Part shown: positions 1-64,000 of the stretch, one piece after another
How the letters are laid out: every line of letters starts with the position of its first letter
Numbering within the stretch: position 1 is the first letter of the stretch
DNA from: Halovenus aranensis
GTDB lineage: Archaea > Halobacteriota > Halobacteria > Halobacteriales > Haloarculaceae
Direction of reading: 5' to 3'
DNA: 64,000 nt
Assembly: GCF_900100385.1 (NCBI RefSeq)
Contig: NZ_FNFC01000001.1
Span: 124,001-188,000 of the forward strand
The notes under the pieces: model-generated
The model's database searches: none
The model's input: only the letters and a program-made list of their open reading frames with translations
What the model was told of the DNA's origin: nothing
Position numbers and translations under genes: made by a program

Positions 1-2
1 GC

Positions 3-692
3 ATCAAGAGCCAGGAAGACGCCGAGAACCCCCTCGCGAAGGTGTCTAACTACATCTCTCTGCAGGTCGAGGCCGACGTGACGCTCATCTCTCCAAAAAA
101 CCACCAGAAGTTCGAGCACGCGCTGTACGACGCCGTTCTCGACCAGCAGGTCGTCGCGGTCAAACACCCGGCAGTCAAAGGCGGCGTGGTTCAGGATACT
201 ACCTGGGAGAAAGGCCGGCTAACGACCGAGTTGGCGGACGGAAACATTGCGCTGGCGCTGGCGAGCGGGCAGTTCGTCGAAATCGAACTCGACGACATCG
301 GCATCGTCGAGGAAAACGAGGGCCAGGTACTCGGCGACGAGCGGTTTTTCATCGAGGTCGAACACACCGAAGAGGAGGCTGCCGTCCAGACGTACATCTC
401 CGGCCCGAGGCGCAAGACGAACATCCTGGCCGAACTCTTTCGAAAAAGCGAACAGCAGCATACGACCGACGTGGAGCTTTCAGAGGAGGAAAATGCCGTC
501 GTGATGGCGCTGTATTCGGGCGTCTCGCCGTTCCAGATTCCAGATTTTGTCGGCCTCGATGTCGAAACCGTCGAGGAGATTTACGATAACCTCATCGAGG
601 CCGGCATCCTCCAGGAGCAACGGGTTCGGCGTGACGTGCAACTCAAGGCTCGCGGTCGCAACATCGCAAGCGAGGCGATGGGTGAGGAGTGA
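3..692 (+). CDS. cheF1: Taxis protein CheF (CheF1-like), 5' end cut off by window edge
   Basis: CheF-family (DUF439) protein linking the chemotaxis system to the archaellum switch. In Halobacterium the family interacts with CheY, CheD and CheC2 and with archaellum accessory proteins; this is established knowledge of the family. The reading frame is open to the left edge, so about 60 N-terminal residues are probably missing compared with the 292-residue paralogue next door. A GTG at 42 is only an internal codon. The C-terminal third is predicted to form a winged-helix-like helical domain. It converges on its paralogue with one base between the stop codons, the same arrangement as the Halobacterium OE2402F/OE2404R pair. 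Confidence 0.85.
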   Translation: MKSQEDAENPLAKVSNYISLQVEADVTLISPKNHQKFEHALYDAVLDQQVVAVKHPAVKGGVVQDTTWEKGRLTTELADGNIALALASGQFVEIELDDIGIVEENEGQVLGDERFFIEVEHTEEEAAVQTYISGPRRKTNILAELFRKSEQQHTTDVELSEEENAVVMALYSGVSPFQIPDFVGLDVETVEEIYDNLIEAGILQEQRVRRDVQLKARGRNIASEAMGEE

Positions 693-693
693 G

Positions 694-1572
694 TCAGGCG
701 TTGATGTCTTCGAGGTGTCGGTTCACGAGCACCTGCCCTTTTGGCGTGAGCTTGGTGCCGTCGCTCGCGTCGACGACGAGTTCTTCATCTTCGAGGTCGT
801 TGAGGAGCATCGTCACCTCTGTCGGGTCTTTCCCGATAATCTGGGGGAGTGACATCCCCTTGTTGCCCGCCCCGGAGTAGACAGCGACCAGCAACTCCTT
901 CTCGTCTTCGGTGAGCGTGAGGTCTTTCAACTCGGCCATCAGGTCGGAGTACTCAAGCCGGAGGTATCGGCCCAGCAGTGACATCTTTCGCGGCGAGTCT
1001 GTCGTCACCTGGGTCAACATCGCGTCTCCACGGGGCATGTGTTTCACGTCGAGAACGGGCCGTTTCGTCCCGGCGATTCGACGCTTGGTTTGGTCGAACT
1101 CGGTGACCGCCGCGAGCCTGATTGCGACGGTTTCCTCGTCGTTTCTGAACTCGACCTGTTTCGGCTTCAGGAACAGTTTCGCGGCACTGAACTCGGCATC
1201 GGTCACCCGGCCACCGACCCGCGCTGGATGTTTGACCGTCATGTCGGTGCCGTTCAGCAACGCCTTGAACAGCACGTTCGAGAACTTCTCTATCTTGTCG
1301 TCGGGGGCCTCGATGGCAGCGACGAACCGCTTGTCGTTTTTGCGAAACGCAACCGTGACCGTCGCGTCGAAAAAGCCGTCGAGTTCGTCGGGTACCTGCC
1401 CGACAGCAACGTCGAAAATCGACGTGAGCGGGACGGGGAGCTTGTCGTTGTCACCGACTGCGAGAACCAGTCGCTTCTCGCTCAGCAGCACCCGGCCTTT
1501 GACCGGGTCCGTCGTGCGCAACACGTTCGAGTCGAACGTGGCGACAAAATCGGCGATGACTGATTCCGACAT
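694..1572 (-). CDS. cheF2: Taxis protein CheF (CheF2-like)
   Basis: Full-length CheF paralogue of 292 residues, homologous to the convergent gene on its 3' side. Both share the 'vKHPA..GG' segment near residue 140, the repeated 'tDxELSxxE' style helix region and a C-terminal helix-turn-helix-like domain (residues about 210-290). The role, inferred from the family, is to couple phospho-CheY to the archaellum motor so that the switch can reverse. The start is the ATG at 1572, with no credible upstream alternative. The remaining che and arl genes are not visible and are presumably to the left of the window. Confidence 0.85.
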   Translation of the reverse strand: MSESVIADFVATFDSNVLRTTDPVKGRVLLSEKRLVLAVGDNDKLPVPLTSIFDVAVGQVPDELDGFFDATVTVAFRKNDKRFVAAIEAPDDKIEKFSNVLFKALLNGTDMTVKHPARVGGRVTDAEFSAAKLFLKPKQVEFRNDEETVAIRLAAVTEFDQTKRRIAGTKRPVLDVKHMPRGDAMLTQVTTDSPRKMSLLGRYLRLEYSDLMAELKDLTLTEDEKELLVAVYSGAGNKGMSLPQIIGKDPTEVTMLLNDLEDEELVVDASDGTKLTPKGQVLVNRHLEDINA

Positions 1573-1645
1573 CCCTTACTGGTACATACCCCCGGCCGAG
1601 TAATGAGCATTTCGTGCCAGTATCATCCGGAATAACGACTGCCGC

Positions 1646-2074
1646 TCAGGTATCGAGGTCTCGCGCAATATCGGCGAGACTCGAATCGGGCTGTTCCGGC
1701 GGCGAGTAGACGATTCGCTCACCCGGGCGACGAAGCCCGTAGGCATAGCCGGTCCGGAGTACGTCGAACACCAGGGCGTCGCCGTCCTGCAGATCGTGGT
1801 CGGCGAGCCACGCGCGCAATTCGTCGTCGCCGTCGCCCGTGCGGGCTAGCTGGCGAGTCCCGAACGCACCCTGGATAGTCGCCTCGCCGTCGAGACTCGC
1901 GGTTAGCTGTGTCCAGACCTGGTCCCCTTCGAGTGACAGTGAGACCACATCGTCGAGCGTACAGTCGAGACTATCGGGTAAAACGAGCTGTTTGCGTCGC
2001 GTCCGACCGACAGTCGAGAGGTGGACACGGTGTGAGACGACGGTCTCGTGGTCGGACGGTACGCGGTCGTGCAC
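1646..2074 (-). CDS. Conserved haloarchaeal protein of unknown function
   Basis: Acidic cytosolic protein of 142 residues with no signal peptide or membrane segment. The N-terminal half is beta-rich and the segment 'LPDSLDCTLDDVVSLSLEG' (residues about 32-50) looks like a small AbrB/MazE-like or beta-barrel fold, but this is a guess from sequence texture. It starts 3 nt downstream of the eS6 stop codon on the same strand, so the two are probably cotranscribed. I do not recognise a function. Genes of this kind beside rps6e suggest a housekeeping role. Confidence 0.75.
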   Translation of the reverse strand: MHDRVPSDHETVVSHRVHLSTVGRTRRKQLVLPDSLDCTLDDVVSLSLEGDQVWTQLTASLDGEATIQGAFGTRQLARTGDGDDELRAWLADHDLQDGDALVFDVLRTGYAYGLRRPGERIVYSPPEQPDSSLADIARDLDT

Positions 2075-2077
2075 GCG

Positions 2078-2461
2078 TTACTCGTCGGCCAGCAGCTCGT
2101 CGACCGGCTGGTCGCCCCGACCGGCGATGCGGGCGTTAATCTGGCGCGTGTCGTCGCTGATTTCGCGGCCCCGGACGGTGACTCGTTTGCGCTCGCCGTC
2201 GCGCGAGGGGTTGTACCCCGTACCGCCTTCGAGCATGACGGATTTGAGGTTCGGGCCGCGCACGTCGTCGCGCATCGGCCGCCCGGCGTTGTCGGAGCCA
2301 CCGGTCAGCTCCAGCGTGTAGCCGTTCAGGCCAACGGCACTGCCGTCGACCTCTTCGCCGAGGTCGCGCCCGATGAAGCGATTTGCGTCCTGGTCCGATA
2401 CGTCAATCTGATAGGTCATGCCATCTTCCGGGTCGGAGACGGCGACTGTGAATTCGGCCAT
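2078..2461 (-). CDS. rps6e: 30S ribosomal protein S6e (eS6)
   Basis: Small-subunit ribosomal protein of 127 residues, the usual archaeal length. It starts '[17 protein letters not shown]' and carries the diagnostic eS6 core '[16 protein letters not shown]' and '[21 protein letters not shown]', which binds 18S/16S rRNA. The C-terminal basic tail of eukaryotic S6 is absent, as in other archaea. Unlike most ribosomal genes it is not in the S10 or spc clusters, and is paired with a hypothetical gene 3 nt downstream. Confidence 0.97.
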
Positions 2462-2620
2462 ATGTGTGACAAAATCGAGCCGCCATCAAAAGCCCGTCGA
2501 ACCGCCCCGAGACCCGTGGGGGCGTTGCCAGGCGGTCTCGGACGTGCGTGTCACACGGAGTCTCACCCATCCGTGGGTCACCAGGGCGGCATTGATAGGG
2601 GCCTAGTCCGTATCTCGGGT

Positions 2621-2953
2621 ATGAGCGATACCGTTCCGGTCACGGTCGTCGACGGCGACGGCGAGACCACAATCGCGGTCGAGCGCGGTCGGACACTCCG
2701 GGACGCGCTCCTCGAACGCGACTTCGCTGTGTATGGCACCGTCTCCCAGTATGCGAACTGTGGCGGCCGCGGCCTGTGTGCGACCTGTACGGTCGAAGTC
2801 GACCCCGCGCCCGAGCCGTCACACTGGCACGACGCGGCCGCGGTCCGATTCGGCTATCCGCGACTCTCCTGTTGTCTCGCGGTCGAGGAGCCGATGCGGG
2901 TTCGCCTGTTAGACAAACACGTCTGGGGGCAGGTCCTCCCCCGGCCGGAGTGA
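2621..2953 (+). CDS. 2Fe-2S ferredoxin (plant-type)
   Basis: Small electron carrier of 110 residues. The cluster ligands are in the chloroplast-type arrangement: C47, C53 and C56 (CX5CX2C) and C84 or C85 in 'RLSCCLAV'. The frame is open far upstream, but the ATG at 2621 is the first start downstream of the divergent eS6 promoter region and gives the normal ferredoxin N terminus 'MSDTVPVTVVDGDGE'. It lacks the acidic insertion of the abundant halobacterial ferredoxin, so it is probably a specialised partner rather than the pyruvate-oxidoreductase ferredoxin. The electron partner cannot be told from the context. Confidence 0.9.
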   Translation: MSDTVPVTVVDGDGETTIAVERGRTLRDALLERDFAVYGTVSQYANCGGRGLCATCTVEVDPAPEPSHWHDAAAVRFGYPRLSCCLAVEEPMRVRLLDKHVWGQVLPRPE

Positions 2954-3008
2954 GCCATCGACCGGAACTCACCCCGAGAATTATACCCAGTGGCTCCGTA
3001 CACGTTGT

Positions 3009-3185
3009 ATGGGTTCGACAACGAAACACGTCATCAACGGAATCATCTCGCTCGTCATCAGCGTCGTCGTCACGGTCGTCATGGCCGACGATGACGACGG
3101 GCCGTGGGACCTCGAGGAGGTTGCTATGGCCGTCGGCATCTCGGCGTTTCTCTCGGGCTTTTTCACCAGTTACTTCGCCGAGTAA
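3009..3185 (+). CDS. Small two-helix membrane protein
   Basis: A 58-residue protein. The first hydrophobic helix (residues about 9-26, 'INGIISLVISVVVTVVMA') is followed by an acidic loop with four consecutive aspartates, then a second helix (about 41-55). An ATG at 3009 follows an AT-rich 'gagaattatacc' TATA-like element at about 2981-2990, so the mRNA would be almost leaderless. It ends one base before the convergent dehydrogenase gene. Reading frame, promoter spacing and codon use support a real gene; function is unknown. Confidence 0.7.
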   Translation: MGSTTKHVINGIISLVISVVVTVVMADDDDGPWDLEEVAMAVGISAFLSGFFTSYFAE

Positions 3186-3186
3186 C

Positions 3187-4383
3187 TCAGTAGAACGTCT
3201 CGCCGCGTTTTGCCTTCTCGACGAGCAGTGAACACGGCAGCGTTTCGGCCATCTTGTCCGTGTTCTCGTGGCGACTGGCGACCTCGGTCAACCGCGAGAG
3301 AATCGCGTCGGCTCCGACCTCGTCGGCCTTCTCGAAGGGTCCTTTCGGCCAGTTGCCCCCGAGTTTCGCGCCAGTATCGACGTCCTCGACGGTCGCCACG
3401 CCGTGTTGAACCATCTTCGCGGCCTCGTTGACAATCGGTGCCCAGACCAACAGCGGGTCGAATCCCTGGCCGGCGTCGACGGGGATGTCGGGCTCGTCGC
3501 GGTCGCTGTAGTCGTAGTACCCCGCGTCTGTCTTCCGGCCGTAGCGGCCTTTCTCGTAGAGCTGATAGAGCAGCGGGCAGACATCCGTGTCGTAGGCCAG
3601 CGGTCGGTCATCTTTGAGGTGGTCCTCTGCTCCTTCGACGCGGAGCTGAATCGCGCCAGTGTAGTCGGCGAGTTCGAAGGGACCCATCGGGAACTCCTCG
3701 CCGTATTTCATCGCCGAATCGATTTCCCGCAGCGAGTGTTCGCCGCGGTGGACCATCCACGCCGGCTCCTCGCCGTAAGGTCGCATCAGCCGGTTGACGA
3801 TGAACGACGGCACGTCCTTCCTGCAGCGAATCGGCGTCTTGTCGAAGTCCTCGACGAGTGTCTCTGCGGTCTCGACGACGGCGTCGGGGGTGTGTTCGGT
3901 CATGATGACCTCGACTAGGTCCATCAACATCGGCGGATTGAACCAGTGTGTCCCGAGCACCTGGCCGGGTCTCTCGGTCACTTCTGCGAGCTGTGTGATG
4001 TTCAACCCGGAGGTGTTCGTAGCGAGAATCGCCTCCGGTGGCGCGGCTGTGTCGAGGTCCTCGAAGATGTCCTCTTTGACCGACTGCTGTTCGACTGCGG
4101 CCTCGGTGACGAAATCGGCGTCAGCGACCGCCCCCTCCAGGTTGGTCATAAATGAAAGACGTTCCATGGCCGCGTCGACCTCGTCTTGGGTTGCGGCGTC
4201 GTTCTCGACGCTCTTTCCGTAGGACCATTTGATGTCTTCTCGGGCCTCCTCCAGTTGTGCTTCGTCGATGTCGTTGACGACGACCTCGTAGCCCGCGAGG
4301 GCGGCGACAGCAGCGATTCCGCGACCCATCTGTCCAGCCCCGATAACCGTGACGCGCTCGATGTCGTCGATTGCTACGACCAT
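3187..4383 (-). CDS. 3-hydroxyacyl-CoA dehydrogenase (NAD-dependent)
   Basis: Beta-oxidation enzyme oxidising (S)-3-hydroxyacyl-CoA to 3-ketoacyl-CoA with NAD+. The Rossmann motif is 'VIGAGQMGRGI' (G15, G17, G20). The catalytic region is 'NTSGL' near residue 123 and 'GTHWFNPPMLMDLVEVI' with the expected His (H146) and Glu (E158) dyad. Two C-terminal helical 3HCDH domains follow (about 190-285 and 300-390). At 398 residues it is a stand-alone dehydrogenase, not a fusion with enoyl-CoA hydratase. A thioesterase gene lies upstream on the same strand (74 nt gap), which fits fatty or branched acid metabolism. Confidence 0.93.
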   Translation of the reverse strand: MVVAIDDIERVTVIGAGQMGRGIAAVAALAGYEVVVNDIDEAQLEEAREDIKWSYGKSVENDAATQDEVDAAMERLSFMTNLEGAVADADFVTEAAVEQQSVKEDIFEDLDTAAPPEAILATNTSGLNITQLAEVTERPGQVLGTHWFNPPMLMDLVEVIMTEHTPDAVVETAETLVEDFDKTPIRCRKDVPSFIVNRLMRPYGEEPAWMVHRGEHSLREIDSAMKYGEEFPMGPFELADYTGAIQLRVEGAEDHLKDDRPLAYDTDVCPLLYQLYEKGRYGRKTDAGYYDYSDRDEPDIPVDAGQGFDPLLVWAPIVNEAAKMVQHGVATVEDVDTGAKLGGNWPKGPFEKADEVGADAILSRLTEVASRHENTDKMAETLPCSLLVEKAKRGETFY

Positions 4384-4457
4384 ACCACCGGTTCGAAGCG
4401 ACCAGTCAAAAACGTACAGGACTGCGCCGTCGGCACAGCGCCGTGGCCGTGTCGCGG

Positions 4458-4955
4458 TCAGTACTCTTCGCGCATTCGCTCGATAATGGATTCGAGCTCG
4501 GCCTGCCGTTTCTCGACTGCCTCCTGGCGAAGCTGTGTTTCGGCGTCGGTCTCACAGACGACGTCAGGAACCGTCGTCGGATTGCCGTCGCTGTCGATGG
4601 CAACGAACGTCAGAAACGACGTGGTCGTCTCCTGTTTCTCGCCGGTCCGAGGGTCCTCGGAGTGGACATCGACTTTCACGTCGACACTCGTTCGTCCGGT
4701 ATTGAACGCGTAGGCCTTGATGACGGCAATCTCCCCCAGGTCGATTGGCGCGATGAAATCGACGTGGTCCATCGAGGCGGTCACACACTGCCGGTTGGCA
4801 AACCGCATCGCCGAAATCGCCCCACAGATGTCCATCCAGTGGAGGACGACACCCCCCAGCGCACGCCCCAGGTCGTTCGTGCTGTCGGGCAGGAGCATCT
4901 CGGTCATCTCCGTCTGTGACTCGCTTAGCGGCACGGGTTCTCTTGTCTCGTCCAT
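4458..4955 (-). CDS. Acyl-CoA thioesterase, hotdog fold (BFIT/YciA type)
   Basis: Protein of 165 residues with a single hotdog domain. The family signature 'NDLGRALGGVVLHWMDICG' (residues about 26-44) contains the active-site Asn/Asp region of medium- and long-chain acyl-CoA hydrolases. 'HVDFIAPIDLGEIAVIKAYAFNTGRTSVDV' is also typical, though only part of it is diagnostic. The C terminus is a charged helix ending in 'RMREEY'. The frame runs further upstream, but the ATG at 4955 ('MDETREP') gives the family length and leaves room for the divergent rpa3 promoter. Probable role is releasing CoA from acyl-CoA. Confidence 0.88.
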   Translation of the reverse strand: MDETREPVPLSESQTEMTEMLLPDSTNDLGRALGGVVLHWMDICGAISAMRFANRQCVTASMDHVDFIAPIDLGEIAVIKAYAFNTGRTSVDVKVDVHSEDPRTGEKQETTTSFLTFVAIDSDGNPTTVPDVVCETDAETQLRQEAVEKRQAELESIIERMREEY

Positions 4956-5058
4956 GTCTGAGGCGAATACCGGCTGGCAAAAGGACCCGTCGATTGGCCG
5001 TATGCCCCTTTCATGCCGTGTCCTCACCCTCGGTTCACTTTCACTCCCCTTGCCGAGG

Positions 5059-5066
5059 TTTTTAAC
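5059..5066 (+). promoter_or_regulatory. TATA box of the rpa3 operon
   Basis: TTTTTAAC sits 25-27 nt upstream of the ATG at 5088, so transcription should start at or next to that ATG. This places the rpa3 start codon (5129) about 41 nt inside the transcript, downstream of a short open frame. Confidence 0.6.
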
Positions 5067-5087
5067 CCGTGGGGAGTCAAGCGTCGT

Positions 5088-5132
5088 ATGTCTCCCACAG
5101 AAACACAAGCGGAGACAGTGAGCAACCGATGA
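5088..5132 (+). CDS. Possible 14-residue upstream ORF coupled to rpa3
   Basis: The first ATG of the predicted transcript opens a 14-codon frame (MSPTETQAETVSNR) whose TGA overlaps the rpa3 start as ATGA at 5129-5132. A leaderless start here followed by termination-reinitiation would couple rpa3 translation to this peptide. The alternative is that it is a chance ORF within an ordinary 5' leader, or that a one-base shift separates what was once a longer rpa3 N terminus. Confidence 0.35.
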   Translation: MSPTETQAETVSNR

Positions 5133-6067
5133 CTGAGACAGATTTGCGTACACACGCGACAGAGATACACGAACAGTTTTCGGACCGCCTCGACCTCACC
5201 GTCGAAGAGGTCGAAGAGCGTCTGAACACGCTCGTCAACGAGTACCAGGTCCCGACCAGCGAGGCCCGCCGTAGCGTCGTCAACACGTACCTCGACGAAG
5301 CGGGGATGGAGCGGGACGACCTCGCGGGCGGTGACGGCAACGACCAGAAGGAGATTGCCGACATCGACAAGGCCGAGGAGTGGGTCGATATCACCGCGAA
5401 GGTCGTCGACCTCTGGGACGCCAGTAGCGACGCCGTCGCACAGGTCGGCCTGCTCGGTGACGAGACCGGGACGATAAAGTTCACCAAGTGGTCGAAATCC
5501 GACCTCACGGACCTCGAGGAGGGAGCGGTCTACGACCTACGAAACGTCGTCACAGACGAGTATCAGGGTCGTTTCTCGGTGAAGCTCAACCGTACCACGA
5601 CTATCGAAGAGCGCGAGGAGGATATCGAGGTGGGCGACGACTCAACCGAAATCGAGGGAGCACTCGTCGATATCCAGTCTGGCTCGGGGCTTATCAAGCG
5701 CTGTCCGCAGGAGGACTGTACCCGCGTTCTTCAGAACGGACGCTGTTCGGAACACGGTGAAGTTGAGGGCGAATTCGACCTCCGCATCAAGGGCGTCATC
5801 GACGACGGCAACGGTGTCCACGAGGTCATTTTCGACCGCGAGGCCACCGAAGAACTGACAGGAATCTCGCTGGACACCGCCCAGGAGATGGCGATGGACG
5901 CACTCGACACTTCTGTCGTGGCCGACGAGATGCACGAGAAGATACTCGGCCGGTACTACCAAGTCCGCGGCCCAACGCTGGGTCGGTACGTTCTGGCAAA
6001 CGAGTTCGAGGAACTGGACGCACCAGCCGACCCTGACGCCGCTCTCATCAAAGCGAGGTCGATATAG
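5129..6067 (+). CDS. rpa3: Single-stranded DNA-binding protein, replication protein A type (Rpa3-like)
   Basis: Archaeal RPA binding ssDNA in replication and repair. The 312-residue protein has an N-terminal helical region (1-70), an OB fold (about 85-160, 'WVDITAKVVDLWD...'), a zinc-finger-like element (C192, C197, C206, H209) and a second OB-like region. This matches the haloarchaeal Rpa3 architecture. The next gene encodes the matching RPA-associated protein and starts immediately after this stop codon, the known rpa3-rpap3 operon. I chose ATG 5129 because the longer frame from 5069 would begin upstream of the predicted transcription start. Confidence 0.9.
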   Translation: MTETDLRTHATEIHEQFSDRLDLTVEEVEERLNTLVNEYQVPTSEARRSVVNTYLDEAGMERDDLAGGDGNDQKEIADIDKAEEWVDITAKVVDLWDASSDAVAQVGLLGDETGTIKFTKWSKSDLTDLEEGAVYDLRNVVTDEYQGRFSVKLNRTTTIEEREEDIEVGDDSTEIEGALVDIQSGSGLIKRCPQEDCTRVLQNGRCSEHGEVEGEFDLRIKGVIDDGNGVHEVIFDREATEELTGISLDTAQEMAMDALDTSVVADEMHEKILGRYYQVRGPTLGRYVLANEFEELDAPADPDAALIKARSI

Positions 6068-6658
6068 ATGTCGAGTACACCGACCCGAGAAATCGCCCGC
6101 CGCGTTTTCGCAGCAGAGTTCAACGACGCCGCGTACACGTTCAAAGAGAGCGACGATGACCGCGCTCCAGTGTACGTCCTCCTGCCGACCGGCCAGCGCG
6201 CCAACCGTATCTTCGTCGTCGGCACGCTCACTGAGACCGAGGATGTCGGCGAGGACTCCGAATACTGGCAGGGTCGTATCGTCGACCCCAACGGTGACAC
6301 CTTCTTCACCTATGCGGGACAGTACCAGCCCGATGCCGCCTCGATGCTCCGGGAACTGGATGCGCCGGAGTACGTCGCCGTCGTCGGCAAACCACGGACC
6401 TACGAGACCGACGAAGGAGAAGTGAACGTCTCTATCCGGCCGGAATCCATCTCGACGGTCGACGAGGCGACGCGGGACCGCTGGGTCGTCGAGGCCGCCG
6501 AACGGACGGTCGAACGCATCCAGGCCTTCGAGGACGACAGCCCTGACGAGTACGTCCAGATGGCCCACGAGGAGTACGACCTGCCGGTCGAGAACTATCG
6601 GCGAGCAGCTGTCTCAGCGCTCGAAAGCCTGCAAGAATCCGAGACGAGCGCGAACTAA
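6068..6658 (+). CDS. rpap3: RPA-associated protein RpaP3 (COG3390)
   Basis: Protein of 196 residues that partners the adjacent RPA. Haloferax rpap3 is cotranscribed with rpa3 and its product copurifies with it; that is family knowledge. The sequence starts 'MSSTPTREIARRVFAAEFND' and contains an OB-like core, 'YVLLPTGQRANRIFVVGTLTE' through 'EYVAVVGKPRTYETDEGEVNV'. The C-terminal 70 residues are helical and acidic. The ATG directly follows the rpa3 TAG, so expression is presumably coupled and stoichiometric. Confidence 0.9.
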   Translation: MSSTPTREIARRVFAAEFNDAAYTFKESDDDRAPVYVLLPTGQRANRIFVVGTLTETEDVGEDSEYWQGRIVDPNGDTFFTYAGQYQPDAASMLRELDAPEYVAVVGKPRTYETDEGEVNVSIRPESISTVDEATRDRWVVEAAERTVERIQAFEDDSPDEYVQMAHEEYDLPVENYRRAAVSALESLQESETSAN

Positions 6659-6756
6659 AGCCTCCCAGCCGCCCGGGACTGGCGCACACAGTGTCCTCAT
6701 TTCGTGTCCGGAAACTGCCGCCCGGGCTTTTGTATCTGTAACTCCTATACTGAGGC

Positions 6757-7059
6757 GTGAGTGACGCGCTCGTCCTCGCCGTGGTCGGGCTTGTGGTTCT
6801 CGTACCGAGTACGGCTATCTTCGGGGGCCGGACCGAGTTGCTGGCACAGTATCCCGACGGGACAGCCCCACCGCGAGTCCAGTACGGTGCCGGCGGAGTA
6901 CTGGTCGGCTACAGTCTTGTCACAATCGGCACTGCGTTTGCACTCGGGTACATCGACGAGGCCGGACTGCTCTGGGCCGGGTGGACCGTCCTGACGGTCG
7001 TCGTCGCAGCCGGTGTTGCTGGCTTCTCCGCGGCTATCGACGCCTCACAGCAGTCGTGA
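6757..7059 (+). CDS. Small integral membrane protein, unknown function
   Basis: A 100-residue protein with three predicted membrane helices (about 4-22, 45-66 and 72-92) and little soluble sequence apart from a short loop 'GGRTELLAQYPDGTAPPRVQYG'. The start is a GTG at 6757, about 27 nt after a weak TATA-like 'ttttgtat' (6729-6736), which suggests a leaderless GTG start. No recognised motif. It stands alone between the rpa operon and the RHH gene. Confidence 0.7.
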   Translation: MSDALVLAVVGLVVLVPSTAIFGGRTELLAQYPDGTAPPRVQYGAGGVLVGYSLVTIGTAFALGYIDEAGLLWAGWTVLTVVVAAGVAGFSAAIDASQQS

Positions 7060-7112
7060 CGTGTCTCAAAACCGCGCCGCGTCACCGCGCGTCATGCGTG
7101 CGTCTGACAAAC

Positions 7113-7122
7113 GGTTAAATAC
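7113..7122 (+). promoter_or_regulatory. TATA box of the RHH regulator gene
   Basis: GGTTAAATAC lies about 32 nt upstream of the ATG at 7150, predicting a leader of roughly 5-8 nt. Confidence 0.55.
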
Positions 7123-7149
7123 GAGGAGTTACGACTACTCAGTTGAGCG

Positions 7150-7590
7150 ATGGGAAATAAAAACAAGACCATCTCCTTTCGCGTGAGCCAGGAGAAATTC
7201 GAGACCCTGCGCGACATCGCGGAGGAGCGTGATATCTCCCTTTCGGCTGTCTTCCGGGATTACGTCGATATGTTGGTCGCCCACGACGGGCAGGTCGAGG
7301 TCGTCCCAGAGCACGAACTCCAGGGCTCTTCTGAAAGCGACGAGATGAGCCAGAGCTTTCCGCCGAAAGTGGAGGTCCCGAAGAGCTTCGTCCGCGAACA
7401 CGAGCGCCTCGAACTCGAAGCGGAACACCTGCGCGAACAACTCGAAGAGCACAAGCGCTACGTGACGAAACTCCGGCAGGAACTCGACGAACACGACCAG
7501 GAAGACGTGGTCGATCTCGACGAACTCGACGGCGAGGAAGAGGAAGAGTCGCCGTACCGTATCGGTAACGAGTTCGAAGAGTCGTTCTGA
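7150..7590 (+). CDS. Ribbon-helix-helix DNA-binding protein with acidic coiled-coil tail
   Basis: Protein of 146 residues. The N-terminal 45 residues, 'KTISFRVSQEKFETLRDIAEERDISLSAVFRDYVD', form a CopG/MetJ-type ribbon-helix-helix: a short beta strand that inserts into the major groove and two helices. Residues about 84-120 are a coiled coil ('HERLELEAEHLREQLEEHKRYV') and the C terminus is a run of Asp/Glu. It resembles the longer of the RHH regulators described for haloarchaeal cell-division control (CdrL type), but that assignment is from memory and unverified. It is likely a dimeric transcription factor. Confidence 0.8.
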   Translation: MGNKNKTISFRVSQEKFETLRDIAEERDISLSAVFRDYVDMLVAHDGQVEVVPEHELQGSSESDEMSQSFPPKVEVPKSFVREHERLELEAEHLREQLEEHKRYVTKLRQELDEHDQEDVVDLDELDGEEEEESPYRIGNEFEESF

Positions 7591-7611
7591 TACCGGGGCG
7601 GCCGACGGCTC

Positions 7612-9246
7612 TCAGTTATTCGCGTCTGGCTCGTAGGTCTCGCGGTGGATGACGATTTCTCTGTCCTCGAAGCGGATCGTGACGACGATTTCGTCACCCT
7701 CTGGGTCGAAGGGAGAAGTAACGACTGCCGCCGATGGGAGAGTCTCGGACTCTTTGGACCAGGCCCGGCTGCTGTCTCCAAGACTTGTGGAGTAGACGAC
7801 GAGCTCCTTGGCCTCGATGTCTCCAACATCCGAGAAGTTGACTTCCACCCGTTCGGTTTCGGTATCGAACTCGACGCTGTCGACGACGCGATACTGGTCG
7901 TTATCGACGGGTTCACCCTGCGGAACCGCGATACGCCGGTCGTAGGTGACGAACACGCGCCAGTCGCCGTCGTCGGTCAGCAGGATAATCTGCTCTGTTC
8001 GCTCGACGGTAGTGCCGTTTTCGGAGTCCGTGTACGTTATTCCCCCGAGGACAGCTTCCTCGCCCGCAAGGACTTCCTCCGGCGTGGCGTCTATCTGATT
8101 GAACCAGAATTTACTCGCGTCCCACTCCCGGATGTCGTCGGTACCGAACGCCTCGTCGATAATTGTGGTCTCGGGGTCAGTGTACCCGGACCCAAACGAG
8201 GCATTTTCTCGTTCCTCCTCGCTGAGATTGTCGGGATGGGCCGGATGACTGGAGTGCATCGCGTCGGCTACCGCGTCGAAGTCTTCGTTGTTTATCCCCG
8301 CAACGTACGATTCGAGCACACGCAGCGCGTCGTTCTCGTCGGCCGACTCCTGCGGGTACGATTCGCGGTGGACGACGATTTCGCGGTCTTCGAAACGGAT
8401 AGTGACGACGATTTCGTCGCCCTCGGGGTCGAAGGGCGTAACGAGGTAGTTCAGCGACGGGAGTGTCTCGGCCTCTTGTGACCAGGCTTTACTGTTCTTT
8501 TTGAGGCTCGCCGAGTAGACGACAAGCTCTTTTGCCTCGATGTCGCCGACGCCCGAGACATTTACTGTTGCCCGCTCGCTCGCGGTGTCGAACTCGACGC
8601 CGTCGACGACGCGATACTGGTCGTCATCGACGGGCTCACCCTGCGGAACCTCGACCGGCTCCTGATACGGGAAAAAGACCTGCCACTCCCCGTCCTCTGT
8701 CAGGAGCGTTAGCTGTTCGGTTTTCTCGACAGTACTCCCGTCTTCCGTGGTTTCGTAGGTCACCTCGGCGAGGGCTGCCTTCTCACCGTCGAGGACATCC
8801 GCCAACGTAACGTCCATCTGTTCGAACCAGCGGCCGATAGTGGGCATCTCCTCGATGTCGTCGGTACTGAACTCGTCGTCGACGAGTTCGCGCTCGTAGT
8901 TCTCGTAGCTTCCAAACTCGAACGACGCGTTTTCCATCTCGGACTCGCTGAGGTTGTCGGGGTTGAACGGGTGACGCGAGTGCATCGCGTCGCCAAGTGC
9001 ATCGACGTCTTCCTCGCGTGCTGCCTCGATATACGAATCGAGGACGGCCAGCGGCCCGCCTTCGGTGTCTCCGCCCCCGTCTGGCGTCGCAGAACCGTTG
9101 GGTGTTTCGGTAGGGGTATCGCTGTTATCGGGGCGTGGCGTGTCTGTCCCGTCGCCGCCGTCGTCTGAATCGTCGTTCCCGGTACAGCCTGCGAGCAGAC
9201 TGGCACCGGCTGTCCCAACTGCCGCAATATACTGCCGTCGTTTCAT
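7612..9246 (-). CDS. Lipoprotein with two tandem copies of an NTF2-like domain
   Basis: A 544-residue secreted lipoprotein. The N terminus 'MKRRQYIAAV' has the Arg pair of haloarchaeal Tat lipoproteins and a lipobox LAGC with the lipidated Cys at residue 21. A Thr/Asp/Gly-rich linker runs to about residue 63. Residues 65-298 and 306-540 are two homologous copies of one domain, each beginning with 'LxSYxxxxxxED' and 'DAMHSxHPxxPDNLSE' and ending with 'PFDPEGDEIVVTIRFEDREIV'. The domain looks NTF2/SnoaL-like. The frame continues upstream, but the signal peptide fixes the start at 9246. Function unknown. Confidence 0.85.
   Translation of the reverse strand: MKRRQYIAAVGTAGASLLAGCTGNDDSDDGGDGTDTPRPDNSDTPTETPNGSATPDGGGDTEGGPLAVLDSYIEAAREEDVDALGDAMHSRHPFNPDNLSESEMENASFEFGSYENYERELVDDEFSTDDIEEMPTIGRWFEQMDVTLADVLDGEKAALAEVTYETTEDGSTVEKTEQLTLLTEDGEWQVFFPYQEPVEVPQGEPVDDDQYRVVDGVEFDTASERATVNVSGVGDIEAKELVVYSASLKKNSKAWSQEAETLPSLNYLVTPFDPEGDEIVVTIRFEDREIVVHRESYPQESADENDALRVLESYVAGINNEDFDAVADAMHSSHPAHPDNLSEEERENASFGSGYTDPETTIIDEAFGTDDIREWDASKFWFNQIDATPEEVLAGEEAVLGGITYTDSENGTTVERTEQIILLTDDGDWRVFVTYDRRIAVPQGEPVDNDQYRVVDSVEFDTETERVEVNFSDVGDIEAKELVVYSTSLGDSSRAWSKESETLPSAAVVTSPFDPEGDEIVVTIRFEDREIVIHRETYEPDANN
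7627..8331 (-). repeat. Domain copy 2 of the duplicated lipoprotein (residues 306-540)
   Basis: Second unit. The DNA is also clearly similar to copy 1, for example around 'ttcgtc.ccctc.gggtcgaaggg' at 7690-7713 and 8416-8439. Confidence 0.85.
8353..9054 (-). repeat. Domain copy 1 of the duplicated lipoprotein (residues 65-298)
   Basis: First unit of an internal tandem duplication of about 700 bp. It shares long identical peptide stretches with copy 2, especially near its C-terminal end. Confidence 0.85.
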
Positions 9247-9376
9247 GCCTACTTCTCGTGCTTCTCGACATTTCAACCCCACCAGCTGTTTCACGCAGAG
9301 AAATGCACAGAGACACCGTCTGCCCGTTGGCTGTGGTTTTCGTGGCTTTATGCCCGTGTAGCTTCTCAACGGGAAT

Positions 9377-9820
9377 ATGGACCTGGTAGACTTGTTCAAT
9401 CAGACACCGTTTGTCGAACATCTCGGCATCGAGTTGACCGAGGCCGAAGACGGCTACGCGGAGGGGCGTCTCCCGTTCAGCGACGAGATGCGCTCGAACA
9501 ACCACGGCTCGGTCGCTCACGGCGGCGCGACGTACGCGCTGGCGGATACGGTCGGCGGCGCCGCGGCAATCTCGCTCGCCGGGGACGTGACGCCCACGGT
9601 CGACATGCGAATCGACTACCTCGCCCCGGCTACCACGGAGTTGACTGCGACCGCCGAGGTCATCCGGTTCGGGTCGAGCCTCGCGATGGTGCAGGTCGAC
9701 ATTCACGACACCGACGACGAGCGGGTCGCCACCGCACAGGGCACCTACAAGACAGGCGGGCAGGGGAACGCGACGCCTTGGAAGGGTGACGACGCTCCCT
9801 GGGAAGGCAACGAGGAGTAG
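9377..9820 (+). CDS. PaaI-family thioesterase (hotdog fold)
   Basis: A 147-residue hydrolase of aryl- or acyl-CoA. The PaaI signature 'NNHGSVAHGGATYALADT' (residues about 41-58) includes the HGG motif and the catalytic Asp. 'TVDMRIDYLAPA' follows, which is typical of the family's substrate channel strand. Residues 128-147 form a short acidic Trp-containing tail. A TATA-like 'ctttatgc' at about 9346-9353 predicts a near-leaderless mRNA. In bacteria PaaI removes stalled intermediates from phenylacetate degradation, which is suggestive next to the catabolic genes downstream, but it is also a common stand-alone gene. Confidence 0.9.
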   Translation: MDLVDLFNQTPFVEHLGIELTEAEDGYAEGRLPFSDEMRSNNHGSVAHGGATYALADTVGGAAAISLAGDVTPTVDMRIDYLAPATTELTATAEVIRFGSSLAMVQVDIHDTDDERVATAQGTYKTGGQGNATPWKGDDAPWEGNEE

Positions 9821-9822
9821 CG

Positions 9823-10731
9823 CTACTCGCGCTGGTCGAGCGCGTGCAAGACGCCACGGACGTTCATCCGCTCTTCCTCGCTGGCGTGGGCCTCGCCCCA
9901 GGCGTCTGCCGAGTCGGCACGGGCTGCGAAGTAGTCGGCGACGGCCTCGTCGTCTTCGAGTTCTGCGCGCTTTGCCCGCACCCGCTCGACCCAGTCGGTC
10001 AGCACAGTTTCGTACTTCTCAAGCAGGTCGCCGGTCTCTCTGTCCCCGAAGTGAGCGTAGTACAGTGCCGCTGGGTCGAGGTCTCTGAGGGTCTCGATAT
10101 CCGAGAGACAGCCGTCCAGGTCGAATCCGGGCGGCGGCGACGTGTGCGTGACGCCGTCGATATGCGGTGAGTTGATGCCCGCGGCGTCGCCGGTGAACAC
10201 GCCGTCGTTGGCAGGGTCGTAGAACACCGCCTGGTGGAAGGCATGTCCCGGCGCGTGATGGACCTCCAGCGCGTGGTCGCCGAGGTCGACCGTCTCGCCG
10301 TCTTCCAGCTCGACGAGACGCTCTTCTGGAATCGGCTCCGGCTCGACGTAGTAGCCGATGCGGTCGCCGATGACCTCTTTGGTCCCTTCCCAGATGGCCG
10401 TCGGGTCGGCCAGAAACTGCGCGCCGGCCTCGTAGAGACAGACCTCGGCGTCGGGGCAGGCCTCAGCGAGCAGGTGTGCCCCGCCCGCGTGGTCGAGGTG
10501 GACGTGTGTCGGCGCGATAACATCGAGGTCTTCGGGCGCGATGCCGACGGTCTCCATCGCTTCGAGTACCGTCTCGTACCTGTAGCCGGTTCCGGTGTCG
10601 ATGAGCGCCGGCCGCTCGGCGTCGAGGATGTACACTAGACCGTACCCCGGTGTCCCGTACATCTCGACGTCGACGTAATAGAGGTCGGTCGTCCCTACGG
10701 CCGTCGCCTCGTGAATCTCACCAAGTGCCAT
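9823..10731 (-). CDS. Metallo-beta-lactamase-fold hydrolase
   Basis: A 302-residue MBL-superfamily enzyme of the glyoxalase II/arylsulfatase-like type. The zinc motif is 'THVHLDHAGG' with H76, H78, D80 and H81. A further ligand His lies in 'HHAPGHAFHQAVFYD', the bridging Asp in 'VFTGDAAG', and a last His in 'YYAHFGDRETG'. The frame extends upstream, but ATG 10731 ('MALGEIHEAT') gives the family N terminus. It ends 2 nt from the convergent PaaI gene. The substrate cannot be deduced; a thioester or lactone is plausible. Confidence 0.88.
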   Translation of the reverse strand: MALGEIHEATAVGTTDLYYVDVEMYGTPGYGLVYILDAERPALIDTGTGYRYETVLEAMETVGIAPEDLDVIAPTHVHLDHAGGAHLLAEACPDAEVCLYEAGAQFLADPTAIWEGTKEVIGDRIGYYVEPEPIPEERLVELEDGETVDLGDHALEVHHAPGHAFHQAVFYDPANDGVFTGDAAGINSPHIDGVTHTSPPPGFDLDGCLSDIETLRDLDPAALYYAHFGDRETGDLLEKYETVLTDWVERVRAKRAELEDDEAVADYFAARADSADAWGEAHASEEERMNVRGVLHALDQRE

Positions 10732-10808
10732 ACTATACCCGGATGGCGCTCTCACAAGAGCGTTTCTGTCAGCTAACACGCACCAATTGTCAGACCTCGT
10801 CCGTAGCG

Positions 10809-11381
10809 CTATCGTCCGGGATGGCGGCTGATATCTGCAAACGCGGACTCGATATCGTCGAGACCATCGAGTGCCTCTTCTAACTCCTCGCGGAGCGTCT
10901 CGACCTGTTGTTGGAGTGCTTCGAGTTCTTCGTTGTCCTCGGCTTCCTCGTCCGAGAGTTCGCTTTCGAGCAAGGCGAGTTTCGACGTGAGTTCGAAGTA
11001 CTCCGAGAGCGTGTCGTCGTGGCGGATGACCTCGAGCTGTTGTTCGATTGCCTCGACTAGGTCGTCTTTCTCGACTGGCTTACAGAGATAGTCGTCGAAG
11101 GGCATGTCGACGATATCGATGCCCGGGTCGACCGCCGTCAGCATGATGACCCGGCAGTCGTACCCCTTCTCGCGTATCTGTTCGAGCACCTCGTCGCCAG
11201 AGATATCGGGCATGCGGCGGTCGAGCAGGACAACGTCTACGTCGACATCCATCGACTCCAGTGCGCCGTTGCCACTGTACGCGACTCGGGTGTCGAAGGC
11301 ATCCCGCAGTCGAAGCGCGTACACGTCTGCCACTTCCTGCTCGTCGTCGACGACTAACACGGTGGCGTTCTCGACGGACAC
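10809..11381 (-). CDS. HalX-domain response regulator
   Basis: A two-component receiver protein of 190 residues. The receiver domain (about 5-115) has the acidic pair D12/D13, the phosphoacceptor D54 in 'VVLLDRRMPDISGDE', T82 and the conserved K101. It is followed by a HalX domain (about 118-185), a helical output module largely confined to haloarchaea, with coiled-coil heptads 'LEALQQQVETLREELEEAL'. No DNA-binding domain is present, so output is probably through protein interaction. No histidine kinase is adjacent; it is an orphan. A TATA element at 11409-11416 predicts a short leader. Confidence 0.93.
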   Translation of the reverse strand: MSVENATVLVVDDEQEVADVYALRLRDAFDTRVAYSGNGALESMDVDVDVVLLDRRMPDISGDEVLEQIREKGYDCRVIMLTAVDPGIDIVDMPFDDYLCKPVEKDDLVEAIEQQLEVIRHDDTLSEYFELTSKLALLESELSDEEAEDNEELEALQQQVETLREELEEALDGLDDIESAFADISRHPGR

Positions 11382-11408
11382 ACTCTAAGTTCGTTGCCCC
11401 GGGTGTAA

Positions 11409-11416
11409 TAAGTGTA
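11409..11416 (-). promoter_or_regulatory. TATA box of the HalX regulator
   Basis: On the minus strand the element reads ACTTATTA, about 30 nt upstream of the ATG at 11381. Confidence 0.5.
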
Positions 11417-11468
11417 TGTGTCGCTGTCGGCCCGACTCCGACATTCGACGAGGTTCGATGCCGCAGGA

Positions 11469-11476
11469 TTATATAG
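11469..11476 (+). promoter_or_regulatory. TATA box of the BadH-like gene, leaderless
   Basis: TTATATAG is centred 25 nt upstream of the ATG at 11498, so the first transcribed base should be the A of the start codon. Confidence 0.65.
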
Positions 11477-11497
11477 ACTGGCCTCGACACGCGTGGT

Positions 11498-12262
11498 ATG
11501 CGTGGACTTGACACGAAAACCGCACTCGTCACGGGAGGCGGTGGCGGGTTCGGGACGGCAATTGCCCGCCGGCTGGCGACAGAAGGAGCAACCGTCGCAG
11601 TCAACGACCTCGACGAGCAGCGCACGGCCGACACCGTCGAGGCGATACGAGAGGCCGGCGGAGAGGCGTTTCCCGCCGTCGCCGACGTGACTGACCTTGC
11701 GGCCGTTCAGTCGATGGTCGCCGAGGTTGAGGACCGCGCCGGGCTGGATATACTGGTGAACAACGCCGGCTGGGACCGCATCTCCTGGTTTCTCGACCAA
11801 GAGCCCGAGGCGTGGGACCGGATTCTCGATGTCAATCTCCGTGGGCAGATTAACTGCGCCCGTGCTGCCGGCGAACTCTTTTCGGCACAGGAACACGGCA
11901 CAATTGTCGCAATCTCCTCGGACGCGGGACGGGTCGGCTCGTCTGGCGAGGCGGTTTACGCCGGAACGAAAGGCGGCGTGATTGCCTTTACCAAGACACT
12001 CGCCCGGGAACTGGCACGGGACGGCGTCACCTGTAACGTCGTCTGTCCGGGGCCAGCAGACACCCCGATGACCCGCGAGATGCGCGCCGAGTCTGACCTT
12101 GCGGCGTCGATTTTCGATGCTATGGAGGACCAGACGCCGCTGGGCCGGATGACCGACCCCGACGACGTGGCCGGCGCTGTTGCCTTCCTCGCGAGCGACG
12201 ACGCCGCCTTCGTCACCGGTCAGGTACTCAGCGTCTCTGGCGGGCTCACGATGGTCGGCTGA
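11498..12262 (+). CDS. SDR-family 2-hydroxycyclohexanecarboxyl-CoA dehydrogenase-like (BadH-like)
   Basis: A 254-residue short-chain dehydrogenase. NAD is bound by 'TGGGGGFG' (residues 12-19). The catalytic triad is S140/S141, Y154 and K158. The segments 'NNAGWD', 'SSDAGRVGSSGEAVYAGTKGG', 'NVVCPGPADT' and 'SVSGGLTM' match BadH of Rhodopseudomonas palustris closely; BadH oxidises 2-hydroxycyclohexanecarboxyl-CoA in the alicyclic branch of benzoate degradation. The exact substrate here is inferred. FabG-like or 3-hydroxyacyl-CoA activity is the alternative. The neighbouring ligase-like and MaoC genes on the same strand support an acyl-CoA pathway. Confidence 0.85.
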   Translation: MRGLDTKTALVTGGGGGFGTAIARRLATEGATVAVNDLDEQRTADTVEAIREAGGEAFPAVADVTDLAAVQSMVAEVEDRAGLDILVNNAGWDRISWFLDQEPEAWDRILDVNLRGQINCARAAGELFSAQEHGTIVAISSDAGRVGSSGEAVYAGTKGGVIAFTKTLARELARDGVTCNVVCPGPADTPMTREMRAESDLAASIFDAMEDQTPLGRMTDPDDVAGAVAFLASDDAAFVTGQVLSVSGGLTMVG

Positions 12263-12278
12263 GCCCAGCCAGACGGGG

Positions 12279-12285
12279 TTTTAAG
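12279..12285 (+). promoter_or_regulatory. TATA box of the ligase-like gene
   Basis: TTTTAAG lies about 28 nt upstream of the ATG at 12311, implying its own leaderless transcript even though the BadH-like gene ends only 48 nt upstream. Confidence 0.5.
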
Positions 12286-12310
12286 TGCCGAATCTTCGTA
12301 CAAGACGCTC

Positions 12311-13474
12311 ATGTACGATAGTACCGTGCTAGCAGACCTCGGGGAGCAACTCGAACGGGCCAGTGAGTACGAGCTATACGAGCAGGCCTTCGAGGACGCC
12401 GGTATCGCGCCAGCGGACATCGATAGCTGGGAGGCGTTTCAGGAGGTCCCGTTCACCGAGCCGGGGGACCTGAAAGCAGATTTCGACGAACACGGCCCGG
12501 AAGGGTCGCTGTACACGCCGGGGGCGATGATTTCGTTCTCGCCGCTGGGTGACGACCTCGCGCCGATGTTCGACACCGAGGCCGACCTCGAATACGAGGC
12601 CGAGGTCAACGCAAGCGTACTCGCCGAAGCCGGCATCGCGGAGGGCGACCGCGTCGCAAACACCTTTGGCTACCAGCTCTTTGGCACGGGCTACCTGTTG
12701 CATCGCGGCCTCGAGGCCCTGGGGGCGGAGGTACTCCCACTCGGGCCGGGTGACTCCGAGCAGGCCGCCGACACTATCGAACAGTTCGACGTAGATGCCC
12801 TCGTGGGTAATCCAAGCTTCGCGTTAAAAATCGCCGAGGCAGGGGCGACCGTCGACACGTTCGTCGGTGCGGGCGAGCCGTTCACGTCGGTACCGGGTTA
12901 CCGCGAGGAAGTCAAATCGGCACTGGGTGCCGACACCGCAGTCGACTACTTCGGCAGTCGCCAGGTGTTGCCAATCGCCAGCGAGACGGCCGAGGAAGAC
13001 GGCCTGCACGTCACAGACGAGTACGCAATCGTCGAAATCGTCGACCCCGACACCGGCGACCCGCTCGGTGTCGGTGAGCGTGGGGAAGTCGTCGTCACAC
13101 ACCGGCGCAAAGAGGGGTTCCCGCTGGTCAGGTACCGGACCGGTGACCTCGCGGAACTCGAACGTCGGGGCGACGACCTGGTTCTCCCTAACGGTGTCAT
13201 CGGTCGGACCGACGACCGCCTGAAGGTCAAAGGCGTCAAACTCTATCCCGAGGCAGTGCCGACGGTGTTGGCCGGATTCGACGGCCTCACCGGCGAGTAC
13301 GCAATCCGTGTCACTCGGCCCGACGCGACAGACCACCTCGACGTTCGATGTGAGGGCGAGGCAGACGCGGACGCGCTCGCCGCCGCGCTCTCCGAGCGAC
13401 TGCTCATCTCGCCCGACGAGGTGACCGTCGTCTCCGAGCTGGAAGCGACGGGAGTTCTCGACGAGCGGTACTGA
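12311..13474 (+). CDS. Phenylacetate-CoA-ligase-like protein lacking the ATP P-loop
   Basis: A 387-residue member of the adenylate-forming superfamily. The late motifs are present: 'GYQLFGTGYLLHRGLEALGAEV' (part of the PaaK core), 'YFGSRQVLPIAS', 'RYRTGDLAEL' (the ATP-ribose-binding Asp) and 'GRTDDRLKVKGVKLYP' (hinge). The usual 'SSGTTGxP' P-loop is not recognisable; the corresponding stretch (about residues 73-90) reads 'MISFSPLGDDLAPMFDT'. It is also about 45 residues shorter than PaaK. It may use a different acyl-activating chemistry, act as a carrier or regulator, or be catalytically degenerate. It sits between BadH-like and MaoC genes. Confidence 0.7.
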   Translation: MYDSTVLADLGEQLERASEYELYEQAFEDAGIAPADIDSWEAFQEVPFTEPGDLKADFDEHGPEGSLYTPGAMISFSPLGDDLAPMFDTEADLEYEAEVNASVLAEAGIAEGDRVANTFGYQLFGTGYLLHRGLEALGAEVLPLGPGDSEQAADTIEQFDVDALVGNPSFALKIAEAGATVDTFVGAGEPFTSVPGYREEVKSALGADTAVDYFGSRQVLPIASETAEEDGLHVTDEYAIVEIVDPDTGDPLGVGERGEVVVTHRRKEGFPLVRYRTGDLAELERRGDDLVLPNGVIGRTDDRLKVKGVKLYPEAVPTVLAGFDGLTGEYAIRVTRPDATDHLDVRCEGEADADALAAALSERLLISPDEVTVVSELEATGVLDERY

Positions 13475-13477
13475 GCC

Positions 13478-13870
13478 GTGGTCCGACGTCCGCGCGAGGG
13501 AGAGAGGCACACGTACGAGCGGACATTTGCCACCGAGGAGGTCGAGCAGTTCGCGGCCCTGTCCGGCGACGCCCAGCCCCGGCATACCGAACCCGACGAG
13601 GACGGCAGGCTGCTGGTTCAGGGGTTACTGACTGCGACACTCCCGACGAAAATCGGCGGTGACCTCGCGATGCTCGCACACACGATGGACATCGAGTTCA
13701 CTCGACCGGTTTACACCGGCCAGACGATTGCCTGTACTTGGACGAACGAGCGCGTCGAGGAACGCGAGGGCCGGTACGTCATCACGGCCGATATCGTCTG
13801 TACGCGAGAGGAGACGACAGTGCTTCGTGCCACCATCGAGGGTCACGTCGGGAAAGAGACGGCTACCTGA
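13478..13870 (+). CDS. MaoC-like enoyl-CoA hydratase (hotdog fold)
   Basis: A 130-residue protein with the hydratase-2 signature 'FAALSGDAQPRHTE', where D31 and H36 are the catalytic residues of (R)-specific enoyl-CoA hydratases. Hotdog core strands follow ('DIEFTRPVYTGQTIACTWT'). The start is a GTG 3 nt after the ligase-like stop codon, so the two are cotranscribed and probably translationally coupled. The gene overlaps the 3' end of the convergent racemase gene by 8 bp. Inferred role is hydration of an unsaturated acyl-CoA before oxidation by the BadH-like dehydrogenase. Confidence 0.82.
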   Translation: MVRRPREGERHTYERTFATEEVEQFAALSGDAQPRHTEPDEDGRLLVQGLLTATLPTKIGGDLAMLAHTMDIEFTRPVYTGQTIACTWTNERVEEREGRYVITADIVCTREETTVLRATIEGHVGKETAT

Positions 13871-15011
13871 CTGCCGTGCTCGCTTTGAGCCGCTGTATTT
13901 CTTCGGCTCCGTAGCCGGCCTCCCGGAGAACGTCGCCGGTGTGTTCGCCGTGTTCGGGGACCGATTCGTCGGTTTCGGGGAGCGCCACGCCACAGCCGGG
14001 GAACCCGACACGGGGCGGGGCCGTCTCCGGCCGTTCGGGAAGTCGGTCGGCAATCTGTGGGTGGTTGAGGGCCTCTGCCGGCGTGAGAACCGGGGCGACT
14101 GGCACCTCCTCGCTCAGCCTCTCGACCCACTCCTCGCGTCGCCGACGCTCGAACAACTCGACCAGTTCCGCCCGGAGGGCTGCCCGCTCTGTGGCGTCGT
14201 CCGTGCCGTGGACCGGCACGAGGTCCGGCCGGTCGACCTCGCGACAGAACTGCTCCCAGAATGTCGATTCGAGGGCTCCCAGTGTGACGTAGTTTCCGTC
14301 GGCTGTCTCGTAGACATCGTACCACGGCGCGCCACCAGTCAGCATCGTCTCGCCGGGACGCGGGTCGCCGTCGCATAGTGCCGCCCCGGCCAGCGTGTGT
14401 GAAAACGATGCGACCACGTCTGTCATCGACACGTCGAGGTAGCCGCCGCCGTTGCCCAGTTCACGCGAGAGGATGCCACCGACCAGCGAGAACGCAGCGA
14501 ACAGCCCGCCGGCCATATCGGCGACCTGATAGCCCGGGACCTGTGGCTTTGCCTCCTCGTCTTCCCGGGTCACATCGAGCAGTCCAGCGAGACCGACGTA
14601 GTTGATGTCGTGACCGGCCCGGTCAGCATAGGGGCCAGTCTGCCCGTACCCCGACAGCGAGCAATACACCAAGTCGTCGTTGTACTCTCTAAGGCGCTCG
14701 TAGTCGACGCCCAACCGGTCGACCACCCCTGGCCGGAACCCTTCGACAACGGCATCCACACCGCCGACAAGCTCGTAGAACACCGCCCTCCCGGCGTCAG
14801 ACTTCAGGTCGAGTGCCAGGCTCCGTTTCCCGCGGTTGACCGCCTCGAACAGCGTCCGGTCGTCGGTAAACGACAGCTCCCGTGCAGGGTCGCCGGCCGC
14901 CGGCTCTTCGACCGTAATCACATCTGCCCCCATATCGGCGAGTAGCTGTGTCGCGTACGGTCCCGGGAGAATTCCGGAGAGGTCGAGTACCCTGACGCCG
15001 TCGAGATGCAT
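13863..15011 (-). CDS. CaiB/BaiF-family protein, alpha-methylacyl-CoA racemase-like
   Basis: A 382-residue class III CoA-transferase superfamily protein. The usual annotation would be CoA-transferase, but the active site reads 'GHDINYVGLAGLL' followed by 'QVADMAGG'. That gives H134 and D165, the His/Asp pair used by alpha-methylacyl-CoA racemases, with the same spacing as in the mycobacterial enzyme. I therefore favour a racemase interconverting 2-methylacyl-CoA epimers, or a similar alpha-proton transfer. Start at ATG 15011 ('MHLDGVRVLDLSG') because the 13 upstream residues are not family-like. Its neighbours are acyl-CoA enzymes. Confidence 0.85.
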   Translation of the reverse strand: MHLDGVRVLDLSGILPGPYATQLLADMGADVITVEEPAAGDPARELSFTDDRTLFEAVNRGKRSLALDLKSDAGRAVFYELVGGVDAVVEGFRPGVVDRLGVDYERLREYNDDLVYCSLSGYGQTGPYADRAGHDINYVGLAGLLDVTREDEEAKPQVPGYQVADMAGGLFAAFSLVGGILSRELGNGGGYLDVSMTDVVASFSHTLAGAALCDGDPRPGETMLTGGAPWYDVYETADGNYVTLGALESTFWEQFCREVDRPDLVPVHGTDDATERAALRAELVELFERRRREEWVERLSEEVPVAPVLTPAEALNHPQIADRLPERPETAPPRVGFPGCGVALPETDESVPEHGEHTGDVLREAGYGAEEIQRLKASTAVR

Positions 15012-15118
15012 GCACCTCAAATCGACCGTCAGGATGTTATAGCTTCTCATGGCTACTATTTCCCCAACAGAAACCTCGAGTCGCCTTTTTAGTTATTCTC
15101 GTGATAGGTAGTCGTACA

Positions 15119-15802
15119 ATGAGTCAGTCCATCTCCAGTAACACGTCCGACGGGTCGGTACTCGGGGACGTTTTCGGCGTCGTCGTAGATACACAGAGTT
15201 ACAAGAATCTCGCGTACCTGCTGCTCGCGTTTCCACTGGGACTGTTCTATTTCGTGTTTCTCTCGGTCGGACTATCCCTCGGAATCGGTCTCTCGGTGCT
15301 GTTTGTTGGTCTTTTCATCCTGTTTGCAACCGTTTCGGGGCTTCGGGTCGTCGCCGCCTTCGAGCGCACCCTTGCGAACAGCCTGCTCGATGTCGATATC
15401 GCCAGTCCCGACGATGTTCGACCACAGGGCGACGGTCTCGTTGCGACCGGGAAAGCCTACCTCCGCGCCCCGTCGACGTGGCGTGGCCTCGGATTCGTCT
15501 TTTTGAAGTTCTGGGTCGGTATCCTCTCGTTCGTGTTGCTCGTGTCGTCTCTCGGTATCGCAGTCGAACTCATCCTGGCTCCGGTCTCGGATGTCGCCAT
15601 CGAGGTACAGATCGGGGACTGGCAGCCTGCCAGTAGCATCGAGACGCCGGTCGAGCAGGCCGCTGGCGTCCTCGCCGGGGCCGCCCTCGCCCTCGTCTCC
15701 TTGCACATCCTGAACGCCTTCGCGCGGGTCAACGCACAGATTGCCGCCGCACTGCTCGGAGCGGATTCCCCAGACGGTCGCGGCGAACAGACACGCCGTT
15801 GA
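15119..15802 (+). CDS. Putative sensor-domain membrane protein
   Basis: A 227-residue membrane protein of the 'putative sensor' family (PF13796-like), which in other proteins is fused to histidine kinases but here is free-standing. Helices are expected at about 32-50, 52-78, 125-152 and 180-205. The motif 'SVGLSLGIGLSVLFVGLFIL' marks the paired first helices. The family segment 'APSTWRGLGFVFLKFWVGI' follows. A TATA-like 'tttttagttatt' at 15087-15098 precedes the ATG. Ligand and partner are unknown; a membrane-associated signal-perception role is inferred. Confidence 0.8.
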   Translation: MSQSISSNTSDGSVLGDVFGVVVDTQSYKNLAYLLLAFPLGLFYFVFLSVGLSLGIGLSVLFVGLFILFATVSGLRVVAAFERTLANSLLDVDIASPDDVRPQGDGLVATGKAYLRAPSTWRGLGFVFLKFWVGILSFVLLVSSLGIAVELILAPVSDVAIEVQIGDWQPASSIETPVEQAAGVLAGAALALVSLHILNAFARVNAQIAAALLGADSPDGRGEQTRR

Positions 15803-15845
15803 GACCGCCGAGGCTCTCGCACAGTGCGGTCTGTCGTACTCTGTA

Positions 15846-16700
15846 TCAGGCTTCTAGCCCAAGATACTCCTTGGCTGTCCCGAAAAAGAGGTCCCGATAG
15901 GTCTCTTTGGGGAGGTCACGCCCGAGTAGCTCTGCCCGTTCCTCACGGTAGGGATAAGGGATATTCGGCAGGTCACTGCCGTACATAATCGACGCCGAGA
16001 GTTCGACGAACGTCTCGTCGGGAATCGAGCCGGGGTCGAACCCCATCGTCTGCTCGGCCCGTGTCGACATCGCGAAGGTAGTATCGAGATAGGCGTTGTC
16101 GTATTCCCGGGCGAACGCGAGGAATGCTTCGGTCTCGTAGGTGCCCATATGGGCACAGCAGACCCGCAACTCCGGGTAGGAGTCGAGCAGTTCCGCGAAC
16201 AGGTCGGCCCCGACGTAGTCGTTGTCCTCGAACATCGGGGCGGTGCCGCCGTGGTAGGTGATTGGCGCGTCGTATTCGGCGGCGACCGAAAGCGCCGGCT
16301 CGATACGCGGGTCAGCGGGTGCTACCTCCTGGACCGGACAGTGGAACTTCAGCCCCCGAGCGCCCGCCTCGAATGCATCCCGGACGATGCCGGCTACGTC
16401 CTCGTCCTCGGGGTGGACCGTCGCAAACGGGACCAGCATCTCCGAGGCCGCGGCCTGTTCACAGAGCCAGCTGTTCAGCTCCGTCGCCATCCCCGGGCGG
16501 TGAACGTAGGGTAGTCCGACGTACGTTTCGACGCCAGCGTCGGCCAGTATCGCCTCGATGGCCGAGCGAGCGACGGGGTGGTCGAACTCCCAGCCGGCCT
16601 CGTCGGTCAGTACGTCCCGGATAGCCGACATGAGCCGCTCTGGGAACAGGTGTGTGTGTGGGTCTATCGCCGGTGTGAAGGTGTCGTGGTCGGAGTGCAT
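15846..16700 (-). CDS. Amidohydrolase family 2 (ACMSD/TIM-barrel) protein
   Basis: A 284-residue TIM-barrel metal-dependent hydrolase or decarboxylase. The metal motif HxH is H15/H17 in 'DPHTHLFPE'. Further ligands lie in 'LKFHCPVQ', 'ITYHGGTAP', 'CCAHMGTYE' and 'MYGSDLPN' (catalytic Asp). Relatives include aminocarboxymuconate-semialdehyde decarboxylase, gamma-resorcylate decarboxylase and 4-oxalomesaconate hydratase, all in aromatic catabolism. It follows the Liv transporter operon on the same strand with a 79 nt gap. Its position suggests action on the imported acid, but the substrate is not known. Confidence 0.85.
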   Translation of the reverse strand: MHSDHDTFTPAIDPHTHLFPERLMSAIRDVLTDEAGWEFDHPVARSAIEAILADAGVETYVGLPYVHRPGMATELNSWLCEQAAASEMLVPFATVHPEDEDVAGIVRDAFEAGARGLKFHCPVQEVAPADPRIEPALSVAAEYDAPITYHGGTAPMFEDNDYVGADLFAELLDSYPELRVCCAHMGTYETEAFLAFAREYDNAYLDTTFAMSTRAEQTMGFDPGSIPDETFVELSASIMYGSDLPNIPYPYREERAELLGRDLPKETYRDLFFGTAKEYLGLEA

Positions 16701-16779
16701 CGGTGCCGTGTCGGCTCTTTTCGTTTCACGCGGGACAGAACCACGTCCCGCCGACGAGTCGAAAATCGATGCCTACGTC

Positions 16780-17817
16780 TTAGTAGGCGTATGGCCACTT
16801 GCGTAAATACTCCTTTAACTGCCCGAGTGCGGCCATGAGGCCTTTGGGTTCGACGATGAGCACCACGATGATTATGACACCGAAGAACATCGGCTCCAGG
16901 GAGGTCCCCTCGGGGAAGATGTCGATGAGGGTCTGCAGGATGTAGTGATTGAGGAGTTCGACCGTCGTAACGCCGAGAATGACTCCCCAGACGCGGCCCA
17001 TCCCGCCCAGCAACAACATCATGTAGTGCAACAGCGTGATGTCTATCGAGAAGAACTCCGGCGTGATGAAGCCGATATAAATCGTGTAGAGTGCGCCAGC
17101 CACGCCGACCATGAAGCCGCCGATGGCGTAGGCGAGCAGCTTGTTCCGGAAGCGGTTGACGCCGAGCACCTGTGCCGAGAGGTCGTTTTCGTGTAGCGCA
17201 CGGAACATCCGCGCGATACCGGTCCGGCTGAGGTTCATCGTGAGCAGCGCGAACACGACCAGCATCAACAGCGCGAAGAAGTACTCCTCGTTGGCCGACC
17301 CGATGGCCAGGGCGTCTCCGACGAGCCCGATTTCGCCGGGCATCGACTGCTGCGTGCCGCCGTGGATGGCCTCGAACTCGCCGCGCCGGAAGAAAAACTG
17401 GACGGCGATAAACTGCAACGCGAGCGTCGAGATGGCGACATAGAAGCCCTTGACGCGGCCGGCCGGCAGCCCGAACGCCGTCGCGACCGACGCGGTCATC
17501 AGCCCGGCAATCAACATTGCAGGCAAGAGCCCGAGTCCGGCTTCGTTGACGATACGAGACGCTGTGTAGGCACCGATTGCCATGAACGCCCCCTGCGCGA
17601 GGACGATTTCGCCGGCGTAGCTGAGCATGACGTGCAGTCCGAGGACTGCGATGCCGAAGATGAAAACCAGCGTGAACACCGAGACGAGTTCGCCGGTCAA
17701 CACGAACGGCGCAATCAGTGGAATCGGCAGCCCCAGCACGAGCGCGACCCGTTCGATACGCCAGCGAATCAGCCCCATCCGCTCCTCGTAGGAGGTGAAA
17801 TACTCACCGCAGGGCAT
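16780..17817 (-). CDS. Branched-chain-amino-acid-type ABC transporter permease (LivM-like)
   Basis: A 345-residue membrane permease with about eight to ten helices. The LivM signature lies around 'LLAYAIGGFMVGVAGALYTIYIGFITPEFFSIDITLLHYMMLLLGGMGRVWG', of which 'GGFMVGVAGAL' is the EAA-loop-like contact with the ATPase. I chose ATG 17817 because a good Shine-Dalgarno element GGAGGTG (17823-17829) stands at the right distance, although a GTG at 17826 is in frame. It forms the transporter with the LivH-like gene 72 nt upstream. Confidence 0.92.
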   Translation of the reverse strand: MPCGEYFTSYEERMGLIRWRIERVALVLGLPIPLIAPFVLTGELVSVFTLVFIFGIAVLGLHVMLSYAGEIVLAQGAFMAIGAYTASRIVNEAGLGLLPAMLIAGLMTASVATAFGLPAGRVKGFYVAISTLALQFIAVQFFFRRGEFEAIHGGTQQSMPGEIGLVGDALAIGSANEEYFFALLMLVVFALLTMNLSRTGIARMFRALHENDLSAQVLGVNRFRNKLLAYAIGGFMVGVAGALYTIYIGFITPEFFSIDITLLHYMMLLLGGMGRVWGVILGVTTVELLNHYILQTLIDIFPEGTSLEPMFFGVIIIVVLIVEPKGLMAALGQLKEYLRKWPYAY

Positions 17818-17889
17818 CGTACTCACCTCCCCGTCGGGCGACGATAGTCGACGACCAATTCCGCCAGTGGTGTGGGTGTGCTCTCATTG

Positions 17890-18810
17890 TTATAACCTCT
17901 CTATCCGTTCGGTTCCGAACAGTCCGTAAGGCATTACGACGATGACGACGAGGAGGAACACCATCGGAAGGACGGATTCCAGCCCCGGCATCAGAAACTC
18001 TTCGAGGTAGACACCAAACTCCTGGAGAATGCCGACGACGATACCGCCGATGAACGCCCCTGGGATGCTGTCGAGGCCGCCGAAGACGACGGCGGCGAAG
18101 ACGAGAATCGTGATGTCGCCGATGGTAAAGCCCGCTCCGCCCGAGGACATCGCGAGCAGGATACCGCCGATTGACGTGATAGCGATAGACAGCGCCCACG
18201 CGACGACGATAGTCCGCTCGATCGAGACACCAAGGACCATCGCCGCCTGCTGGTCGCTCGCGCTCGCACGGAGAATCGACCCCAGCACGGTGTACCGGAA
18301 GAAGGCCATCAGCCCGGCGACGGTCAACAGCGCCAGAATCACACCGATGACGAAGGGAGCCTGGACCGAGGTGTCGTACGGTAACGTGATGCTCCAGCTT
18401 GGCTGGAGTGCCTCGGGGTAGGCCCGGTACTGCGAGCTGATGAAAAACCTGATGCCACCGTCGACAATGCCGATGAACGCGAGTGTGACGATGACGACTG
18501 ACAGCACCGGCTCGCCGATGAAATACCGGAAGACGAGCCGTTCGAGGGCGACCCCGAGCAACGCACCGATGACGACGGTGAGTCCCAACGCCGCGAACAC
18601 CGGGACTTGCACGTCGAACATCCAGAACGGCACCGAGGTCGACAGGACGACGACGAGGAACGCACCCAGCAGTGCGAACTGTCCCTGTGCGAAGTTCAAC
18701 ACGCCCGTAATCTTGTAGATGAGCGCGAATCCGATGGCAACAAGCGCGTACAGCGCGCCGATGCCGATGCCAGTCACGAGCACGCTGAACAGGCCGGCGG
18801 CGTCAACCAT
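17890..18810 (-). CDS. Branched-chain-amino-acid-type ABC transporter permease (LivH-like)
   Basis: A 306-residue permease with about eight helices. It begins 'MVDAAGLFSVLVTGIGIGALYALVAIGFALIYKITGVLNFAQG', where 'NFAQG' near residue 38 is the LivH hallmark, and ends with a helix 'SVLPMVFLLVVIVVMPYGLFG'. ATG 18810 has a strong SD (GGAGGTGG) and overlaps the stop codon of the acyl-CoA ligase gene by 8 nt, so the two are translationally coupled. Confidence 0.92.
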   Translation of the reverse strand: MVDAAGLFSVLVTGIGIGALYALVAIGFALIYKITGVLNFAQGQFALLGAFLVVVLSTSVPFWMFDVQVPVFAALGLTVVIGALLGVALERLVFRYFIGEPVLSVVIVTLAFIGIVDGGIRFFISSQYRAYPEALQPSWSITLPYDTSVQAPFVIGVILALLTVAGLMAFFRYTVLGSILRASASDQQAAMVLGVSIERTIVVAWALSIAITSIGGILLAMSSGGAGFTIGDITILVFAAVVFGGLDSIPGAFIGGIVVGILQEFGVYLEEFLMPGLESVLPMVFLLVVIVVMPYGLFGTERIERL

Positions 18811-20845
18811 CGACACCACCTCCACTGACCATTGCTTCCTCGTCCATTGGCACGTCGACGACTTCCATCTCGCCGTGTTCGACAGACTCCCTGCCGTCTT
18901 GGTAGGTGATTGTAACGTCCATCTCGACTGTCTCCTCGCCAGCGTAGACGCCGTCGATGAGGTCCTGATACCGATTTGTCACGATTTCGCGCCGAATCTT
19001 GCCGGTTCTGGTCATCTCGCCGTCGTCGGCGTCGAACTCCTTGAACAGCACGACGAACCGCTCGATTTTGTGTTCGTCTAGCTCCTCGTTCGTCTCTCCG
19101 ACGACGCCGCGAATCAACTCCAGTACCGGCTCTTTCTGTGTCAGGTCCTGATAGCCCGCGTACTGGATGTCGCGCTGGTCGGCCCATTCGGCCACGTTGT
19201 CGAATCGGATGTTGAGAATCGCCGACAGCGACTCACGCCCGTCGCCGACGACGAGTGCCTCCTTGATGTAGGGATTGAACTTGAGCTTCGTCTCGACGCT
19301 TATCGGCGCAATTGCCGACCCGTCTTCGAGTTCGAGCACGTCGTCCATCCGGTCGAACACCTTGACGTGACCGTCCTCGGTGATGGCCCCGAAGTCGTCG
19401 GTGTGGAGCCAGTCGCCTTCGAGGGCCTCCTCGGTCTTCTCGGGTTGGTTGTAGTACCCTGAGGTGACGACGGGACCGCTGACCAGAAGTTCGCCCTCCG
19501 GTGTGATACCGACCGTGACGTTGGGGAACACCTCGCCGACGGTATCGACCTGGATGTCGTCGTCGCGGTGCATGGTCACGAACCCACAGACTTCGGACTG
19601 GCCCCAAATTTGCTTCAGCGGGACACCGAGCGCGTGGTAGTACTGGAAGTGTTCTTCACCCAGCGGTCCGCCGCCGGTGTAGACGTTTTTCGCCCGCTTG
19701 AGGCCAACTTTGTCGAGAATCGGCCGGTAGACCGTCCAGTACCCCAGCCAGTGTTTGAGTCGGAGCGACGCCGGCGGCTCCTCGTCACGTTTGTCGCCGC
19801 TGACGTACTCGGCGTAGCGCTGGCCGATATCCATCGCCTTCTCGTAGAACTTGCGTTTCAGCCAGGAGGTGTTCTCTATCTGGGCCTTGATCTCGGCGAC
19901 CCAGCTCTCGTAGGTGCCCGGCGACGAGAAGATGATTTCGGGACCGATTTCGCGCAGGTCCTCGCTCTCTGTCTCGGGCTCTTCGGGGAAATTCGCCGTC
20001 CAGCCGCCGAGAAACGCAGCCGCCATCAGTATCATCTGCTCGCCAATCCAGGCCATCGGCAGATAGGAGAAGTAATCCGACCCCTCCGGCAGTGGGTCGA
20101 TTTCGATTGCCGCGTTGGCGAGGTTGACGAAGTTGAAATGCGACAGTTTCACGCGCTTTGGCATCCCCGTCGTGCCCGAAGTCGGGGGCAACATCGCCGG
20201 CGACTGCGGGTCTAGGTTCCGGATGCGCTCCTCGAACTCCGGGGTCGACACCTCGTTGGCCTCGGCACGGTCCTTGCCGCGCTGTTCGACCTCGTCGTAG
20301 CTTATCACCGGGACTGCCGTGTCGTCGTACCGGAACATCCCCTTCTCGTCGCGGTAAATAATCGCTTCGAGCGAGGGCGAACGGTCGGCGACCTGCAACA
20401 GCTTGTCGACCATCTCCTGGTCCTCGGCGTATGCCACCTTCGGCGACAGCAGTTCGAGCTGGTCGCCGATACCCTCCGGGAGCGTGTCCTCGTAGTTCGG
20501 CGCGGCCATCCCGCCGAGAATCTGGGACGCGAGCCACGCCCAGAGCTGGTGGGGACGGTTGTAGCCGATGGTAAAGAGGATGTCATCCTCCTCGAAGCCA
20601 AACGTCTCCAGCCCGAGGGTGATGTGTCTGACGCGGTCGTAGTACTCTCCCCAGTCGTACTCTTCCCAGACGCCGTAGCGCTTCCAGCGCAGGGCCACCT
20701 CGTCCCCGTGCTCCTGGACGTGGTTGAGCATGATTTCGGGGAGCGTTGTATCCTCGATAATCTCCGTGTCGCCTTCGGGTGCCGTCTCGATTCGCTCGAC
20801 GGTGACTCCCTCCTCGACGCCGAGTTCTTCGTCTGCCTTTGCCAT
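18803..20845 (-). CDS. AMP-dependent long-chain-type acyl-CoA ligase within the transporter operon
   Basis: A 680-residue FadD/ACSL-type ligase that activates a carboxylic acid to its CoA ester through an acyl-AMP. The P-loop is 'TSGTTGMPKR' (residues about 246-255). 'GQSEVCGFVTMHRD' is the A5 core, 'WLHTDDFGAITEDGHVKVFDRMDDVLELEDG' holds the A7-A8 ATP-ribose Asp and hinge, and 'MTRTGKIRREIV' gives the C-terminal catalytic Lys. It is sandwiched between livG and livH with stop/start overlap, so uptake and activation are genetically linked. The substrate is inferred to be the acid taken up by the Liv system. Confidence 0.92.
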   Translation of the reverse strand: MAKADEELGVEEGVTVERIETAPEGDTEIIEDTTLPEIMLNHVQEHGDEVALRWKRYGVWEEYDWGEYYDRVRHITLGLETFGFEEDDILFTIGYNRPHQLWAWLASQILGGMAAPNYEDTLPEGIGDQLELLSPKVAYAEDQEMVDKLLQVADRSPSLEAIIYRDEKGMFRYDDTAVPVISYDEVEQRGKDRAEANEVSTPEFEERIRNLDPQSPAMLPPTSGTTGMPKRVKLSHFNFVNLANAAIEIDPLPEGSDYFSYLPMAWIGEQMILMAAAFLGGWTANFPEEPETESEDLREIGPEIIFSSPGTYESWVAEIKAQIENTSWLKRKFYEKAMDIGQRYAEYVSGDKRDEEPPASLRLKHWLGYWTVYRPILDKVGLKRAKNVYTGGGPLGEEHFQYYHALGVPLKQIWGQSEVCGFVTMHRDDDIQVDTVGEVFPNVTVGITPEGELLVSGPVVTSGYYNQPEKTEEALEGDWLHTDDFGAITEDGHVKVFDRMDDVLELEDGSAIAPISVETKLKFNPYIKEALVVGDGRESLSAILNIRFDNVAEWADQRDIQYAGYQDLTQKEPVLELIRGVVGETNEELDEHKIERFVVLFKEFDADDGEMTRTGKIRREIVTNRYQDLIDGVYAGEETVEMDVTITYQDGRESVEHGEMEVVDVPMDEEAMVSGGGVDG

Positions 20846-20846
20846 C

Positions 20847-21680
20847 TTACTCCACCCCCGTATAGATGCGCTGGACCTCGGGGTCGTCGACGACCGCTTC
20901 CGGACGGCCCCGTGCGATGATAGCGCCTTGGTCGAGGACAACCATCCGCTCGGAAACGTCGGTGACGACTTCGAGGTCGTGTTCTATCATGACCATCGTC
21001 ATCCCCTCTTTCTCGTGGAGGTCTGCGAGAAAACGGACCATGTCGTACTTCTCGTCGAAGGTCAGGCCGCTCATCGCCTCATCGAGCAGGAGTACGTCCG
21101 GTTCGAGCGCGAGCGAGCGCGCGAGGTCGACCCGCCGCTGGATGCCGAGGGGCAGGCTGCCGATGGTGCTGTGTCGGTACTCCCAGAGTTCGAGGTAGTC
21201 GAGAATCTCTTCGACCCGGCGCATGTTCTCGACCTCGACTTTCCGGCCGCCGGCGACGTAGAACAACAGCGCCGACAACAGGTTCGGTCGCTCTTTGACC
21301 GCTCTGACTGTCATCACGTTCTCTAGGACATCCTCTTCTTCGAACAGCTCCAGTCCCTGGAACGTCCGCCCGAGTCCCTTCCGTGCCCGCTTGTAGGAGG
21401 GGTCACTCGTGACGTTCTCGCCGTTGAGGAATATCTCGCCGCCCGTGTCGGGGTCGTAGAACCCGTTCAAGACGTTCAGCAGCGTCGTCTTGCCCGCGCC
21501 GTTCGGGCCGACGATAGAGACCCACTCGCCCTCGTCGATGGCGAGGCTCACGTCGTCGACGGCGGTGATAGCCCCGAAGGTCTTCGTCACGTTCCGACAG
21601 CCGAGTACCGCCTCCTCGGGGGGGAACTGCGGGCCGCCCCGGATGCCGGCGCTCGACTGCGAGACGCTCTGTCCGCTCAT
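20847..21680 (-). CDS. ABC transporter ATP-binding protein (LivG-like)
   Basis: A 277-residue ATPase. Walker A is 'GPNGAGKTT' (about residues 58-66), the Q-loop lies in 'GLGRTFQGLELF', Walker B is 'DVLLLDEAMSGL' and the H-loop is 'IEHDLE'. The ABC signature is unusual, 'LPLGIQRRVDLARSLA' rather than LSxGQ. The 25-residue N-terminal extension before the ABC fold is absent in bacterial LivG. It starts one base after the LivF-like stop codon and ends one base before the ligase start codon. Confidence 0.92.
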   Translation of the reverse strand: MSGQSVSQSSAGIRGGPQFPPEEAVLGCRNVTKTFGAITAVDDVSLAIDEGEWVSIVGPNGAGKTTLLNVLNGFYDPDTGGEIFLNGENVTSDPSYKRARKGLGRTFQGLELFEEEDVLENVMTVRAVKERPNLLSALLFYVAGGRKVEVENMRRVEEILDYLELWEYRHSTIGSLPLGIQRRVDLARSLALEPDVLLLDEAMSGLTFDEKYDMVRFLADLHEKEGMTMVMIEHDLEVVTDVSERMVVLDQGAIIARGRPEAVVDDPEVQRIYTGVE

Positions 21681-22499
21681 CTATTTCCACCTCTTGCGTA
21701 TCTTGTAGTGTTGAATCTCCGAATACCGGCTCTCCTCGGAGCTCGTGCCCAGATAGAACTCCTTGATTTCCTCCCGGTCCATCAGCACGTCTGCCGGGTC
21801 GTGGAGTTCGACCTGACCGTTCTCCAGGACGTAGCCGTAGTCGGCGACTTCCAGCGTCTCCTTTGCGTTCTGGTCAGCAATTATCATCGTGATGTCCTCC
21901 TCGCGGTTGATTTCCCGCAGCGTCTCGTAGATGTCGACGACCAGCTTCGGCGCGAGACCCAGCGACGGCTCGTCGAGCAACAGCAGATTGGGGCGGTGAA
22001 TCAGCGCCCGCGCGATGACGAGCATCTGCTGTTCGCCGCCGCTACAGTAGCCCGCCTCCACATCGAGTAACTCCTCTAGCTTGGGGAAGTATTCGAAGGC
22101 GATGTCGTAGTCGGACTTACTGTAGCGGATGCGCCGACCGCCTCTGTAGAGGCCACACCGGAGGTTCTCCTCGACGGTGAGGTCCTCGAAGACGCGCCGG
22201 CCTTCGAGGATGTGGGTCACGTTCCGGTCGACCATCTCGTTGGTCTTCGCGTTGGTGACCTCGTCGCCCTCGTAGTAAACCGAGCCACGGGTCACTTCGC
22301 CGCGCTCGCTCCGACCGATGCCGGATATCATCTTCAGTATCGTCGACTTGCCCGCCCCGTTTGGGCCGAGCAAGGCGACGATATCGCCGCGGTCCGCGCT
22401 CATCGACACGCCCTGGACTGCCAGGAAGGTCCGGTCGTAGACGATTTCGGCGTTATCGAGTTCGACAACCGGCGGCTCGTCGGCTTGTCCCGAACTCAT
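21681..22499 (-). CDS. ABC transporter ATP-binding protein (LivF-like)
   Basis: A 272-residue ATPase with Walker A 'GPNGAGKST', signature 'CSGGEQQMLVIARAL' and Walker B 'NLLLLDEPSLGLAP'. The 'PSLGLAP' segment is diagnostic for LivF. The C terminus is extended by about 20 basic residues ('SEIQHYKIRKRWK'). The longer frame to 22565 would run into the upstream gene, so ATG 22499 ('MSSGQADEPPVVEL') is preferred. It follows the binding-protein gene with one base between. Confidence 0.93.
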   Translation of the reverse strand: MSSGQADEPPVVELDNAEIVYDRTFLAVQGVSMSADRGDIVALLGPNGAGKSTILKMISGIGRSERGEVTRGSVYYEGDEVTNAKTNEMVDRNVTHILEGRRVFEDLTVEENLRCGLYRGGRRIRYSKSDYDIAFEYFPKLEELLDVEAGYCSGGEQQMLVIARALIHRPNLLLLDEPSLGLAPKLVVDIYETLREINREEDITMIIADQNAKETLEVADYGYVLENGQVELHDPADVLMDREEIKEFYLGTSSEESRYSEIQHYKIRKRWK

Positions 22500-22500
22500 G

Positions 22501-23763
22501 TTATGGCAGCCATTCCTCGCGGCGGGGCAGTTCGATTTCCTGGTCGGGCACCATTTCGCCGTCACTGACTTCGTAGGTCTGGCCGAACATGGTCGCCCGG
22601 CGGTCGCCGTCCTGGTAGTCGAGCGTGACCGGCAACAGCCCGCGCGCGTCGAAGTCGTCCATTTCGATCAGCTTCTCACGGACGGCCGACCCCGACTGGA
22701 TATCGCCGCCGTCGTCGTCGACGCGTTTGAGCGCCTCCACGGCAAGCAGTGCGTGTGCCACCCCGCGGACGTAGTTGATGTTCGCGATTTCGGGGTTACT
22801 CATGTCGTGGCCCTCTCGCTCGAAGGAGTCCTCGATGATTTGCCAGCCTTCCGGCGATTCTGACTCGACCTGATTCCAGGATTTGTTCGTGTTGACGTAC
22901 CGGACGCCCTCGAAGGCGTCGGCTACGGATTGGGCGCGGAACTCGTCGACGGTCCAGGTCAGTCCCATCACCGTGATGTCGGCACCCAGGTCGCTGATGG
23001 AACTCATCAACACCTGCATCGGTGCTGCGGTGTTCTGGTGGATGAGGTAATCGACGTCGTTGTCCATCGCCCGCTTGACCTGCGTGTCCGCGGTGTTCGC
23101 TCCCAACCCGAGCGTGATGTTGTCTGCTACGTCGAGTCCGAGTTCTTCGGCGTAGGCCTCCGTCCCATCGACCGGCGACTCGCCGAACGGCGTCGTGTTG
23201 TGAATCATCGCGACAGTCGCGCCCGAGTCGTTGTTTGCAATCCACTCCGCGTGAGCGCGGCCCTGGCTCGTGTAATCGAGGTTGACGAAGAAGTTGTACG
23301 GCGTCTCCTCGGCCAGTAGCTTGTCCGAGTACGAGGCTGAGATGTACACGATCTCGTCGCGTGCGACCTCCGAGGCGAGCGCCTCGGTGTCGGCCGTTCC
23401 CCAGCCGATAATGACCGGGGGATTATCGCCCGAGGTAAGGCTGTTGTAGTGGTTTTGTGCGTTTGGCACGTCGTAGGCGTAGTCGACCCAGTCGTGGTTG
23501 ATTTCGAAACCGAGGTCTTCGTTCTCGTTCGCCCATGCGAGGGCGTCACGGGTGCCCCGGCCCGTCGGCTGGCCAACGTCAGAGGTCGCGCCGCTCAGGT
23601 CGTGGATACCACCGACCAGCGCCGTATTGTCGCCGCTGCCGCCCCCACCGATACAGCCAGCGAGACCGGCCATCCCTGTCGCAGCGACAACGCCCGTCCC
23701 CCGCGCGAGAAATTGTCGCCGACTATGCGTATTGCTCCCATTTCTATTGTCACCATCTCTCAT
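22501..23763 (-). CDS. Liv-type ABC transporter substrate-binding lipoprotein
   Basis: A 420-residue type 1 periplasmic-binding-fold protein anchored outside the cell. The Tat motif is 'SRRQFLARG' (residues 14-22), followed by a hydrophobic segment and the lipobox LAGC with Cys at 37. The mature part has the Peripla_BP_6 fold ('GGIHDLSGATSDVGQPTGRG' is only part of it; 'NFFVNLDYTSQGRAHAEW' is the middle domain). It is the first gene of the transporter operon, with a TATA element 27-36 nt upstream of its ATG. In bacteria such proteins bind branched-chain amino acids or aromatic and fatty acids. Confidence 0.93.
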   Translation of the reverse strand: MRDGDNRNGSNTHSRRQFLARGTGVVAATGMAGLAGCIGGGGSGDNTALVGGIHDLSGATSDVGQPTGRGTRDALAWANENEDLGFEINHDWVDYAYDVPNAQNHYNSLTSGDNPPVIIGWGTADTEALASEVARDEIVYISASYSDKLLAEETPYNFFVNLDYTSQGRAHAEWIANNDSGATVAMIHNTTPFGESPVDGTEAYAEELGLDVADNITLGLGANTADTQVKRAMDNDVDYLIHQNTAAPMQVLMSSISDLGADITVMGLTWTVDEFRAQSVADAFEGVRYVNTNKSWNQVESESPEGWQIIEDSFEREGHDMSNPEIANINYVRGVAHALLAVEALKRVDDDGGDIQSGSAVREKLIEMDDFDARGLLPVTLDYQDGDRRATMFGQTYEVSDGEMVPDQEIELPRREEWLP

Positions 23764-23789
23764 GGTCTAGTACCACAATGCAAGGAGAC

Positions 23790-23799
23790 TTATTTATAT
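23790..23799 (-). promoter_or_regulatory. TATA box of the Liv transporter operon
   Basis: On the minus strand it reads GATATAAATA, 27-36 nt upstream of the ATG at 23763. It drives a transcript predicted to have a leader of at most a few bases. Confidence 0.65.
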
Positions 23800-23940
23800 C
23801 ATTCGGTAAGACGGACCCGTCGTCCATCGCTTTTGATAGCTGTGGGTAGGTCACTTGTCCGCTGTCAGCACCCCTTCCGTGTCGTCTCACGCTCGTATCT
23901 CCGGAGCCCACTGCCAGATACGAGACAGCGTGGGCGCAGG

Positions 23941-24597
23941 TTAGCGGAGCTCCGCGTAACAGTTGCCACTGGAGACGTAGCTGTCTGTGACCGCGAGTCC
24001 GCTCTCGTCGAGGTCGCGCTCGAACTCGGTCGGGGCGTAGATATAATAGAATCGTGGCACCGTCTCGCCATCCGGGAGCGTCCAATCGACTGTCGTCTCG
24101 AAGCCAGTTTCGGCGTCGGCCGGGGCCTCGAACCGGTCGTGGGCCGTGCTCCAAGTGCTTACGAGTGCCCGCCCGTCCGGGGCGAGTACGCGGTCGAGTT
24201 CTCGCAGACTTTCGAGGCGACTCTCGCGGTCAGGGAGGTGATGCAGTGTCGCCACGTACACCGCCACATCTACGCTACCCGACGCGAGTGGTATCGCCGC
24301 TGCATCGCCTTGTACCAGCGCACCCGTCCAGTCGTCGTCGTGCATTTTGGTCTGAGCCTCCCCGAGGAGCCCGCGGCTGACATCGACGCCGACTGCTGTC
24401 TTGGTCACCTCGGTGAGCAACGCGGTGTGGCGGCCGTTGCCACAGCCCAGGTCGAGACCCAGGTCACCTGTGGCCGATGCCAGGAACTCCTCGACCTCCG
24501 GCCAGGGGTATGCTCGTGTCTCCGAGAAGTGGCCCGCAATCTCGTCGTAGACCGACTGTATTTCGCCGCGGCGGCCGCTTCCCCTCTCGTCGGTCAT
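23941..24597 (-). CDS. Class I SAM methyltransferase resembling tRNA methyltransferase Trm9
   Basis: A 218-residue Rossmann-fold methyltransferase. SAM-binding motif I is 'LGLDLGCGNGRHT' (about residues 47-59) with the acidic loop 'VGVDVSRG'. The N-terminal 'YDEIAGHFSETRAYPWPEVEEF' strongly recalls the Trm9/ALKBH8 family, which methylates 5-carboxymethyluridine at the tRNA wobble position. It sits 6 nt downstream of tyrS, which fits tRNA biology. A generic small-molecule methyltransferase is the alternative. ATG start at 24597. Confidence 0.8.
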   Translation of the reverse strand: MTDERGSGRRGEIQSVYDEIAGHFSETRAYPWPEVEEFLASATGDLGLDLGCGNGRHTALLTEVTKTAVGVDVSRGLLGEAQTKMHDDDWTGALVQGDAAAIPLASGSVDVAVYVATLHHLPDRESRLESLRELDRVLAPDGRALVSTWSTAHDRFEAPADAETGFETTVDWTLPDGETVPRFYYIYAPTEFERDLDESGLAVTDSYVSSGNCYAELR

Positions 24598-24603
24598 CGT
24601 CGG

Positions 24604-25638
24604 CTACTCGTAGCTCTCGGGGTAGGCCTCGGCCAGCAGCTCCGGCCGGTCTGTCAGGCGCTCGCGAACCGGGTCGATGACATCTGAGATGTACTCGCCG
24701 GTCGCGTTCTTGAGGTCTGCCGGGTGGAGCTCTTCGCTCTCGAAGTCGGCCTCGAGTTGCTGGTAGTCTTCGTAGACAAGGTCACCGCCGTACTCGTCGG
24801 GGCGCTCGATGACGAAGGACTCGTCGCGTTCGTCGAGTACCGGGAAGACGAGATACTGGACGTACTCCAACACGCCGTTGTCTTCGACATCGCCCATCGG
24901 GCAGTAGGCGTCGTCAATTTTGTCTCGGACCACAGCAGGCGAGTCGGTGAGGTTGACCTTCGACCCGTCCTCAGAGGAACTCATCTTGTCGCCGGTCAGG
25001 CCGGCAAGCAGCGGCGCGAACAGACAGACCGGCTTGTCGTGGTCGTGCTCGGGGAGCAACTCGCGGCTGAGCATGTAAATGCCGCGCTGGTCGATGCCGC
25101 CGTAGGCGATGTCGGCGTCGAGCGCCTTCACGTCCAGCGACTGCATCAACGGATAGATGAGCCCGCCAAGATTGGGGCTGTCGCTCTCGCGGACGACCTC
25201 GCTTGCGGCCCGCTGTGTGCGGGCAATCGTCGTCTCGGCGGCCATTCGATACATCTCCAGGGAATATTCCTCGTCGAGCTGGTAGTCCATCCCCCGGACG
25301 AACGTGATGTCGCTGGGGTCGGCACCCGCGGCCTCGACCATTCCCTCGATGGCCTCTTGGTAGTACTTGACGCGCGCGTCGAGCAACTCGAACGGGCTTT
25401 TCTCGTCGTCGAGGTGGGCGTGCAGGTCCGCGACCAACACCGTCACGTCGAGGTCAGCCCGCAGGAAATCCGCGAGCTTCCTGATGGTGGTGAAGTGACC
25501 GATATGCATCTCTCCGGTCGGAGCGTACCCGATGTACACGGACGGGTTGCCTTCGGCGAGCAGTGTCTCTAGCTCCTCGGTTTCGACGACCTCGTCGGTG
25601 TATCGCGTGACGAGGTCCAGACGCTCGGCTGTGTCCAT
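24604..25638 (-). CDS. tyrS: Tyrosyl-tRNA synthetase
   Basis: A class Ic aminoacyl-tRNA synthetase of 344 residues, the archaeal/eukaryotic short form without the bacterial S4 domain. The signatures are 'PTGEMHIGHF' (HIGH, about residue 42-51) and 'GDKMSSS' (KMSKS). 'LMQSLDVKALDADIAYGGIDQRGI' contains the tyrosine-binding 'DxxxGGxDQR' set. It charges tRNA-Tyr. It is upstream of the Trm9-like gene in a probable two-gene operon. Confidence 0.97.
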   Translation of the reverse strand: MDTAERLDLVTRYTDEVVETEELETLLAEGNPSVYIGYAPTGEMHIGHFTTIRKLADFLRADLDVTVLVADLHAHLDDEKSPFELLDARVKYYQEAIEGMVEAAGADPSDITFVRGMDYQLDEEYSLEMYRMAAETTIARTQRAASEVVRESDSPNLGGLIYPLMQSLDVKALDADIAYGGIDQRGIYMLSRELLPEHDHDKPVCLFAPLLAGLTGDKMSSSEDGSKVNLTDSPAVVRDKIDDAYCPMGDVEDNGVLEYVQYLVFPVLDERDESFVIERPDEYGGDLVYEDYQQLEADFESEELHPADLKNATGEYISDVIDPVRERLTDRPELLAEAYPESYE

Positions 25639-25689
25639 ACAGTCGCTTTCACGCTGGCTCGAATAAATGGTTTGATACGCCGGGCCGGC

Positions 25690-28600
25690 TCACTCGGCCA
25701 CCTCGATGTCGTCGATAGTGAAGTCGATGCCCGAACCGATGCCGCCGAAGTCGGGGCCGCCAGGCAGTGCTCCGTCTAGCTCGTCGACATACACCTGTAC
25801 GATATCTGACTCGCCCTCAGACTCGACGGTCAGTTGCCAGTGGTCGTCGTCCCAGCCGGCACCTGTCGTATCCCAGACGAGTGTGGCCGTTGTCGTGTTT
25901 TCGGGTGCGAGCGTGCCGATGTTGAGCACGGTGAAGTTTGCCGGTGACTGCTCGATACTCTTGGGACTCAGTACTGCATCGAGGGAGACGAACAGGTCTT
26001 CTGTGATGTCGGTACTACCGCCGTTTGTTATTTCGACGGGCACCGAAATCGGCTCTCCTGCCTCCACTGCCTGTGCCTGGTCGGTTGCCGCGATTGCGTC
26101 CTCGTCGATGTCTATGTTGACCTGCGTGTCGTCTGTCGGCTCGATATCGACGGTTTGCATACCGCTGAAATCGTCCTCGCTCTCGACGATTATTTTGTCG
26201 GTCTCTGCGGAGAAATCACTGGGCGAGAGACTCACCGTCACCGTCTCCGTACTGTCCTCGGGAATCGTACCGGTGTCGACGGTCGTTACGTCAGTCCGCT
26301 CTCCCTGCCCGCTGTCGTTGCGCCTGACTATCAGCGTCTGACTGCCGGCTCCGTCGCCGTCGTTTTTCACGTCGATATCGACCGTCAGCGTCTCGTCCTC
26401 GGTAATCGAGTCGACGCCGTCATCGGCGTTTGTGGCGACGTCGGAAATCTTGAAAGTCTCTTCTTTGTTGTCGACGTCGTCGACTGTCACCTCCTCGCTG
26501 GAGCTGTTCTCGCCGCCGTCTGTCGCTGCGCGGACCTCGACATCGATACTGTCGCCGGTATCGTCTGTCCACCATGTGAACGTCTCGGTCGTCGACTCGC
26601 CATCACTGAGTGCGACGATTTTGCTGTCTTTTTCGACACTGCCGACGGTCAAGACCACCTGTCCGGGGTACGTCTCGTCGGTTCCGTTGACGTTCTCGAT
26701 TTCGGCCGTGACATCGAGCTGGTCGCCGATTGTGACCGGGCTCGCTGTCGTGGTGATATCGACCGCGAACTCTGCCTCTGTGACCTCTTTGCGCTTGACA
26801 TCGACTGGTATTGCCTCCATGTCGTTTTCGGAGTGAACCGTGATGCTCTCGATGTCGCCGTCGCCGATACCGGTCTGCCAGTCGATAGACGTGCTGGTGT
26901 TCTCGCCGCCGTCGAGTTCGACCGGGGCGCTAGTCGCAAGCGTCTGATTGTTCCCGCTTTCGTCCTGATACTCCAGCCAGAGCGTCTGTGTATCGGGCGC
27001 GTTGTCGGTGTTTTCGACGCTGACGTTGACGGTCACGGTTTCGCCCTCCTCGACGCCGTCGTCGACGCTCTGGATGCCAACATCGAAGAACGCAGACTTG
27101 TCCTCGACGGTCACTGCCGTCGGGTTCTCGTTACCTGACGCCACCACAGTCACGTTGTCGGTGTTGATATCGCCGTCTAGCACGCCGGTCGTATCCCACG
27201 ATAGCTGTACTGTCTTGCTCTCTCCGCTGGCGAGACCGGCACTGGAGACGTTCACCAGCGTGCTGTCGACTGGGTTCCCCTCCCAGTCGAGCAGCGTGAC
27301 CGGTACGTCGCCGACACCCTCCCCCGCGTTCTCGATTTCGGCCTCTATTGTCACTGTTTCGCCTTCTGCAATATCTTCGGAACCGTTAATCTCGGCGGAG
27401 TTGATGGCTACCTCAGGCTCTTTCTCCTCGGTAATCTCTTTGATGAGTCCCTCGAAGATGCCGGCGAGTTCCTCGGGGTTGTCGGCCTTGGTGTAGTTCC
27501 CGTCACCGTTTCCGGCGTATCTCGCAACGTCTTTGAGAACCTCTTCGTCTGCATTCCCGAACCCGACGGTGTAGACGGAGAAATCGAGCGGCTGTGAGCC
27601 GTGGCTCATGTTCGTCTCGTTTGCGACGCTGACCGGATCTGCACCGGAATTATCAATCCCATCTGTGAGCAGAATCACGGTCTGGTACCGGTCAGAGTCC
27701 GGGTTCCCGTAGTCGAGGTCCGTTTCGCTGACGAGTTTGTTCTCAGCAGCCGAGATGGCGCCGGCAATATCCGTGTTGCCGCCGGGAGCGACTCTGAGCG
27801 ACTCGTTCACCTCGGCGATATCACCCAGCCCAGTCAGGAAGTTCTGTGAGGTATCGTACTGCATGGCGGCGGCCCTGTCGAGCGTCTTGTTCATCGCGCT
27901 CAGTGCGGTCCATACCGCCGGCACACGCTCGATATTCTTGTCAGAGCCAGTGCTGGGATAGTCGTATTTCTCTATCTCCCAGTTGGTCCAGTCGTCGTAG
28001 TTGTACGCAGAGAAGTTGATTGTCTGGCCGGTGACGAAATAGCCGTCGTTGAACACGTCACAAAAGAATCCGGGACAACTCGACTCATCTGCGGTGACGA
28101 GCCACATCTCGTCTTCTGGAACTGTTAGCGTTCCCGACTTTGGCGGGTCGGTATCTACCTTTTCGGGGAAGTAGTCAGGGTCTCCCATCGACCCCGTCTC
28201 GTCGATGGCGAACACCACATCTGCCGGTAGCCGTGTCGCGTTTCGTGGCTTGACGGTGACGCTGGCCGTATCCGTAGCGTTCTGGCCGTCTGCATCGACG
28301 GTAATCTCGTCGGTCACGGACGCGTCGCCCTCGACCAACCCGACGAGAGTGTACCACGTCAGCGTTACCTGTTTCGACTCACCCTCGGCAAAAGAGAGTT
28401 CCTCAGAGGTAACGTTCACGAACTTGTCGTCGAAGTCCTTGAGCGCAACGACGGTCGCACCCGGCGCAGTCCCGGTGTTCGTCACGTTGATATCGACCGC
28501 CAGCGGCTCCCCTTCGGTGACGGGTGTCGTCGTCGACTCGATGCTGACGTCAAATTCTGCCTCGCCGAGGTCTCGCGGCTCGACACTGACGTTCTCGGCC

Positions 28601-31350
28601 GTGTCCCTGTCGTCGTCTGCGAGCACAGTCACATTGTGTGTCCCGACATCTCCGCTGCCAGTCTCCCAACTCATGTTGAACGGCTTCGTCTCCCCGGTAT
28701 CGACCGCGACACTTTGCTGGTCTGGAATACCGACCGTTTTCAGGTAGAGCGTCTGCGTGTCGTCCTCGCCTGTGTTCGTGACGGTCCCGTTGACGAACAT
28801 CGTGTCGCCGGCGAGAACAGGGTCAGATACCGAGGCGATGTTGACATCGAACTCGGAGCCGTCTGTCCGCTGGAGGACCGTCAACTCGAAGGTAAATTCG
28901 TCATCGTCGGTCTGCAACTTCAGTGTGTAGGGGTCGCCCGAGGCATCGCCCGGAATCGTCTTCCATTCGAGGGCGACCTGTTTCGGGCTGTCACCGGGCG
29001 CGAGTTCGAGTGTGGTGCTGTTCGTCCGGGCGCTGTCGTCGTCGTCGATGCCGTCCCGGTCGAGTGTCACCTGCTGGATGCCTTCTTTGCCGCCGGTGTT
29101 GTTCACGTTCAGAATGACCACTGCATCTTCTCCCTCTTCGACTGTACCGGCGAAGTCTCCGTCGCTGAGTGCCGTGCCGTTGAACGAGACGGACTCGATG
29201 GTGAACTCCGCCGGGTCGCTGCTAGCGGGGTCGACGCTGATGTTGGCCGCTGCCTTCGTCCCGGAAACCGGGGCTTTCACGGTCACGTTTTCCCAATCTG
29301 ACTCCCGGCCTTCCTGTGTCGTCCACGTGAACGTCTCTGTGGTGGTGTTGTTCGGTGGGTCGGGGGGTAGCGTCAGTTCCGTCGAGTTTATCAGGTGTTT
29401 CTCCTCGTCTGTCGGTGTACTTCCCCAGAGGAATACCGTCTGGCTGTCCCCGGTACTGCCGGTATTGTTGATATCGACGCTCACCTCAACCTCGTCGCCT
29501 TCGACGGCACCCGCGTCGTCGACGCTGATATCGGATGGCTCGAACGTACTAGGCGTATCGACCTGTACCTCCCAGGTGGCCGACGGTTCGACGCCGTCGT
29601 GTTTCGTCCCGGCTCCGACCCAGAACTCGTAGACAGAGTCTGCGTTCTCGACCGGGAAGCTGAACGTCCTGCTGTCGTTTTCGCCTTTGTCGGTGCCGAC
29701 CCGCTCACCCCAGACAATCCACGGGTCCGACGGGAGAGTGATGCTAGTCTCGCTTTTGTTCTTTTCGTCGTAGACGAACGCGACTGGTGACTCGCCGGCA
29801 GTTGCGTTGCGATACCCTTCGTTCGTCCAGTTGAGCGTCATCTCTACCTCGTAGCCGGGTTCCAGCGCGTCCGTGTTCGGGTCGAGAGTCGGCCCGCCCG
29901 AACTGTCGTGGACGAGGACGCCGCTTCCGTTGTAGATTTTCGTTCGAAAGTCGTCGATGACGAAATCGGTCTCGAAGTCGCCAACGTAGTCCTTCCAGTT
30001 TTCGCTCGTGTTGACTCCGACCGGTGACTCCAGACAGCCGTTCGAACTACTCGCTGTGTACTCTGTCGCATTCGGTACGAACGCACGGAAATCGTCGGGG
30101 TCGTGTGCGTCGCCAGTCGCGACAACACAGCCCCACGTGTCGGCTGCGACCCCGAACTTGTCCTCACCGGGGTCCGTCTGTGACGCGTCGACGACGCTCT
30201 CGGGAATCATGCTCGTATTCAGCGGCGCTGCGTGGGGGTCTTCGACGTTCCACCACCGGCCGTCTGTCCCGTTGTACGCCCACCACTCCGGTCCGTTGCC
30301 CCGAGTGTCGTTGTTGTAGAGGATACCGACGGTGTACTTTTTCGTATCCCACCCGGGAGCTGTGACGTTGAACGCGGCGTTGCTCTGGTTCGCGATGTCT
30401 GCGGTCCAGGCGTCGTCGGTCCCGTTGTCGTAGAGGTCCTGCGCGAACTCTCCCAGTCCGGTGTACGTGACGTTCTCGGCGTACTCCCGGGACTGATTGA
30501 TTGTGTTCTGTTCGCCGTAGGTCCCGAGGTCAATCTCGGCTACGGGCCTGTCTCCGTCTACCTCACTCGCCTCGTGTACGTCTGTGTCAGCTCCCAGATT
30601 CGACTCGGCGTACTCCGCCCAGCCCTCCGCAAACGCGCTCGTAATATTGAGGGACACCGTCGCGTTTGCGACGTACCGGCCGTCGGGATACTGGCTCCGC
30701 ATCTGCTGTTCGACGAGTTCGGTTATGTTCTCGGCTGCGCTCCCCGCTCCTGGCTGCTTGCGAAGGGAAATTTCGTTACCGTCTTGAACGAGGTCGATTG
30801 AGGAAATATCGACAAAGGAGAGTTCGAGCGTCTGGTTGTCGGCGTACAGGTCTGGCGGGGAAACAAGCGACACGTCACCGCTTTGTTTCTCCCAGACCGC
30901 ACCGCCTTGATAGGCGGTAATCTTGCCGTCGTTGTTCTCATAGACTAAGCTTCCCAGCGTAACGCTATAACTCGCTGTTTGATTGTCGGCGTCTTCGAGT
31001 AACGCTCCGGGTGAATCTGTCGCATCCCAGTACGCCTCGTGTGTTTTGATCGTAATATTCACGTTCCCGTGACCGGACTGGGCGTTGATGTCGCTCGCGG
31101 TCCCGTCAGGAAACTCTATGCTGGTCGAACCCTCAACGTCTTGAGCTGTGAGTTCGCTTACCCGCTCGTCGAACTCTAGAATCGACTGCTGGACTACCTC
31201 GTTGTCCGCGTCCTCAGTGATGTCCTCGAACGCGAACATCCCGACCCCCACGAGGACGAGAGCCATGAGGAAAACGACCGCAATAATTAGAAACGTCCCG
31301 TATATCTCTGAGACGGCACGCTCGCCGCCTGGAGCCCCCTCTCTCATCAT
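25690..31350 (-). CDS. Giant pilin-like surface protein with VWA domain and CARDB-like repeats
   Basis: A 1886-residue extracellular protein. The N terminus carries a class III (PibD) signal: 'GGER' then 'AVSEIYGTFLIIAVVFLMAL', cut after R11, as in haloarchaeal pilins. Residues about 60-600 are a unique head with C408 and C439. Four CARDB-like Ig domains span about 603-1036. A von Willebrand A domain follows (1043-1305): MIDAS D1050, T1052, S1054, later 'GGNTDIAGAI' and 'VILLTDG'. Residues 1056-1150 form an insertion within the VWA carrying C1092/C1097. Five more CARDB-like units end at about 1858. NxS/T sequons are abundant. It lies downstream of pilB, pilC and five pilin-like genes and has its own promoter. 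Inferred to be a filament tip or surface adhesin. Confidence 0.85.
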   Translation of the reverse strand: MMREGAPGGERAVSEIYGTFLIIAVVFLMALVLVGVGMFAFEDITEDADNEVVQQSILEFDERVSELTAQDVEGSTSIEFPDGTASDINAQSGHGNVNITIKTHEAYWDATDSPGALLEDADNQTASYSVTLGSLVYENNDGKITAYQGGAVWEKQSGDVSLVSPPDLYADNQTLELSFVDISSIDLVQDGNEISLRKQPGAGSAAENITELVEQQMRSQYPDGRYVANATVSLNITSAFAEGWAEYAESNLGADTDVHEASEVDGDRPVAEIDLGTYGEQNTINQSREYAENVTYTGLGEFAQDLYDNGTDDAWTADIANQSNAAFNVTAPGWDTKKYTVGILYNNDTRGNGPEWWAYNGTDGRWWNVEDPHAAPLNTSMIPESVVDASQTDPGEDKFGVAADTWGCVVATGDAHDPDDFRAFVPNATEYTASSSNGCLESPVGVNTSENWKDYVGDFETDFVIDDFRTKIYNGSGVLVHDSSGGPTLDPNTDALEPGYEVEMTLNWTNEGYRNATAGESPVAFVYDEKNKSETSITLPSDPWIVWGERVGTDKGENDSRTFSFPVENADSVYEFWVGAGTKHDGVEPSATWEVQVDTPSTFEPSDISVDDAGAVEGDEVEVSVDINNTGSTGDSQTVFLWGSTPTDEEKHLINSTELTLPPDPPNNTTTETFTWTTQEGRESDWENVTVKAPVSGTKAAANISVDPASSDPAEFTIESVSFNGTALSDGDFAGTVEEGEDAVVILNVNNTGGKEGIQQVTLDRDGIDDDDSARTNSTTLELAPGDSPKQVALEWKTIPGDASGDPYTLKLQTDDDEFTFELTVLQRTDGSEFDVNIASVSDPVLAGDTMFVNGTVTNTGEDDTQTLYLKTVGIPDQQSVAVDTGETKPFNMSWETGSGDVGTHNVTVLADDDRDTAENVSVEPRDLGEAEFDVSIESTTTPVTEGEPLAVDINVTNTGTAPGATVVALKDFDDKFVNVTSEELSFAEGESKQVTLTWYTLVGLVEGDASVTDEITVDADGQNATDTASVTVKPRNATRLPADVVFAIDETGSMGDPDYFPEKVDTDPPKSGTLTVPEDEMWLVTADESSCPGFFCDVFNDGYFVTGQTINFSAYNYDDWTNWEIEKYDYPSTGSDKNIERVPAVWTALSAMNKTLDRAAAMQYDTSQNFLTGLGDIAEVNESLRVAPGGNTDIAGAISAAENKLVSETDLDYGNPDSDRYQTVILLTDGIDNSGADPVSVANETNMSHGSQPLDFSVYTVGFGNADEEVLKDVARYAGNGDGNYTKADNPEELAGIFEGLIKEITEEKEPEVAINSAEINGSEDIAEGETVTIEAEIENAGEGVGDVPVTLLDWEGNPVDSTLVNVSSAGLASGESKTVQLSWDTTGVLDGDINTDNVTVVASGNENPTAVTVEDKSAFFDVGIQSVDDGVEEGETVTVNVSVENTDNAPDTQTLWLEYQDESGNNQTLATSAPVELDGGENTSTSIDWQTGIGDGDIESITVHSENDMEAIPVDVKRKEVTEAEFAVDITTTASPVTIGDQLDVTAEIENVNGTDETYPGQVVLTVGSVEKDSKIVALSDGESTTETFTWWTDDTGDSIDVEVRAATDGGENSSSEEVTVDDVDNKEETFKISDVATNADDGVDSITEDETLTVDIDVKNDGDGAGSQTLIVRRNDSGQGERTDVTTVDTGTIPEDSTETVTVSLSPSDFSAETDKIIVESEDDFSGMQTVDIEPTDDTQVNIDIDEDAIAATDQAQAVEAGEPISVPVEITNGGSTDITEDLFVSLDAVLSPKSIEQSPANFTVLNIGTLAPENTTTATLVWDTTGAGWDDDHWQLTVESEGESDIVQVYVDELDGALPGGPDFGGIGSGIDFTIDDIEVAE

Positions 31351-31375
31351 GGTATTATGTACGTGTGTCTCTCAC

Positions 31376-31386
31376 GTATTTAATAC
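31376..31386 (-). promoter_or_regulatory. Promoter of the giant VWA pilin-like gene
   Basis: The minus strand reads GTATTAAATAC, centred 31 nt upstream of the ATG at 31350. With the 190 nt gap after the preceding pilin-like gene, this indicates independent transcription with a leader of about 5 nt. Confidence 0.6.
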
Positions 31387-31540
31387 TATTGAGGGAGCCA
31401 TCTCTGCTCTAGGGTGGTTGCCGTCGCTATCTCGCTCTTAGCTGCCCGTTTTATCGCGTCCTCGCGTTAACAGATATTGTAAATTTTTCATCAATACGGA
31501 GTGTCTCCGGGCGTGAGATGGGGGCTGTTATCCTGCCGCG

Positions 31541-32383
31541 TTAGCTCGAAAACCGTGGCTCGACGATGTCGAGTTCGATTGTCACGACACGGACGAGCGC
31601 CCGGTCTGCCGCGCAGGTGTAGACGTGGTCGCTCGGATTCGACCACGTTTCTTTGCTGTCGAAGAACATATCCCACTGTGCTGGCCCGGCCGTCTGTGAT
31701 GTGTTGACGAACACTGTGGTAGAACTGTCGACGAGTGAGCGCTCGGTGGACACTGTTCTCGCCTCGAAGGTCAGTGCCTCGTCGGTACTCGTGACCGGTG
31801 AGTCACCCCCGGCAGCGAACTGGTCGAGTCCTATGTCGGGGTTGTAGCCGTTCGAGACGTACAGCCCCTCCCGGTCGGCCAACGTAAGATTGACGACCGT
31901 GATGAGCGCTGTCGTGCCGTCGCGACACTCGAAGCTCGGGTCGAACGCTGGGATGGCGTTCGTCCTGAACACGCCGCCGGCCTCGTACCGAACTGTCACG
32001 TCGTCGCCCGAGCGGTCGAACCGCTGTTGGAGTGCGTTCACGGCGAGGTCTGGGTAGGCCACATCACCGTCCGTCGTGACGTTGAGTACCGTCTCGTTTA
32101 TCCAGACGTTGCTGTTCGAGAACGCAATACTGAAGCTGCGTCGACTGTCGCCCCGGGTCGCCATCGGTTGGAGTGTCGCCGCCGCCGATTCCATCCCGCG
32201 CTCGGCGCTTTGTACCTCTTCGACGTTACTGAACGTCTCGAGCTGGGTGCCACCGGTGAACGAAATTAGCCCGGCGCCGACGATTATTATCGCGAACATC
32301 AGCGTGAAGCCGATGGCATCGGAGACGGCGCGACTGCTGTCTGTCGTGGGGCTGTCGCAGCTGTGCTCGGGCGGTCGTCTCAC
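31541..32383 (-). CDS. Pilin-like protein, AVS-type signal (280 aa)
   Basis: A minor-pilin candidate. After a basic/acidic leader of 18 residues, the sequence 'SSR' / 'AVSDAIGFTLMFAIIIVGAG' fits a prepilin-peptidase site and the hydrophobic pilin stalk. The rest (about 45-280) is beta-rich, with two Cys (in 'FECRDG' and 'YTCAAD') that could form a disulfide, and several N-glycosylation sequons. The GTG start overlaps the upstream stop codon as GTGA. It is the last gene of the tight pil operon. The soluble domain matches nothing I know. Confidence 0.78.
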   Translation of the reverse strand: MRRPPEHSCDSPTTDSSRAVSDAIGFTLMFAIIIVGAGLISFTGGTQLETFSNVEEVQSAERGMESAAATLQPMATRGDSRRSFSIAFSNSNVWINETVLNVTTDGDVAYPDLAVNALQQRFDRSGDDVTVRYEAGGVFRTNAIPAFDPSFECRDGTTALITVVNLTLADREGLYVSNGYNPDIGLDQFAAGGDSPVTSTDEALTFEARTVSTERSLVDSSTTVFVNTSQTAGPAQWDMFFDSKETWSNPSDHVYTCAADRALVRVVTIELDIVEPRFSS

Positions 32384-32841
32384 TCACACTCACCTATGGT
32401 TATTGTTCCGGCACACAGGCTGAGAACCGGCGTATCGCTGTTGTCGGGTGACCCGTAATCGATACGCGTCTCGTTGCCGACGGGATACTCAGCAGTCCGT
32501 TCGTAGTGGGGGGATTCGATTTGAATCACGCTCGGCGTATCGTATGTGTCACTCTCGCTTCCGGGGACGACCTCGAAGCTCCAAGAGCGTCCGGCGACAC
32601 TGCCGGGGTACTCCGGCTCGACGCTGACGTTGACTGTACTTCCTGTCTCGTTGAGCCGGTCGAGTGTGTTGAGTTGTGCCGTGAGGTCGCTCCCGATTTC
32701 GTCGAACTGCGACTCGGCGGCCCGTTTTTCTTGTCCGTCGAGCACCGTCCCGGCACCTAAGAGCAGCCCAGAGACGAGTACCGTCGTAATCGCAAGCGTC
32801 AGTGCGTGTGTGACGGCAATCGAGACAGCTCGTCGGTTCAT
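32380..32841 (-). CDS. Pilin-like protein, AVS-type signal (153 aa)
   Basis: A small pilin candidate with an extremely short leader: 'MNRR' / 'AVSIAVTHALTLAITTVLVS'. The helix continues as an amphipathic stretch (residues 33-60), then a beta domain with two Cys near the C terminus (in 'LSLCAGTITIGECE'). The ATG shares its A with the stop codon of the upstream gene (TGATG), and a GTG one codon upstream is an alternative. Small size and position suit a core or minor subunit of the pilus. Confidence 0.75.
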   Translation of the reverse strand: MNRRAVSIAVTHALTLAITTVLVSGLLLGAGTVLDGQEKRAAESQFDEIGSDLTAQLNTLDRLNETGSTVNVSVEPEYPGSVAGRSWSFEVVPGSESDTYDTPSVIQIESPHYERTAEYPVGNETRIDYGSPDNSDTPVLSLCAGTITIGECE

Positions 32842-33722
32842 CACGACCCACCTCCGTAGGCTGTGACGTTGGTCTCGTAGCTCACCTGTGGGTCCTCGTA
32901 GGTTATCTCGAACGTCGGATTGAGTGTGACATCACTCGCGGTGTAGAGTTTCTCATTCTTCTTGTCTGTGGGGAAGTTGGAGTTACCTTCGGCTACGATT
33001 CTGAATGTCCCTTCGACGGTTCCGCCATCGTCAAAGACGACGTGCTTGTTCGAACTGTAGTACGTCGAGCCGAGTGCGAGGCTTGCACAGGTGGTGTCGC
33101 CGACACTGATTTGTCCTGTGCCGTGAGAGAGCGTTAGCTTGAGCGGCGTCTCCGCTGTCGCGGTGAACCCATCACATTTTGTCGCGCCGTCGACGTTCAC
33201 TTCACCGCTGTCTATCTCGATGGTGAGCGGACTACTCCTTCCCAGGTCGATTGTGAAACTCCCGCTGATATCTTCGAACGTGTAGGACATGTAAGTGAGA
33301 TTTGCCGGATCACCCTGGACAATCGGCCCGTCTGGGAACGTATCGGTCACGTTCTGCCAGATAACACCTCCGCCGTTCTGTTTGGCGTCGATGAGTGTCA
33401 CGTTCACGAACTGAGCGCTCCCCCGGGTCGAGAGGTTCAGATACTGCTCGGTGTACTCCTTGACCGCTGCCGCAAACGCGTCTTCTTCACCTGGTTCGAT
33501 GTACGGCAACCGCTGTTGGGAGCCGTTGACCATGAACAGCTCTTCGAGGCTGTCCTGTAGCTGCTCGATGTCTCGCTCGGTCTGTTCGAGGCTCTGTCGC
33601 TCCTGTTGGGCTTTGACATCTGCCGAGGCGTGGATATCGTTCAACAGCACGGCCGAGGCGACAATCGTCAGCGACACCAGGATTGCTGCCGTCAACAGCA
33701 ACTGGCCGCGTCTGTTCACCAT
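32841..33722 (-). CDS. Pilin-like protein, GQ-type signal (293 aa)
   Basis: This candidate has the leader 'MVNRR' followed by 'GQLLLTAAILVSLTIVASAV'. The N-terminal helix is not followed by AVS but by GQ, so it belongs to a second class of pilin-like sequences found in haloarchaeal surface clusters. Residues 33-66 form a Gln/Glu-rich coiled coil. The remainder is beta-rich with two Cys (in 'TKCDGF' and 'TTCASL'). The start overlaps the preceding stop codon by 7 nt. Confidence 0.75.
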   Translation of the reverse strand: MVNRRGQLLLTAAILVSLTIVASAVLLNDIHASADVKAQQERQSLEQTERDIEQLQDSLEELFMVNGSQQRLPYIEPGEEDAFAAAVKEYTEQYLNLSTRGSAQFVNVTLIDAKQNGGGVIWQNVTDTFPDGPIVQGDPANLTYMSYTFEDISGSFTIDLGRSSPLTIEIDSGEVNVDGATKCDGFTATAETPLKLTLSHGTGQISVGDTTCASLALGSTYYSSNKHVVFDDGGTVEGTFRIVAEGNSNFPTDKKNEKLYTASDVTLNPTFEITYEDPQVSYETNVTAYGGGS

Positions 33723-34312
33723 GCCACCACCCGAACCTGGATAACTGCGTAGATATCACTGCTCTCGTTTTGGTTGTAGAGATATATATCCTCGTCTGGC
33801 ACGTCGCCGAGATTCTCGTACTGTGTGTCTTCGACACATGCCTGTGCTGACCTGTTGAACTCGAATACCGGGTCGCTGTCGAACAGCACCACTTCACGAG
33901 TCACCGTCACGGCCGGACCGGTCGGCGTCAACTCGGGACCCAGCACAATCTCGTCGACTGCCCCTGTCTCGTTCGGGTAACCGACGTACACGTTGTAGTT
34001 GGCGGTCTGCCGAAGCGTCCGGTTCAGCACTGCGCCTACCGGCTCGACTGCCGGGTCGGTCGACACCACGCCGTCGTGGGGTGTCGTTTCGTTGTCCCCG
34101 CCCAGACAGAGTGCGCCCGTTTCGAGTGCGTTCTGGTCGGCCAGAATATCGACGGTGTCTTGCGCCTGCCCCTGTACCTCGATGCCCTGTTGGGGGCCGC
34201 CGTCGGTCCAGGGAACGATGCTGACAGCCTGTAGCCCGAAGACCAGGGCGCTCGCGATGACGATTGTCCCGATGACCCCTTCGAGTGAGTATGCCTGTCC
34301 TCTCTCAGTCAT
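33716..34312 (-). CDS. Pilin-like protein, GQ-type signal (198 aa)
   Basis: Leader 'MTER' followed by 'GQAYSLEGVIGTIVIASALV', then a soluble domain of about 165 residues. The Glu near position +7 after the predicted cleavage recalls the Glu5 of bacterial pilins. Two Cys (in 'GALCLGG' and 'AQACVED') may pair. The frame extends 10 codons upstream, but ATG 34312 gives the standard leader and stands 2 nt from the preceding stop codon. N-glycosylation sequons are present. Confidence 0.75.
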   Translation of the reverse strand: MTERGQAYSLEGVIGTIVIASALVFGLQAVSIVPWTDGGPQQGIEVQGQAQDTVDILADQNALETGALCLGGDNETTPHDGVVSTDPAVEPVGAVLNRTLRQTANYNVYVGYPNETGAVDEIVLGPELTPTGPAVTVTREVVLFDSDPVFEFNRSAQACVEDTQYENLGDVPDEDIYLYNQNESSDIYAVIQVRVVAW

Positions 34313-34314
34313 TG

Positions 34315-34761
34315 TCACCACACCCGTACTACCAGACGGCAACCGTTTTCACAGACGGTCGGAATCCGGACAAACCGGACTGTCGACGCTGTCTGTCGGT
34401 CGTTCCAGACGCTCCCGTTTTGCAGCGCGACACCGTCGTCTGTGACGACGCCGCTCGCGTTGTGAACGGTCGCGTTCCAGCGCAGCCACTCGGGTACCCC
34501 GACCCGTGCCGAGTCGTCGACCAGCGCGTCGATGCTCCGGTTCAACGACCTGAAGCTTACGGTCTGGTCCGTCCCCGGGACGGTGCTGTTCTCGACGAGC
34601 TCTGTTGCGAGGTTGTCGGCCATCACCCGCTGTTCGTCGTCGACCTCCTCCTCGAAGGGCTGGAACAGCCCCGGAAAGTATCCGAAGACGATGACAATCG
34701 CGAGCAACAACAAGACGATGCCCAACAGGTAGTCGTTCACCGTCTGTCCGCGCGCCGTCAT
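34315..34761 (-). CDS. Pilin-like protein, GQ-type signal (148 aa)
   Basis: Leader 'MTAR' followed by 'GQTVNDYLLGIVLLLLAIVI'. It starts with an ATGA overlap (34758-34761) with the stop codon of pilC, so it is coupled to the platform protein. The soluble domain is about 110 residues, with one Cys near the C terminus ('VCENGCRLVV' has two). It is the first pilin-like subunit of the operon and among the smallest, which makes it a candidate for initiating filament assembly. Confidence 0.75.
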   Translation of the reverse strand: MTARGQTVNDYLLGIVLLLLAIVIVFGYFPGLFQPFEEEVDDEQRVMADNLATELVENSTVPGTDQTVSFRSLNRSIDALVDDSARVGVPEWLRWNATVHNASGVVTDDGVALQNGSVWNDRQTASTVRFVRIPTVCENGCRLVVRVW

Positions 34762-36920
34762 CGCCTGTTCGTCCCCCCTGTTCTGTCGTCGGAGTAACCC
34801 GTACGCGGGTCAAGCGAATCGCTGATAGACCACCCGGCCGGTCCGGCCACAAGCAACAGCATCTGTGCCGTCTCTTCGCCGCCGCCACCCGTTATCTGCT
34901 CGACGATAATCCACGTGATGAGCGCGATGGTCGAGAGAATCACGGCGTATTTCGCGCCCGAGAGTACCTCGACGTTGCGGATATAGCCCGCGATAAACGA
35001 CGAGATAAGGGCCTGTAGCGTGACCGCGTGGAAGAACAGCATCGAGAGAAACTCCGTGTCGAGGCCGCCGGCGAACTCTGTCGTCTGCTGTGCTGCTTCT
35101 TCGCCAGCCTCCTCGCCTGCGGCGGCCAACCCGCCCATCGTCTCGAGGAACTGGACTTTCAACAGCGCCATCACGGCCAACAGCGTCAGGTAGGTCATGA
35201 TGATGATGACCGTCTGCATCAGCGTCCGAGCCTTGCGCTCACGCTCGATTTCGTCTTGGTTTTCAGAGGCAGTCGCAGCCGTCGACAGCACGTCCTGAAT
35301 CTGGCTGGAGGCCTCCTGGGCCTCGCTGATGAGCTTGACGGTCCGTGCGAGCCGGGGGACGTGATACTTGTTGTTGAACTCTCGCATCGCGTCTTTCAGG
35401 CTCGTCCCGAAGTTGACCTTCGAGTGCATCGACTCGAACTCGGCCGAGAGTTTCCCACTCGATGTTTCCGAGACGACCTTGATGGAATCGAGCAGCGTCA
35501 TCCCGGTGTCGTTTGCACTCGCGAGCTTTCGGAGGTTCTCCGAGAGGTCGTTTAGAATCGCCTTCCGGGAGCGGACGTTCCACTCGTAGAACACTGCGAG
35601 CGGGAGGAGGTTGAGATAGATGGGGACATACACCCAGACAAGCGTCCCGACGATTGGGTCTGACTTCATCGCATCCACCGACAGCGGCATATTCCCGGTC
35701 GCCAGTGCGCCGATGAGAACCAGCAGCGTCAGCGGCAGTGTCAACACCAGAACGAGCGTCGGGTGGTCTCTGAAGAAGAGATGTGGCGCTTTCACTATCT
35801 CCATCAGTTCGTGGGTCCCCTCCTGGCGCTTTATTTTCTCGAAGAGGTCACGGTCGCCGGTGTACTCCTCGACGAGGCCGGGATTGAAGACGCCGATACC
35901 TTCGTCGACGGTGAAGTCCTCGCCGGCATCTGGCCGAAGGTAGCCGTCGCCGACCTCGTCGTGGGTGACAGTCGACACCATCACCAGAAAGCCCGCGCCG
36001 ATGAGCGGGATGAGTCCGTAGACCGTGCCATACAGCAGTGTTGTCTGGTCGCCGCTCCCCATCATACTCATGATGACGAGAATGATAATGAGCAGGAGCG
36101 GAAACAGCGACAGCGTCATGTACATCTCACCGAACAGCTCCAGCGTGTCCAACAGCTTGCGCTGTTCCTGTTTAGCCGTCCGGAGGTGTTTGTCTTTCTG
36201 GTCTTCGAGGAAATCGGTCATGTCTCCACCAGAATCGAGAATCGACAGCATATCTGTCAGGAACTGCGCCAACTCGTCGCTCGGTGTCGTCAGCGCCTGA
36301 TTCTGGACCGCTGTCCGGTAGTCCGTATCGAAATACTCCGTCTCCAGCACGATAGACTGGAACTCCCGGGAGAGTTCGCCGTAGGTGTCGTCGGCCTTGG
36401 CCATCGCCTTCAGGATTTCGAGCTGGTTCATGCCACCGACCGACAGCGCGTACATGAACGCGATACCGTCGGGCATTAGCGTGTTTATCTCGCGTTCGCG
36501 CCCGCCTGCCCGGAAGTACGGTATCGACACGACCGAGCCAAAGCCGATGCCGAACCCGATAGAGCCGAAAATAAGGCCAGATGTCAGCAATATAAGCGGC
36601 GTCCGGAGAACGCGCAACGGCTCCAGCGGGCCGAGCTGGATGCCGACCAACACGTCGCCGACGAATATCTGGACGAACAGCCAGCCGACGAACACGCCGA
36701 GCAGCCACAGCCCCATCCCGGCGATGAGGCCGACTGCGAGCGCCCGTGAGAGAAACATCTCGACGTTGTCGGCCATCCGCGACTGCGCGAGTTTCTCTTC
36801 GACATCGTTGACGAAATCGCTGTCTTCGCTGAACAGCCACTGGTACAGCGGATAGAACGCGCCCCCCAGCGAGCGGTCCCCACCTTCGAGTTGTCGTCCA
36901 CGGCGTTTGTCAAGACTCAT
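34758..36920 (-). CDS. pilC: Type IV pilus/T2SS-F-family membrane platform protein (PilC/TadC-like)
   Basis: A 720-residue inner-membrane assembly platform. Two T2SS-F domains are visible (about 145-300 and 440-600), each with the helical bundle and flanked by paired membrane helices (about 58-90, 105-130, 265-330, 385-440 and 590-700). The cytoplasmic segments 'GIAFMYALSVGGMNQLEILKAMA' and 'MTLLDSIKVVSETSSGKL' mark the two repeats. It contacts the PilB ATPase, whose gene is 2 nt upstream. Length and duplication agree with haloarchaeal PilC rather than ArlJ. Confidence 0.92.
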   Translation of the reverse strand: MSLDKRRGRQLEGGDRSLGGAFYPLYQWLFSEDSDFVNDVEEKLAQSRMADNVEMFLSRALAVGLIAGMGLWLLGVFVGWLFVQIFVGDVLVGIQLGPLEPLRVLRTPLILLTSGLIFGSIGFGIGFGSVVSIPYFRAGGREREINTLMPDGIAFMYALSVGGMNQLEILKAMAKADDTYGELSREFQSIVLETEYFDTDYRTAVQNQALTTPSDELAQFLTDMLSILDSGGDMTDFLEDQKDKHLRTAKQEQRKLLDTLELFGEMYMTLSLFPLLLIIILVIMSMMGSGDQTTLLYGTVYGLIPLIGAGFLVMVSTVTHDEVGDGYLRPDAGEDFTVDEGIGVFNPGLVEEYTGDRDLFEKIKRQEGTHELMEIVKAPHLFFRDHPTLVLVLTLPLTLLVLIGALATGNMPLSVDAMKSDPIVGTLVWVYVPIYLNLLPLAVFYEWNVRSRKAILNDLSENLRKLASANDTGMTLLDSIKVVSETSSGKLSAEFESMHSKVNFGTSLKDAMREFNNKYHVPRLARTVKLISEAQEASSQIQDVLSTAATASENQDEIERERKARTLMQTVIIIMTYLTLLAVMALLKVQFLETMGGLAAAGEEAGEEAAQQTTEFAGGLDTEFLSMLFFHAVTLQALISSFIAGYIRNVEVLSGAKYAVILSTIALITWIIVEQITGGGGEETAQMLLLVAGPAGWSISDSLDPRTGYSDDRTGGTNRR

Positions 36921-36922
36921 TG

Positions 36923-39424
36923 TCAGCTATCGCCGTCCGCCCCCGCCTTGGGAACGAACTGTCCGAAGTTGATATCGTCGTCGTCGGCGTCGACAGAGTC
37001 GTCATCCTGCCCTTCCAGGGCCGCGACGAGGTCGCTCGTCTCCATCTCTCGGTAGCCATCGAGCATCGGCTCGGCGCTTTGTAGAATCTCGTCTGTCTCC
37101 TCGATGACCTCCTCTGGTGGGTCGGGGCGAGGAACCAACTCCTCTTTCTCGGGGTCGACCTCAATCTGAACCGACTCCATCTCCCGGAGGTCTTCGAGTG
37201 AGCGTTCGAGACTCTTCTTTGCGATGATAGCGAGTATCGTCTCCGGGTCGTTGATAAAGGCCTGGACCGTCGCCGCCACCTCGGTGTAGGTGTTCAGACC
37301 GTTCTCGATGAGGTACGCGAGGACGATTTTCCGCTTGAACAGCTCTTTGTCCAGACGCTCTTGTGACCAGCCGCGGTCGAACTTGATTTCTTCGAGCGTG
37401 CTCGATGAACCCATCTGGAGGAACTGGTCGGTCTCGGCGCGCCACTCGTAGACGTCTCGAACGTTAATCTCGTCGTTCTCTGGCGAGTATTCGTTGATTT
37501 CTGTCAGCTTCTTGTTCCGGCGAACCTTGCGTCCGCCGACCCGTGTCTGGGTCTGAATCGACACCAAATCCAGCGCGGTAAACAGCGTCTTCGAGACGTT
37601 GATAGGGTCTGTGGTGAACCGCTTGATGACTTCGCCGACCGTGTCGGCGTGGAAGGTCGTGTAGGTGGTGTGACCGGTCGACATGACCTGGAACAGCGTT
37701 CGCCCCTCTTCGCCACGAATCTCACCCATGACGATGTAATCTGGACGCTGACGCAGCGCCGCCTCCAGCAGGTCGAACTCGTCGACGTCGCCTTTGTCGT
37801 CTTCGCCGAAGGAGGGACGAGTGACACTCGCCACCCAGTTACGCTGTGGCAGTTCCACCTCGCGGGTGTCTTCGATAGAGACGATTTTCGCACTCGAGGG
37901 GATAAACAGCGACACCGCATTGAGGCTCGTCGTCTTTCCTGAGGCAGTACCACCGGCGAAAATCAGTGATTTGTGGTTCTCGATACAGAGCCACAGGAAC
38001 GCCATCTCGTCTAAGTTGAACGTGTTCCAGTTGATCAGGTCGACCGGCGTGAACGGCACGTCCTTGAACTGACGGATAGTGTAGTTTGTGCCGTGGTCAG
38101 AGACTTCGGCTCCCAGCGTCAACTGGGCACGCGAGCCGTCTGGCAGCGTCGCGTCGACCTGTGGCTGGCGCTTCGAGATACCCTTCCCGGAGCGCTGGGC
38201 GAGCTTGACGACGAAGTCGTCGAGTTCGGTCTCACCGTGTTCGACGTTCGTGATAATCTGCTCGTAGTCAGTGTGATAAACGAACACGCGGCTGTTGTAG
38301 CCGTCACAGGAGATGTCCTCGACGTTGATGTCGTGTTTGATTGGGTCGATGCGGGCGTACCCGATGAAGTCCCGCTTGAGCATGTACAGCATCTTCTCGA
38401 CTTGGTACTCGGTCAGCGTATCGGGGTCGTCCTCGATTATCGCGGGCTCGGGACGCGCCTCGACGCCGTCGAGTTCCGGAAGCTCTTCCCAGTCCTGTTC
38501 GTCCTCATCAGCGAGGCCAACAGCCTCCTTGATATCGCCGAGCAGGCCGCTGTCAGCGTTGTTCTCCTTAACAGCCCGCTTGCCGGTGAAGATGTTATAC
38601 CGCTTGAGGAGTCGCTCCGACTCGCGCTCGATGACATCGGCGCGGTCCTGTTCGCTCCCCTGGACGATAACGTCGTCCTCAGAGTACTTGATAGCGGTTT
38701 TGAGCTTTCGCGAGAGGAAACTCCGAAGCTCCGCCTCGATTTCGTTGAGATGTGGCTCGATAACGTAGTACTTGATTTCGTTTTCCTTCTGGGATTTGAA
38801 GACGACGACACAGGCGTAGGGCTTGTTGACCCAGTACCGGTGTTGTTCGATGAAGTGGGTCTTTTTTTCCATGGGAACAGCCTTTTCGAGGTCGTACCGA
38901 TTGACGACGGTCTGTGTCCCATCGCGTGTCGAGAAGAATTCGTCTTCGTCGAGGTTCTCGTTCACGTCGATTGTCCGCTCGTCGACGACCTGCTTGAGCT
39001 TCTCGGCGGCACCGTTGCCGTAACTGAGCCGTTGCTCGGTTTCGGCTGGGTCGAACCCGAGGTATTCGGCTGGGTCGAACGGACCAGCCTCCTCTGGTGG
39101 CATGCCGTCCTCGTCGTAGTAGTATTCCTGTTTGAAGTGCTCCCAGGTATAGTGACCGACGACGACCCCGCGTTGCTCGGGGTCCCGGTAGCGCTCGACC
39201 ACCCGGTCGAGCGTCTTGGCTGCGCTCGCGCCTCGCTCTAGCCGGTGGTCGGTTTCCATCGGGTCGAATCCGAGATATCGACTACGGTCGAACCGACCCT
39301 CGTCGTGTTCCTCGCGTCGAAAATCGCTCCACGAGTACTCGCCGACGACTACGCCGTCACCGAAGCGCATGACACCACCCGTCCCGGCGTCATCGTCGCT
39401 CCCCCCGGTGTCATCGATTGCCAT
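36923..39424 (-). CDS. pilB: Type IV pilus assembly ATPase (PilB/GspE/TadA-like)
   Basis: An 833-residue secretion ATPase energising pilus assembly. Walker A is 'GGTASGKTTS' (491-500), the Asp box 'SIEDTREVELP' (516-526), Walker B 'DYIVMGEIRG' (562-571) and the His box 'TTFHADTVGE' (589-598). The N-terminal region holds two tandem copies (about 24-78 and 85-150) of a motif including 'VVVGxYxW' and 'YLGFDPxET', which may be a regulatory or docking element. Start at ATG 39424 ('MAIDDTGGSD'); the upstream 15 codons are unlike the family. First gene of the pil operon. Confidence 0.94.
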   Translation of the reverse strand: MAIDDTGGSDDDAGTGGVMRFGDGVVVGEYSWSDFRREEHDEGRFDRSRYLGFDPMETDHRLERGASAAKTLDRVVERYRDPEQRGVVVGHYTWEHFKQEYYYDEDGMPPEEAGPFDPAEYLGFDPAETEQRLSYGNGAAEKLKQVVDERTIDVNENLDEDEFFSTRDGTQTVVNRYDLEKAVPMEKKTHFIEQHRYWVNKPYACVVVFKSQKENEIKYYVIEPHLNEIEAELRSFLSRKLKTAIKYSEDDVIVQGSEQDRADVIERESERLLKRYNIFTGKRAVKENNADSGLLGDIKEAVGLADEDEQDWEELPELDGVEARPEPAIIEDDPDTLTEYQVEKMLYMLKRDFIGYARIDPIKHDINVEDISCDGYNSRVFVYHTDYEQIITNVEHGETELDDFVVKLAQRSGKGISKRQPQVDATLPDGSRAQLTLGAEVSDHGTNYTIRQFKDVPFTPVDLINWNTFNLDEMAFLWLCIENHKSLIFAGGTASGKTTSLNAVSLFIPSSAKIVSIEDTREVELPQRNWVASVTRPSFGEDDKGDVDEFDLLEAALRQRPDYIVMGEIRGEEGRTLFQVMSTGHTTYTTFHADTVGEVIKRFTTDPINVSKTLFTALDLVSIQTQTRVGGRKVRRNKKLTEINEYSPENDEINVRDVYEWRAETDQFLQMGSSSTLEEIKFDRGWSQERLDKELFKRKIVLAYLIENGLNTYTEVAATVQAFINDPETILAIIAKKSLERSLEDLREMESVQIEVDPEKEELVPRPDPPEEVIEETDEILQSAEPMLDGYREMETSDLVAALEGQDDDSVDADDDDINFGQFVPKAGADGDS
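38975..39355 (-). repeat. Tandem repeat in the PilB N terminus (residues 24-78 and 85-150)
   Basis: Two copies of a 55-65 residue unit. Shared positions: VVVG, W, F, FDxxxYLGFDPxETxxRL, G, AAxxLxxVVxxR. Confidence 0.8.
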
Positions 39425-39473
39425 TACGGCCCTACTACTATGAACACAGGAAAAAAGTTTGTGCTGCAAATCC

Positions 39474-39484
39474 CATATTTATTG
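39474..39484 (-). promoter_or_regulatory. Promoter of the pilB-pilC-pilin operon
   Basis: The minus strand reads CAATAAATATG, about 50-60 nt upstream of the pilB ATG, predicting a leader of about 29 nt. The 263 nt region to the divergent wHTH gene is AT-rich for this genome, with A/T tracts around 39450-39460 and 39492-39512. Confidence 0.55.
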
Positions 39485-39687
39485 TCATTGACGCAACAAA
39501 AACAATCAAATATCGGGAGTAGCGGCCTTTTACGTACTAATTCTTATGTGTCGTGGAGTATCTCTGTTCTGACTGGCACGGCCCGTCGCTGTGTCTTGGC
39601 ACGTTCGTCTGATACGGCGTCTCTGTTGCAGTTCTCGTCGGCGCCGAACCCACTGACTTATCTGCCGCGATTCCAAATATCGGAGCA

Positions 39688-39999
39688 ATGACGGACACGC
39701 GCGTACAATCTGGCTGGGAGCTGGTGGCCGCCGAAGACGAGGCAGCGGCCGTTATCGCCGGACTGCTCGCTGTCGAGCCAGAGCGGGAGTACACCCGCTC
39801 GGAACTCGCGGACGCCGCCGGAGTCCCGCTGAAGACACTGTATCTCGTCGATATTTTCGAAGAGCTTGCTACCCTCGGGATGCTCGACCGTGTCGACGAC
39901 CCCGGCGCCGAGTCTGAGGTGTGTTACAGAATCAACGAAGAGAGCGATGTCTACCAAGCCGCCCATCAGTTCGACGAGGTTGTGAACGACAACCGCTGA
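39688..39999 (+). CDS. Small winged-helix DNA-binding protein
   Basis: A 103-residue protein whose helix-turn-helix lies at about 30-60 ('EREYTRSELADAAGVPLKTLYLVDIFEELATLGML'), with a wing 'SEVCYRINE' after it. The TATA-like 'gacttatctg' at 39654-39663 gives a near-leaderless mRNA. It is divergent from the pil operon and shares its intergenic region, so it may regulate the operon. It could equally regulate the thioredoxin-like gene 44 nt downstream. The inference is from position only. Confidence 0.75.
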   Translation: MTDTRVQSGWELVAAEDEAAAVIAGLLAVEPEREYTRSELADAAGVPLKTLYLVDIFEELATLGMLDRVDDPGAESEVCYRINEESDVYQAAHQFDEVVNDNR

Positions 40000-40043
40000 G
40001 TCGGAGCCAAACGGGTAAGACAGTGGCACCCGAATCCGGACGT

Positions 40044-40628
40044 ATGGTCGAACTCGAATCAACAGATGTCCTGACCGTCGGCGACGAAGCACCGGAGTTC
40101 GAGCTACGAGGAACCGACGAGAGAACCTACTCACTCGCGGATTTTGCCGACGCCGAGGCGTTGCTCGTCGTGTTTACCTGCAACCACTGTCCGTATGCAA
40201 AAGCCAAATTCGAGGAAATGAACCGTCTAGCCGAGGCGTACGACGAGGTGGCTGTCGTCGGTATCAATCCAAACGACGCCGAGGAGTACCCCGAGGACAA
40301 CTTCGAAACGATGGTCGACCGCGTCGAGGAGGGTACAATCGACTGGGACGCATACCTCCGCGACGAGTCACAGTCGGTCGCGGCGGCCTACGGCGCGATG
40401 TGTACCCCTGACCCCTTCCTGTTCGAGCGCAACGAGGACGCGTTCCAGCTCGTCTATCACGGCCGTCTCGACGACGCCCCCAATCCCGACGATACGGCCA
40501 GCCAGCGCGAGATGGCCGGCCATATCGAGGACGTACTCGCCGGTGAACCGGTGACCGCGGAGTTCGAGCCCTCTCGTGGCTGTTCGATCAAGTGGAAGGC
40601 GGGCAACGAACCCGACTACTGGGAGTAG
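40044..40628 (+). CDS. Thioredoxin-fold redox protein (AhpC/TSA-related)
   Basis: A 194-residue thioredoxin-like protein. The active site is 'FTCNHCPYAKA' with C46 and C49; a single CxxC like this is typical of a family of peroxiredoxin-like thiol proteins. Residues 'DEAPEFELRG' show the AhpC/TSA N-terminal fold, and 'CTPDPFLFERN' contains the cis-Pro equivalent. No signal peptide; cytosolic. The likely activity is a thiol-dependent reductase or peroxidase. ATG 40044 is chosen over the longer frame because it gives the normal N terminus. Confidence 0.87.
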   Translation: MVELESTDVLTVGDEAPEFELRGTDERTYSLADFADAEALLVVFTCNHCPYAKAKFEEMNRLAEAYDEVAVVGINPNDAEEYPEDNFETMVDRVEEGTIDWDAYLRDESQSVAAAYGAMCTPDPFLFERNEDAFQLVYHGRLDDAPNPDDTASQREMAGHIEDVLAGEPVTAEFEPSRGCSIKWKAGNEPDYWE

Positions 40629-40633
40629 CGCGG

Positions 40634-41443
40634 ATGGACCCACGCGACCTGTTCGCTGCGAGTACGCCGCTCGTCGGGATGGCCCACCTCCCAGCGCTTC
40701 CGGGTGCACCTCGACACGAGCAGAGCCGCGATAAACTCCGCGCGCGTGCTCTCGCAGACGCACACACGTTAACCGAGAACGGTGTCGACGGCGTCCTCGT
40801 CGAGAACTTCGGCGACGCGCCGTTTTACCCCGACGAGGTGCCAGCCCACGTTGTCGCCGAAATGACCGCCACGGCCCGGGAACTCTCTCTCGCTGTCGAC
40901 ACGCCACTCGGGGTCAACGTCCTCAGAAACGACGCCGAAGCCGCACTAGCGGTTGCGGCGGCGGCCGGTGGTTCGTTCATACGGGTCAACGTCCACACGG
41001 GAGCGGCGGTGACTGACCAGGGGCTACTCGAAGGGCAAGCCCACGAGACCGTACGGCTCCGGGAGCGACTCGACGCTGAGGTGGCGGTGTTCGCGGACAT
41101 CGACGTGAAACACGCGACACAGCTTGGAACGCGCGACCGGGCCACTCTGGTCCGGGAAACAATCGACCGCGGGCTTGCGGACGCCGTCGTCGTCTCAGGG
41201 CCTGAAACCGGCGAACCGGCCGACGACGAGGACCTGCTGGTCACCCTCGACGGGCGTGACGAGGCGACGCGGGACGTTCCGGTGTTCATCGGCAGCGGCG
41301 TGACACCAGAGACCGCGCCGGCGTTACTCGACCGCGCCGACGGTGCGATTGTCGGCACTGCGCTCAAAGACGGCGAGCAGACGACCAACCGTGTCGACGC
41401 TGACCGGGTGAGAGCACTCGTCGAGGCTGTGCGCTCTACGTAG
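40634..41443 (+). CDS. BtpA/SgcQ-family TIM-barrel protein
   Basis: A 269-residue predicted TIM-barrel (COG0434). It starts 'MDPRDLFAASTPLVGMAHLPALPGAPR', whose 'GMAHLPALPG' is the family signature, and has the conserved 'VLVENFGDAPF' and 'FIRVNVHTGAAVTDQGLLEG' regions and a C-terminal phosphate-binding-like 'IGSGVTPETAP' and 'IVGTALK'. The cyanobacterial member affects photosystem I accumulation and the family is otherwise uncharacterised; a sugar- or nucleotide-metabolising activity is suspected. It follows the thioredoxin-like gene by 5 nt, so probably one operon. Confidence 0.87.
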   Translation: MDPRDLFAASTPLVGMAHLPALPGAPRHEQSRDKLRARALADAHTLTENGVDGVLVENFGDAPFYPDEVPAHVVAEMTATARELSLAVDTPLGVNVLRNDAEAALAVAAAAGGSFIRVNVHTGAAVTDQGLLEGQAHETVRLRERLDAEVAVFADIDVKHATQLGTRDRATLVRETIDRGLADAVVVSGPETGEPADDEDLLVTLDGRDEATRDVPVFIGSGVTPETAPALLDRADGAIVGTALKDGEQTTNRVDADRVRALVEAVRST

Positions 41444-41589
41444 CGCTCCAGACGGCTACTGGTTGCCTTGTCGGAAATACTGGCTGTTTGTTTTATTTCT
41501 GTACTTCCGAGCGTACGCGGAGCACAGAAGTGGACGGTCGTCGGCTGCTGAGTGACCACGGGAGGGTTTTCCTCTCGGTACCGGCTAAT

Positions 41590-42780
41590 ATGTGTATGGC
41601 TGCCGACCCACAAGACCCGCGGCGAGCGCTTTACCGACATCTGAACACACTGCTGGCGGTCACTATCCTCGTGACCGTGCTCGCCGTCGTGGTCGGCGCG
41701 CCGGTCTTTGGTGGGGCGCTGGCGAACCCTGCCCTCATCGTCGGTCTCCTCGTACTCGGCTTAGCCGTGGTGACCGTCGCTTCGAGCGTGACGATTGTCG
41801 AGGCATACGATAAAGAGGCGCTGACGATATTCGGCAAGTTCCAGCGGCTACTCGACCCGGGTATCCACTTTGTGGCTCCGTTCGTCAACCGGACCTACCG
41901 GTTCGACATGCGGACACAGACGCTCGACGTCCCCCATCAAGAGGCGATTACGCGGGACAACTCGCCGGTAACCGCGGACGCTGTCGTCTACATTAAGGTG
42001 ATGGATGCAGAGAAAGCGTTCCTCGAAGTTGACGACTACAAGCGTGCGGTGTCGAATCTGGCACAGACGACGTTGCGGGCCGTGCTGGGTGACATGGAAC
42101 TCGACGACACGCTCAGCAAACGACAGCAGATCAACTCGAAAATCCGGACGGAGCTGGACGAGCCGACCGACGAGTGGGGGATTCGCGTCGAGTCAGTCGA
42201 GGTCCGCGAGGTCAATCCCTCGAAGGATGTCCAGCAAGCGATGGAAGAACAGACCTCCGCAGAGCGCCGTCGCCGCGCGATGATTCTGGAAGCCCAGGGT
42301 GAACGCCGCAGCGCCATCGAGACCGCACAGGGCGAGAAACAGTCGAACATTATTCGTGCCCAGGGAGCAAAGCAGAGCCAGATTCTGGAGGCACAGGGCG
42401 ATGCCGTCTCGACGGTCCTGCGAGCGAAAGCGGCCGACTCGATGGGCGAGCGGGCGATTATCGACAAGGGGATGGAGACCCTGGAAGGCATCGGTCAGGG
42501 CGAGTCGAACACGTTCGTCCTGCCCCAGGAACTCACGTCGCTGGTCTCGCGGTACGGCCGCCACCTTCAGGGCGGCGACCTCAAGCAGAACGGAAACGTC
42601 CTCGAAGGACTGGAGTTCGACGAGGAGACCCGTGAGATGCTCGGTCTCGACGATATCGAGGAGATTCTGGCACAGTTCGACGAGACCGATATCGGGGGCC
42701 CCGAGTCCGAACAGCCCGAGCCAGACATCAGGGACGCCGAGGAAGTCGTCACGGACATCGAGGAGGAAGCCGACGACTGA
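41590..42780 (+). CDS. SPFH/stomatin-like membrane protein
   Basis: A 396-residue band-7 protein. Two hydrophobic helices (about 20-40 and 45-65) anchor it. The SPFH domain (about 70-260) shows 'EAYDKEALTIFGKF', 'LDPGIHFVAPFVNRTYRFDMR', 'DNSPVTADAVVYIKV' and 'WGIRVESVEVREV'. A long helical and coiled region (about 225-320) rich in Glu/Gln/Ala follows, typical of oligomeric scaffolding. The C-terminal 70 residues are acidic. It probably organises membrane microdomains or controls FtsH-type proteolysis; no NfeD partner is adjacent. The second ATG at 41596 is an alternative start. Confidence 0.9.
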   Translation: MCMAADPQDPRRALYRHLNTLLAVTILVTVLAVVVGAPVFGGALANPALIVGLLVLGLAVVTVASSVTIVEAYDKEALTIFGKFQRLLDPGIHFVAPFVNRTYRFDMRTQTLDVPHQEAITRDNSPVTADAVVYIKVMDAEKAFLEVDDYKRAVSNLAQTTLRAVLGDMELDDTLSKRQQINSKIRTELDEPTDEWGIRVESVEVREVNPSKDVQQAMEEQTSAERRRRAMILEAQGERRSAIETAQGEKQSNIIRAQGAKQSQILEAQGDAVSTVLRAKAADSMGERAIIDKGMETLEGIGQGESNTFVLPQELTSLVSRYGRHLQGGDLKQNGNVLEGLEFDEETREMLGLDDIEEILAQFDETDIGGPESEQPEPDIRDAEEVVTDIEEEADD

Positions 42781-42851
42781 CACCCACCGGGTGCCGGCCA
42801 CCTGTGGCGAACCGAGTCGCTAAAATACGAGGCAGAAATCTCACCGAGTAG

Positions 42852-43511
42852 ATGACCGGAGCCGCGCTGTTACTCGACAACGATGGTGTCTTGCTCGAAC
42901 GAACTGGTGACGACCACGACGCGTTCGAGGCGGCGGTTCGCCGCGCCTTCCGTGACCACGGTGTCGACAACCCCGCGCCGGGCCACGTTCGGAATCTGGT
43001 GTACGATGTCACTGTTCCGTACGTCACTGCGGTCTGCAAACAGTACGGTCTCGACCGTGAGGCGTTCTGGCGGAGCAGAGACGAGGCTTGCTCGGCGGTC
43101 CAGCGCGAGGCAATCCGCAACGGTGAGAAGGGTCTCTACCCCGACGTGGAAGTGCTGGCCGACCTGTCGAGGCAGATGGGTGTCGTCAGTACGAACCAAC
43201 AGCCCACGCTCGCGTTCGCGTTCGACCACCTTCGTGCGCCCGCATTCGACGTAGTTCAGGGTCGCCCAATGACTATCGAGAGCCTGCGGCGTAAGAAACC
43301 AGAACCTCACTACGTCGAGGAGGCGCTCACAGAACTCGACGCCGAGACGGCACTGTATGTCGGCGACTCCGAACACGATATCGTCGCCGCACACAACGCC
43401 GGTATCGAAGCGGCATTTCTCCGACGCGAGCACAACCGGGAGACCGTACTCTCTGCCTCCCCGGAGTACGAACTCGACAGCCTTCGAGAACTGCCGGCAA
43501 TCCTCGTCTGA
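42852..43511 (+). CDS. HAD-superfamily hydrolase
   Basis: A 219-residue phosphatase-like enzyme. The nucleophile motif is 'LLLDNDGVLLER' (DxD within the first 12 residues), motif II is 'VVSTNQQ', the Lys of motif III is in 'RRKKPEPHY' and motif IV is 'YVGDSEHDIVAA'. An alpha-helical C1 cap domain lies between motifs I and II. The substrate is not predictable; phosphoglycolate or haloacid-type activity is possible. It starts 72 nt after the SPFH gene. Confidence 0.87.
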   Translation: MTGAALLLDNDGVLLERTGDDHDAFEAAVRRAFRDHGVDNPAPGHVRNLVYDVTVPYVTAVCKQYGLDREAFWRSRDEACSAVQREAIRNGEKGLYPDVEVLADLSRQMGVVSTNQQPTLAFAFDHLRAPAFDVVQGRPMTIESLRRKKPEPHYVEEALTELDAETALYVGDSEHDIVAAHNAGIEAAFLRREHNRETVLSASPEYELDSLRELPAILV

Positions 43512-43621
43512 TACCGATTAGCACGAGTCGTTCTTGATAAGGACAACTGCTTGTCATCTGCCGTGACGCGGTAGTATCTGCGGCTCAGAACCGAGCAGAG
43601 CCGTAGTATCACGACGAGTGC

Positions 43622-43972
43622 CTACTCGGTGTCAGGTTCGGCTACGTCCATGTGCTCGCGTGCCCACGCGTCGAACTCCGCGAAAACCGACTCCAGTGCC
43701 TCCCCTTTTTCGGTAAGGCTGTAATAAACTGCAATCGGGTCGGCACGCTCGCTTCGCTCTGTCACCAATCCGTAATCGGCGAGTGTATCGAGAGTCTGTG
43801 AGAGGGTCCGCGAGCTCGCACCGGTCGACTCTTTGAGCTCGTTGAACCGCTTTTCACCGTCCTGGAGGTCGTACAGGACGTTGAGCCGCCACTGCGTGCC
43901 GATGACGTTCAGTGATTCTACGGTCGGACAGGCCGCCGGGTTCAACTCGGCGAGGTGGTCGTCCGAGGTCAT
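43622..43972 (-). CDS. HxlR-family transcriptional regulator
   Basis: A 116-residue winged-helix regulator. The N terminus 'ACPTVESLNVIGTQWRLNVLYDL' and the recognition region 'RFNELKESTGASSRTLSQTLDTLADYGLV' are HxlR hallmarks. A Cys at about residue 15 is in the position used for thiol sensing by related HypR/YodB regulators; that role is inferred. ATG 43972 is preferred to the longer frame because the TATA (43996-44004) would place transcription start here. It is divergent from a redox operon with a perfect palindrome between. Confidence 0.88.
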   Translation of the reverse strand: MTSDDHLAELNPAACPTVESLNVIGTQWRLNVLYDLQDGEKRFNELKESTGASSRTLSQTLDTLADYGLVTERSERADPIAVYYSLTEKGEALESVFAEFDAWAREHMDVAEPDTE

Positions 43973-43995
43973 TACTGACAGTAGATTATTCCCGG

Positions 43996-44004
43996 TAAAA
44001 AAAT
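43996..44004 (-). promoter_or_regulatory. TATA box of the hxlR gene
   Basis: On the minus strand it reads ATTTTTTTA, centred 28 nt upstream of the ATG at 43972; probably leaderless. The plus-strand motif CCCGGTAAA overlaps it (43991-43999) and recurs beside the opposite promoter (44068-44076). Confidence 0.5.
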
Positions 44005-44032
44005 CTGTCACGCATTCTCGAAGACACTCCCC

Positions 44033-44050
44033 GGTATACCGCGGTATACC
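44033..44050. promoter_or_regulatory. Perfect 18-bp palindrome between divergent hxlR and DoxX promoters
   Basis: GGTATACCGCGGTATACC is identical on both strands and consists of two palindromic GGTATACC octamers separated by GC. It lies between the TATA boxes of the two promoters and is the best candidate operator for the HxlR-type repressor or activator encoded alongside. Confidence 0.65.
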
Positions 44051-44076
44051 TGCTTAGGTCACGTTCTCCCGGTAAA

Positions 44077-44084
44077 GTATAATT
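44077..44084 (+). promoter_or_regulatory. TATA box of the DoxX-DsbA-GST operon
   Basis: GTATAATT lies within a small inverted repeat (GTAAA at 44072-44076 and TTTAC at 44083-44087). It precedes the DoxX ATG by about 115 nt, leaving a 5' leader of about 90 nt unless translation starts at the GTG at 44100. Confidence 0.5.
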
Positions 44085-44198
44085 TACTTTATTTTTTATG
44101 TGACTGGCACTCGTTGGTGTCACTGTGATGTCTGCAATCGACAGACGAGACAGACTGAGTACTACACGACAACCGCTCTACACGCGGAGGGGGGCCAG

Positions 44199-44618
44199 AT
44201 GACCTTCGACGCTGCGGGGACCGGCGAGGCGCTGTTGGCCGGCCGGGTTGTCTTCGCGTTTGCGATGGGATATCTCGCCGTAGGGAACCTCCGTTCACTC
44301 TCTGGGACTGTCGGTTACGCACGGAGCAAAGGTGTACCCGCGGCGGGGCTGATGGTGCCGGCAACGTCACTGATGTTGTTTGCAGGTGCGGCCGCAATTC
44401 TGACTGGAGCGTACCCGGCACTCGGCGGGTTGGCGGTGGTGGGCTTTCTGGTTGGCGTGACACCAGTGATGCACGACTTCTGGAACCAAGACGGGATGGA
44501 GCGACAGAACGAGCAGACTGCGTTCCTGAAAAACGCCGCACTCGCTGCCGCCGGGCTCGTCTTCTTCGCGCTGTCGGCGACTCCGTGGCCGTACGCGGTC
44601 GGGCTGGGGCTCTGGTAG
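44199..44618 (+). CDS. DoxX-like small membrane protein
   Basis: A 139-residue protein with four predicted helices (about 12-30, 45-65, 68-88 and 112-135), as in the DoxX/DoxD quinone-related family. In mycobacteria a DoxX protein joins a membrane-associated oxidoreductase complex that responds to oxidants. ATG 44199 has an SD-like GGAGG 9 nt upstream. The same frame is open from a GTG at 44100, which would add 33 residues with a CxCxxC cluster; I consider that less likely. It begins a three-gene redox operon. Confidence 0.78.
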   Translation: MTFDAAGTGEALLAGRVVFAFAMGYLAVGNLRSLSGTVGYARSKGVPAAGLMVPATSLMLFAGAAAILTGAYPALGGLAVVGFLVGVTPVMHDFWNQDGMERQNEQTAFLKNAALAAAGLVFFALSATPWPYAVGLGLW

Positions 44619-44621
44619 CCA

Positions 44622-45443
44622 ATGGCGGTCACGCTCACTCAGTTTACTGACCCGTTCTGTACGTGGTGTTGGGGTGCCGAGCCGGTTCTCCGTCGTATTC
44701 AGGAGACGTACGGCGACCACGTCGAGCTTGCGTTTGTTATGGGCGGCCTCGTCGACGACTTCGAGTCGTTTGCCGACCCCGCCAACGGCATCACCGAACC
44801 CGCCGACGTAGCCCCCCACTGGGAGGAAGCCACACAGCGCCACGGAATGCCCGTCGATGCGAGCGTCTGGTACGAGAACCCGCCGCAGTCATCGTATCCC
44901 GCCTGTATCGCTTACGAAGCCGCCGAGTTCCAGGGCACCGCAATTGCTCACCGGTATCTCAGGCGGCTCCGGCAGGCCTTCGCCGCTGAGCAACGGAACA
45001 TCGGCGACCGCGAGGTACTCGTCGAACTGGCAGATGACGTGGGGCTCGACCTCGAACAGTTCCGGGCCGCGCTGTTTGGCGACAGGGCCCGCGCCGCGTT
45101 CGAGGAGGACCGCCGATACATGCACGAGGTCGGTGCGAGGACGTTTCCGACCTACCGAGTCACGACCGGTGACGACGAGGTCCAGCTCCGTGGGTCACAG
45201 CCGTTCGAGCGGCTTTCGGAGGTACTGGAGTCGGCCGCACCAGGCCTCGACCGACAGAGCCCCCGCTCGTTACGGTCCTTCGTCGAGGAGTACGGCCCTG
45301 TTGCGACTCGGGAAGTTGCCGAAGTGTACCAGCTCGACGACGAAGACGCGCGACGCAAACTTACCGACCTGACTGCCGCGGGACATCTCGAAGAGCGCGC
45401 CCGAGGTACTGGCTCTTTCTGGGCTGTGACGGCAAACGACTGA
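44622..45443 (+). CDS. DsbA-like thiol oxidoreductase fused to a winged-helix domain
   Basis: A 273-residue protein with two parts. Residues 1-200 are a DsbA/FrnE-type thioredoxin fold with helical insert, active site C13-T-W-C16 ('DPFCTWCWGAEP') and a cis-Pro region 'ARTFPTYRV'. Residues about 205-270 look like a winged helix ('YGPVATREVAEVYQLDDEDARRKLTDLTAAGHLEER'). No signal peptide, so it is cytosolic. The combination suggests a redox-controlled DNA- or partner-binding function, though the wHTH may act only in protein contacts. 3 nt after DoxX. Confidence 0.82.
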   Translation: MAVTLTQFTDPFCTWCWGAEPVLRRIQETYGDHVELAFVMGGLVDDFESFADPANGITEPADVAPHWEEATQRHGMPVDASVWYENPPQSSYPACIAYEAAEFQGTAIAHRYLRRLRQAFAAEQRNIGDREVLVELADDVGLDLEQFRAALFGDRARAAFEEDRRYMHEVGARTFPTYRVTTGDDEVQLRGSQPFERLSEVLESAAPGLDRQSPRSLRSFVEEYGPVATREVAEVYQLDDEDARRKLTDLTAAGHLEERARGTGSFWAVTAND

Positions 45444-45453
45444 GGACACCCCT

Positions 45454-46410
45454 ATGGGACGACTCATCAACGGTACGTGGCGCACCGACCTGACGAACGA
45501 AGACACGACGGCGATGGACTATCAGGAGACGAACTTCCAGGCGACTGTCGGCACCGGGACACATCCGGCCGACCCAGAGCGATATCACCTCTACATCTCG
45601 CGGGCCTGTCCGTGGGCACATGGAGCCGCGTTGACCCGGAAACTCCTCGGACTGGACCGGGCGATGACGATGGATATCGTCGACCCGCATCGACAGGACG
45701 AGGGGTGGGCGTTCACGCCAGAGAAGGCGGGCTGTACGCCGGATACCGTCACAGGGGCCGACTCTCTTCGGGAGGTCTATACCACGGCGGACCCGGCCTA
45801 CACCGGCCGCGTCTCCGTCCCGGTTCTCTGGGATAAGGAAGCGGAGACGATTGTCAACGAAGAGTCCGACCAGATTATGCGAACCTTCGCCGATGCCTTC
45901 GCAACCGAGAACCGTGTCGACCTCTACCCCGAGAACCGGCGCGACGAGATTGACGAACTCATCGACGAACTGTACAGCTCCCTGAACCGCGGAGTCTATC
46001 GCGCCGGGTTCGCGTCGACACAGGCCGACTACGAGGACGCTGCCGAGACAGTGTTCTCAGCACTCGACCGCTGGGAGGCCGCTCTCGCTGACAGGCGGTT
46101 TCTCCTCGGCGACCTGACGCTTGCGGATTTGCGGCTGTTCCCCACGCTCGTCCGGTTCGACGGCGTCTATCACACTCACTTCAAACTCACCACCCGCCGG
46201 CTGGTCGACTACCCCAATCTCTGGGCCTACACGCGTGACATGTACCAGCTTCCGGGTGTCGCCGACACAGTCAACATGGACCACATCACGGAACACTACT
46301 ACCGGAGCCACGAGGATATCAACCCGACCGGCTTCGTTCCCGTCGAGCCGGACCTCGACTTCGAGGCTCCCCACGACCGAACGACCCTTTCAGGGTCGAG
46401 CCCACTGTGA
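45454..46410 (+). CDS. Glutathionyl-hydroquinone reductase-like protein (Xi-class GST, YqjG/ECM4)
   Basis: A 318-residue protein with thioredoxin-like N-terminal and helical C-terminal domains. The catalytic Cys is C52 in 'SRACPWAHG', as in Xi-class GSTs, which reduce glutathionyl-hydroquinones. 'VPVLWDKEAETIVNEESDQIMR' is the G-site strand and 'YNLWAYTRDMYQLPGV' (approx.) the C-terminal signature. Haloarchaea lack glutathione and use gamma-glutamylcysteine, so the natural thiol partner must differ. Last gene of the HxlR-linked operon. Confidence 0.88.
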   Translation: MGRLINGTWRTDLTNEDTTAMDYQETNFQATVGTGTHPADPERYHLYISRACPWAHGAALTRKLLGLDRAMTMDIVDPHRQDEGWAFTPEKAGCTPDTVTGADSLREVYTTADPAYTGRVSVPVLWDKEAETIVNEESDQIMRTFADAFATENRVDLYPENRRDEIDELIDELYSSLNRGVYRAGFASTQADYEDAAETVFSALDRWEAALADRRFLLGDLTLADLRLFPTLVRFDGVYHTHFKLTTRRLVDYPNLWAYTRDMYQLPGVADTVNMDHITEHYYRSHEDINPTGFVPVEPDLDFEAPHDRTTLSGSSPL

Positions 46411-46502
46411 CTCTCCCCGACAGTCGCCGCCGTCCGCCCGTTGGCCTGTCACGGACGTCGCCTGCCACGCGATGTCGTTGTGATGATATCAGTAAATCTA
46501 GT

Positions 46503-46510
46503 GGTTTATA
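46503..46510 (+). promoter_or_regulatory. TATA box of the UspA gene
   Basis: GTTTATAC lies 39-46 nt upstream of the ATG at 46549, predicting a leader of about 15 nt that contains GGGGGA near the start codon. Confidence 0.5.
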
Positions 46511-46548
46511 CCGACCGGACGAGTGGTCACGAACGATATGGGGGAACT

Positions 46549-47010
46549 ATGACGATTGTGGTGCCGTTCGACGATTCGCCGCTGGCACGGGAGGCACTGC
46601 GGCGCGCGACGGAAATCAAACACCCGACCGAACAGGTCGCTGCAGTCGCGGTCATCCCGAACGAGAACGCGAAGTACGCGGAAAACCGGGGGTGGATTGG
46701 CCCAGACGAGAAGTTCGACCCGGAGACTATCGTCTCGCGACTCTCTGGACAGGTGAACGAACTCGCACCCGACGCGTCGTTCGACTACATCGTCGTCGGC
46801 CGATACGCCACTTCCGGACAGATAGCGAGCAAAATTCGTGGCTACGCGAGAGAGGCCGGTGCACGTATCGTCGTCCTCGGGAGCCAGAACGCGGGTCGAA
46901 TCGTCTCCTCGGTCGGTAGCATCGGACGCGACGTTGCGACCGACAAGGCCTACGACACGTTCATCGTCCGCTCCGAAACAAACAGTTGTGAACGCCTGCA
47001 GGCGGGGTGA
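46549..47010 (+). CDS. UspA-family universal stress protein
   Basis: A 153-residue single-domain UspA. It starts 'MTIVVPFDDSPLAREALRRA' with the conserved acidic residues of the first loop, and ends 'VVLGSQNAGRIVSSVGSIGRDVATD', a divergent version of the ATP-binding G-2x-G-9x-G(S/T) element. It may bind nucleotide. The frame opens upstream, but ATG 46549 follows a TATA and a purine-rich leader. A coiled-coil gene begins 5 nt downstream, probably coexpressed. Confidence 0.85.
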   Translation: MTIVVPFDDSPLAREALRRATEIKHPTEQVAAVAVIPNENAKYAENRGWIGPDEKFDPETIVSRLSGQVNELAPDASFDYIVVGRYATSGQIASKIRGYAREAGARIVVLGSQNAGRIVSSVGSIGRDVATDKAYDTFIVRSETNSCERLQAG

Positions 47011-47014
47011 TACT

Positions 47015-47305
47015 ATGGGAGAATCACCAGACGACGACTCAATCGAGGACCGAGTCGAGTCGATAGAGACCGAAATGAGCGACATCGAGTTCGATAAAAT
47101 CGAAGCACGACTCGACCTTATCGAAACCGAACAGGAACAGCTCCGGGCGGACCTCGATACGGTCTTCGAGTCAGTCCGTGCCCAAGGAGACGAGAGTCCA
47201 CACATCGACTCGATTCAGGAACTACACACCCGCCTGTCCGGTCTCGAAGAGAACGTCTCTGCGCTCCGTCGCTCCCTCGAAGAGATTGTCGACCAGCGAG
47301 AATAA
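47015..47305 (+). CDS. Small acidic coiled-coil protein
   Basis: A 96-residue protein, nearly all heptad repeats ('IEDRVESIETEMSDIEFDKIEARLDLIETEQEQLRADLDTV', shown only in part), strongly acidic, without signal or membrane segment. It is 5 nt downstream of the UspA gene in a probable operon. I recognise no family; it may be a partner or scaffolding factor for the USP. Confidence 0.7.
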   Translation: MGESPDDDSIEDRVESIETEMSDIEFDKIEARLDLIETEQEQLRADLDTVFESVRAQGDESPHIDSIQELHTRLSGLEENVSALRRSLEEIVDQRE

Positions 47306-47397
47306 ACGGCTAGCACCTACATCAGTGCTGTCTAAACGTGTCCGACTCACGATACGGTCGGCAGTACAATCGCTCTGCGTGGTGGGCTCGAAAGAAG

Positions 47398-47472
47398 TAG
47401 CGGGAGGTGGATTTGAACCACCGGTCTGCGGGTTATGAGCCCGCCGGAATCTCCTAGCTATCCCATCCCGCT
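47398..47472 (-). tRNA. Initiator tRNA-Met (CAT anticodon)
   Basis: The minus strand folds as a full tRNA: acceptor AGCGGGA pairs with TCCCGCT, with A1-U72 as in archaeal initiators. The anticodon loop is CTCATAA flanked by three G-C pairs (GCGGG/CCCGC), the T-arm is GGTGG/CCACC with TTCAAAT, and the discriminator is A. No intron and no encoded CCA. The three consecutive G-C pairs in the anticodon stem identify the initiator rather than the elongator. Confidence 0.93.
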
Positions 47473-47549
47473 ACCTGTTTTTAACCGAGGTCCCTGTTTA
47501 AGGATTGCGTTTCGGTTCCCGTCTGTGAGATTGTACCAGAATAGACGAC

Positions 47550-48005
47550 TCAGGATTCGGTATGAACCTGCCAGGTGAACAGACTCTCGAAAACGTAGTT
47601 TACGCTCATTGCGACGGCGATAGCGACGGGGCTTGCGGCGATGAACCACAGGTCCTCTCCAAATACGACCAGTTCGAAGGTAAGTCGCTGTGTTAGCACC
47701 CAGTAGACCGCGAGCTGGACAGAGACGCCGCCGGCACGGACGAGGTGTGACTTCCCGAGGCGTCTGAGAAATGGGACCGTCCCTTGGTCGCCGGCGTCGG
47801 CGAACGTCCAGTGTTCGTTGACCAGAAACATCACGAGAATCGAGGTTTCGATGCCGGCGGCCTTTGCTAGCATCTCTGGTACGCCGAACACGAGGCCGAG
47901 TACCGTCAGCATGGAGTTGTCGCTTATCGCGCCAACGACGCCAACAGAAACGAACTTCCCGAATCTGGCTCGCGACTTGAGCGCGTCGAGTGAGTCCCCG
48001 CTCAT
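47550..48005 (-). CDS. GtrA-family membrane protein
   Basis: A 151-residue membrane protein with four helices (about 17-35, 43-62, 86-106 and 118-140) and the family motifs 'FVSVGVVGA' and 'VNEHWTFADAG' (a VNrxWtF variant). GtrA proteins are thought to translocate polyprenyl-phosphate sugars across the membrane. It overlaps the stop/start with the glycosyltransferase gene upstream (ATGA), which makes the two a probable unit. Confidence 0.88.
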   Translation of the reverse strand: MSGDSLDALKSRARFGKFVSVGVVGAISDNSMLTVLGLVFGVPEMLAKAAGIETSILVMFLVNEHWTFADAGDQGTVPFLRRLGKSHLVRAGGVSVQLAVYWVLTQRLTFELVVFGEDLWFIAASPVAIAVAMSVNYVFESLFTWQVHTES

Positions 48006-48766
48006 TCGTCCTCGACGAGCGCTGTCGGCTGGTCGCGCCGCTGTGCAATCGCGGTATGAAGTGGGTTGTCGCTGACCTGCTTTGCACGGTGGCGCGCCCC
48101 GAACAGCGCCCGGGCGAGCCGAAACGAGTCACGGACCGGGGACACCGTCGAATTCGGCCTGTCGTGCCACTCTATTGGGACTTCCTCGACGCTGAGGCCC
48201 ATCGCTCCGGCCATCGCGATAAGCTCGATATCCCAGGCAAAGCCCGGCTCGTAGAGATGGCCGCGAATCTGTCGCCAGGCCGAGCGGGTGAGCGCCTTCG
48301 CACCACACTGGTAGTCGTGCAGGTCGACCGCGAGCAGCCGCCGCGCCAGCCAGGCGAACGTATCGCCGAGGCGTCGCCGTGCGAACGTCTGGTGGGTCGC
48401 GACGGTCGATTCGGGGTGTCGTCGCGAGCCGACCGCGAGGTCGGCGCTGCCGGTCTGGACCGCCTCGACGACGCGGACGAGTTCCGGTGCTGGCGTTGCA
48501 CCGTCTGCGTCTGCGAACGCGAACACGTCGGTATCCAGCGCCTCGAACCCGGCGGTAATCGCCGCCCCCTTGCCGCGGCGGTACGGGACAGCAGACACCT
48601 CTGCAGGGAGGTCGGCAAGCTGGTCGACTATCTGCTCGCTGGCCGCATCGAGTTCGATACGGACAGTTTCGGGGCCAAGGCCGCCGATGAGAGCGTCAAC
48701 GTAAGTGGAGAGTTGCTCGATGTCGGGCTGATAGGCTGGAATGACAAGCCCGAGGGTGGGTGCCAT
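48002..48766 (-). CDS. Family 2 glycosyltransferase (dolichyl-phosphate sugar synthase-like)
   Basis: A 254-residue GT-A fold enzyme. It begins 'MAPTLGLVIPAYQPD' and has the acidic catalytic motif 'VFAFADADGATPAPEL' (DxD) and 'RRGKGAAITAGFEAL' as in the DPM1/dolichol-phosphate sugar synthases. 'DLHDYQCGAKALTR' is family-like. It probably loads a sugar on the polyprenyl carrier in the cytoplasm before the coupled GtrA protein flips it; this may feed protein or surface glycosylation. ATG 48766 is chosen; the upstream 20 codons overlap the promoter of the divergent gene. Confidence 0.88.
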   Translation of the reverse strand: MAPTLGLVIPAYQPDIEQLSTYVDALIGGLGPETVRIELDAASEQIVDQLADLPAEVSAVPYRRGKGAAITAGFEALDTDVFAFADADGATPAPELVRVVEAVQTGSADLAVGSRRHPESTVATHQTFARRRLGDTFAWLARRLLAVDLHDYQCGAKALTRSAWRQIRGHLYEPGFAWDIELIAMAGAMGLSVEEVPIEWHDRPNSTVSPVRDSFRLARALFGARHRAKQVSDNPLHTAIAQRRDQPTALVEDE

Positions 48767-48856
48767 TGCTCGAAAGAATCCGAGCCGGCGATAAAAACTT
48801 CGTGTTTTCGTCCAGAACCAGCACACCTAATGCCGTCATGGCGCTACTTGGAGTCA

Positions 48857-50176
48857 ATGGATGGGTTCGTGCTCGCGGGGACCGAGTCCGGGGTCGGAAA
48901 GACTGTCGCTACGCTGGTCACGATTCGAGCGCTCGAGTCGGCCGGGCTGACGGTCCAGCCCGCAAAAGCCGGGTCCGATTTCATCGACCCGAGCCATCAC
49001 GCGGCTGTCGCTGGCAGACCTTCGCGGACGCTCGACACGTGGCTCGAAGGCGACGACGGGACGCGTCGGAACTACTCCCGTGGCTCCGGTGATATCTGTG
49101 TCGTCGAAGGTGTCATGGGGCTGTACGACGGCGACCATTCGAGTACGGCAGCCGTCGCGGAAACCCTCGACGTGCCGGTCGTGTTGGTCGTCGACGGCGG
49201 CGGAGGTATGGAGAGTGTCGCCGCCACCGCGTACGGCTTCCAGCAGTACGCCGCCCAGGCTGACCGAGATATCGACGTGGCTGGCGTCATCAGCCAGCAG
49301 ACCCACGGTGGCCGACACGCTGGGGGAATCCGGGACGCACTCCCCGACGGTCTCCGATATTTCGGTCGTATCCCGCCGCTGTCGGACCTCTCTATTCCCG
49401 AGCGCCATCTCGGGCTCCACATGGGCGAAGAGGAACCACTGGACCCCGAGGTACTCGACGAGGCGGCCACACACGTCGACGCGGACGCGCTTGCCGAGAT
49501 TGCCAGCGAACCGCCGACACCCGAGACAGGGGCGTCGACTGCCGACCGGCCGACAGACCCGCCACGGATTGCGGTCGCACGCGATAGCGCCTTCCGGTTT
49601 ATCTACCCGGCTGTCAGGGAACGTCTCGACAGCCGGGCGGAAGTCGTCACGTTCGCGCCAGCAGACGGCGACGACCTGCCAGACTGTGAGGGCGTGTACC
49701 TCCCCGGTGGCTATCCCGAGCTTCACGGCTCCGAACTCGCCGACAGTCCGGCGCTGTCGACACTCGCCGACCGTTCGGCCGAGGGAATCCCGGTGCTCGG
49801 GGAGTGTGGTGGCCTGATGGCGTTATCCGAGACGCTGACGACAGCCGACGGAGACAGCCACGAGATGGCGGGTGTCCTCCCGGCCGCCATCGAGATGCAC
49901 GACCGCTATCAGGCGCTTGACCACGTCGAACTCCGCGCAGAGACTGACACGGTGACCGCGATCGCCGGCGACAGCCGTCGCGGCCACGAGTTCCACTATT
50001 CCAGCGCCAACGTCGACAGCGATGCCACATTCGTCTTCGAGATGAAACGCGGTGACGGCATCGACGGCATCCACGACGGACTAACGGAATACCAGACGCT
50101 GGGAACGTACACGCACGTACACGCAGAAAGCGGCGCGTTCGACGTGTTCCTCGACCGCGCCGAAGGGCAACGCTAG
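48857..50176 (+). CDS. cbiA: Cobyrinate a,c-diamide synthase
   Basis: A 439-residue enzyme amidating cobyrinate at the a and c positions, in cobalamin synthesis. The N-terminal ATPase domain has P-loop 'AGTESGVGKT' (residues about 6-15) and 'PAKAGSDFIDPSHHA'. The C-terminal class I glutaminase-like domain has 'VYLPGGYPELHG' and the nucleophile Cys in 'VLGECGGLMAL'. ATG 48857 ('MDGFVLAGTES') follows a GGAG element; a second ATG at 48830 is in frame with a TATA box at 48789-48797. The open frame far upstream to 47990 is not coding. Confidence 0.92.
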   Translation: MDGFVLAGTESGVGKTVATLVTIRALESAGLTVQPAKAGSDFIDPSHHAAVAGRPSRTLDTWLEGDDGTRRNYSRGSGDICVVEGVMGLYDGDHSSTAAVAETLDVPVVLVVDGGGGMESVAATAYGFQQYAAQADRDIDVAGVISQQTHGGRHAGGIRDALPDGLRYFGRIPPLSDLSIPERHLGLHMGEEEPLDPEVLDEAATHVDADALAEIASEPPTPETGASTADRPTDPPRIAVARDSAFRFIYPAVRERLDSRAEVVTFAPADGDDLPDCEGVYLPGGYPELHGSELADSPALSTLADRSAEGIPVLGECGGLMALSETLTTADGDSHEMAGVLPAAIEMHDRYQALDHVELRAETDTVTAIAGDSRRGHEFHYSSANVDSDATFVFEMKRGDGIDGIHDGLTEYQTLGTYTHVHAESGAFDVFLDRAEGQR

Positions 50177-52848
50177 CCCGACTCTTCGATGTTGATAGCC
50201 GGACGACCAGGTGTGGCTTTCCTCGCCAGCTCTTCGGGCGCGTCATCGGAGCCGTAGACGGCGATGTCGGCGTCGAACTCTCGCTCGATGAGCCACGTCG
50301 CCCGGTCGAGTGCTGCTGTCTCCTCCGCGGGCGGGAGCTGGTCGTCGAAGTGTTCCTGCCCGATGAACTCCTTCGCGAAGTCGGCGGCGGCCTCGCCGTG
50401 CTGTCGGAGGTCGTCGTCGCTCATCACCGCACCGACCACGTCGCCGTCTGCCTGCTCGGCGAGTTCACGGACGCGGTGTTTCCACGCCGGCGCGACAGCA
50501 ATCTCGATTCGGGCCGGGTCGGCGATATCCGCCACGTCGATGATGTCGCGGATGTCCTCGCGGGTGTTCTCGACCAGTCGGCGCTCGACTCCGTAGCCGT
50601 CCGGCTTGTCAGCGTCGGGCCAGTCGGCTTCTGCCACCAGCCCGTCGCCGCCGAGTAGCTCCCACAGCTCCTCGGCGATGTGGGGCGCGACCGGCGCAAG
50701 CAGGCGCGTCACCGTCGACAGCCCGTCGTCGAGGATGTCTTCGCTCGGCTCGGTGGTGTCGACGTACCGTCGCAGCAGCGACACCAGGTCACGGACCGCC
50801 TGGAGCGCGTGGTTGAAGCGGAATCGCTCGAATTCCGCGGTGGCCATCGCGGCTGTCGCGCGAATCTTGCGGTCGAGATAGTCCTCGACGGTGCCACCCT
50901 CCCCGGTCTCGATATCGCCCGCGGCGAAATCGGCCGTGAGACCGTAGACGTTCTGCAGGAAGTCGTGGGCGGACTGTGCGCCTTCGGCGGTCCAGTCGAA
51001 GTCCTTCTCTGGCTGGGCGGCGTCGAGCATGAACAGCCGACCCGTGTCCGCGCCGTAGTTCTCGACGAACGGACGCGGCGAGACGACGTTGCCACTGGAA
51101 GAACTCATCGCGGCACCCTCTTTGCGGACCATCCCCTGGGTCAACAGGTTCTCGAAGGGCTCGCGTAGCCCGTTCAGCATGTCGAGGTCGTCGAGCACTT
51201 TGGTGAAAAACCGCGAGTAGATGAGATGCATCGTCGCGTGCTCGATGCCGCCGACGTACTGGTCGACGGGCAGCCAATCGCTTCCCTGCCCGGTGTCGAA
51301 GGGAGCGTCGTCGAGGTCTGGCGAGACGTATCGCAGGAAGTACCACGACGAGTCGACGAACGTGTCCATCGTGTCGGTCTCGCGCTCTGCCGGGCCGCCA
51401 CAGTCCGGACAGGTCGTCTGTTTCCACTCCTCGGCGGCGTCTAAGGGGTTCCCCGTCGTCTGGACGAACTCGGGCAACTCGACCGGCAGATTCTCCTCGG
51501 GAACCGGGACGTAGCCACAGTCTGGACACTCGACGAAGGGAATCGGCGTTCCCCAGTAGCGCTGTCGTGAGATACACCAGTCGCGCAGGCTGTGTGCGGT
51601 CCGGAACTCGCCGTCGAAGACCTCGACGAACCGCTCGCGGGCTTCCTCGCTCGACAGCCCGTCGTACTCGCCGCTGTTGACGAGGACGCCGTCCTCAGTG
51701 TAGGCCTGTTCCTCGACGTCGATGTCCGTGGGGTCGGCCGCGGCGTCCTCGGCCGGTTCGACGACCTGTTCGATTGGGATATCGTGTTCGCGTGCGAACG
51801 CGTGGTCGCGGTCGTCGTGAGCGGGCACCGCATAGAGTGCACCGGTCCCGATATCTTCGAGCACGTAGTCGGCGACGTAGACCGGAATCTCCTCACCAGT
51901 CGCCGGGTTCCTGGCGTACTCGCCGGTGAAGACGCCCGAGGTCTCGTCTACCTCCTCGTCGTCGGCCGCTTCGACGCGGCGGATGTAGTCGGCCACGTCG
52001 TCGTTGGTCTCGGCAATCTGCTGGGCCACCTCGTGGCCCGGTGAGAGCGCGAAGAAGGTCGCCCCGTAGATGGTATCGAGGCGCGTCGTGAAAATGTCGA
52101 CGCTGTCGCCGGTCGTCACGTCGAAGGAGACAGACGCACCCTCCTGTTTGCCGATCCAGTTGCGCTGCATCTCCCGGACGTTGTCGGGCCAGCCGTCCAT
52201 CTCGTCGAGGGAGTCGTACAGTTCCTCGGCGTAGTCGGTCGTGGTGAAAAACCACTGGTCCATGTCCCGTCGTTCGATTGGCGTGTCACACCGCCAGCAC
52301 TCCTCGTTGTCTCCCTTGACGTTCTCGTCGGCCAGCACCGTCTCGCAGTCGGGACACCAGTTGAGCTCGGCGGTCTGGCGCTCGACGATATCCTCCTCGT
52401 AGAACTGCTGGAAAAACCACTGGTTCCACTGGAAGTACTCTGGCTCGCAGGTCGTGACCTCGCGGTCCCAGTCGAAGCCGAGTCCCATCAGCTCCATCTG
52501 GTCTTTCATGTTGGCGATACAATCCATTGTCCACCCGCGTGGGTCGACATCCCGCTCGTTGGCGGCGTTTTCGGCCGGCAGGCCAAACGAGTCCCATCCC
52601 ATCGGGTGGAGTACAGACTCACCCTGCATCCGCTTGAAGCGGGCATATGCGTCCGTTATCGCGTAGTTTCGGACGTGGCCCATGTGCATCTCTCCCGATG
52701 GGTAGGGAAACATCGCCAGCACGTACTCGGGGTCCTCGGCGTCGTCTTCGATGCGAAACACCTCTTGGTCGTCCCACGCCTGCTGCCACTTTGGCTCGAT
52801 TGCCGTGTGGTCGAAGCGGCCGTCGTCTGTCTCCTCAGGTTCGCTCAT
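50173..52848 (-). CDS. leuS: Leucyl-tRNA synthetase
   Basis: An 891-residue class Ia synthetase of bacterial-like length, with the editing CP1 insertion. HIGH is 'YPSGEMHMGHVRNY' (about 51-64), the KMSKS loop is 'AAMSSSSGNVVSP', and a Zn ribbon is present ('ECPDCGYV', 'TTCPDCGG'). A second CxxC pair ('NWCPDCETVL', 'ECWRCDTP') lies in the zinc domain. It overlaps the end of the convergent cbiA gene by 4 bp. The lysine of KMSKS is replaced by Ser in the last positions, as in many haloarchaeal sequences. Confidence 0.97.
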   Translation of the reverse strand: MSEPEETDDGRFDHTAIEPKWQQAWDDQEVFRIEDDAEDPEYVLAMFPYPSGEMHMGHVRNYAITDAYARFKRMQGESVLHPMGWDSFGLPAENAANERDVDPRGWTMDCIANMKDQMELMGLGFDWDREVTTCEPEYFQWNQWFFQQFYEEDIVERQTAELNWCPDCETVLADENVKGDNEECWRCDTPIERRDMDQWFFTTTDYAEELYDSLDEMDGWPDNVREMQRNWIGKQEGASVSFDVTTGDSVDIFTTRLDTIYGATFFALSPGHEVAQQIAETNDDVADYIRRVEAADDEEVDETSGVFTGEYARNPATGEEIPVYVADYVLEDIGTGALYAVPAHDDRDHAFAREHDIPIEQVVEPAEDAAADPTDIDVEEQAYTEDGVLVNSGEYDGLSSEEARERFVEVFDGEFRTAHSLRDWCISRQRYWGTPIPFVECPDCGYVPVPEENLPVELPEFVQTTGNPLDAAEEWKQTTCPDCGGPAERETDTMDTFVDSSWYFLRYVSPDLDDAPFDTGQGSDWLPVDQYVGGIEHATMHLIYSRFFTKVLDDLDMLNGLREPFENLLTQGMVRKEGAAMSSSSGNVVSPRPFVENYGADTGRLFMLDAAQPEKDFDWTAEGAQSAHDFLQNVYGLTADFAAGDIETGEGGTVEDYLDRKIRATAAMATAEFERFRFNHALQAVRDLVSLLRRYVDTTEPSEDILDDGLSTVTRLLAPVAPHIAEELWELLGGDGLVAEADWPDADKPDGYGVERRLVENTREDIRDIIDVADIADPARIEIAVAPAWKHRVRELAEQADGDVVGAVMSDDDLRQHGEAAADFAKEFIGQEHFDDQLPPAEETAALDRATWLIEREFDADIAVYGSDDAPEELARKATPGRPAINIEESG

Positions 52849-52913
52849 ATACCTTGGTGTGAGGCCGACGGTGCTATACCTTTTTCTTTGGTGTGTGGAC
52901 TACCTCCACGAGA

Positions 52914-54560
52914 CTATCGCTCGCGACGTAGCCGGTCGACGACGAACTCACGGTCGAGTTTGCCGAGGAACGTTCCAAGCTGTGGACCCTCGTCGTCGTC
53001 GAAAAACAGGCGGTATCCGGCGCTGAAGAACGCACCCATATCGATGTCGTGACGCTTTGCCGTCTCGTAAATCTCGGACTGGATGGCCTCGCCGTCGTGA
53101 CCCTCGGCGACGAAGTCGGCGAGTTCGTCGAGTGCCGCTGTCGTCTCGTCGTCGAAGTCTACGTCTGGCATCTCTCCGCGCTTGAGCTCGTAATCGAACT
53201 CGTTGCCGGTTCGGCGCGCCCAGTTGCGGGCGCGCTCGACGCGGCCCAGCGCGCCCTCGACGGCCCACGCTGGGGTGTCGTCGGTGATATGGCCCTGCTT
53301 GCGGGCAATCTCCTCACGGAGTTGCTCGTCGTTTGTCATCCCGAGCACGGCCGCGAAGGTGTACGGAATCCGGACCCGGTCTTCCTGTATCTCGTCGACG
53401 ACGAACGGATACGCCTGCTCGACGAACGCGTGCTCGCTGTCAATTGTCCCCTGCTCGCCAAAATAGGTCGCTTCGAAGCGGTCGAACTCGTCGACGAGCT
53501 GGTCGATACTCTCGATGCTGAAATCGCGCTGTTTGAGTGGTTCCTTGACGAAGAAATATCGGAGTACCTCAGGCTCGAGCAGGTCGAGAACCTCGTCGAC
53601 TCGGACCACGTGACCGCTGGACGACGACAGGGCCTCGCCGTCGAGCGTGAACCACTCGTACACCATCGGAACGGGCGGTTCGACGTCGACAACGTCCCGG
53701 GCAACGTCGACCCCACTGGGCCAGGACCCCTCGGCGTGGTCCTTGCCGAAGGGTTCGAAGTCTACGTCGAGCACCTTCCACTGTGCAGGCCACTCGAAGC
53801 GCCACGGGAGCTTCCCCTCTCGGATGGTGACGGTCCCCTCGTGTCCACAGCCAGCAATCGTTTCGTCGCCTGTTTCGATGTCCGTACAGGCGTAGCTGAC
53901 TTCGTCGGCATCCAGGTCGAGGCCGGTAATCGCCTCCGTCAGCTGACCGCAGCTCTGACAGATGGCAAAGAACGGAACGTACTCCTCGTCTATCTTGTCT
54001 TGATGTGCGGAGAGCACGTCTCGGGCGGTCTCTTGGTTTGCGAGAACGTGTCGAATCACGTCGTCGAAGGCACCTGACTCGTAGAGTTCGGTGTTTGAGA
54101 CGAACTCGACCTCGATGCCGAGTTCTTCGACGCTCTGACGGAGCAACTCGGTGAAGTGGTCGCCGTAGGAGTCACTGGCACCGAATGGGTCCGGGATGTC
54201 TGTGTAGGGACGCCCGAGATTCCGGCCGAGCGCGCCAGCGTCAACCTCACCGAGGCCGACGATATTACCCTCCAGGTCCGCAAGCTGGCGAGGAAGCTTC
54301 CGGAGCCGGTCACGGTCGTCGGCGGTGAATACCTGCCGGACCTCGTGACCACGGTCCCTGAGCACCGCCGCGACGTAGTACGACCGGAGTATCTCGTTGA
54401 CGTGGCCGATGTGGGGAATCCCCGAGGGCGAGACACCGCCCTTGATGACGATTGGTTCTTCGGGCTCACGGGCCTCGATAGCGTCGGCGACGGCGTCGGC
54501 CCAGAACGCTCGGTCGCTGTCGGCCAGTACCTCGTAGGGGTCGATGTCTGACGCGGTCAT
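52914..54560 (-). CDS. lysS: Class I lysyl-tRNA synthetase
   Basis: A 548-residue class I LysRS, the archaeal type unrelated to the bacterial class II enzyme. HIGH is 'SPSGIPHIGHVNE' (about 45-57) and the KMSKS-like loop is 'GEALSSSSGHVV'. Four Cys-containing zinc-like sites are at 'CQSCGQ' and 'CGHEG'. It ends 65 nt after the start of leuS upstream, so the two aminoacyl-tRNA synthetase genes are neighbours with leuS downstream. Essential for charging tRNA-Lys. Confidence 0.97.
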   Translation of the reverse strand: MTASDIDPYEVLADSDRAFWADAVADAIEAREPEEPIVIKGGVSPSGIPHIGHVNEILRSYYVAAVLRDRGHEVRQVFTADDRDRLRKLPRQLADLEGNIVGLGEVDAGALGRNLGRPYTDIPDPFGASDSYGDHFTELLRQSVEELGIEVEFVSNTELYESGAFDDVIRHVLANQETARDVLSAHQDKIDEEYVPFFAICQSCGQLTEAITGLDLDADEVSYACTDIETGDETIAGCGHEGTVTIREGKLPWRFEWPAQWKVLDVDFEPFGKDHAEGSWPSGVDVARDVVDVEPPVPMVYEWFTLDGEALSSSSGHVVRVDEVLDLLEPEVLRYFFVKEPLKQRDFSIESIDQLVDEFDRFEATYFGEQGTIDSEHAFVEQAYPFVVDEIQEDRVRIPYTFAAVLGMTNDEQLREEIARKQGHITDDTPAWAVEGALGRVERARNWARRTGNEFDYELKRGEMPDVDFDDETTAALDELADFVAEGHDGEAIQSEIYETAKRHDIDMGAFFSAGYRLFFDDDEGPQLGTFLGKLDREFVVDRLRRER

Positions 54561-54566
54561 GGCTAG

Positions 54567-55253
54567 TCACTTCGTCTCCGGAACGATATCAGTTCCCTCG
54601 TGGTCTCCGTCGACAGCCGACGCGAGATGTTCGGGCTCGGTCCCGTCGATAACGACCGCTTCCAGTCCGGAGCGTTCGAGCAGTTTCGTCGCCAGCAGGT
54701 CCACCGGAGCGTTGCTCCCGGCTTTGATGTCGATGTCCGATACCACGTCCACCAGTTCCGAGGCGGATAGACTGTCGAATTTCGTTGCCCCAGGGTCTTC
54801 GCTGGGGTCGGCGTCGTAGACGCCGGGAACACTTGTGGCGTACACGAGCAGGTCCGCGTCGATGTACTCTGCGAGCGCGGTTCCGACCGCATCGGTCGTG
54901 TGTCCGGCGACTGTTCCGCCCATGACTGGAATATCGCCCCGACGGAACGCCTCGTGTGCCGTCTCGTGGTCGGTCGGCGGTGTCGGTGCGGCGCGGTCGT
55001 CGAGCGCGGCGATAAGCAATCGCGCGTTCAGCCGCGTTACCGCGATACCCAGGTTGTCAAGCTCTATCTCGTTGGCTCCCAGGTCTCTGGCCGCCCCGAT
55101 GTAGTCACGCGCTGTCGGTCCCCCACCGACGACGATTCCCAACTCGTGTCCGTCATCGGCAAGGTGTTCGATGACGCGTGCGTACGCACCGACCCGGTCG
55201 GAGCCGACTGACGGCGCGAGGACACTCCCACCGATGGAGACAACTACTTTCAT
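54567..55253 (-). CDS. pyrH: UMP kinase
   Basis: A 228-residue amino-acid-kinase-family protein converting UMP to UDP. It has the N-terminal Lys 'MKVVVSIGGSVLAP', 'VGGGPTARDYIGAARDLGANE', and the ATP-binding region 'ATSVPGVYDADPSEDPGATKF' (the first 20 residues only). The 228-residue length is that of archaeal UMP kinases. The ATG at 55253 leaves a 6 nt gap to lysS and matches a TATA-like 'cttaag' at about 55278-55285, so pyrH and lysS are probably cotranscribed. Confidence 0.95.
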   Translation of the reverse strand: MKVVVSIGGSVLAPSVGSDRVGAYARVIEHLADDGHELGIVVGGGPTARDYIGAARDLGANEIELDNLGIAVTRLNARLLIAALDDRAAPTPPTDHETAHEAFRRGDIPVMGGTVAGHTTDAVGTALAEYIDADLLVYATSVPGVYDADPSEDPGATKFDSLSASELVDVVSDIDIKAGSNAPVDLLATKLLERSGLEAVVIDGTEPEHLASAVDGDHEGTDIVPETK

Positions 55254-55589
55254 TGCTTCGCCGTAACTTCGATTCACTCTTAAGCGTTGTCAAGCCAGTC
55301 CCGGTCTCGCGAGCTGCCTTGCGCGAACTGTGGCGCTGTCTGGAGTAGCCGGCAATATTATTTTACTTTTCCCGGTCTTGTTCTTTGTATTCGTGGTTAT
55401 GTGGCTGATATTTAGTAATCGGTCCGACTCGACAGTAACATCTCAAAGGCGGTTATAAAACGTCTAAACATATTTGAGCACGTTGTAAATTCACTTCAAC
55501 TCGTGTACTGGGCTGAAAGTAACCGAACCATCCCAAACGTTCCTTCCTTTATATGTTCTTCCCGTGGATAGATAGAAACAGAGGTAACA
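55254..55589. other. Noncoding interval upstream of pyrH and the 81-residue protein gene
   Basis: 336 nt without a gene I can support. It contains the pyrH TATA on the minus side (about 55278-55285), an AT-rich stretch at 55353-55375, and the TATA at 55548-55554 on the plus side. I see no tRNA, RNA motif or repeat. Confidence 0.6.
55548..55554 (+). promoter_or_regulatory. TATA box of the 81-residue protein gene
   Basis: TTTATAT lies about 39 nt upstream of the ATG at 55590; leader about 12 nt containing AGAGGTAA. Confidence 0.6.
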
Positions 55590-55835
55590 ATGAGCGCTAC
55601 CACGCCCTCCCAAAACGACACTCGCTCGAAAGAGGAACGGCTCCGCACATTCCTGAGGCGGAAGGCCTCGGACGGCGAGGTCTATTTCAAAAGCAAGTTC
55701 ATCGCGGACGAGGTAAATCTCTCACCCAAGGAGATTGGCGCCCTGATGGTCAAACTCAAAGATTCGACCACCGAGCTCGAAATCGAGAAGTGGTCGTACA
55801 CGAGCGCGACGACGTGGCGCGTCGAGCCCTCCTGA
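55590..55835 (+). CDS. Conserved haloarchaeal winged-helix-like small protein
   Basis: An 81-residue soluble protein. Residues about 14-75 are compatible with a winged helix: 'EERLRTFLRRKASDGEVYFKSKFIADEVNLSPKEIGALMVKLKD' (shown in part) followed by a beta wing 'LEIEKWSYTSATTWRV'. A clear TATA box and a purine-rich leader precede it, suggesting high expression. Conserved haloarchaeal type; the function is unknown to me. Confidence 0.82.
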   Translation: MSATTPSQNDTRSKEERLRTFLRRKASDGEVYFKSKFIADEVNLSPKEIGALMVKLKDSTTELEIEKWSYTSATTWRVEPS

Positions 55836-55901
55836 CGCCCGCAAGCGGCCGCCCGTCGTCCCAGCCGTGCTTTTATTTCGACACGTCACATAGCGTGGTT
55901 G

Positions 55902-57065
55902 ATGACCGGCAGCCGGGACGCCGATAGGCCGCCCAGCCCCGACGAGTTCAGCGGTGTCTTCGATGTCTACGAAGTCCGCCGCGATGAGGATGCCATTCTC
56001 TACGTTGGCCAGCCGCTGGCCAACGGTGACGAACTCGAACGACAGCTCTGGCAGACGTTCGACGCCAGAGGGTACGAGATTCGACTCCAGCAGGGGTACC
56101 GCGGCAGTGAGGACGTACACCTCTCACGGGGCGAGTACGTTCTCGTGGCGAGGCCATCGTCGACATCCGGTGGTTTCCCGCGGACGAACGTGATTCTGTT
56201 TTTCCTCACAATCGCCTCGACGCTTCTTGCGGGGTCGGTCTTCTGGTACCAGATACCAGTCACTGAACAGCCATTACGGATGCTCGAAGCCTGGCCCTTC
56301 GTCGTCGCCATCATGGGCGTTCTCGGCGTTCACGAACTCGGCCACTACGTCATGAGTCGGTATCACGGGGTCGACGCGACCCTGCCCTACTTCATCCCGG
56401 TCCCGACCGTTATCGGGTCGCTGGGAGCGGTTATCCGCATCAAAGGTCGTATTCCCGACCGCAAGGCGCTGTTCGACATCGGCGTTGCGGGCCCGCTTGC
56501 GGGGCTCGTCGCAACTGTCGTCGTGACTGCGGTCGGGCTCCATCTCGACCCGCTCGCGGTTCAGGAGCCGGCCGGCTCGGCGGCATCTGGCGAACAGCCG
56601 GTGGTGTTGTTCAACCATCCGCCGCTGCTTGAACTGATTGCCACGCTCGTCGGTGCCGGCGGCCAAGTCGAGGATGGTGTCGTCCACCCGGTCGTCTTCG
56701 GCGGTTGGGTTGGGATGTTGGTGACATTGCTCAACATGCTTCCTGTCGGCCAACTCGACGGCGGGCACATCATCCGAGCCATGTTCGGCGACCGACAGCG
56801 CTATATCGCGACACTCGTCCCCGGCGCGCTGTTTACACTTGCGCTCTACGTGTTCCTCACCTCCGGCTGGCAGTCGATGACAATCTGGATACTCTGGGGT
56901 ATCTTCGCCATCGGACTCGCGTACAGTGGCCCGGCCAGACCGATTGACGACAGCGCACTCGACCGCAAGCGCATCGTCCTCGGTATCGTGACGTTCGTCC
57001 TCGCGGCGCTGTGTTTCACGCCCATCCCGGTCGAAATCGTCGAGGCGGCCGAACTCGCCGGCTAA
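55902..57065 (+). CDS. Site-2-protease family membrane metalloprotease (M50)
   Basis: A 387-residue intramembrane zinc protease. The zinc motif HExxH is 'GVHELGHYVMSRYHG' (about residues 144-158) and the third ligand is in 'NMLPVGQLDGGHIIRAMFG'. An N-terminal soluble domain of about 95 residues precedes the first helix. Six or so helices are predicted. ATG 55902 is preferred to the TTG at 55899. The role is regulated intramembrane proteolysis or membrane quality control; no PDZ domain is present. Confidence 0.92.
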   Translation: MTGSRDADRPPSPDEFSGVFDVYEVRRDEDAILYVGQPLANGDELERQLWQTFDARGYEIRLQQGYRGSEDVHLSRGEYVLVARPSSTSGGFPRTNVILFFLTIASTLLAGSVFWYQIPVTEQPLRMLEAWPFVVAIMGVLGVHELGHYVMSRYHGVDATLPYFIPVPTVIGSLGAVIRIKGRIPDRKALFDIGVAGPLAGLVATVVVTAVGLHLDPLAVQEPAGSAASGEQPVVLFNHPPLLELIATLVGAGGQVEDGVVHPVVFGGWVGMLVTLLNMLPVGQLDGGHIIRAMFGDRQRYIATLVPGALFTLALYVFLTSGWQSMTIWILWGIFAIGLAYSGPARPIDDSALDRKRIVLGIVTFVLAALCFTPIPVEIVEAAELAG

Positions 57066-57068
57066 CGT

Positions 57069-57935
57069 TCAGTGTGAGTAGCCGCGGTTTGCAAGCTCCT
57101 GGCCGTCGAGCGTGACGCCGCGTTCAGTAACTGTCCCGATGCATGTCAGGGGGACCGCGAGTTCGTCTATCATCTCACTGACGGCCGCTTCGGGGAGCGT
57201 ACACACCAACTCGAAATCCTCGCCGAAAAACAGCCCGCGCTCGCGACGCTCCTCGGGGCCGTCGGCCACCTCGTCGATACGGTCGTCGAACGGCAGGGGT
57301 GACTCGATGGCAAACCCACAGTCGCTCGCAGTCGCAAGCTGGTGGAGTGAGCGTGCTAGCCCGTCGCTGCTATCTATCATTGCCGTCGCTGTCTCTCCGA
57401 GCGCGATACCGGCGTATGTCCGAGGTTCGAACCGGAACAGCTCGTTTGCCCGCTCGTGTTCCCCGCGCTCGAAGAAGTCGAGTGCAACGGCGCTTTGGCC
57501 AAGAGTCCCGGTGACACAGACCGCGTCTCCGGGGCTGGCTCCCGTCCGCGGCGTCGGCGTGTCTGCTCGACCGACCGCGGTGGTCGCGACGGTAAACTCC
57601 TCGTGGCCATCGAGGTCACCGCCGACATACTCGCCGCCAACCAGCGAACAGACCGCCTGTGCTCCTTCGACGAACGCGGCGACGTCGTCCCACTCGAAAG
57701 ACGGGGAACCGTACGCCGCGACCGCGGCAACTGGCTCCCCGCCCATCGCTGCAACGTCAGACAGCGACGCGGCGACCGCCCGCCAACCGGCCGTGTACGG
57801 CGTCGTTCCCGGCGGAAAGTCGGTCCGCTCGTGGAGCATGTCCGTCGTGATGACAAGCCCGTCGACCGCGGCTGCGTCGTCGCCGCCGGCGGGAACGACC
57901 TCGGCGAGCCGTCCGAGTGCCTCCAGTTCGTCCAT
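57069..57935 (-). CDS. thiL: Thiamine-monophosphate kinase
   Basis: A 288-residue AIRS-fold kinase phosphorylating TMP to thiamine pyrophosphate. Signature segments are 'PAGGDDAAAVDGLVITTDM' (near residue 15-33), 'SLSDVAAMGGEPVA', 'GDAVCVTGTLGQSA', 'AMIDSSDGLARSL' and 'GEDFELVCTLP'. The N terminus is about 30 residues shorter than the bacterial enzyme (no long dimerisation helix). It converges on the M50 protease (3 nt apart). Confidence 0.94.
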   Translation of the reverse strand: MDELEALGRLAEVVPAGGDDAAAVDGLVITTDMLHERTDFPPGTTPYTAGWRAVAASLSDVAAMGGEPVAAVAAYGSPSFEWDDVAAFVEGAQAVCSLVGGEYVGGDLDGHEEFTVATTAVGRADTPTPRTGASPGDAVCVTGTLGQSAVALDFFERGEHERANELFRFEPRTYAGIALGETATAMIDSSDGLARSLHQLATASDCGFAIESPLPFDDRIDEVADGPEERRERGLFFGEDFELVCTLPEAAVSEMIDELAVPLTCIGTVTERGVTLDGQELANRGYSH

Positions 57936-58020
57936 ACCCCCGGTAGCGTCCTCGCCTACAAAACACCGGGCATCTGTTTCGAAAAGAATCCCGGCGTCAG
58001 CGGCCGACCCGGTTCACAAC

Positions 58021-58028
58021 AGTTAAAT
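58021..58028 (+). promoter_or_regulatory. TATA box of rps19e
   Basis: AGTTAAAT is centred 28 nt upstream of the ATG at 58053; leaderless or nearly so. Confidence 0.6.
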
Positions 58029-58052
58029 GACGGCATCGGGAAAACCGTAGCA

Positions 58053-58514
58053 ATGACAAGTCTCTATGACGCGCCTGCGAAAGACGTAATCGAGGAACTC
58101 ACGGAAACCCTGCAAACGGAGTCTGCGCTCGACGAACCGGAGTGGCTCCAGTACACGACGACCGGTGTCGACCGAGAACTGCCGCCCGAACAGGAAGACT
58201 TCTGGGCACGACGTGCCGCGAGCATCCTGCGCAAGGTCGCCATCGACGGCCCGGTCGGCGTCGGAACCCTCGAATCCGAGTACGGTGACGCGAAACAGGG
58301 GACGACGCGCTACCGTGTACGCCCCCGGCAGACGTCCGGTGGCTCGGGTAGCATCATTCGGACGATTCTCCAGCAGCTCGAAGAAGCGGGCTACGTCGAG
58401 GTCGCTGAAGGCGAAGGTCGGGCGGTGACTCCGGATGGCCACAGCCTGCTCGACGAGACTGCTGCCGACGTTCTCGAATCTATCGACAACCCGGATCTAC
58501 AGCGCTACGCCTGA
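58053..58514 (+). CDS. rps19e: 30S ribosomal protein S19e (eS19)
   Basis: A 153-residue winged-helix ribosomal protein. Diagnostic segments are 'MTSLYDAPAKDVIEELTETL', 'EDFWARRAASILRKVAIDGPVGV' (core) and 'RQTSGGSGSIIRTILQQLEEAGYVE' (the basic rRNA-binding helix). The frame continues far upstream, but this ATG matches the TATA position and family N terminus. It stands divergent from thiL. Confidence 0.97.
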   Translation: MTSLYDAPAKDVIEELTETLQTESALDEPEWLQYTTTGVDRELPPEQEDFWARRAASILRKVAIDGPVGVGTLESEYGDAKQGTTRYRVRPRQTSGGSGSIIRTILQQLEEAGYVEVAEGEGRAVTPDGHSLLDETAADVLESIDNPDLQRYA

Positions 58515-59638
58515 GGACTGCTGACTGATTCCTGTATGAGTTCGATTGCATCCTCGACAGCACCGACGTTGGCGAGGTGTTGGACTCCAATCGATGTCTT
58601 GAGTGCCTTCGCTGGGGTGCCACGCACCACCTGTGAGCCGACCTGTGCGACAGTCCCACCGCCGACGGTTACCACCCAGCCAAGCGACTGATAGACGTAT
58701 CGGGACAGGCGTGGTTCGAACCCGCCGACGCCGCCCTCCGCCAGTGCGGTGATGTTTTCGGCTGCAACGGTCGCCTGTCTGACCGCCGTCTGTGCCGTCG
58801 CCGGGACGCGTTTCCCCTCGTCGTCGACGACATTTACCGCGTCGCCCAGACCGAACGTGCGGCGACCGAGACGCAGCGTCGACCGGACCTGTGGTCGCCT
58901 GTCGTCGAGCGCCGCGCCGCCGGTGATACCACCCGTCCAGACGAGCTGGTCGTACTCGATAGCTGGGCCTGTTGCGGTAGTCAACGTCTCCTCGTCGGCA
59001 GCCGTCACGGTCGTCCTGGTCCTGACGTCGACACCGCGGGTTTCGAGTTCCTCGGCGACGGCCTCTTGGAACGACACTGGAAAGCCGGGCGCGACCGTCG
59101 GTTTCTGTTCGAGGAGAACGACCTCCACATCTGCGTCGGCCCTGTCGCGTGCGAGTTCGGCCAGTTCACCGGCTACCTGAACCCCGGAGAGTCCGGCACC
59201 CCCGACGACGACGCGACCACCCGTCTCACAGAGGTCGAGAAACTGCGACCGGATAGCGCGGGCATCCCGTAGCCGCTTCAGCGGTGTCCCGTGAGCGCGG
59301 ACTCCGGAAAGACCGTAGTAGGCCGTCTGTGCGCCGAGACAGAGCGCACCGAGGTCGTACTCTATGCTCCCGTCATCGAGTTCGACACGGCCCTCGTCGT
59401 AGTCGACCGCCTCGACGGTCGCGTGTCGGACGTTGGCCCGCTGGCAACACTCCTCTAACGGAACTTCGAGCTGGGCTTCGATTGTCGGATGGCGGACTGC
59501 GCGGTGGAGCAGGTGCTGGACGAGGTGTGTCTCACGCCCGTCGACGAGCGTCAACTCCACAGACGCCGGGAGCTGTCGCTCCAGCTTTCGTGTCAGCGTG
59601 ACCCCCGCGTACCCGGCACCCAGAACGGCGACGTGCAT
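58505..59638 (-). CDS. NAD(P)/FAD-dependent oxidoreductase (NDH-2-like)
   Basis: A 377-residue two-Rossmann-domain flavoprotein. FAD is bound by 'VAVLGAGYAGVTLTRKL' (GxGxxG at residues 7-12) and 'TFGLGDAVNV'; NAD(P)H by 'VVVGGAGLSGVQVAGELAE'. The overall layout is that of type II NADH dehydrogenases or sulfide:quinone reductases. The two redox Cys of SQR are not obvious. Overlaps the end of rps19e by 10 bp. The quinone partner and donor are not certain. Confidence 0.88.
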   Translation of the reverse strand: MHVAVLGAGYAGVTLTRKLERQLPASVELTLVDGRETHLVQHLLHRAVRHPTIEAQLEVPLEECCQRANVRHATVEAVDYDEGRVELDDGSIEYDLGALCLGAQTAYYGLSGVRAHGTPLKRLRDARAIRSQFLDLCETGGRVVVGGAGLSGVQVAGELAELARDRADADVEVVLLEQKPTVAPGFPVSFQEAVAEELETRGVDVRTRTTVTAADEETLTTATGPAIEYDQLVWTGGITGGAALDDRRPQVRSTLRLGRRTFGLGDAVNVVDDEGKRVPATAQTAVRQATVAAENITALAEGGVGGFEPRLSRYVYQSLGWVVTVGGGTVAQVGSQVVRGTPAKALKTSIGVQHLANVGAVEDAIELIQESVSSPQA

Positions 59639-59665
59639 AGACGACGTTACGACAGGACCGATATA

Positions 59666-60067
59666 TCAGTTGTCCCGGTCGAGCCACGTCTCGTGGAGAT
59701 ACCGCCACTCGGGCGCGTCACCGTTTACCTCGAACAGAACGGTGCTGTGGCGACTCGTCTTCTCTGTGGGCGTCTCCTGGTGTTCTTCGTAACTGACGAG
59801 CGCCGCGTCGTCGTACTCCTCGACGACGTTGACTCCACGAATATCGATACGAAACGTTCCCGGCTCGTACCGGGAGAACGCGTCACGGACCAACGACAGG
59901 ACGGCCTCTCTGTCGTGTCGCGTACCATCTGGCGTGACCATCTTGAACCTCGGACCGAGTGCTGTGTCGAACTCGTCGAACGCCCCCTCGCTGGCCTCGC
60001 CGGTGTACCACCTGAGGAAAAACGTGTGAAGCGATTCGACCGCCTCGCGGTAGGTCGCCGGAGTCAT
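59666..60067 (-). CDS. NTF2-like (SnoaL/DUF4440-type) protein
   Basis: A 133-residue alpha+beta barrel protein with the usual N-terminal helix 'YREAVESLHTFFLRWYTGEA' and the strand 'WRYLHETWLDRDN' at the end, typical for the fold. It is soluble and lacks catalytic motifs I recognise; the family includes enzymes and ligand-binding proteins. The frame runs far upstream into crtB; ATG 60067 is chosen as the first start after crtB's stop codon. Confidence 0.78.
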   Translation of the reverse strand: MTPATYREAVESLHTFFLRWYTGEASEGAFDEFDTALGPRFKMVTPDGTRHDREAVLSLVRDAFSRYEPGTFRIDIRGVNVVEEYDDAALVSYEEHQETPTEKTSRHSTVLFEVNGDAPEWRYLHETWLDRDN

Positions 60068-60105
60068 GCCGTCGAATTCGATGCGGGACGTGATATAGCC
60101 CGTGC

Positions 60106-61065
60106 TCAGTCGGTCGAGGGAATCGTGTGTTCCTGGCCATCTGCCCGTTCGGTCGTCGTCCGGTCGAGCTCGGGAATCGCGCTGACGCGTTCGAACACCG
60201 CGACCGGGTCGCGGAATCGCCGCCAGTGCCACCACGTCCGCGCAATCAGCCACAGCTTTCGACGACGCGACAGCGACGGCCGGGAGGTGAGTACGTCGAA
60301 CTCCTGTTTGCGAATCAGCCGATGGTGTTCGGCATAGAGCACTGCCGACAACAACACGGCAAACTGGCAGTCGCTTGGCAGATGCTCGATACCGCGAACG
60401 CCGTCGCGATAGAGGCGCTCTGTCCGGACCAGTTCTGCCTGAATCGCTTCCCGGAAGGCGGGCGTACACTCGCCGCGACGGATTTGGTCTGCCGTGACGC
60501 CGTACTGTTCGAGGGTCTCCATCGGGAGATAGATGCGGTCGAGTTCAGTGATGTCCTCGTCGACGTCCCGGATGAAGTTCGTCAGCTGGAAGGCTTCACC
60601 GAGAGCCATGGCGTGTGGCCGGGCTTTTCCGGGGTTGTCGGCGTCCATGATGGCGAGCATCATGTTCCCGACTGCGGCCGCCGAGCCGCGTATGTACCCA
60701 CGGAGGTCTTCGAACGTCTCGTACCGGTCGGTGCCGATGTCGGCGAGCATGGCGTCGATGAAGGCGTTGACTTCCTCGTCGGGAATACCTTCCCTCGCTC
60801 GCAGCTCCGAGAACGCGTCCACGACGGGGTCGTCGGCAGGCTCCTCGCCGAGTGCGGTCGCCCGTAACGATTCGAGTTCGGCCGCTTTCTCCTCGTCGTC
60901 TAGGTCCGTCTCGCCGTCTACCACTTCGTCGGCAATCCGAAAGAACCCGTAGAGAACGTAGGTCTGTTCCCGGATACGCTCCGGCAGCAGCCGGGTTGCA
61001 TAATAGAAGGTCTGGCCAGTCTGCCGGTGAATGGCCTTCCCTCTCTGTCGCTGGGACTCGTTCAC
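60106..61065 (-). CDS. crtB: Phytoene synthase
   Basis: A 319-residue trans-isoprenyl diphosphate synthase joining two geranylgeranyl diphosphates to form phytoene, the precursor of haloarchaeal carotenoids such as bacterioruberin. The two Asp-rich motifs are 'FFRIADEVVD' (DxxxD) and 'FIRDVDED'. 'YAEHHRLIRKQEFDVLTSRPSLSRRRK' is the C-terminal family signature (in part). A TATA at 61087-61096 fits a leaderless transcript. Squalene synthase is less likely by motif. Confidence 0.92.
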   Translation of the reverse strand: MNESQRQRGKAIHRQTGQTFYYATRLLPERIREQTYVLYGFFRIADEVVDGETDLDDEEKAAELESLRATALGEEPADDPVVDAFSELRAREGIPDEEVNAFIDAMLADIGTDRYETFEDLRGYIRGSAAAVGNMMLAIMDADNPGKARPHAMALGEAFQLTNFIRDVDEDITELDRIYLPMETLEQYGVTADQIRRGECTPAFREAIQAELVRTERLYRDGVRGIEHLPSDCQFAVLLSAVLYAEHHRLIRKQEFDVLTSRPSLSRRRKLWLIARTWWHWRRFRDPVAVFERVSAIPELDRTTTERADGQEHTIPSTD

Positions 61066-61086
61066 AGTGCCCTTTCGACCGGATAG

Positions 61087-61096
61087 CTAATAAAAA
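61087..61096 (-). promoter_or_regulatory. TATA box of crtB
   Basis: The minus strand reads TTTTTATTAG, about 26 nt upstream of the ATG at 61065. Confidence 0.6.
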
Positions 61097-61206
61097 CACG
61101 ACCTAACACTGTTATACATTCTACCCTCATCCCCATGCAGACTGTCGGTGACACCCACGCCTCTCGACTGTGGCCGTTTTTCCCGCAACAAAACCGAACA
61201 CCGCGG

Positions 61207-61875
61207 TCAGTTGTCGATGTAACCCAGTGCGGACTCGATGCGGCCGAGTTCGGGACCGGTCGTCTCGGTGCCGACGATGTAACCGTCGTCGTTGGCGACC
61301 ATGCCCGAGCCGACGAGGGGGCCGCCGTAATTTATCGTCCCGATGTCCGCTGGGACGCCAAGAGCATCTTCGAGTTCGTCGAGCCGTTCGTCTGTCGTCT
61401 TCGGGTGACAGAGCACGCCGTCGTTGGTCGCGACTGCGGCTGTGCCGACGGTGTCGACGCCCGCAATCGTGCCCCGTGTGACCGAAACGTCGAGCCCTGT
61501 TTCGATGCTATCAACCGCCTCATCGGGGAGGTCCGGGTGGACGTAGGCACCGGTGTCGTTGACGAGAACGACGTTGCCGGCAGCGTTGATGCGGCCGGGG
61601 AGTTCCGTTACCGAGAGGTCGACTGCGTCGGTAATTTGCTCACGCTCGCGTTCGGAGATGCGGCTGCTCACGAGGAGGCCGTTGCTGTTGCCCGTTGCCA
61701 AGGCACCGACGGTGCCCGACCCGCCGACAGTTGTCGGGACTGCCGGGACGCCAAGCTCGTCGGCACAGGATTCGTGGAGGCTCTCGTCCACGTCTGGCCG
61801 GATGAGGAGACAGTCGTCGGTCGCCCGGGCGAAGACACCAATGTAGGGCGAGCCAGCGAGGGCCGTGCGGAACAC
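61207..61875 (-). CDS. eif6: Translation initiation factor 6 (aIF6)
   Basis: A 222-residue pentein-fold factor that binds the 50S subunit and prevents premature joining. Repeated units around '[18 protein letters not shown]' and '[21 protein letters not shown]' (in part) are diagnostic. It starts with GTG at 61875, one base after the eL31 stop codon. It is in the eL39-eL31-aIF6 operon. In many archaea prefoldin alpha and FtsY follow; here crtB follows convergently instead. Confidence 0.95.
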
Positions 61876-61876
61876 G

Positions 61877-62155
61877 TTACTCTGCGGCTTCGGCTTCGAC
61901 GACGCCGTCGCCGTCCTCTTCGAAGCGTGCTGCCCGAACGCGAACCTTGCTCGGGGGGTTCGTTCGGCCGTTTGCCCATACCGCTTCGTTTATCGAGGGG
62001 TCGAGCCTGACCGCGTCCTCGTCGACGGAGAAATGCTGTGCGAGATGCTCGCGGATGACTGACAGCGCCTGGTCGGCCTGGTCGGTCGACGAACCTGCGA
62101 GCGTGCTCCGGAGCGGAACGGTCATGACCCGCTCGTCGAGACCACTCGAGCTCAT
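61877..62155 (-). CDS. rpl31e: 50S ribosomal protein L31e (eL31)
   Basis: A 92-residue large-subunit protein. 'ERVMTVPLR' and '[21 protein letters not shown]' are the eL31 signatures. The ATG at 62155 overlaps the eL39 stop codon as ATGA. A second ATG ten codons in is less likely because the first residues are conserved in the family. Confidence 0.95.
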
Positions 62156-62304
62156 TCGTCCGTATCACTCCTGCGCCAGTTGCGTCGTTTGGGGTTCCGA
62201 GTCATGTCACGGTCGGTCTTCATGATGACCCACGCCGGGACCCGAGTGTTCTGGTCTTCGAGCTTTCCCAGTCGCTTTTTCTTCGATTTCGACTTCTTGC
62301 CCAT
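62152..62304 (-). CDS. rpl39e: 50S ribosomal protein L39e (eL39)
   Basis: A 50-residue basic protein lining the peptide exit tunnel: '[18 protein letters not shown]' then '[20 protein letters not shown]' and '[12 protein letters not shown]'. It is too small for ordinary gene calls. First gene of a three-gene operon; the stop codon overlaps the eL31 start. A TATA at 62331-62338 gives a leader of about 4 nt. Confidence 0.97.
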
Positions 62305-62330
62305 AGTGTGATTCTCTTTCCCGCCGGGAC

Positions 62331-62338
62331 TTATATGT
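62331..62338 (-). promoter_or_regulatory. TATA box of the eL39-eL31-aIF6 operon
   Basis: The minus strand reads ACATATAA, centred 30 nt upstream of the eL39 ATG at 62304. Confidence 0.65.
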
Positions 62339-62529
62339 GTGTTCTTTTCCCCTCATTTCTCGCTCCTGCCGGCATAGCTGTTATCCTTTACTGGCCGCTG
62401 TTTTTTGTGCTGATACTGTCGCATCGGCTCGGTGGCTCTGTTTTTACTCCTGATATCTATACCTGATTTGATATACGTCTCGACACACAGAGAGTAGCTC
62501 GAAATGCTCGGTAACGGTGCTGAAACCAT

Positions 62530-62547
62530 ATTATCACGTAAGATAAT
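62530..62547. promoter_or_regulatory. Inverted repeat upstream of the small lipoprotein gene
   Basis: ATTATC and GATAAT arms with a 6 nt spacer (ACGTAA). It lies 14-31 nt upstream of the TATA-like ACTATACTAT (62561-62570), where an operator could lie. The low GC content makes a chance occurrence plausible. Confidence 0.35.
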
Positions 62548-62589
62548 TTGGCCAGTAGATACTATACTATCGGCTTCAAACAGTTACAT

Positions 62590-63090
62590 ATGAGACGACG
62601 GTCGTTTCTGGCTGCGACCGCGATGGGAGCAACAGCCGGAGTGAGCGGGTGTTTGAACGGAGAGGTGGTAGTCAGCCTCTCGACGACTGAACGGGTCCCG
62701 TCCTCACAGGGTTGGACGAGAGCAATAGAAGAGCCAAGTGGCTCCGGCGAGCTGTCGTACACGGTTCGGTCCGAACGTCACCGGTTCGAGATTTTCTACT
62801 TCGAGGACGAACAGGCCTACCGGCAGTACCAGCGCGCGACCCGAGTCGACGACGAGGCCCCCGAGAACCCGCCAGCGGGTGTCGAATCGCTGCGGTCTGT
62901 TGCCATCGAAAACTCCGAGGCCGGTGCCTACGAGGCCAAAGTGCCCAGAGACGGCGGCCGCACCTCGGTGGATTTCGACCAGACACACTATTTTGTCGTC
63001 GACAACTCGGAGTACGGTGAGGTGACGGCCGGCGAAACGGCCGCCCTCCCTGTCTCTATCAGCCTCGAAGTGGTCGAAGACCGTTTCTAA
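62590..63090 (+). CDS. Small Tat-type lipoprotein, unknown function
   Basis: A 166-residue secreted protein. The Tat motif is 'MRRRSFLAATAMG' and the lipobox VSGC places the lipidated Cys at residue 21. The mature domain is beta-rich and acidic, with aromatic segments 'RFEIFYFEDEQAYRQYQR' and 'HYFVVDNSEYGE'. It is preceded by TATA-like ACTATACTAT (62561-62570) 25 nt from the ATG, so leaderless. It ends 4 bp into the convergent RNA-ligase-like gene. The function is unknown. Confidence 0.8.
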   Translation: MRRRSFLAATAMGATAGVSGCLNGEVVVSLSTTERVPSSQGWTRAIEEPSGSGELSYTVRSERHRFEIFYFEDEQAYRQYQRATRVDDEAPENPPAGVESLRSVAIENSEAGAYEAKVPRDGGRTSVDFDQTHYFVVDNSEYGEVTAGETAALPVSISLEVVEDRF

Positions 63091-63644
63091 TCCGAAAGTG
63101 CGAACCGCTTGACCGTGCTGTATTCGGGACCATCACCGCTGAGTGTGCTCGATTTTAACCGGAGTTCCTCGACAGTCATCGCTCCGGCGTCAGGGTCGTG
63201 GCGTGTGACCAGGTCCTGTATCAGGCCTTTGCTCCCTGCATGTTCCATTCGTGCCAGTGTGACGTGTGGCGTGAACTCGTGGTCTTCAGGGTCGTACCCC
63301 AGGTCTGTGACGCGTGACTCGATTGCGTCGTGCAGTGCCGTGAACGACGCCTCGCCGCCGTCGACGCCCAGCCAGACGACGCTGATGTAATCGAGATGTG
63401 GAAAGACGCCGAGGCCACCGAAAGACGCTTTGAAGGGACTGACGCCGCTCTCGGTGACGGCTTCGCCGATTGCAGCCCGGAGGGTCGGACGGTCGGTCTC
63501 GTCGACGTCGCCGAGGAACTTCAGCGTCAGGTGTGCCTGTTCGGGGTCGGTATACCTGAGTCCGTCGGCGTCGTCGAACAGTTCTTGGACGGCGGCGACG
63601 CGCTCTGTAAGCCCGTCGAGGTCGACGCTAACGAACAGTCGCAT
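63087..63644 (-). CDS. thpR: RNA 2',3'-cyclic phosphodiesterase / 2'-5' RNA ligase-like protein (ThpR)
   Basis: A 185-residue 2H-phosphoesterase. The two HxTx motifs are 'HLTLKFLGDV' (about residues 38-47) and 'HVTLARMEH' (about 126-134), the catalytic His pair. In archaea the family opens 2',3'-cyclic phosphates and ligates tRNA halves in vitro. The N-terminal 'MRLFVSVDLDGL' is family-typical. ATG start at 63644. Confidence 0.93.
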   Translation of the reverse strand: MRLFVSVDLDGLTERVAAVQELFDDADGLRYTDPEQAHLTLKFLGDVDETDRPTLRAAIGEAVTESGVSPFKASFGGLGVFPHLDYISVVWLGVDGGEASFTALHDAIESRVTDLGYDPEDHEFTPHVTLARMEHAGSKGLIQDLVTRHDPDAGAMTVEELRLKSSTLSGDGPEYSTVKRFALSD

Positions 63645-63697
63645 ACCGGTAGCTTGGTGACGCAGGCCTTAATTGTCCGCCATGCCTACACAGCTGT

Positions 63698-64000
63698 ATG
63701 ACTGATGACCCCCCAGACCACGAGTTCTCGGACGGACAGGGATTCGAGGACCCGTACGACGCCTTCGACCTCGAACCGTCCGAGTTGGCCGTCGACATCG
63801 ATTCGGTCGACCCGGTTGACTCGCACGCTCTGCCGGACATGCTCGACGAGGCAAATATCGAAACCGACTCGGTCGACGCCGAGACGGTCCTCGACATCGG
63901 GCTGGAGTACGTTCGCCTGAACCGGTACGAGCAGGCGACAGAAACGCTCGAACGCGCCGGCCAGTTTGCCGACGACAAGCGAATCCAACAGGAGGCGTGG
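63698..64000 (+). CDS. TPR-like protein, 3' end cut off by window edge
   Basis: The ATG at 63698 opens a frame that runs to the right edge without a stop codon (101 residues so far). The first 55 residues are acidic and Asp/Ser-rich; residues about 60-100 ('DAETVLDIGLEYVRLNRYEQATETLERAGQFADD', shown only in part here) fit a tetratricopeptide helix pair. A protein-interaction role is inferred. Confidence 0.7.
   Translation, partial: MTDDPPDHEFSDGQGFEDPYDAFDLEPSELAVDIDSVDPVDSHALPDMLDEANIETDSVDAETVLDIGLEYVRLNRYEQATETLERAGQFADDKRIQQEAW

Follow-up and report, generated by a model that had tools for sequence, protein, structure and literature searches.

The window, that is, the whole 64,000-nt stretch of DNA analysed, lies on contig C22 of the source genome (G000), whose nearest named relatives are Halovenus salina and H. 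rubra. It contains a pilus locus of eight genes, all on the minus strand, as are all window features given below. The earlier note had described here pilB and pilC, five tightly packed pilin-like genes and a 1886-residue protein with a pilin signal, and the coordinates, Pfam matches and motifs bore this out, with every gene at its noted position. The locus is headed by pilB (36923..39424), whose product, a secretion ATPase of the PilB4 type, matched the Pfam families T2SSE (1.6e-31) and PilB3_C (1.8e-8). The T2SSE core of this 848-aa protein spans residues 431-643 and is flanked by long N- and C-terminal extensions; over 717 aa, PilB is 72% identical to its Natronomonas counterpart, which stands at the head of the same locus. 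The N-terminal extension (39100-39424) contains two copies of the motif VVG.Y.W..F..E...FD...YLGFDP.ET, and both align to one stretch of the Natronomonas protein, in which the motif is seemingly single-copy.

Only 2 nt separate pilB from pilC (34758..36920), which encodes a membrane platform protein matching T2SSF in two stretches (4.4e-29) and overlaps by 4 nt the first of five small pilin genes. Four of these encode minor pilin-like proteins of the families DUF7287 (34315..34761; PF23958, 4.9e-32; class III motif RGQT), DUF7288 (33716..34312; PF23959, 1.1e-35; class III motif RGQA), DUF7261 (32841..33722; PF23922, 5.8e-6, 27.1 bits against a cut-off of 27; motif RGQL) and DUF7266 (32380..32844; PF23928, 3.7e-15; motif RAVS), and the fifth encodes a single-domain DUF7289 pilin of 280 aa (31541..32383; PF23960, 1.5e-25). 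The five genes overlap one another by 1-7 nt or are set 2 nt apart. The last gene of the locus (25690..31350), defined by its open frame and domain matches, encodes the 1886-aa protein, hereafter the giant, and is followed by a tRNA synthetase gene of the tryptophanyl/tyrosyl type, named by eye. A class III-type R[AG][VQ]x motif near the N-terminus, followed by a hydrophobic stretch, is present in all five small proteins and in the giant.

A gap of 190 nt sets the gene of the giant apart from the tight five-gene pilin run. Approximately 30 nt upstream of its start lies a TATA-like box (31377..31385; TAGTATTAAATA / TATTAAATA), identified as a consensus match only, and the identical string recurs at the same distance from the start in L137 and L138, both from other Halovenus genomes. 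Because of the gap and the TATA-like string, the giant's gene may have a promoter of its own. The locus had also been called complete, which holds in a relative sense, the prepilin peptidase being encoded elsewhere in the genome, where a single Peptidase_A24 match was found on contig C12 (C12:71549-71965).

The giant begins with a pilin module (aa 10-278; 30517..31323) made up of a RAVS signal at aa 11, a long N-terminal helix (predicted at aa 13-69) and a beta-rich head of predicted strands; its sole hydrophobic/transmembrane stretch is at aa 11-45. A full-length hmmscan missed DUF7289 in this protein, and the family became visible when the N-terminal piece was used alone: aa 11-263 matched PF23960 with 42.9 bits (E 5.3e-11; curated cut-off 27). 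Judged by this match, the N-terminus is a true member of DUF7289, the pilin family of this system, which upholds the pilin nature proposed earlier and places the giant in one family with its 280-aa neighbour, a kinship that the earlier note had missed. Next comes a second module (aa 272-537; 29740..30537) that matched no Pfam family; its own HMM matched only some Halovenus giants (L137, L138, L139 and L142) and none of the short proteins. An N-side arm of CARDB-like repeats (aa 555-1039; 28234..29688; CARDB over the cut-off), of which four were counted at the strict threshold and five at the loose one, leads to a VWA head (aa 1041-1316; 27403..28230; PF00092, 7.5e-11). The MIDAS of this head is complete, its ligands (DxT/SxS, T, D) being D1050, T1052, S1054, T1193 and D1230. 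A C-side arm of six CARDB-like repeats (aa 1307-1857; 25780..27432; CARDB 2.5e-14) follows, and the protein ends in a conserved strand of alternating pattern (...GSGIDFTIDDIEVAE; aa 1870-1886; 25693..25743). The VWA and CARDB domains ascribed to this protein are therefore real, being over curated cut-offs and, in the VWA, accompanied by the MIDAS residues. In Pfam we found no enzymatic domain in the giant, no TadE/TadG match and no bacterial N-methylation motif (IPR012902), and phmmer gave no match to solved structures. By its domain composition, a DUF7289 pilin joined to VWA and CARDB domains that are not specific to pili, the giant is a modular pilin.

Many secreted proteins of archaea contain CARDB and VWA domains, and the giant could instead be a membrane-anchored surface or S-layer-associated adhesin whose pilin-like N-terminus is merely a signal anchor and which never polymerises. 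Its single N-terminal membrane helix, the typical surface domains, the 54 N-glycosylation sequons that we counted in it, and the gap with a possible promoter would all suit such a protein. Against it, the giant retains the whole DUF7289 pilin head, beyond the signal, and a pilin-type C-terminal strand, and its slot goes together with the pilin set and with that set's clade, as described below. We consider this alternative unlikely, and our preferred reading is that of a modular minor pilin.

We picked 80 named haloarchaeal loci by similarity to the PilB of this locus and scored gene order in the 64 where 7.5 kb or more follows pilB. In concordance with the pilus locus proposed in the earlier note, the order pilB-pilC-DUF7287-DUF7288-DUF7266-DUF7289 was kept in 51 of the 64, so that the lack of conserved gene order which the note had named as a refutation is not what we saw. 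A few of the 13 deviating loci differ merely through over-long open frames or cut stretches, and approximately nine have pilB-pilC without a nearby pilin set. All 80 loci are headed by pilB, with pilC the next gene in nearly all relatives, wherever the contig permits. DUF7288 was found in 273 of 295 genomes of the order, and DUF7289 in 98 of the 119 genomes that we sampled across the phylum, where two copies, of ~260 aa and 470-530 aa, frequently occur together; both families were also matched in H. volcanii, which belonged to the control set. The first seven genes are a haloarchaeal PilB4-type pilus locus. The PilB4 system was described by Makarova, Koonin and Albers (2016) as having its own pilins and a duplication-prone minor pilin, arCOG02911, of 250-550 aa (PMC4858521). 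The locus studied here shares with it the extended haloarchaeal ATPase, the TadC-type platform, a pilin set of its own and a duplicated minor pilin of variable length, and departs from that description in that one copy of the variable-length pilin reaches 1886 aa with CARDB arms and a VWA head. From the description of arCOG02911 we infer that it corresponds to DUF7289, since DUF7289 often occurs as such a pair.

Loci of the Natrialbaceae have no modular partner in place after the pilin set, and such a partner is therefore not essential to the machine. In three of them (L083, L088 and L096) the pilin set is followed by cheR-like and cheD-like genes, recognised by eye, and the locus may there border a chemotaxis/archaellum cluster. 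In five Haloarcula assemblies (L063, L066, L068, L069 and L131) the contig stops ~2 kb past the pilin set, and the break could hide a modular partner.

An HMM iterated from the N-terminal piece of the giant united the 250-290-aa neighbours, the 430-650-aa proteins of the slot and the giants. Most relatives with a partner in the slot have a DUF7289 pilin of 430-650 aa with DUF7305 or DUF7308; all 21 short forms tested carry an N-terminal DUF7289, behind which DUF7305 was found in 12 and DUF7308 in 8. Giants of 1150-2270 aa are present in Halovenus, Salinibaculum, Halomicrobium and relatives, and a giant confined to this one strain was thereby rejected. Among the 16 large forms, CARDB was detected in 10 and VWA in 10. 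The head is a VWA domain in the 1886-aa giant, L137, L138, L139 and L141, VWA with PPC in L142, and Glug-like in L145 and L146; no head domain could be assigned in L140, L144 or L147, the last from a sister genus. A pilin with VWA and without CARDB was found in Haloprofundus (L104, 739 aa) and Halorientalis (L079). The VWA domain is thus not the constant part, being replaced or undetected within the genus itself, and in many haloarchaea the slot is filled by the short DUF7305 or DUF7308 proteins; as a defining trait of the giants it was rejected, given that several of them have no detectable VWA. As far as domain assignments tell, the slot holds a modular pilin with exchangeable modules, the head varying between two CARDB arms. 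The locus of L147 (G018; 7240-19501) combines the two types of minor pilin set, which flank a giant of 2267 aa.

This head exchange bears on a further explanation, in which the giant would be a pilus mechanosensor or assembly regulator whose VWA reports tension, a role that has been proposed for CpaL, rather than mainly an adhesin. The pilin-VWA architecture is indeed like that of CpaL, whose loss alters surface sensing (PMC12607857). Yet several close relatives have the VWA replaced or undetected, and changing ligands explain the exchange of heads more easily, so that we hold a sensor or regulator to be improbable and keep to an adhesive modular pilin.

The type of partner goes together with the pilin set. 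A tree of DUF7288 sorted by partner into neighbours of giants, of short forms and of VWA-only pilins, requiring 4 changes compared with 13.9 in shuffles, and none of 200 shuffles came as low as 4. Relatedness of the species could produce such sorting. It is countered by the source genome and G007, each of which holds two sets that fall in the clades of their partner types; in the source genome, one set accompanies the giant and the other, on contig C42, a short form of 547 aa. This second DUF7288/DUF7289 set (C42:111141-115455; L157, L159 and L162) has none of the genome's PilB matches nearby. A further DUF7289 gene lies at C7:141466-145354 (L158, L004), near another PilB paralogue (a 749-aa frame).

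A feature that the earlier note did not mention is the conserved pilin-type strand at the C-terminus. The last 12-15 residues are alike in single-domain pilins (..VTIVEVDI), short forms (..VTYLHVTENEVEVELD) and giants (..PIDIDLEEIEIG), whose preceding modules are unrelated. A simple alternating pattern marks the C-terminus of 14 of the 16 giants and of 20 of the 21 short forms, compared with 8.9% of random windows of the giants, these being related sequences. This suggests that the modules are inserted before the last strand of the pilin and not hung on its end. AlphaFold2 modelled L104 with a pLDDT of 91 for its last 10 residues and of 75-97 for most of the pilin head, while residues 538-725 were below 50; overall confidence was low both in this model and in that of the N-terminal piece of the giant (pTM 0.42-0.45). 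Given the shared strand and the high pLDDT of the last ten residues of L104, the arrangement that would most simply account for both has the final strand lying against the pilin head, with the modules looped out ahead of that strand. The L104 VWA matched solved VWA folds by Foldseek, among them PTMP1, integrin I domains and Mfa5, a protein of the pilus tip; the N-terminal model of the giant (pTM 0.45) gave no Foldseek match to solved structures at E <=0.001.

If the modules loop out before the last strand, both CARDB arms would start and end at the pilin. Repeat counts of the two arms correlated in 12 giants (Spearman 0.70, p 0.012), and the mean difference between arms was below that of permutations (p 0.002-0.006), although in both cases the sequences are few and related. 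At the loose repeat threshold the correlation was weak (0.29), owing to one spurious match inside the L146 pilin, and rose to 0.57 (p 0.051) when this was left out; the symmetry of the arms is for this reason suggestive only. We tentatively propose, while leaning slightly against it, that both ends are held in one pilin head and that CARDB arms of matched length form a hairpin with the exchangeable head at its apex. Such a two-legged hairpin, if true, would explain how heads are exchanged without touching the pilin, and we found no report of a two-legged, head-swappable pilin architecture.

In bacterial type IVa pili (T4aP), the tip adhesin PilY1/PilC is a large protein that in many cases carries a VWA domain with MIDAS; PilY1 does not belong to the pilins, and its C-terminal part is a beta-propeller. 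The giant resembles it in size and in its VWA with MIDAS and differs in its pilin module and in giving no match to the beta-propeller in Pfam or NCBIfam. PilB of Streptococcus sanguinis is a bimodular protein of pilin and VWA with MIDAS proposed to be a tip adhesin (PMC8179133); unlike the giant, it has a class III signal of the bacterial kind, a processed length of 454 residues, a short loop to the VWA and no CARDB arms, and the likeness is one of architecture, not of demonstrated sequence kinship. CpaL of Caulobacter crescentus and TadG/KilN of Tad pili (PMC12607857, PMC12075869) are, like the giant, large minor pilins with an added domain, VWA in CpaL, and models place such a pilin at the tip, in complex with two small minor pilins. 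They belong to Tad machinery and are far smaller, and the giant has no TadE/TadG match. The earlier note had taken the fusion of pilin and VWA for a different solution to the problem solved by PilY1. In light of PilB and CpaL, pilin-VWA fusions and the modular pilin concept are already known in bacteria, where the most extreme member of a census of modular pilins has 860 residues (PMC8179133). In architecture, the giant is an archaeal and far larger counterpart of these proteins; our searches of the open literature turned up no modular VWA pilin from archaea, which is not proof of absence. More broadly, a conserved slot in which pilins of 430-2270 aa exchange heads but retain the pilin module and the last strand would be the archaeal counterpart of bacterial modular pilins, and it would suggest a role for DUF7261, DUF7266, DUF7287, DUF7288, DUF7289, DUF7305 and DUF7308.

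To our knowledge, little has been established about surface recognition by archaeal pili, and no ligand has been assigned to the PilB4 machine. We think it probable that the giant belongs to the PilB4-type pilus as a modular minor pilin, and that its looped-out CARDB arms and VWA head bind a surface or a cell. By analogy with S. sanguinis PilB and with CpaL, its DUF7289 module would insert in the membrane and be processed by the prepilin peptidase encoded on contig C12, and PilB/PilC would then add the giant to the filament along with the DUF7287, DUF7288, DUF7261, DUF7266 and DUF7289 minor pilins. Its place would probably be in the tip or priming complex, with display along the fibre, as far as sequence tells, as possible as a tip location. 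From the pilin, ahead of its last strand, a very large exchangeable region would loop out, in which the two Ig-like CARDB arms would carry the MIDAS-containing VWA head off the fibre and beyond the S-layer, where the head would bind a surface or another cell; on our analysis, such adhesion is the likeliest function of the giant. We favour this reading because of the PF23960 membership over cut-off and the one HMM that joins giant, single and short forms; because the slot and gene order recur across haloarchaea and the DUF7288 tree is sorted by partner; because heads are exchanged, short forms carry DUF7305 or DUF7308 and the C-terminal strand is shared and, in L104, modelled with high pLDDT; and because the L104 VWA matches known VWA folds and bacteria offer a precedent for VWA pilins in the role of tip adhesin (PMC8179133, PMC12607857).

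The function of the machine itself leaves room for a secretion-type pseudopilus in place of an adhesive pilus, with the giant as a scaffold for cargo or effectors, seeing that no filament phenotype is known for the PilB4 machine and that PilB4 of H. volcanii was seen in one growth medium only (PMC7305310). We regard such a scaffold as very improbable, as the giant has no enzymatic domain that we could find and its CARDB and VWA are binding domains, and an adhesive modular pilin again fits better.

Finally, a canonical PilA-like pilin adjoins the modular pilin in loci of the Halobaculum type (L118:20283-20720 and L119:19693-20190) and is a candidate for the major pilin.
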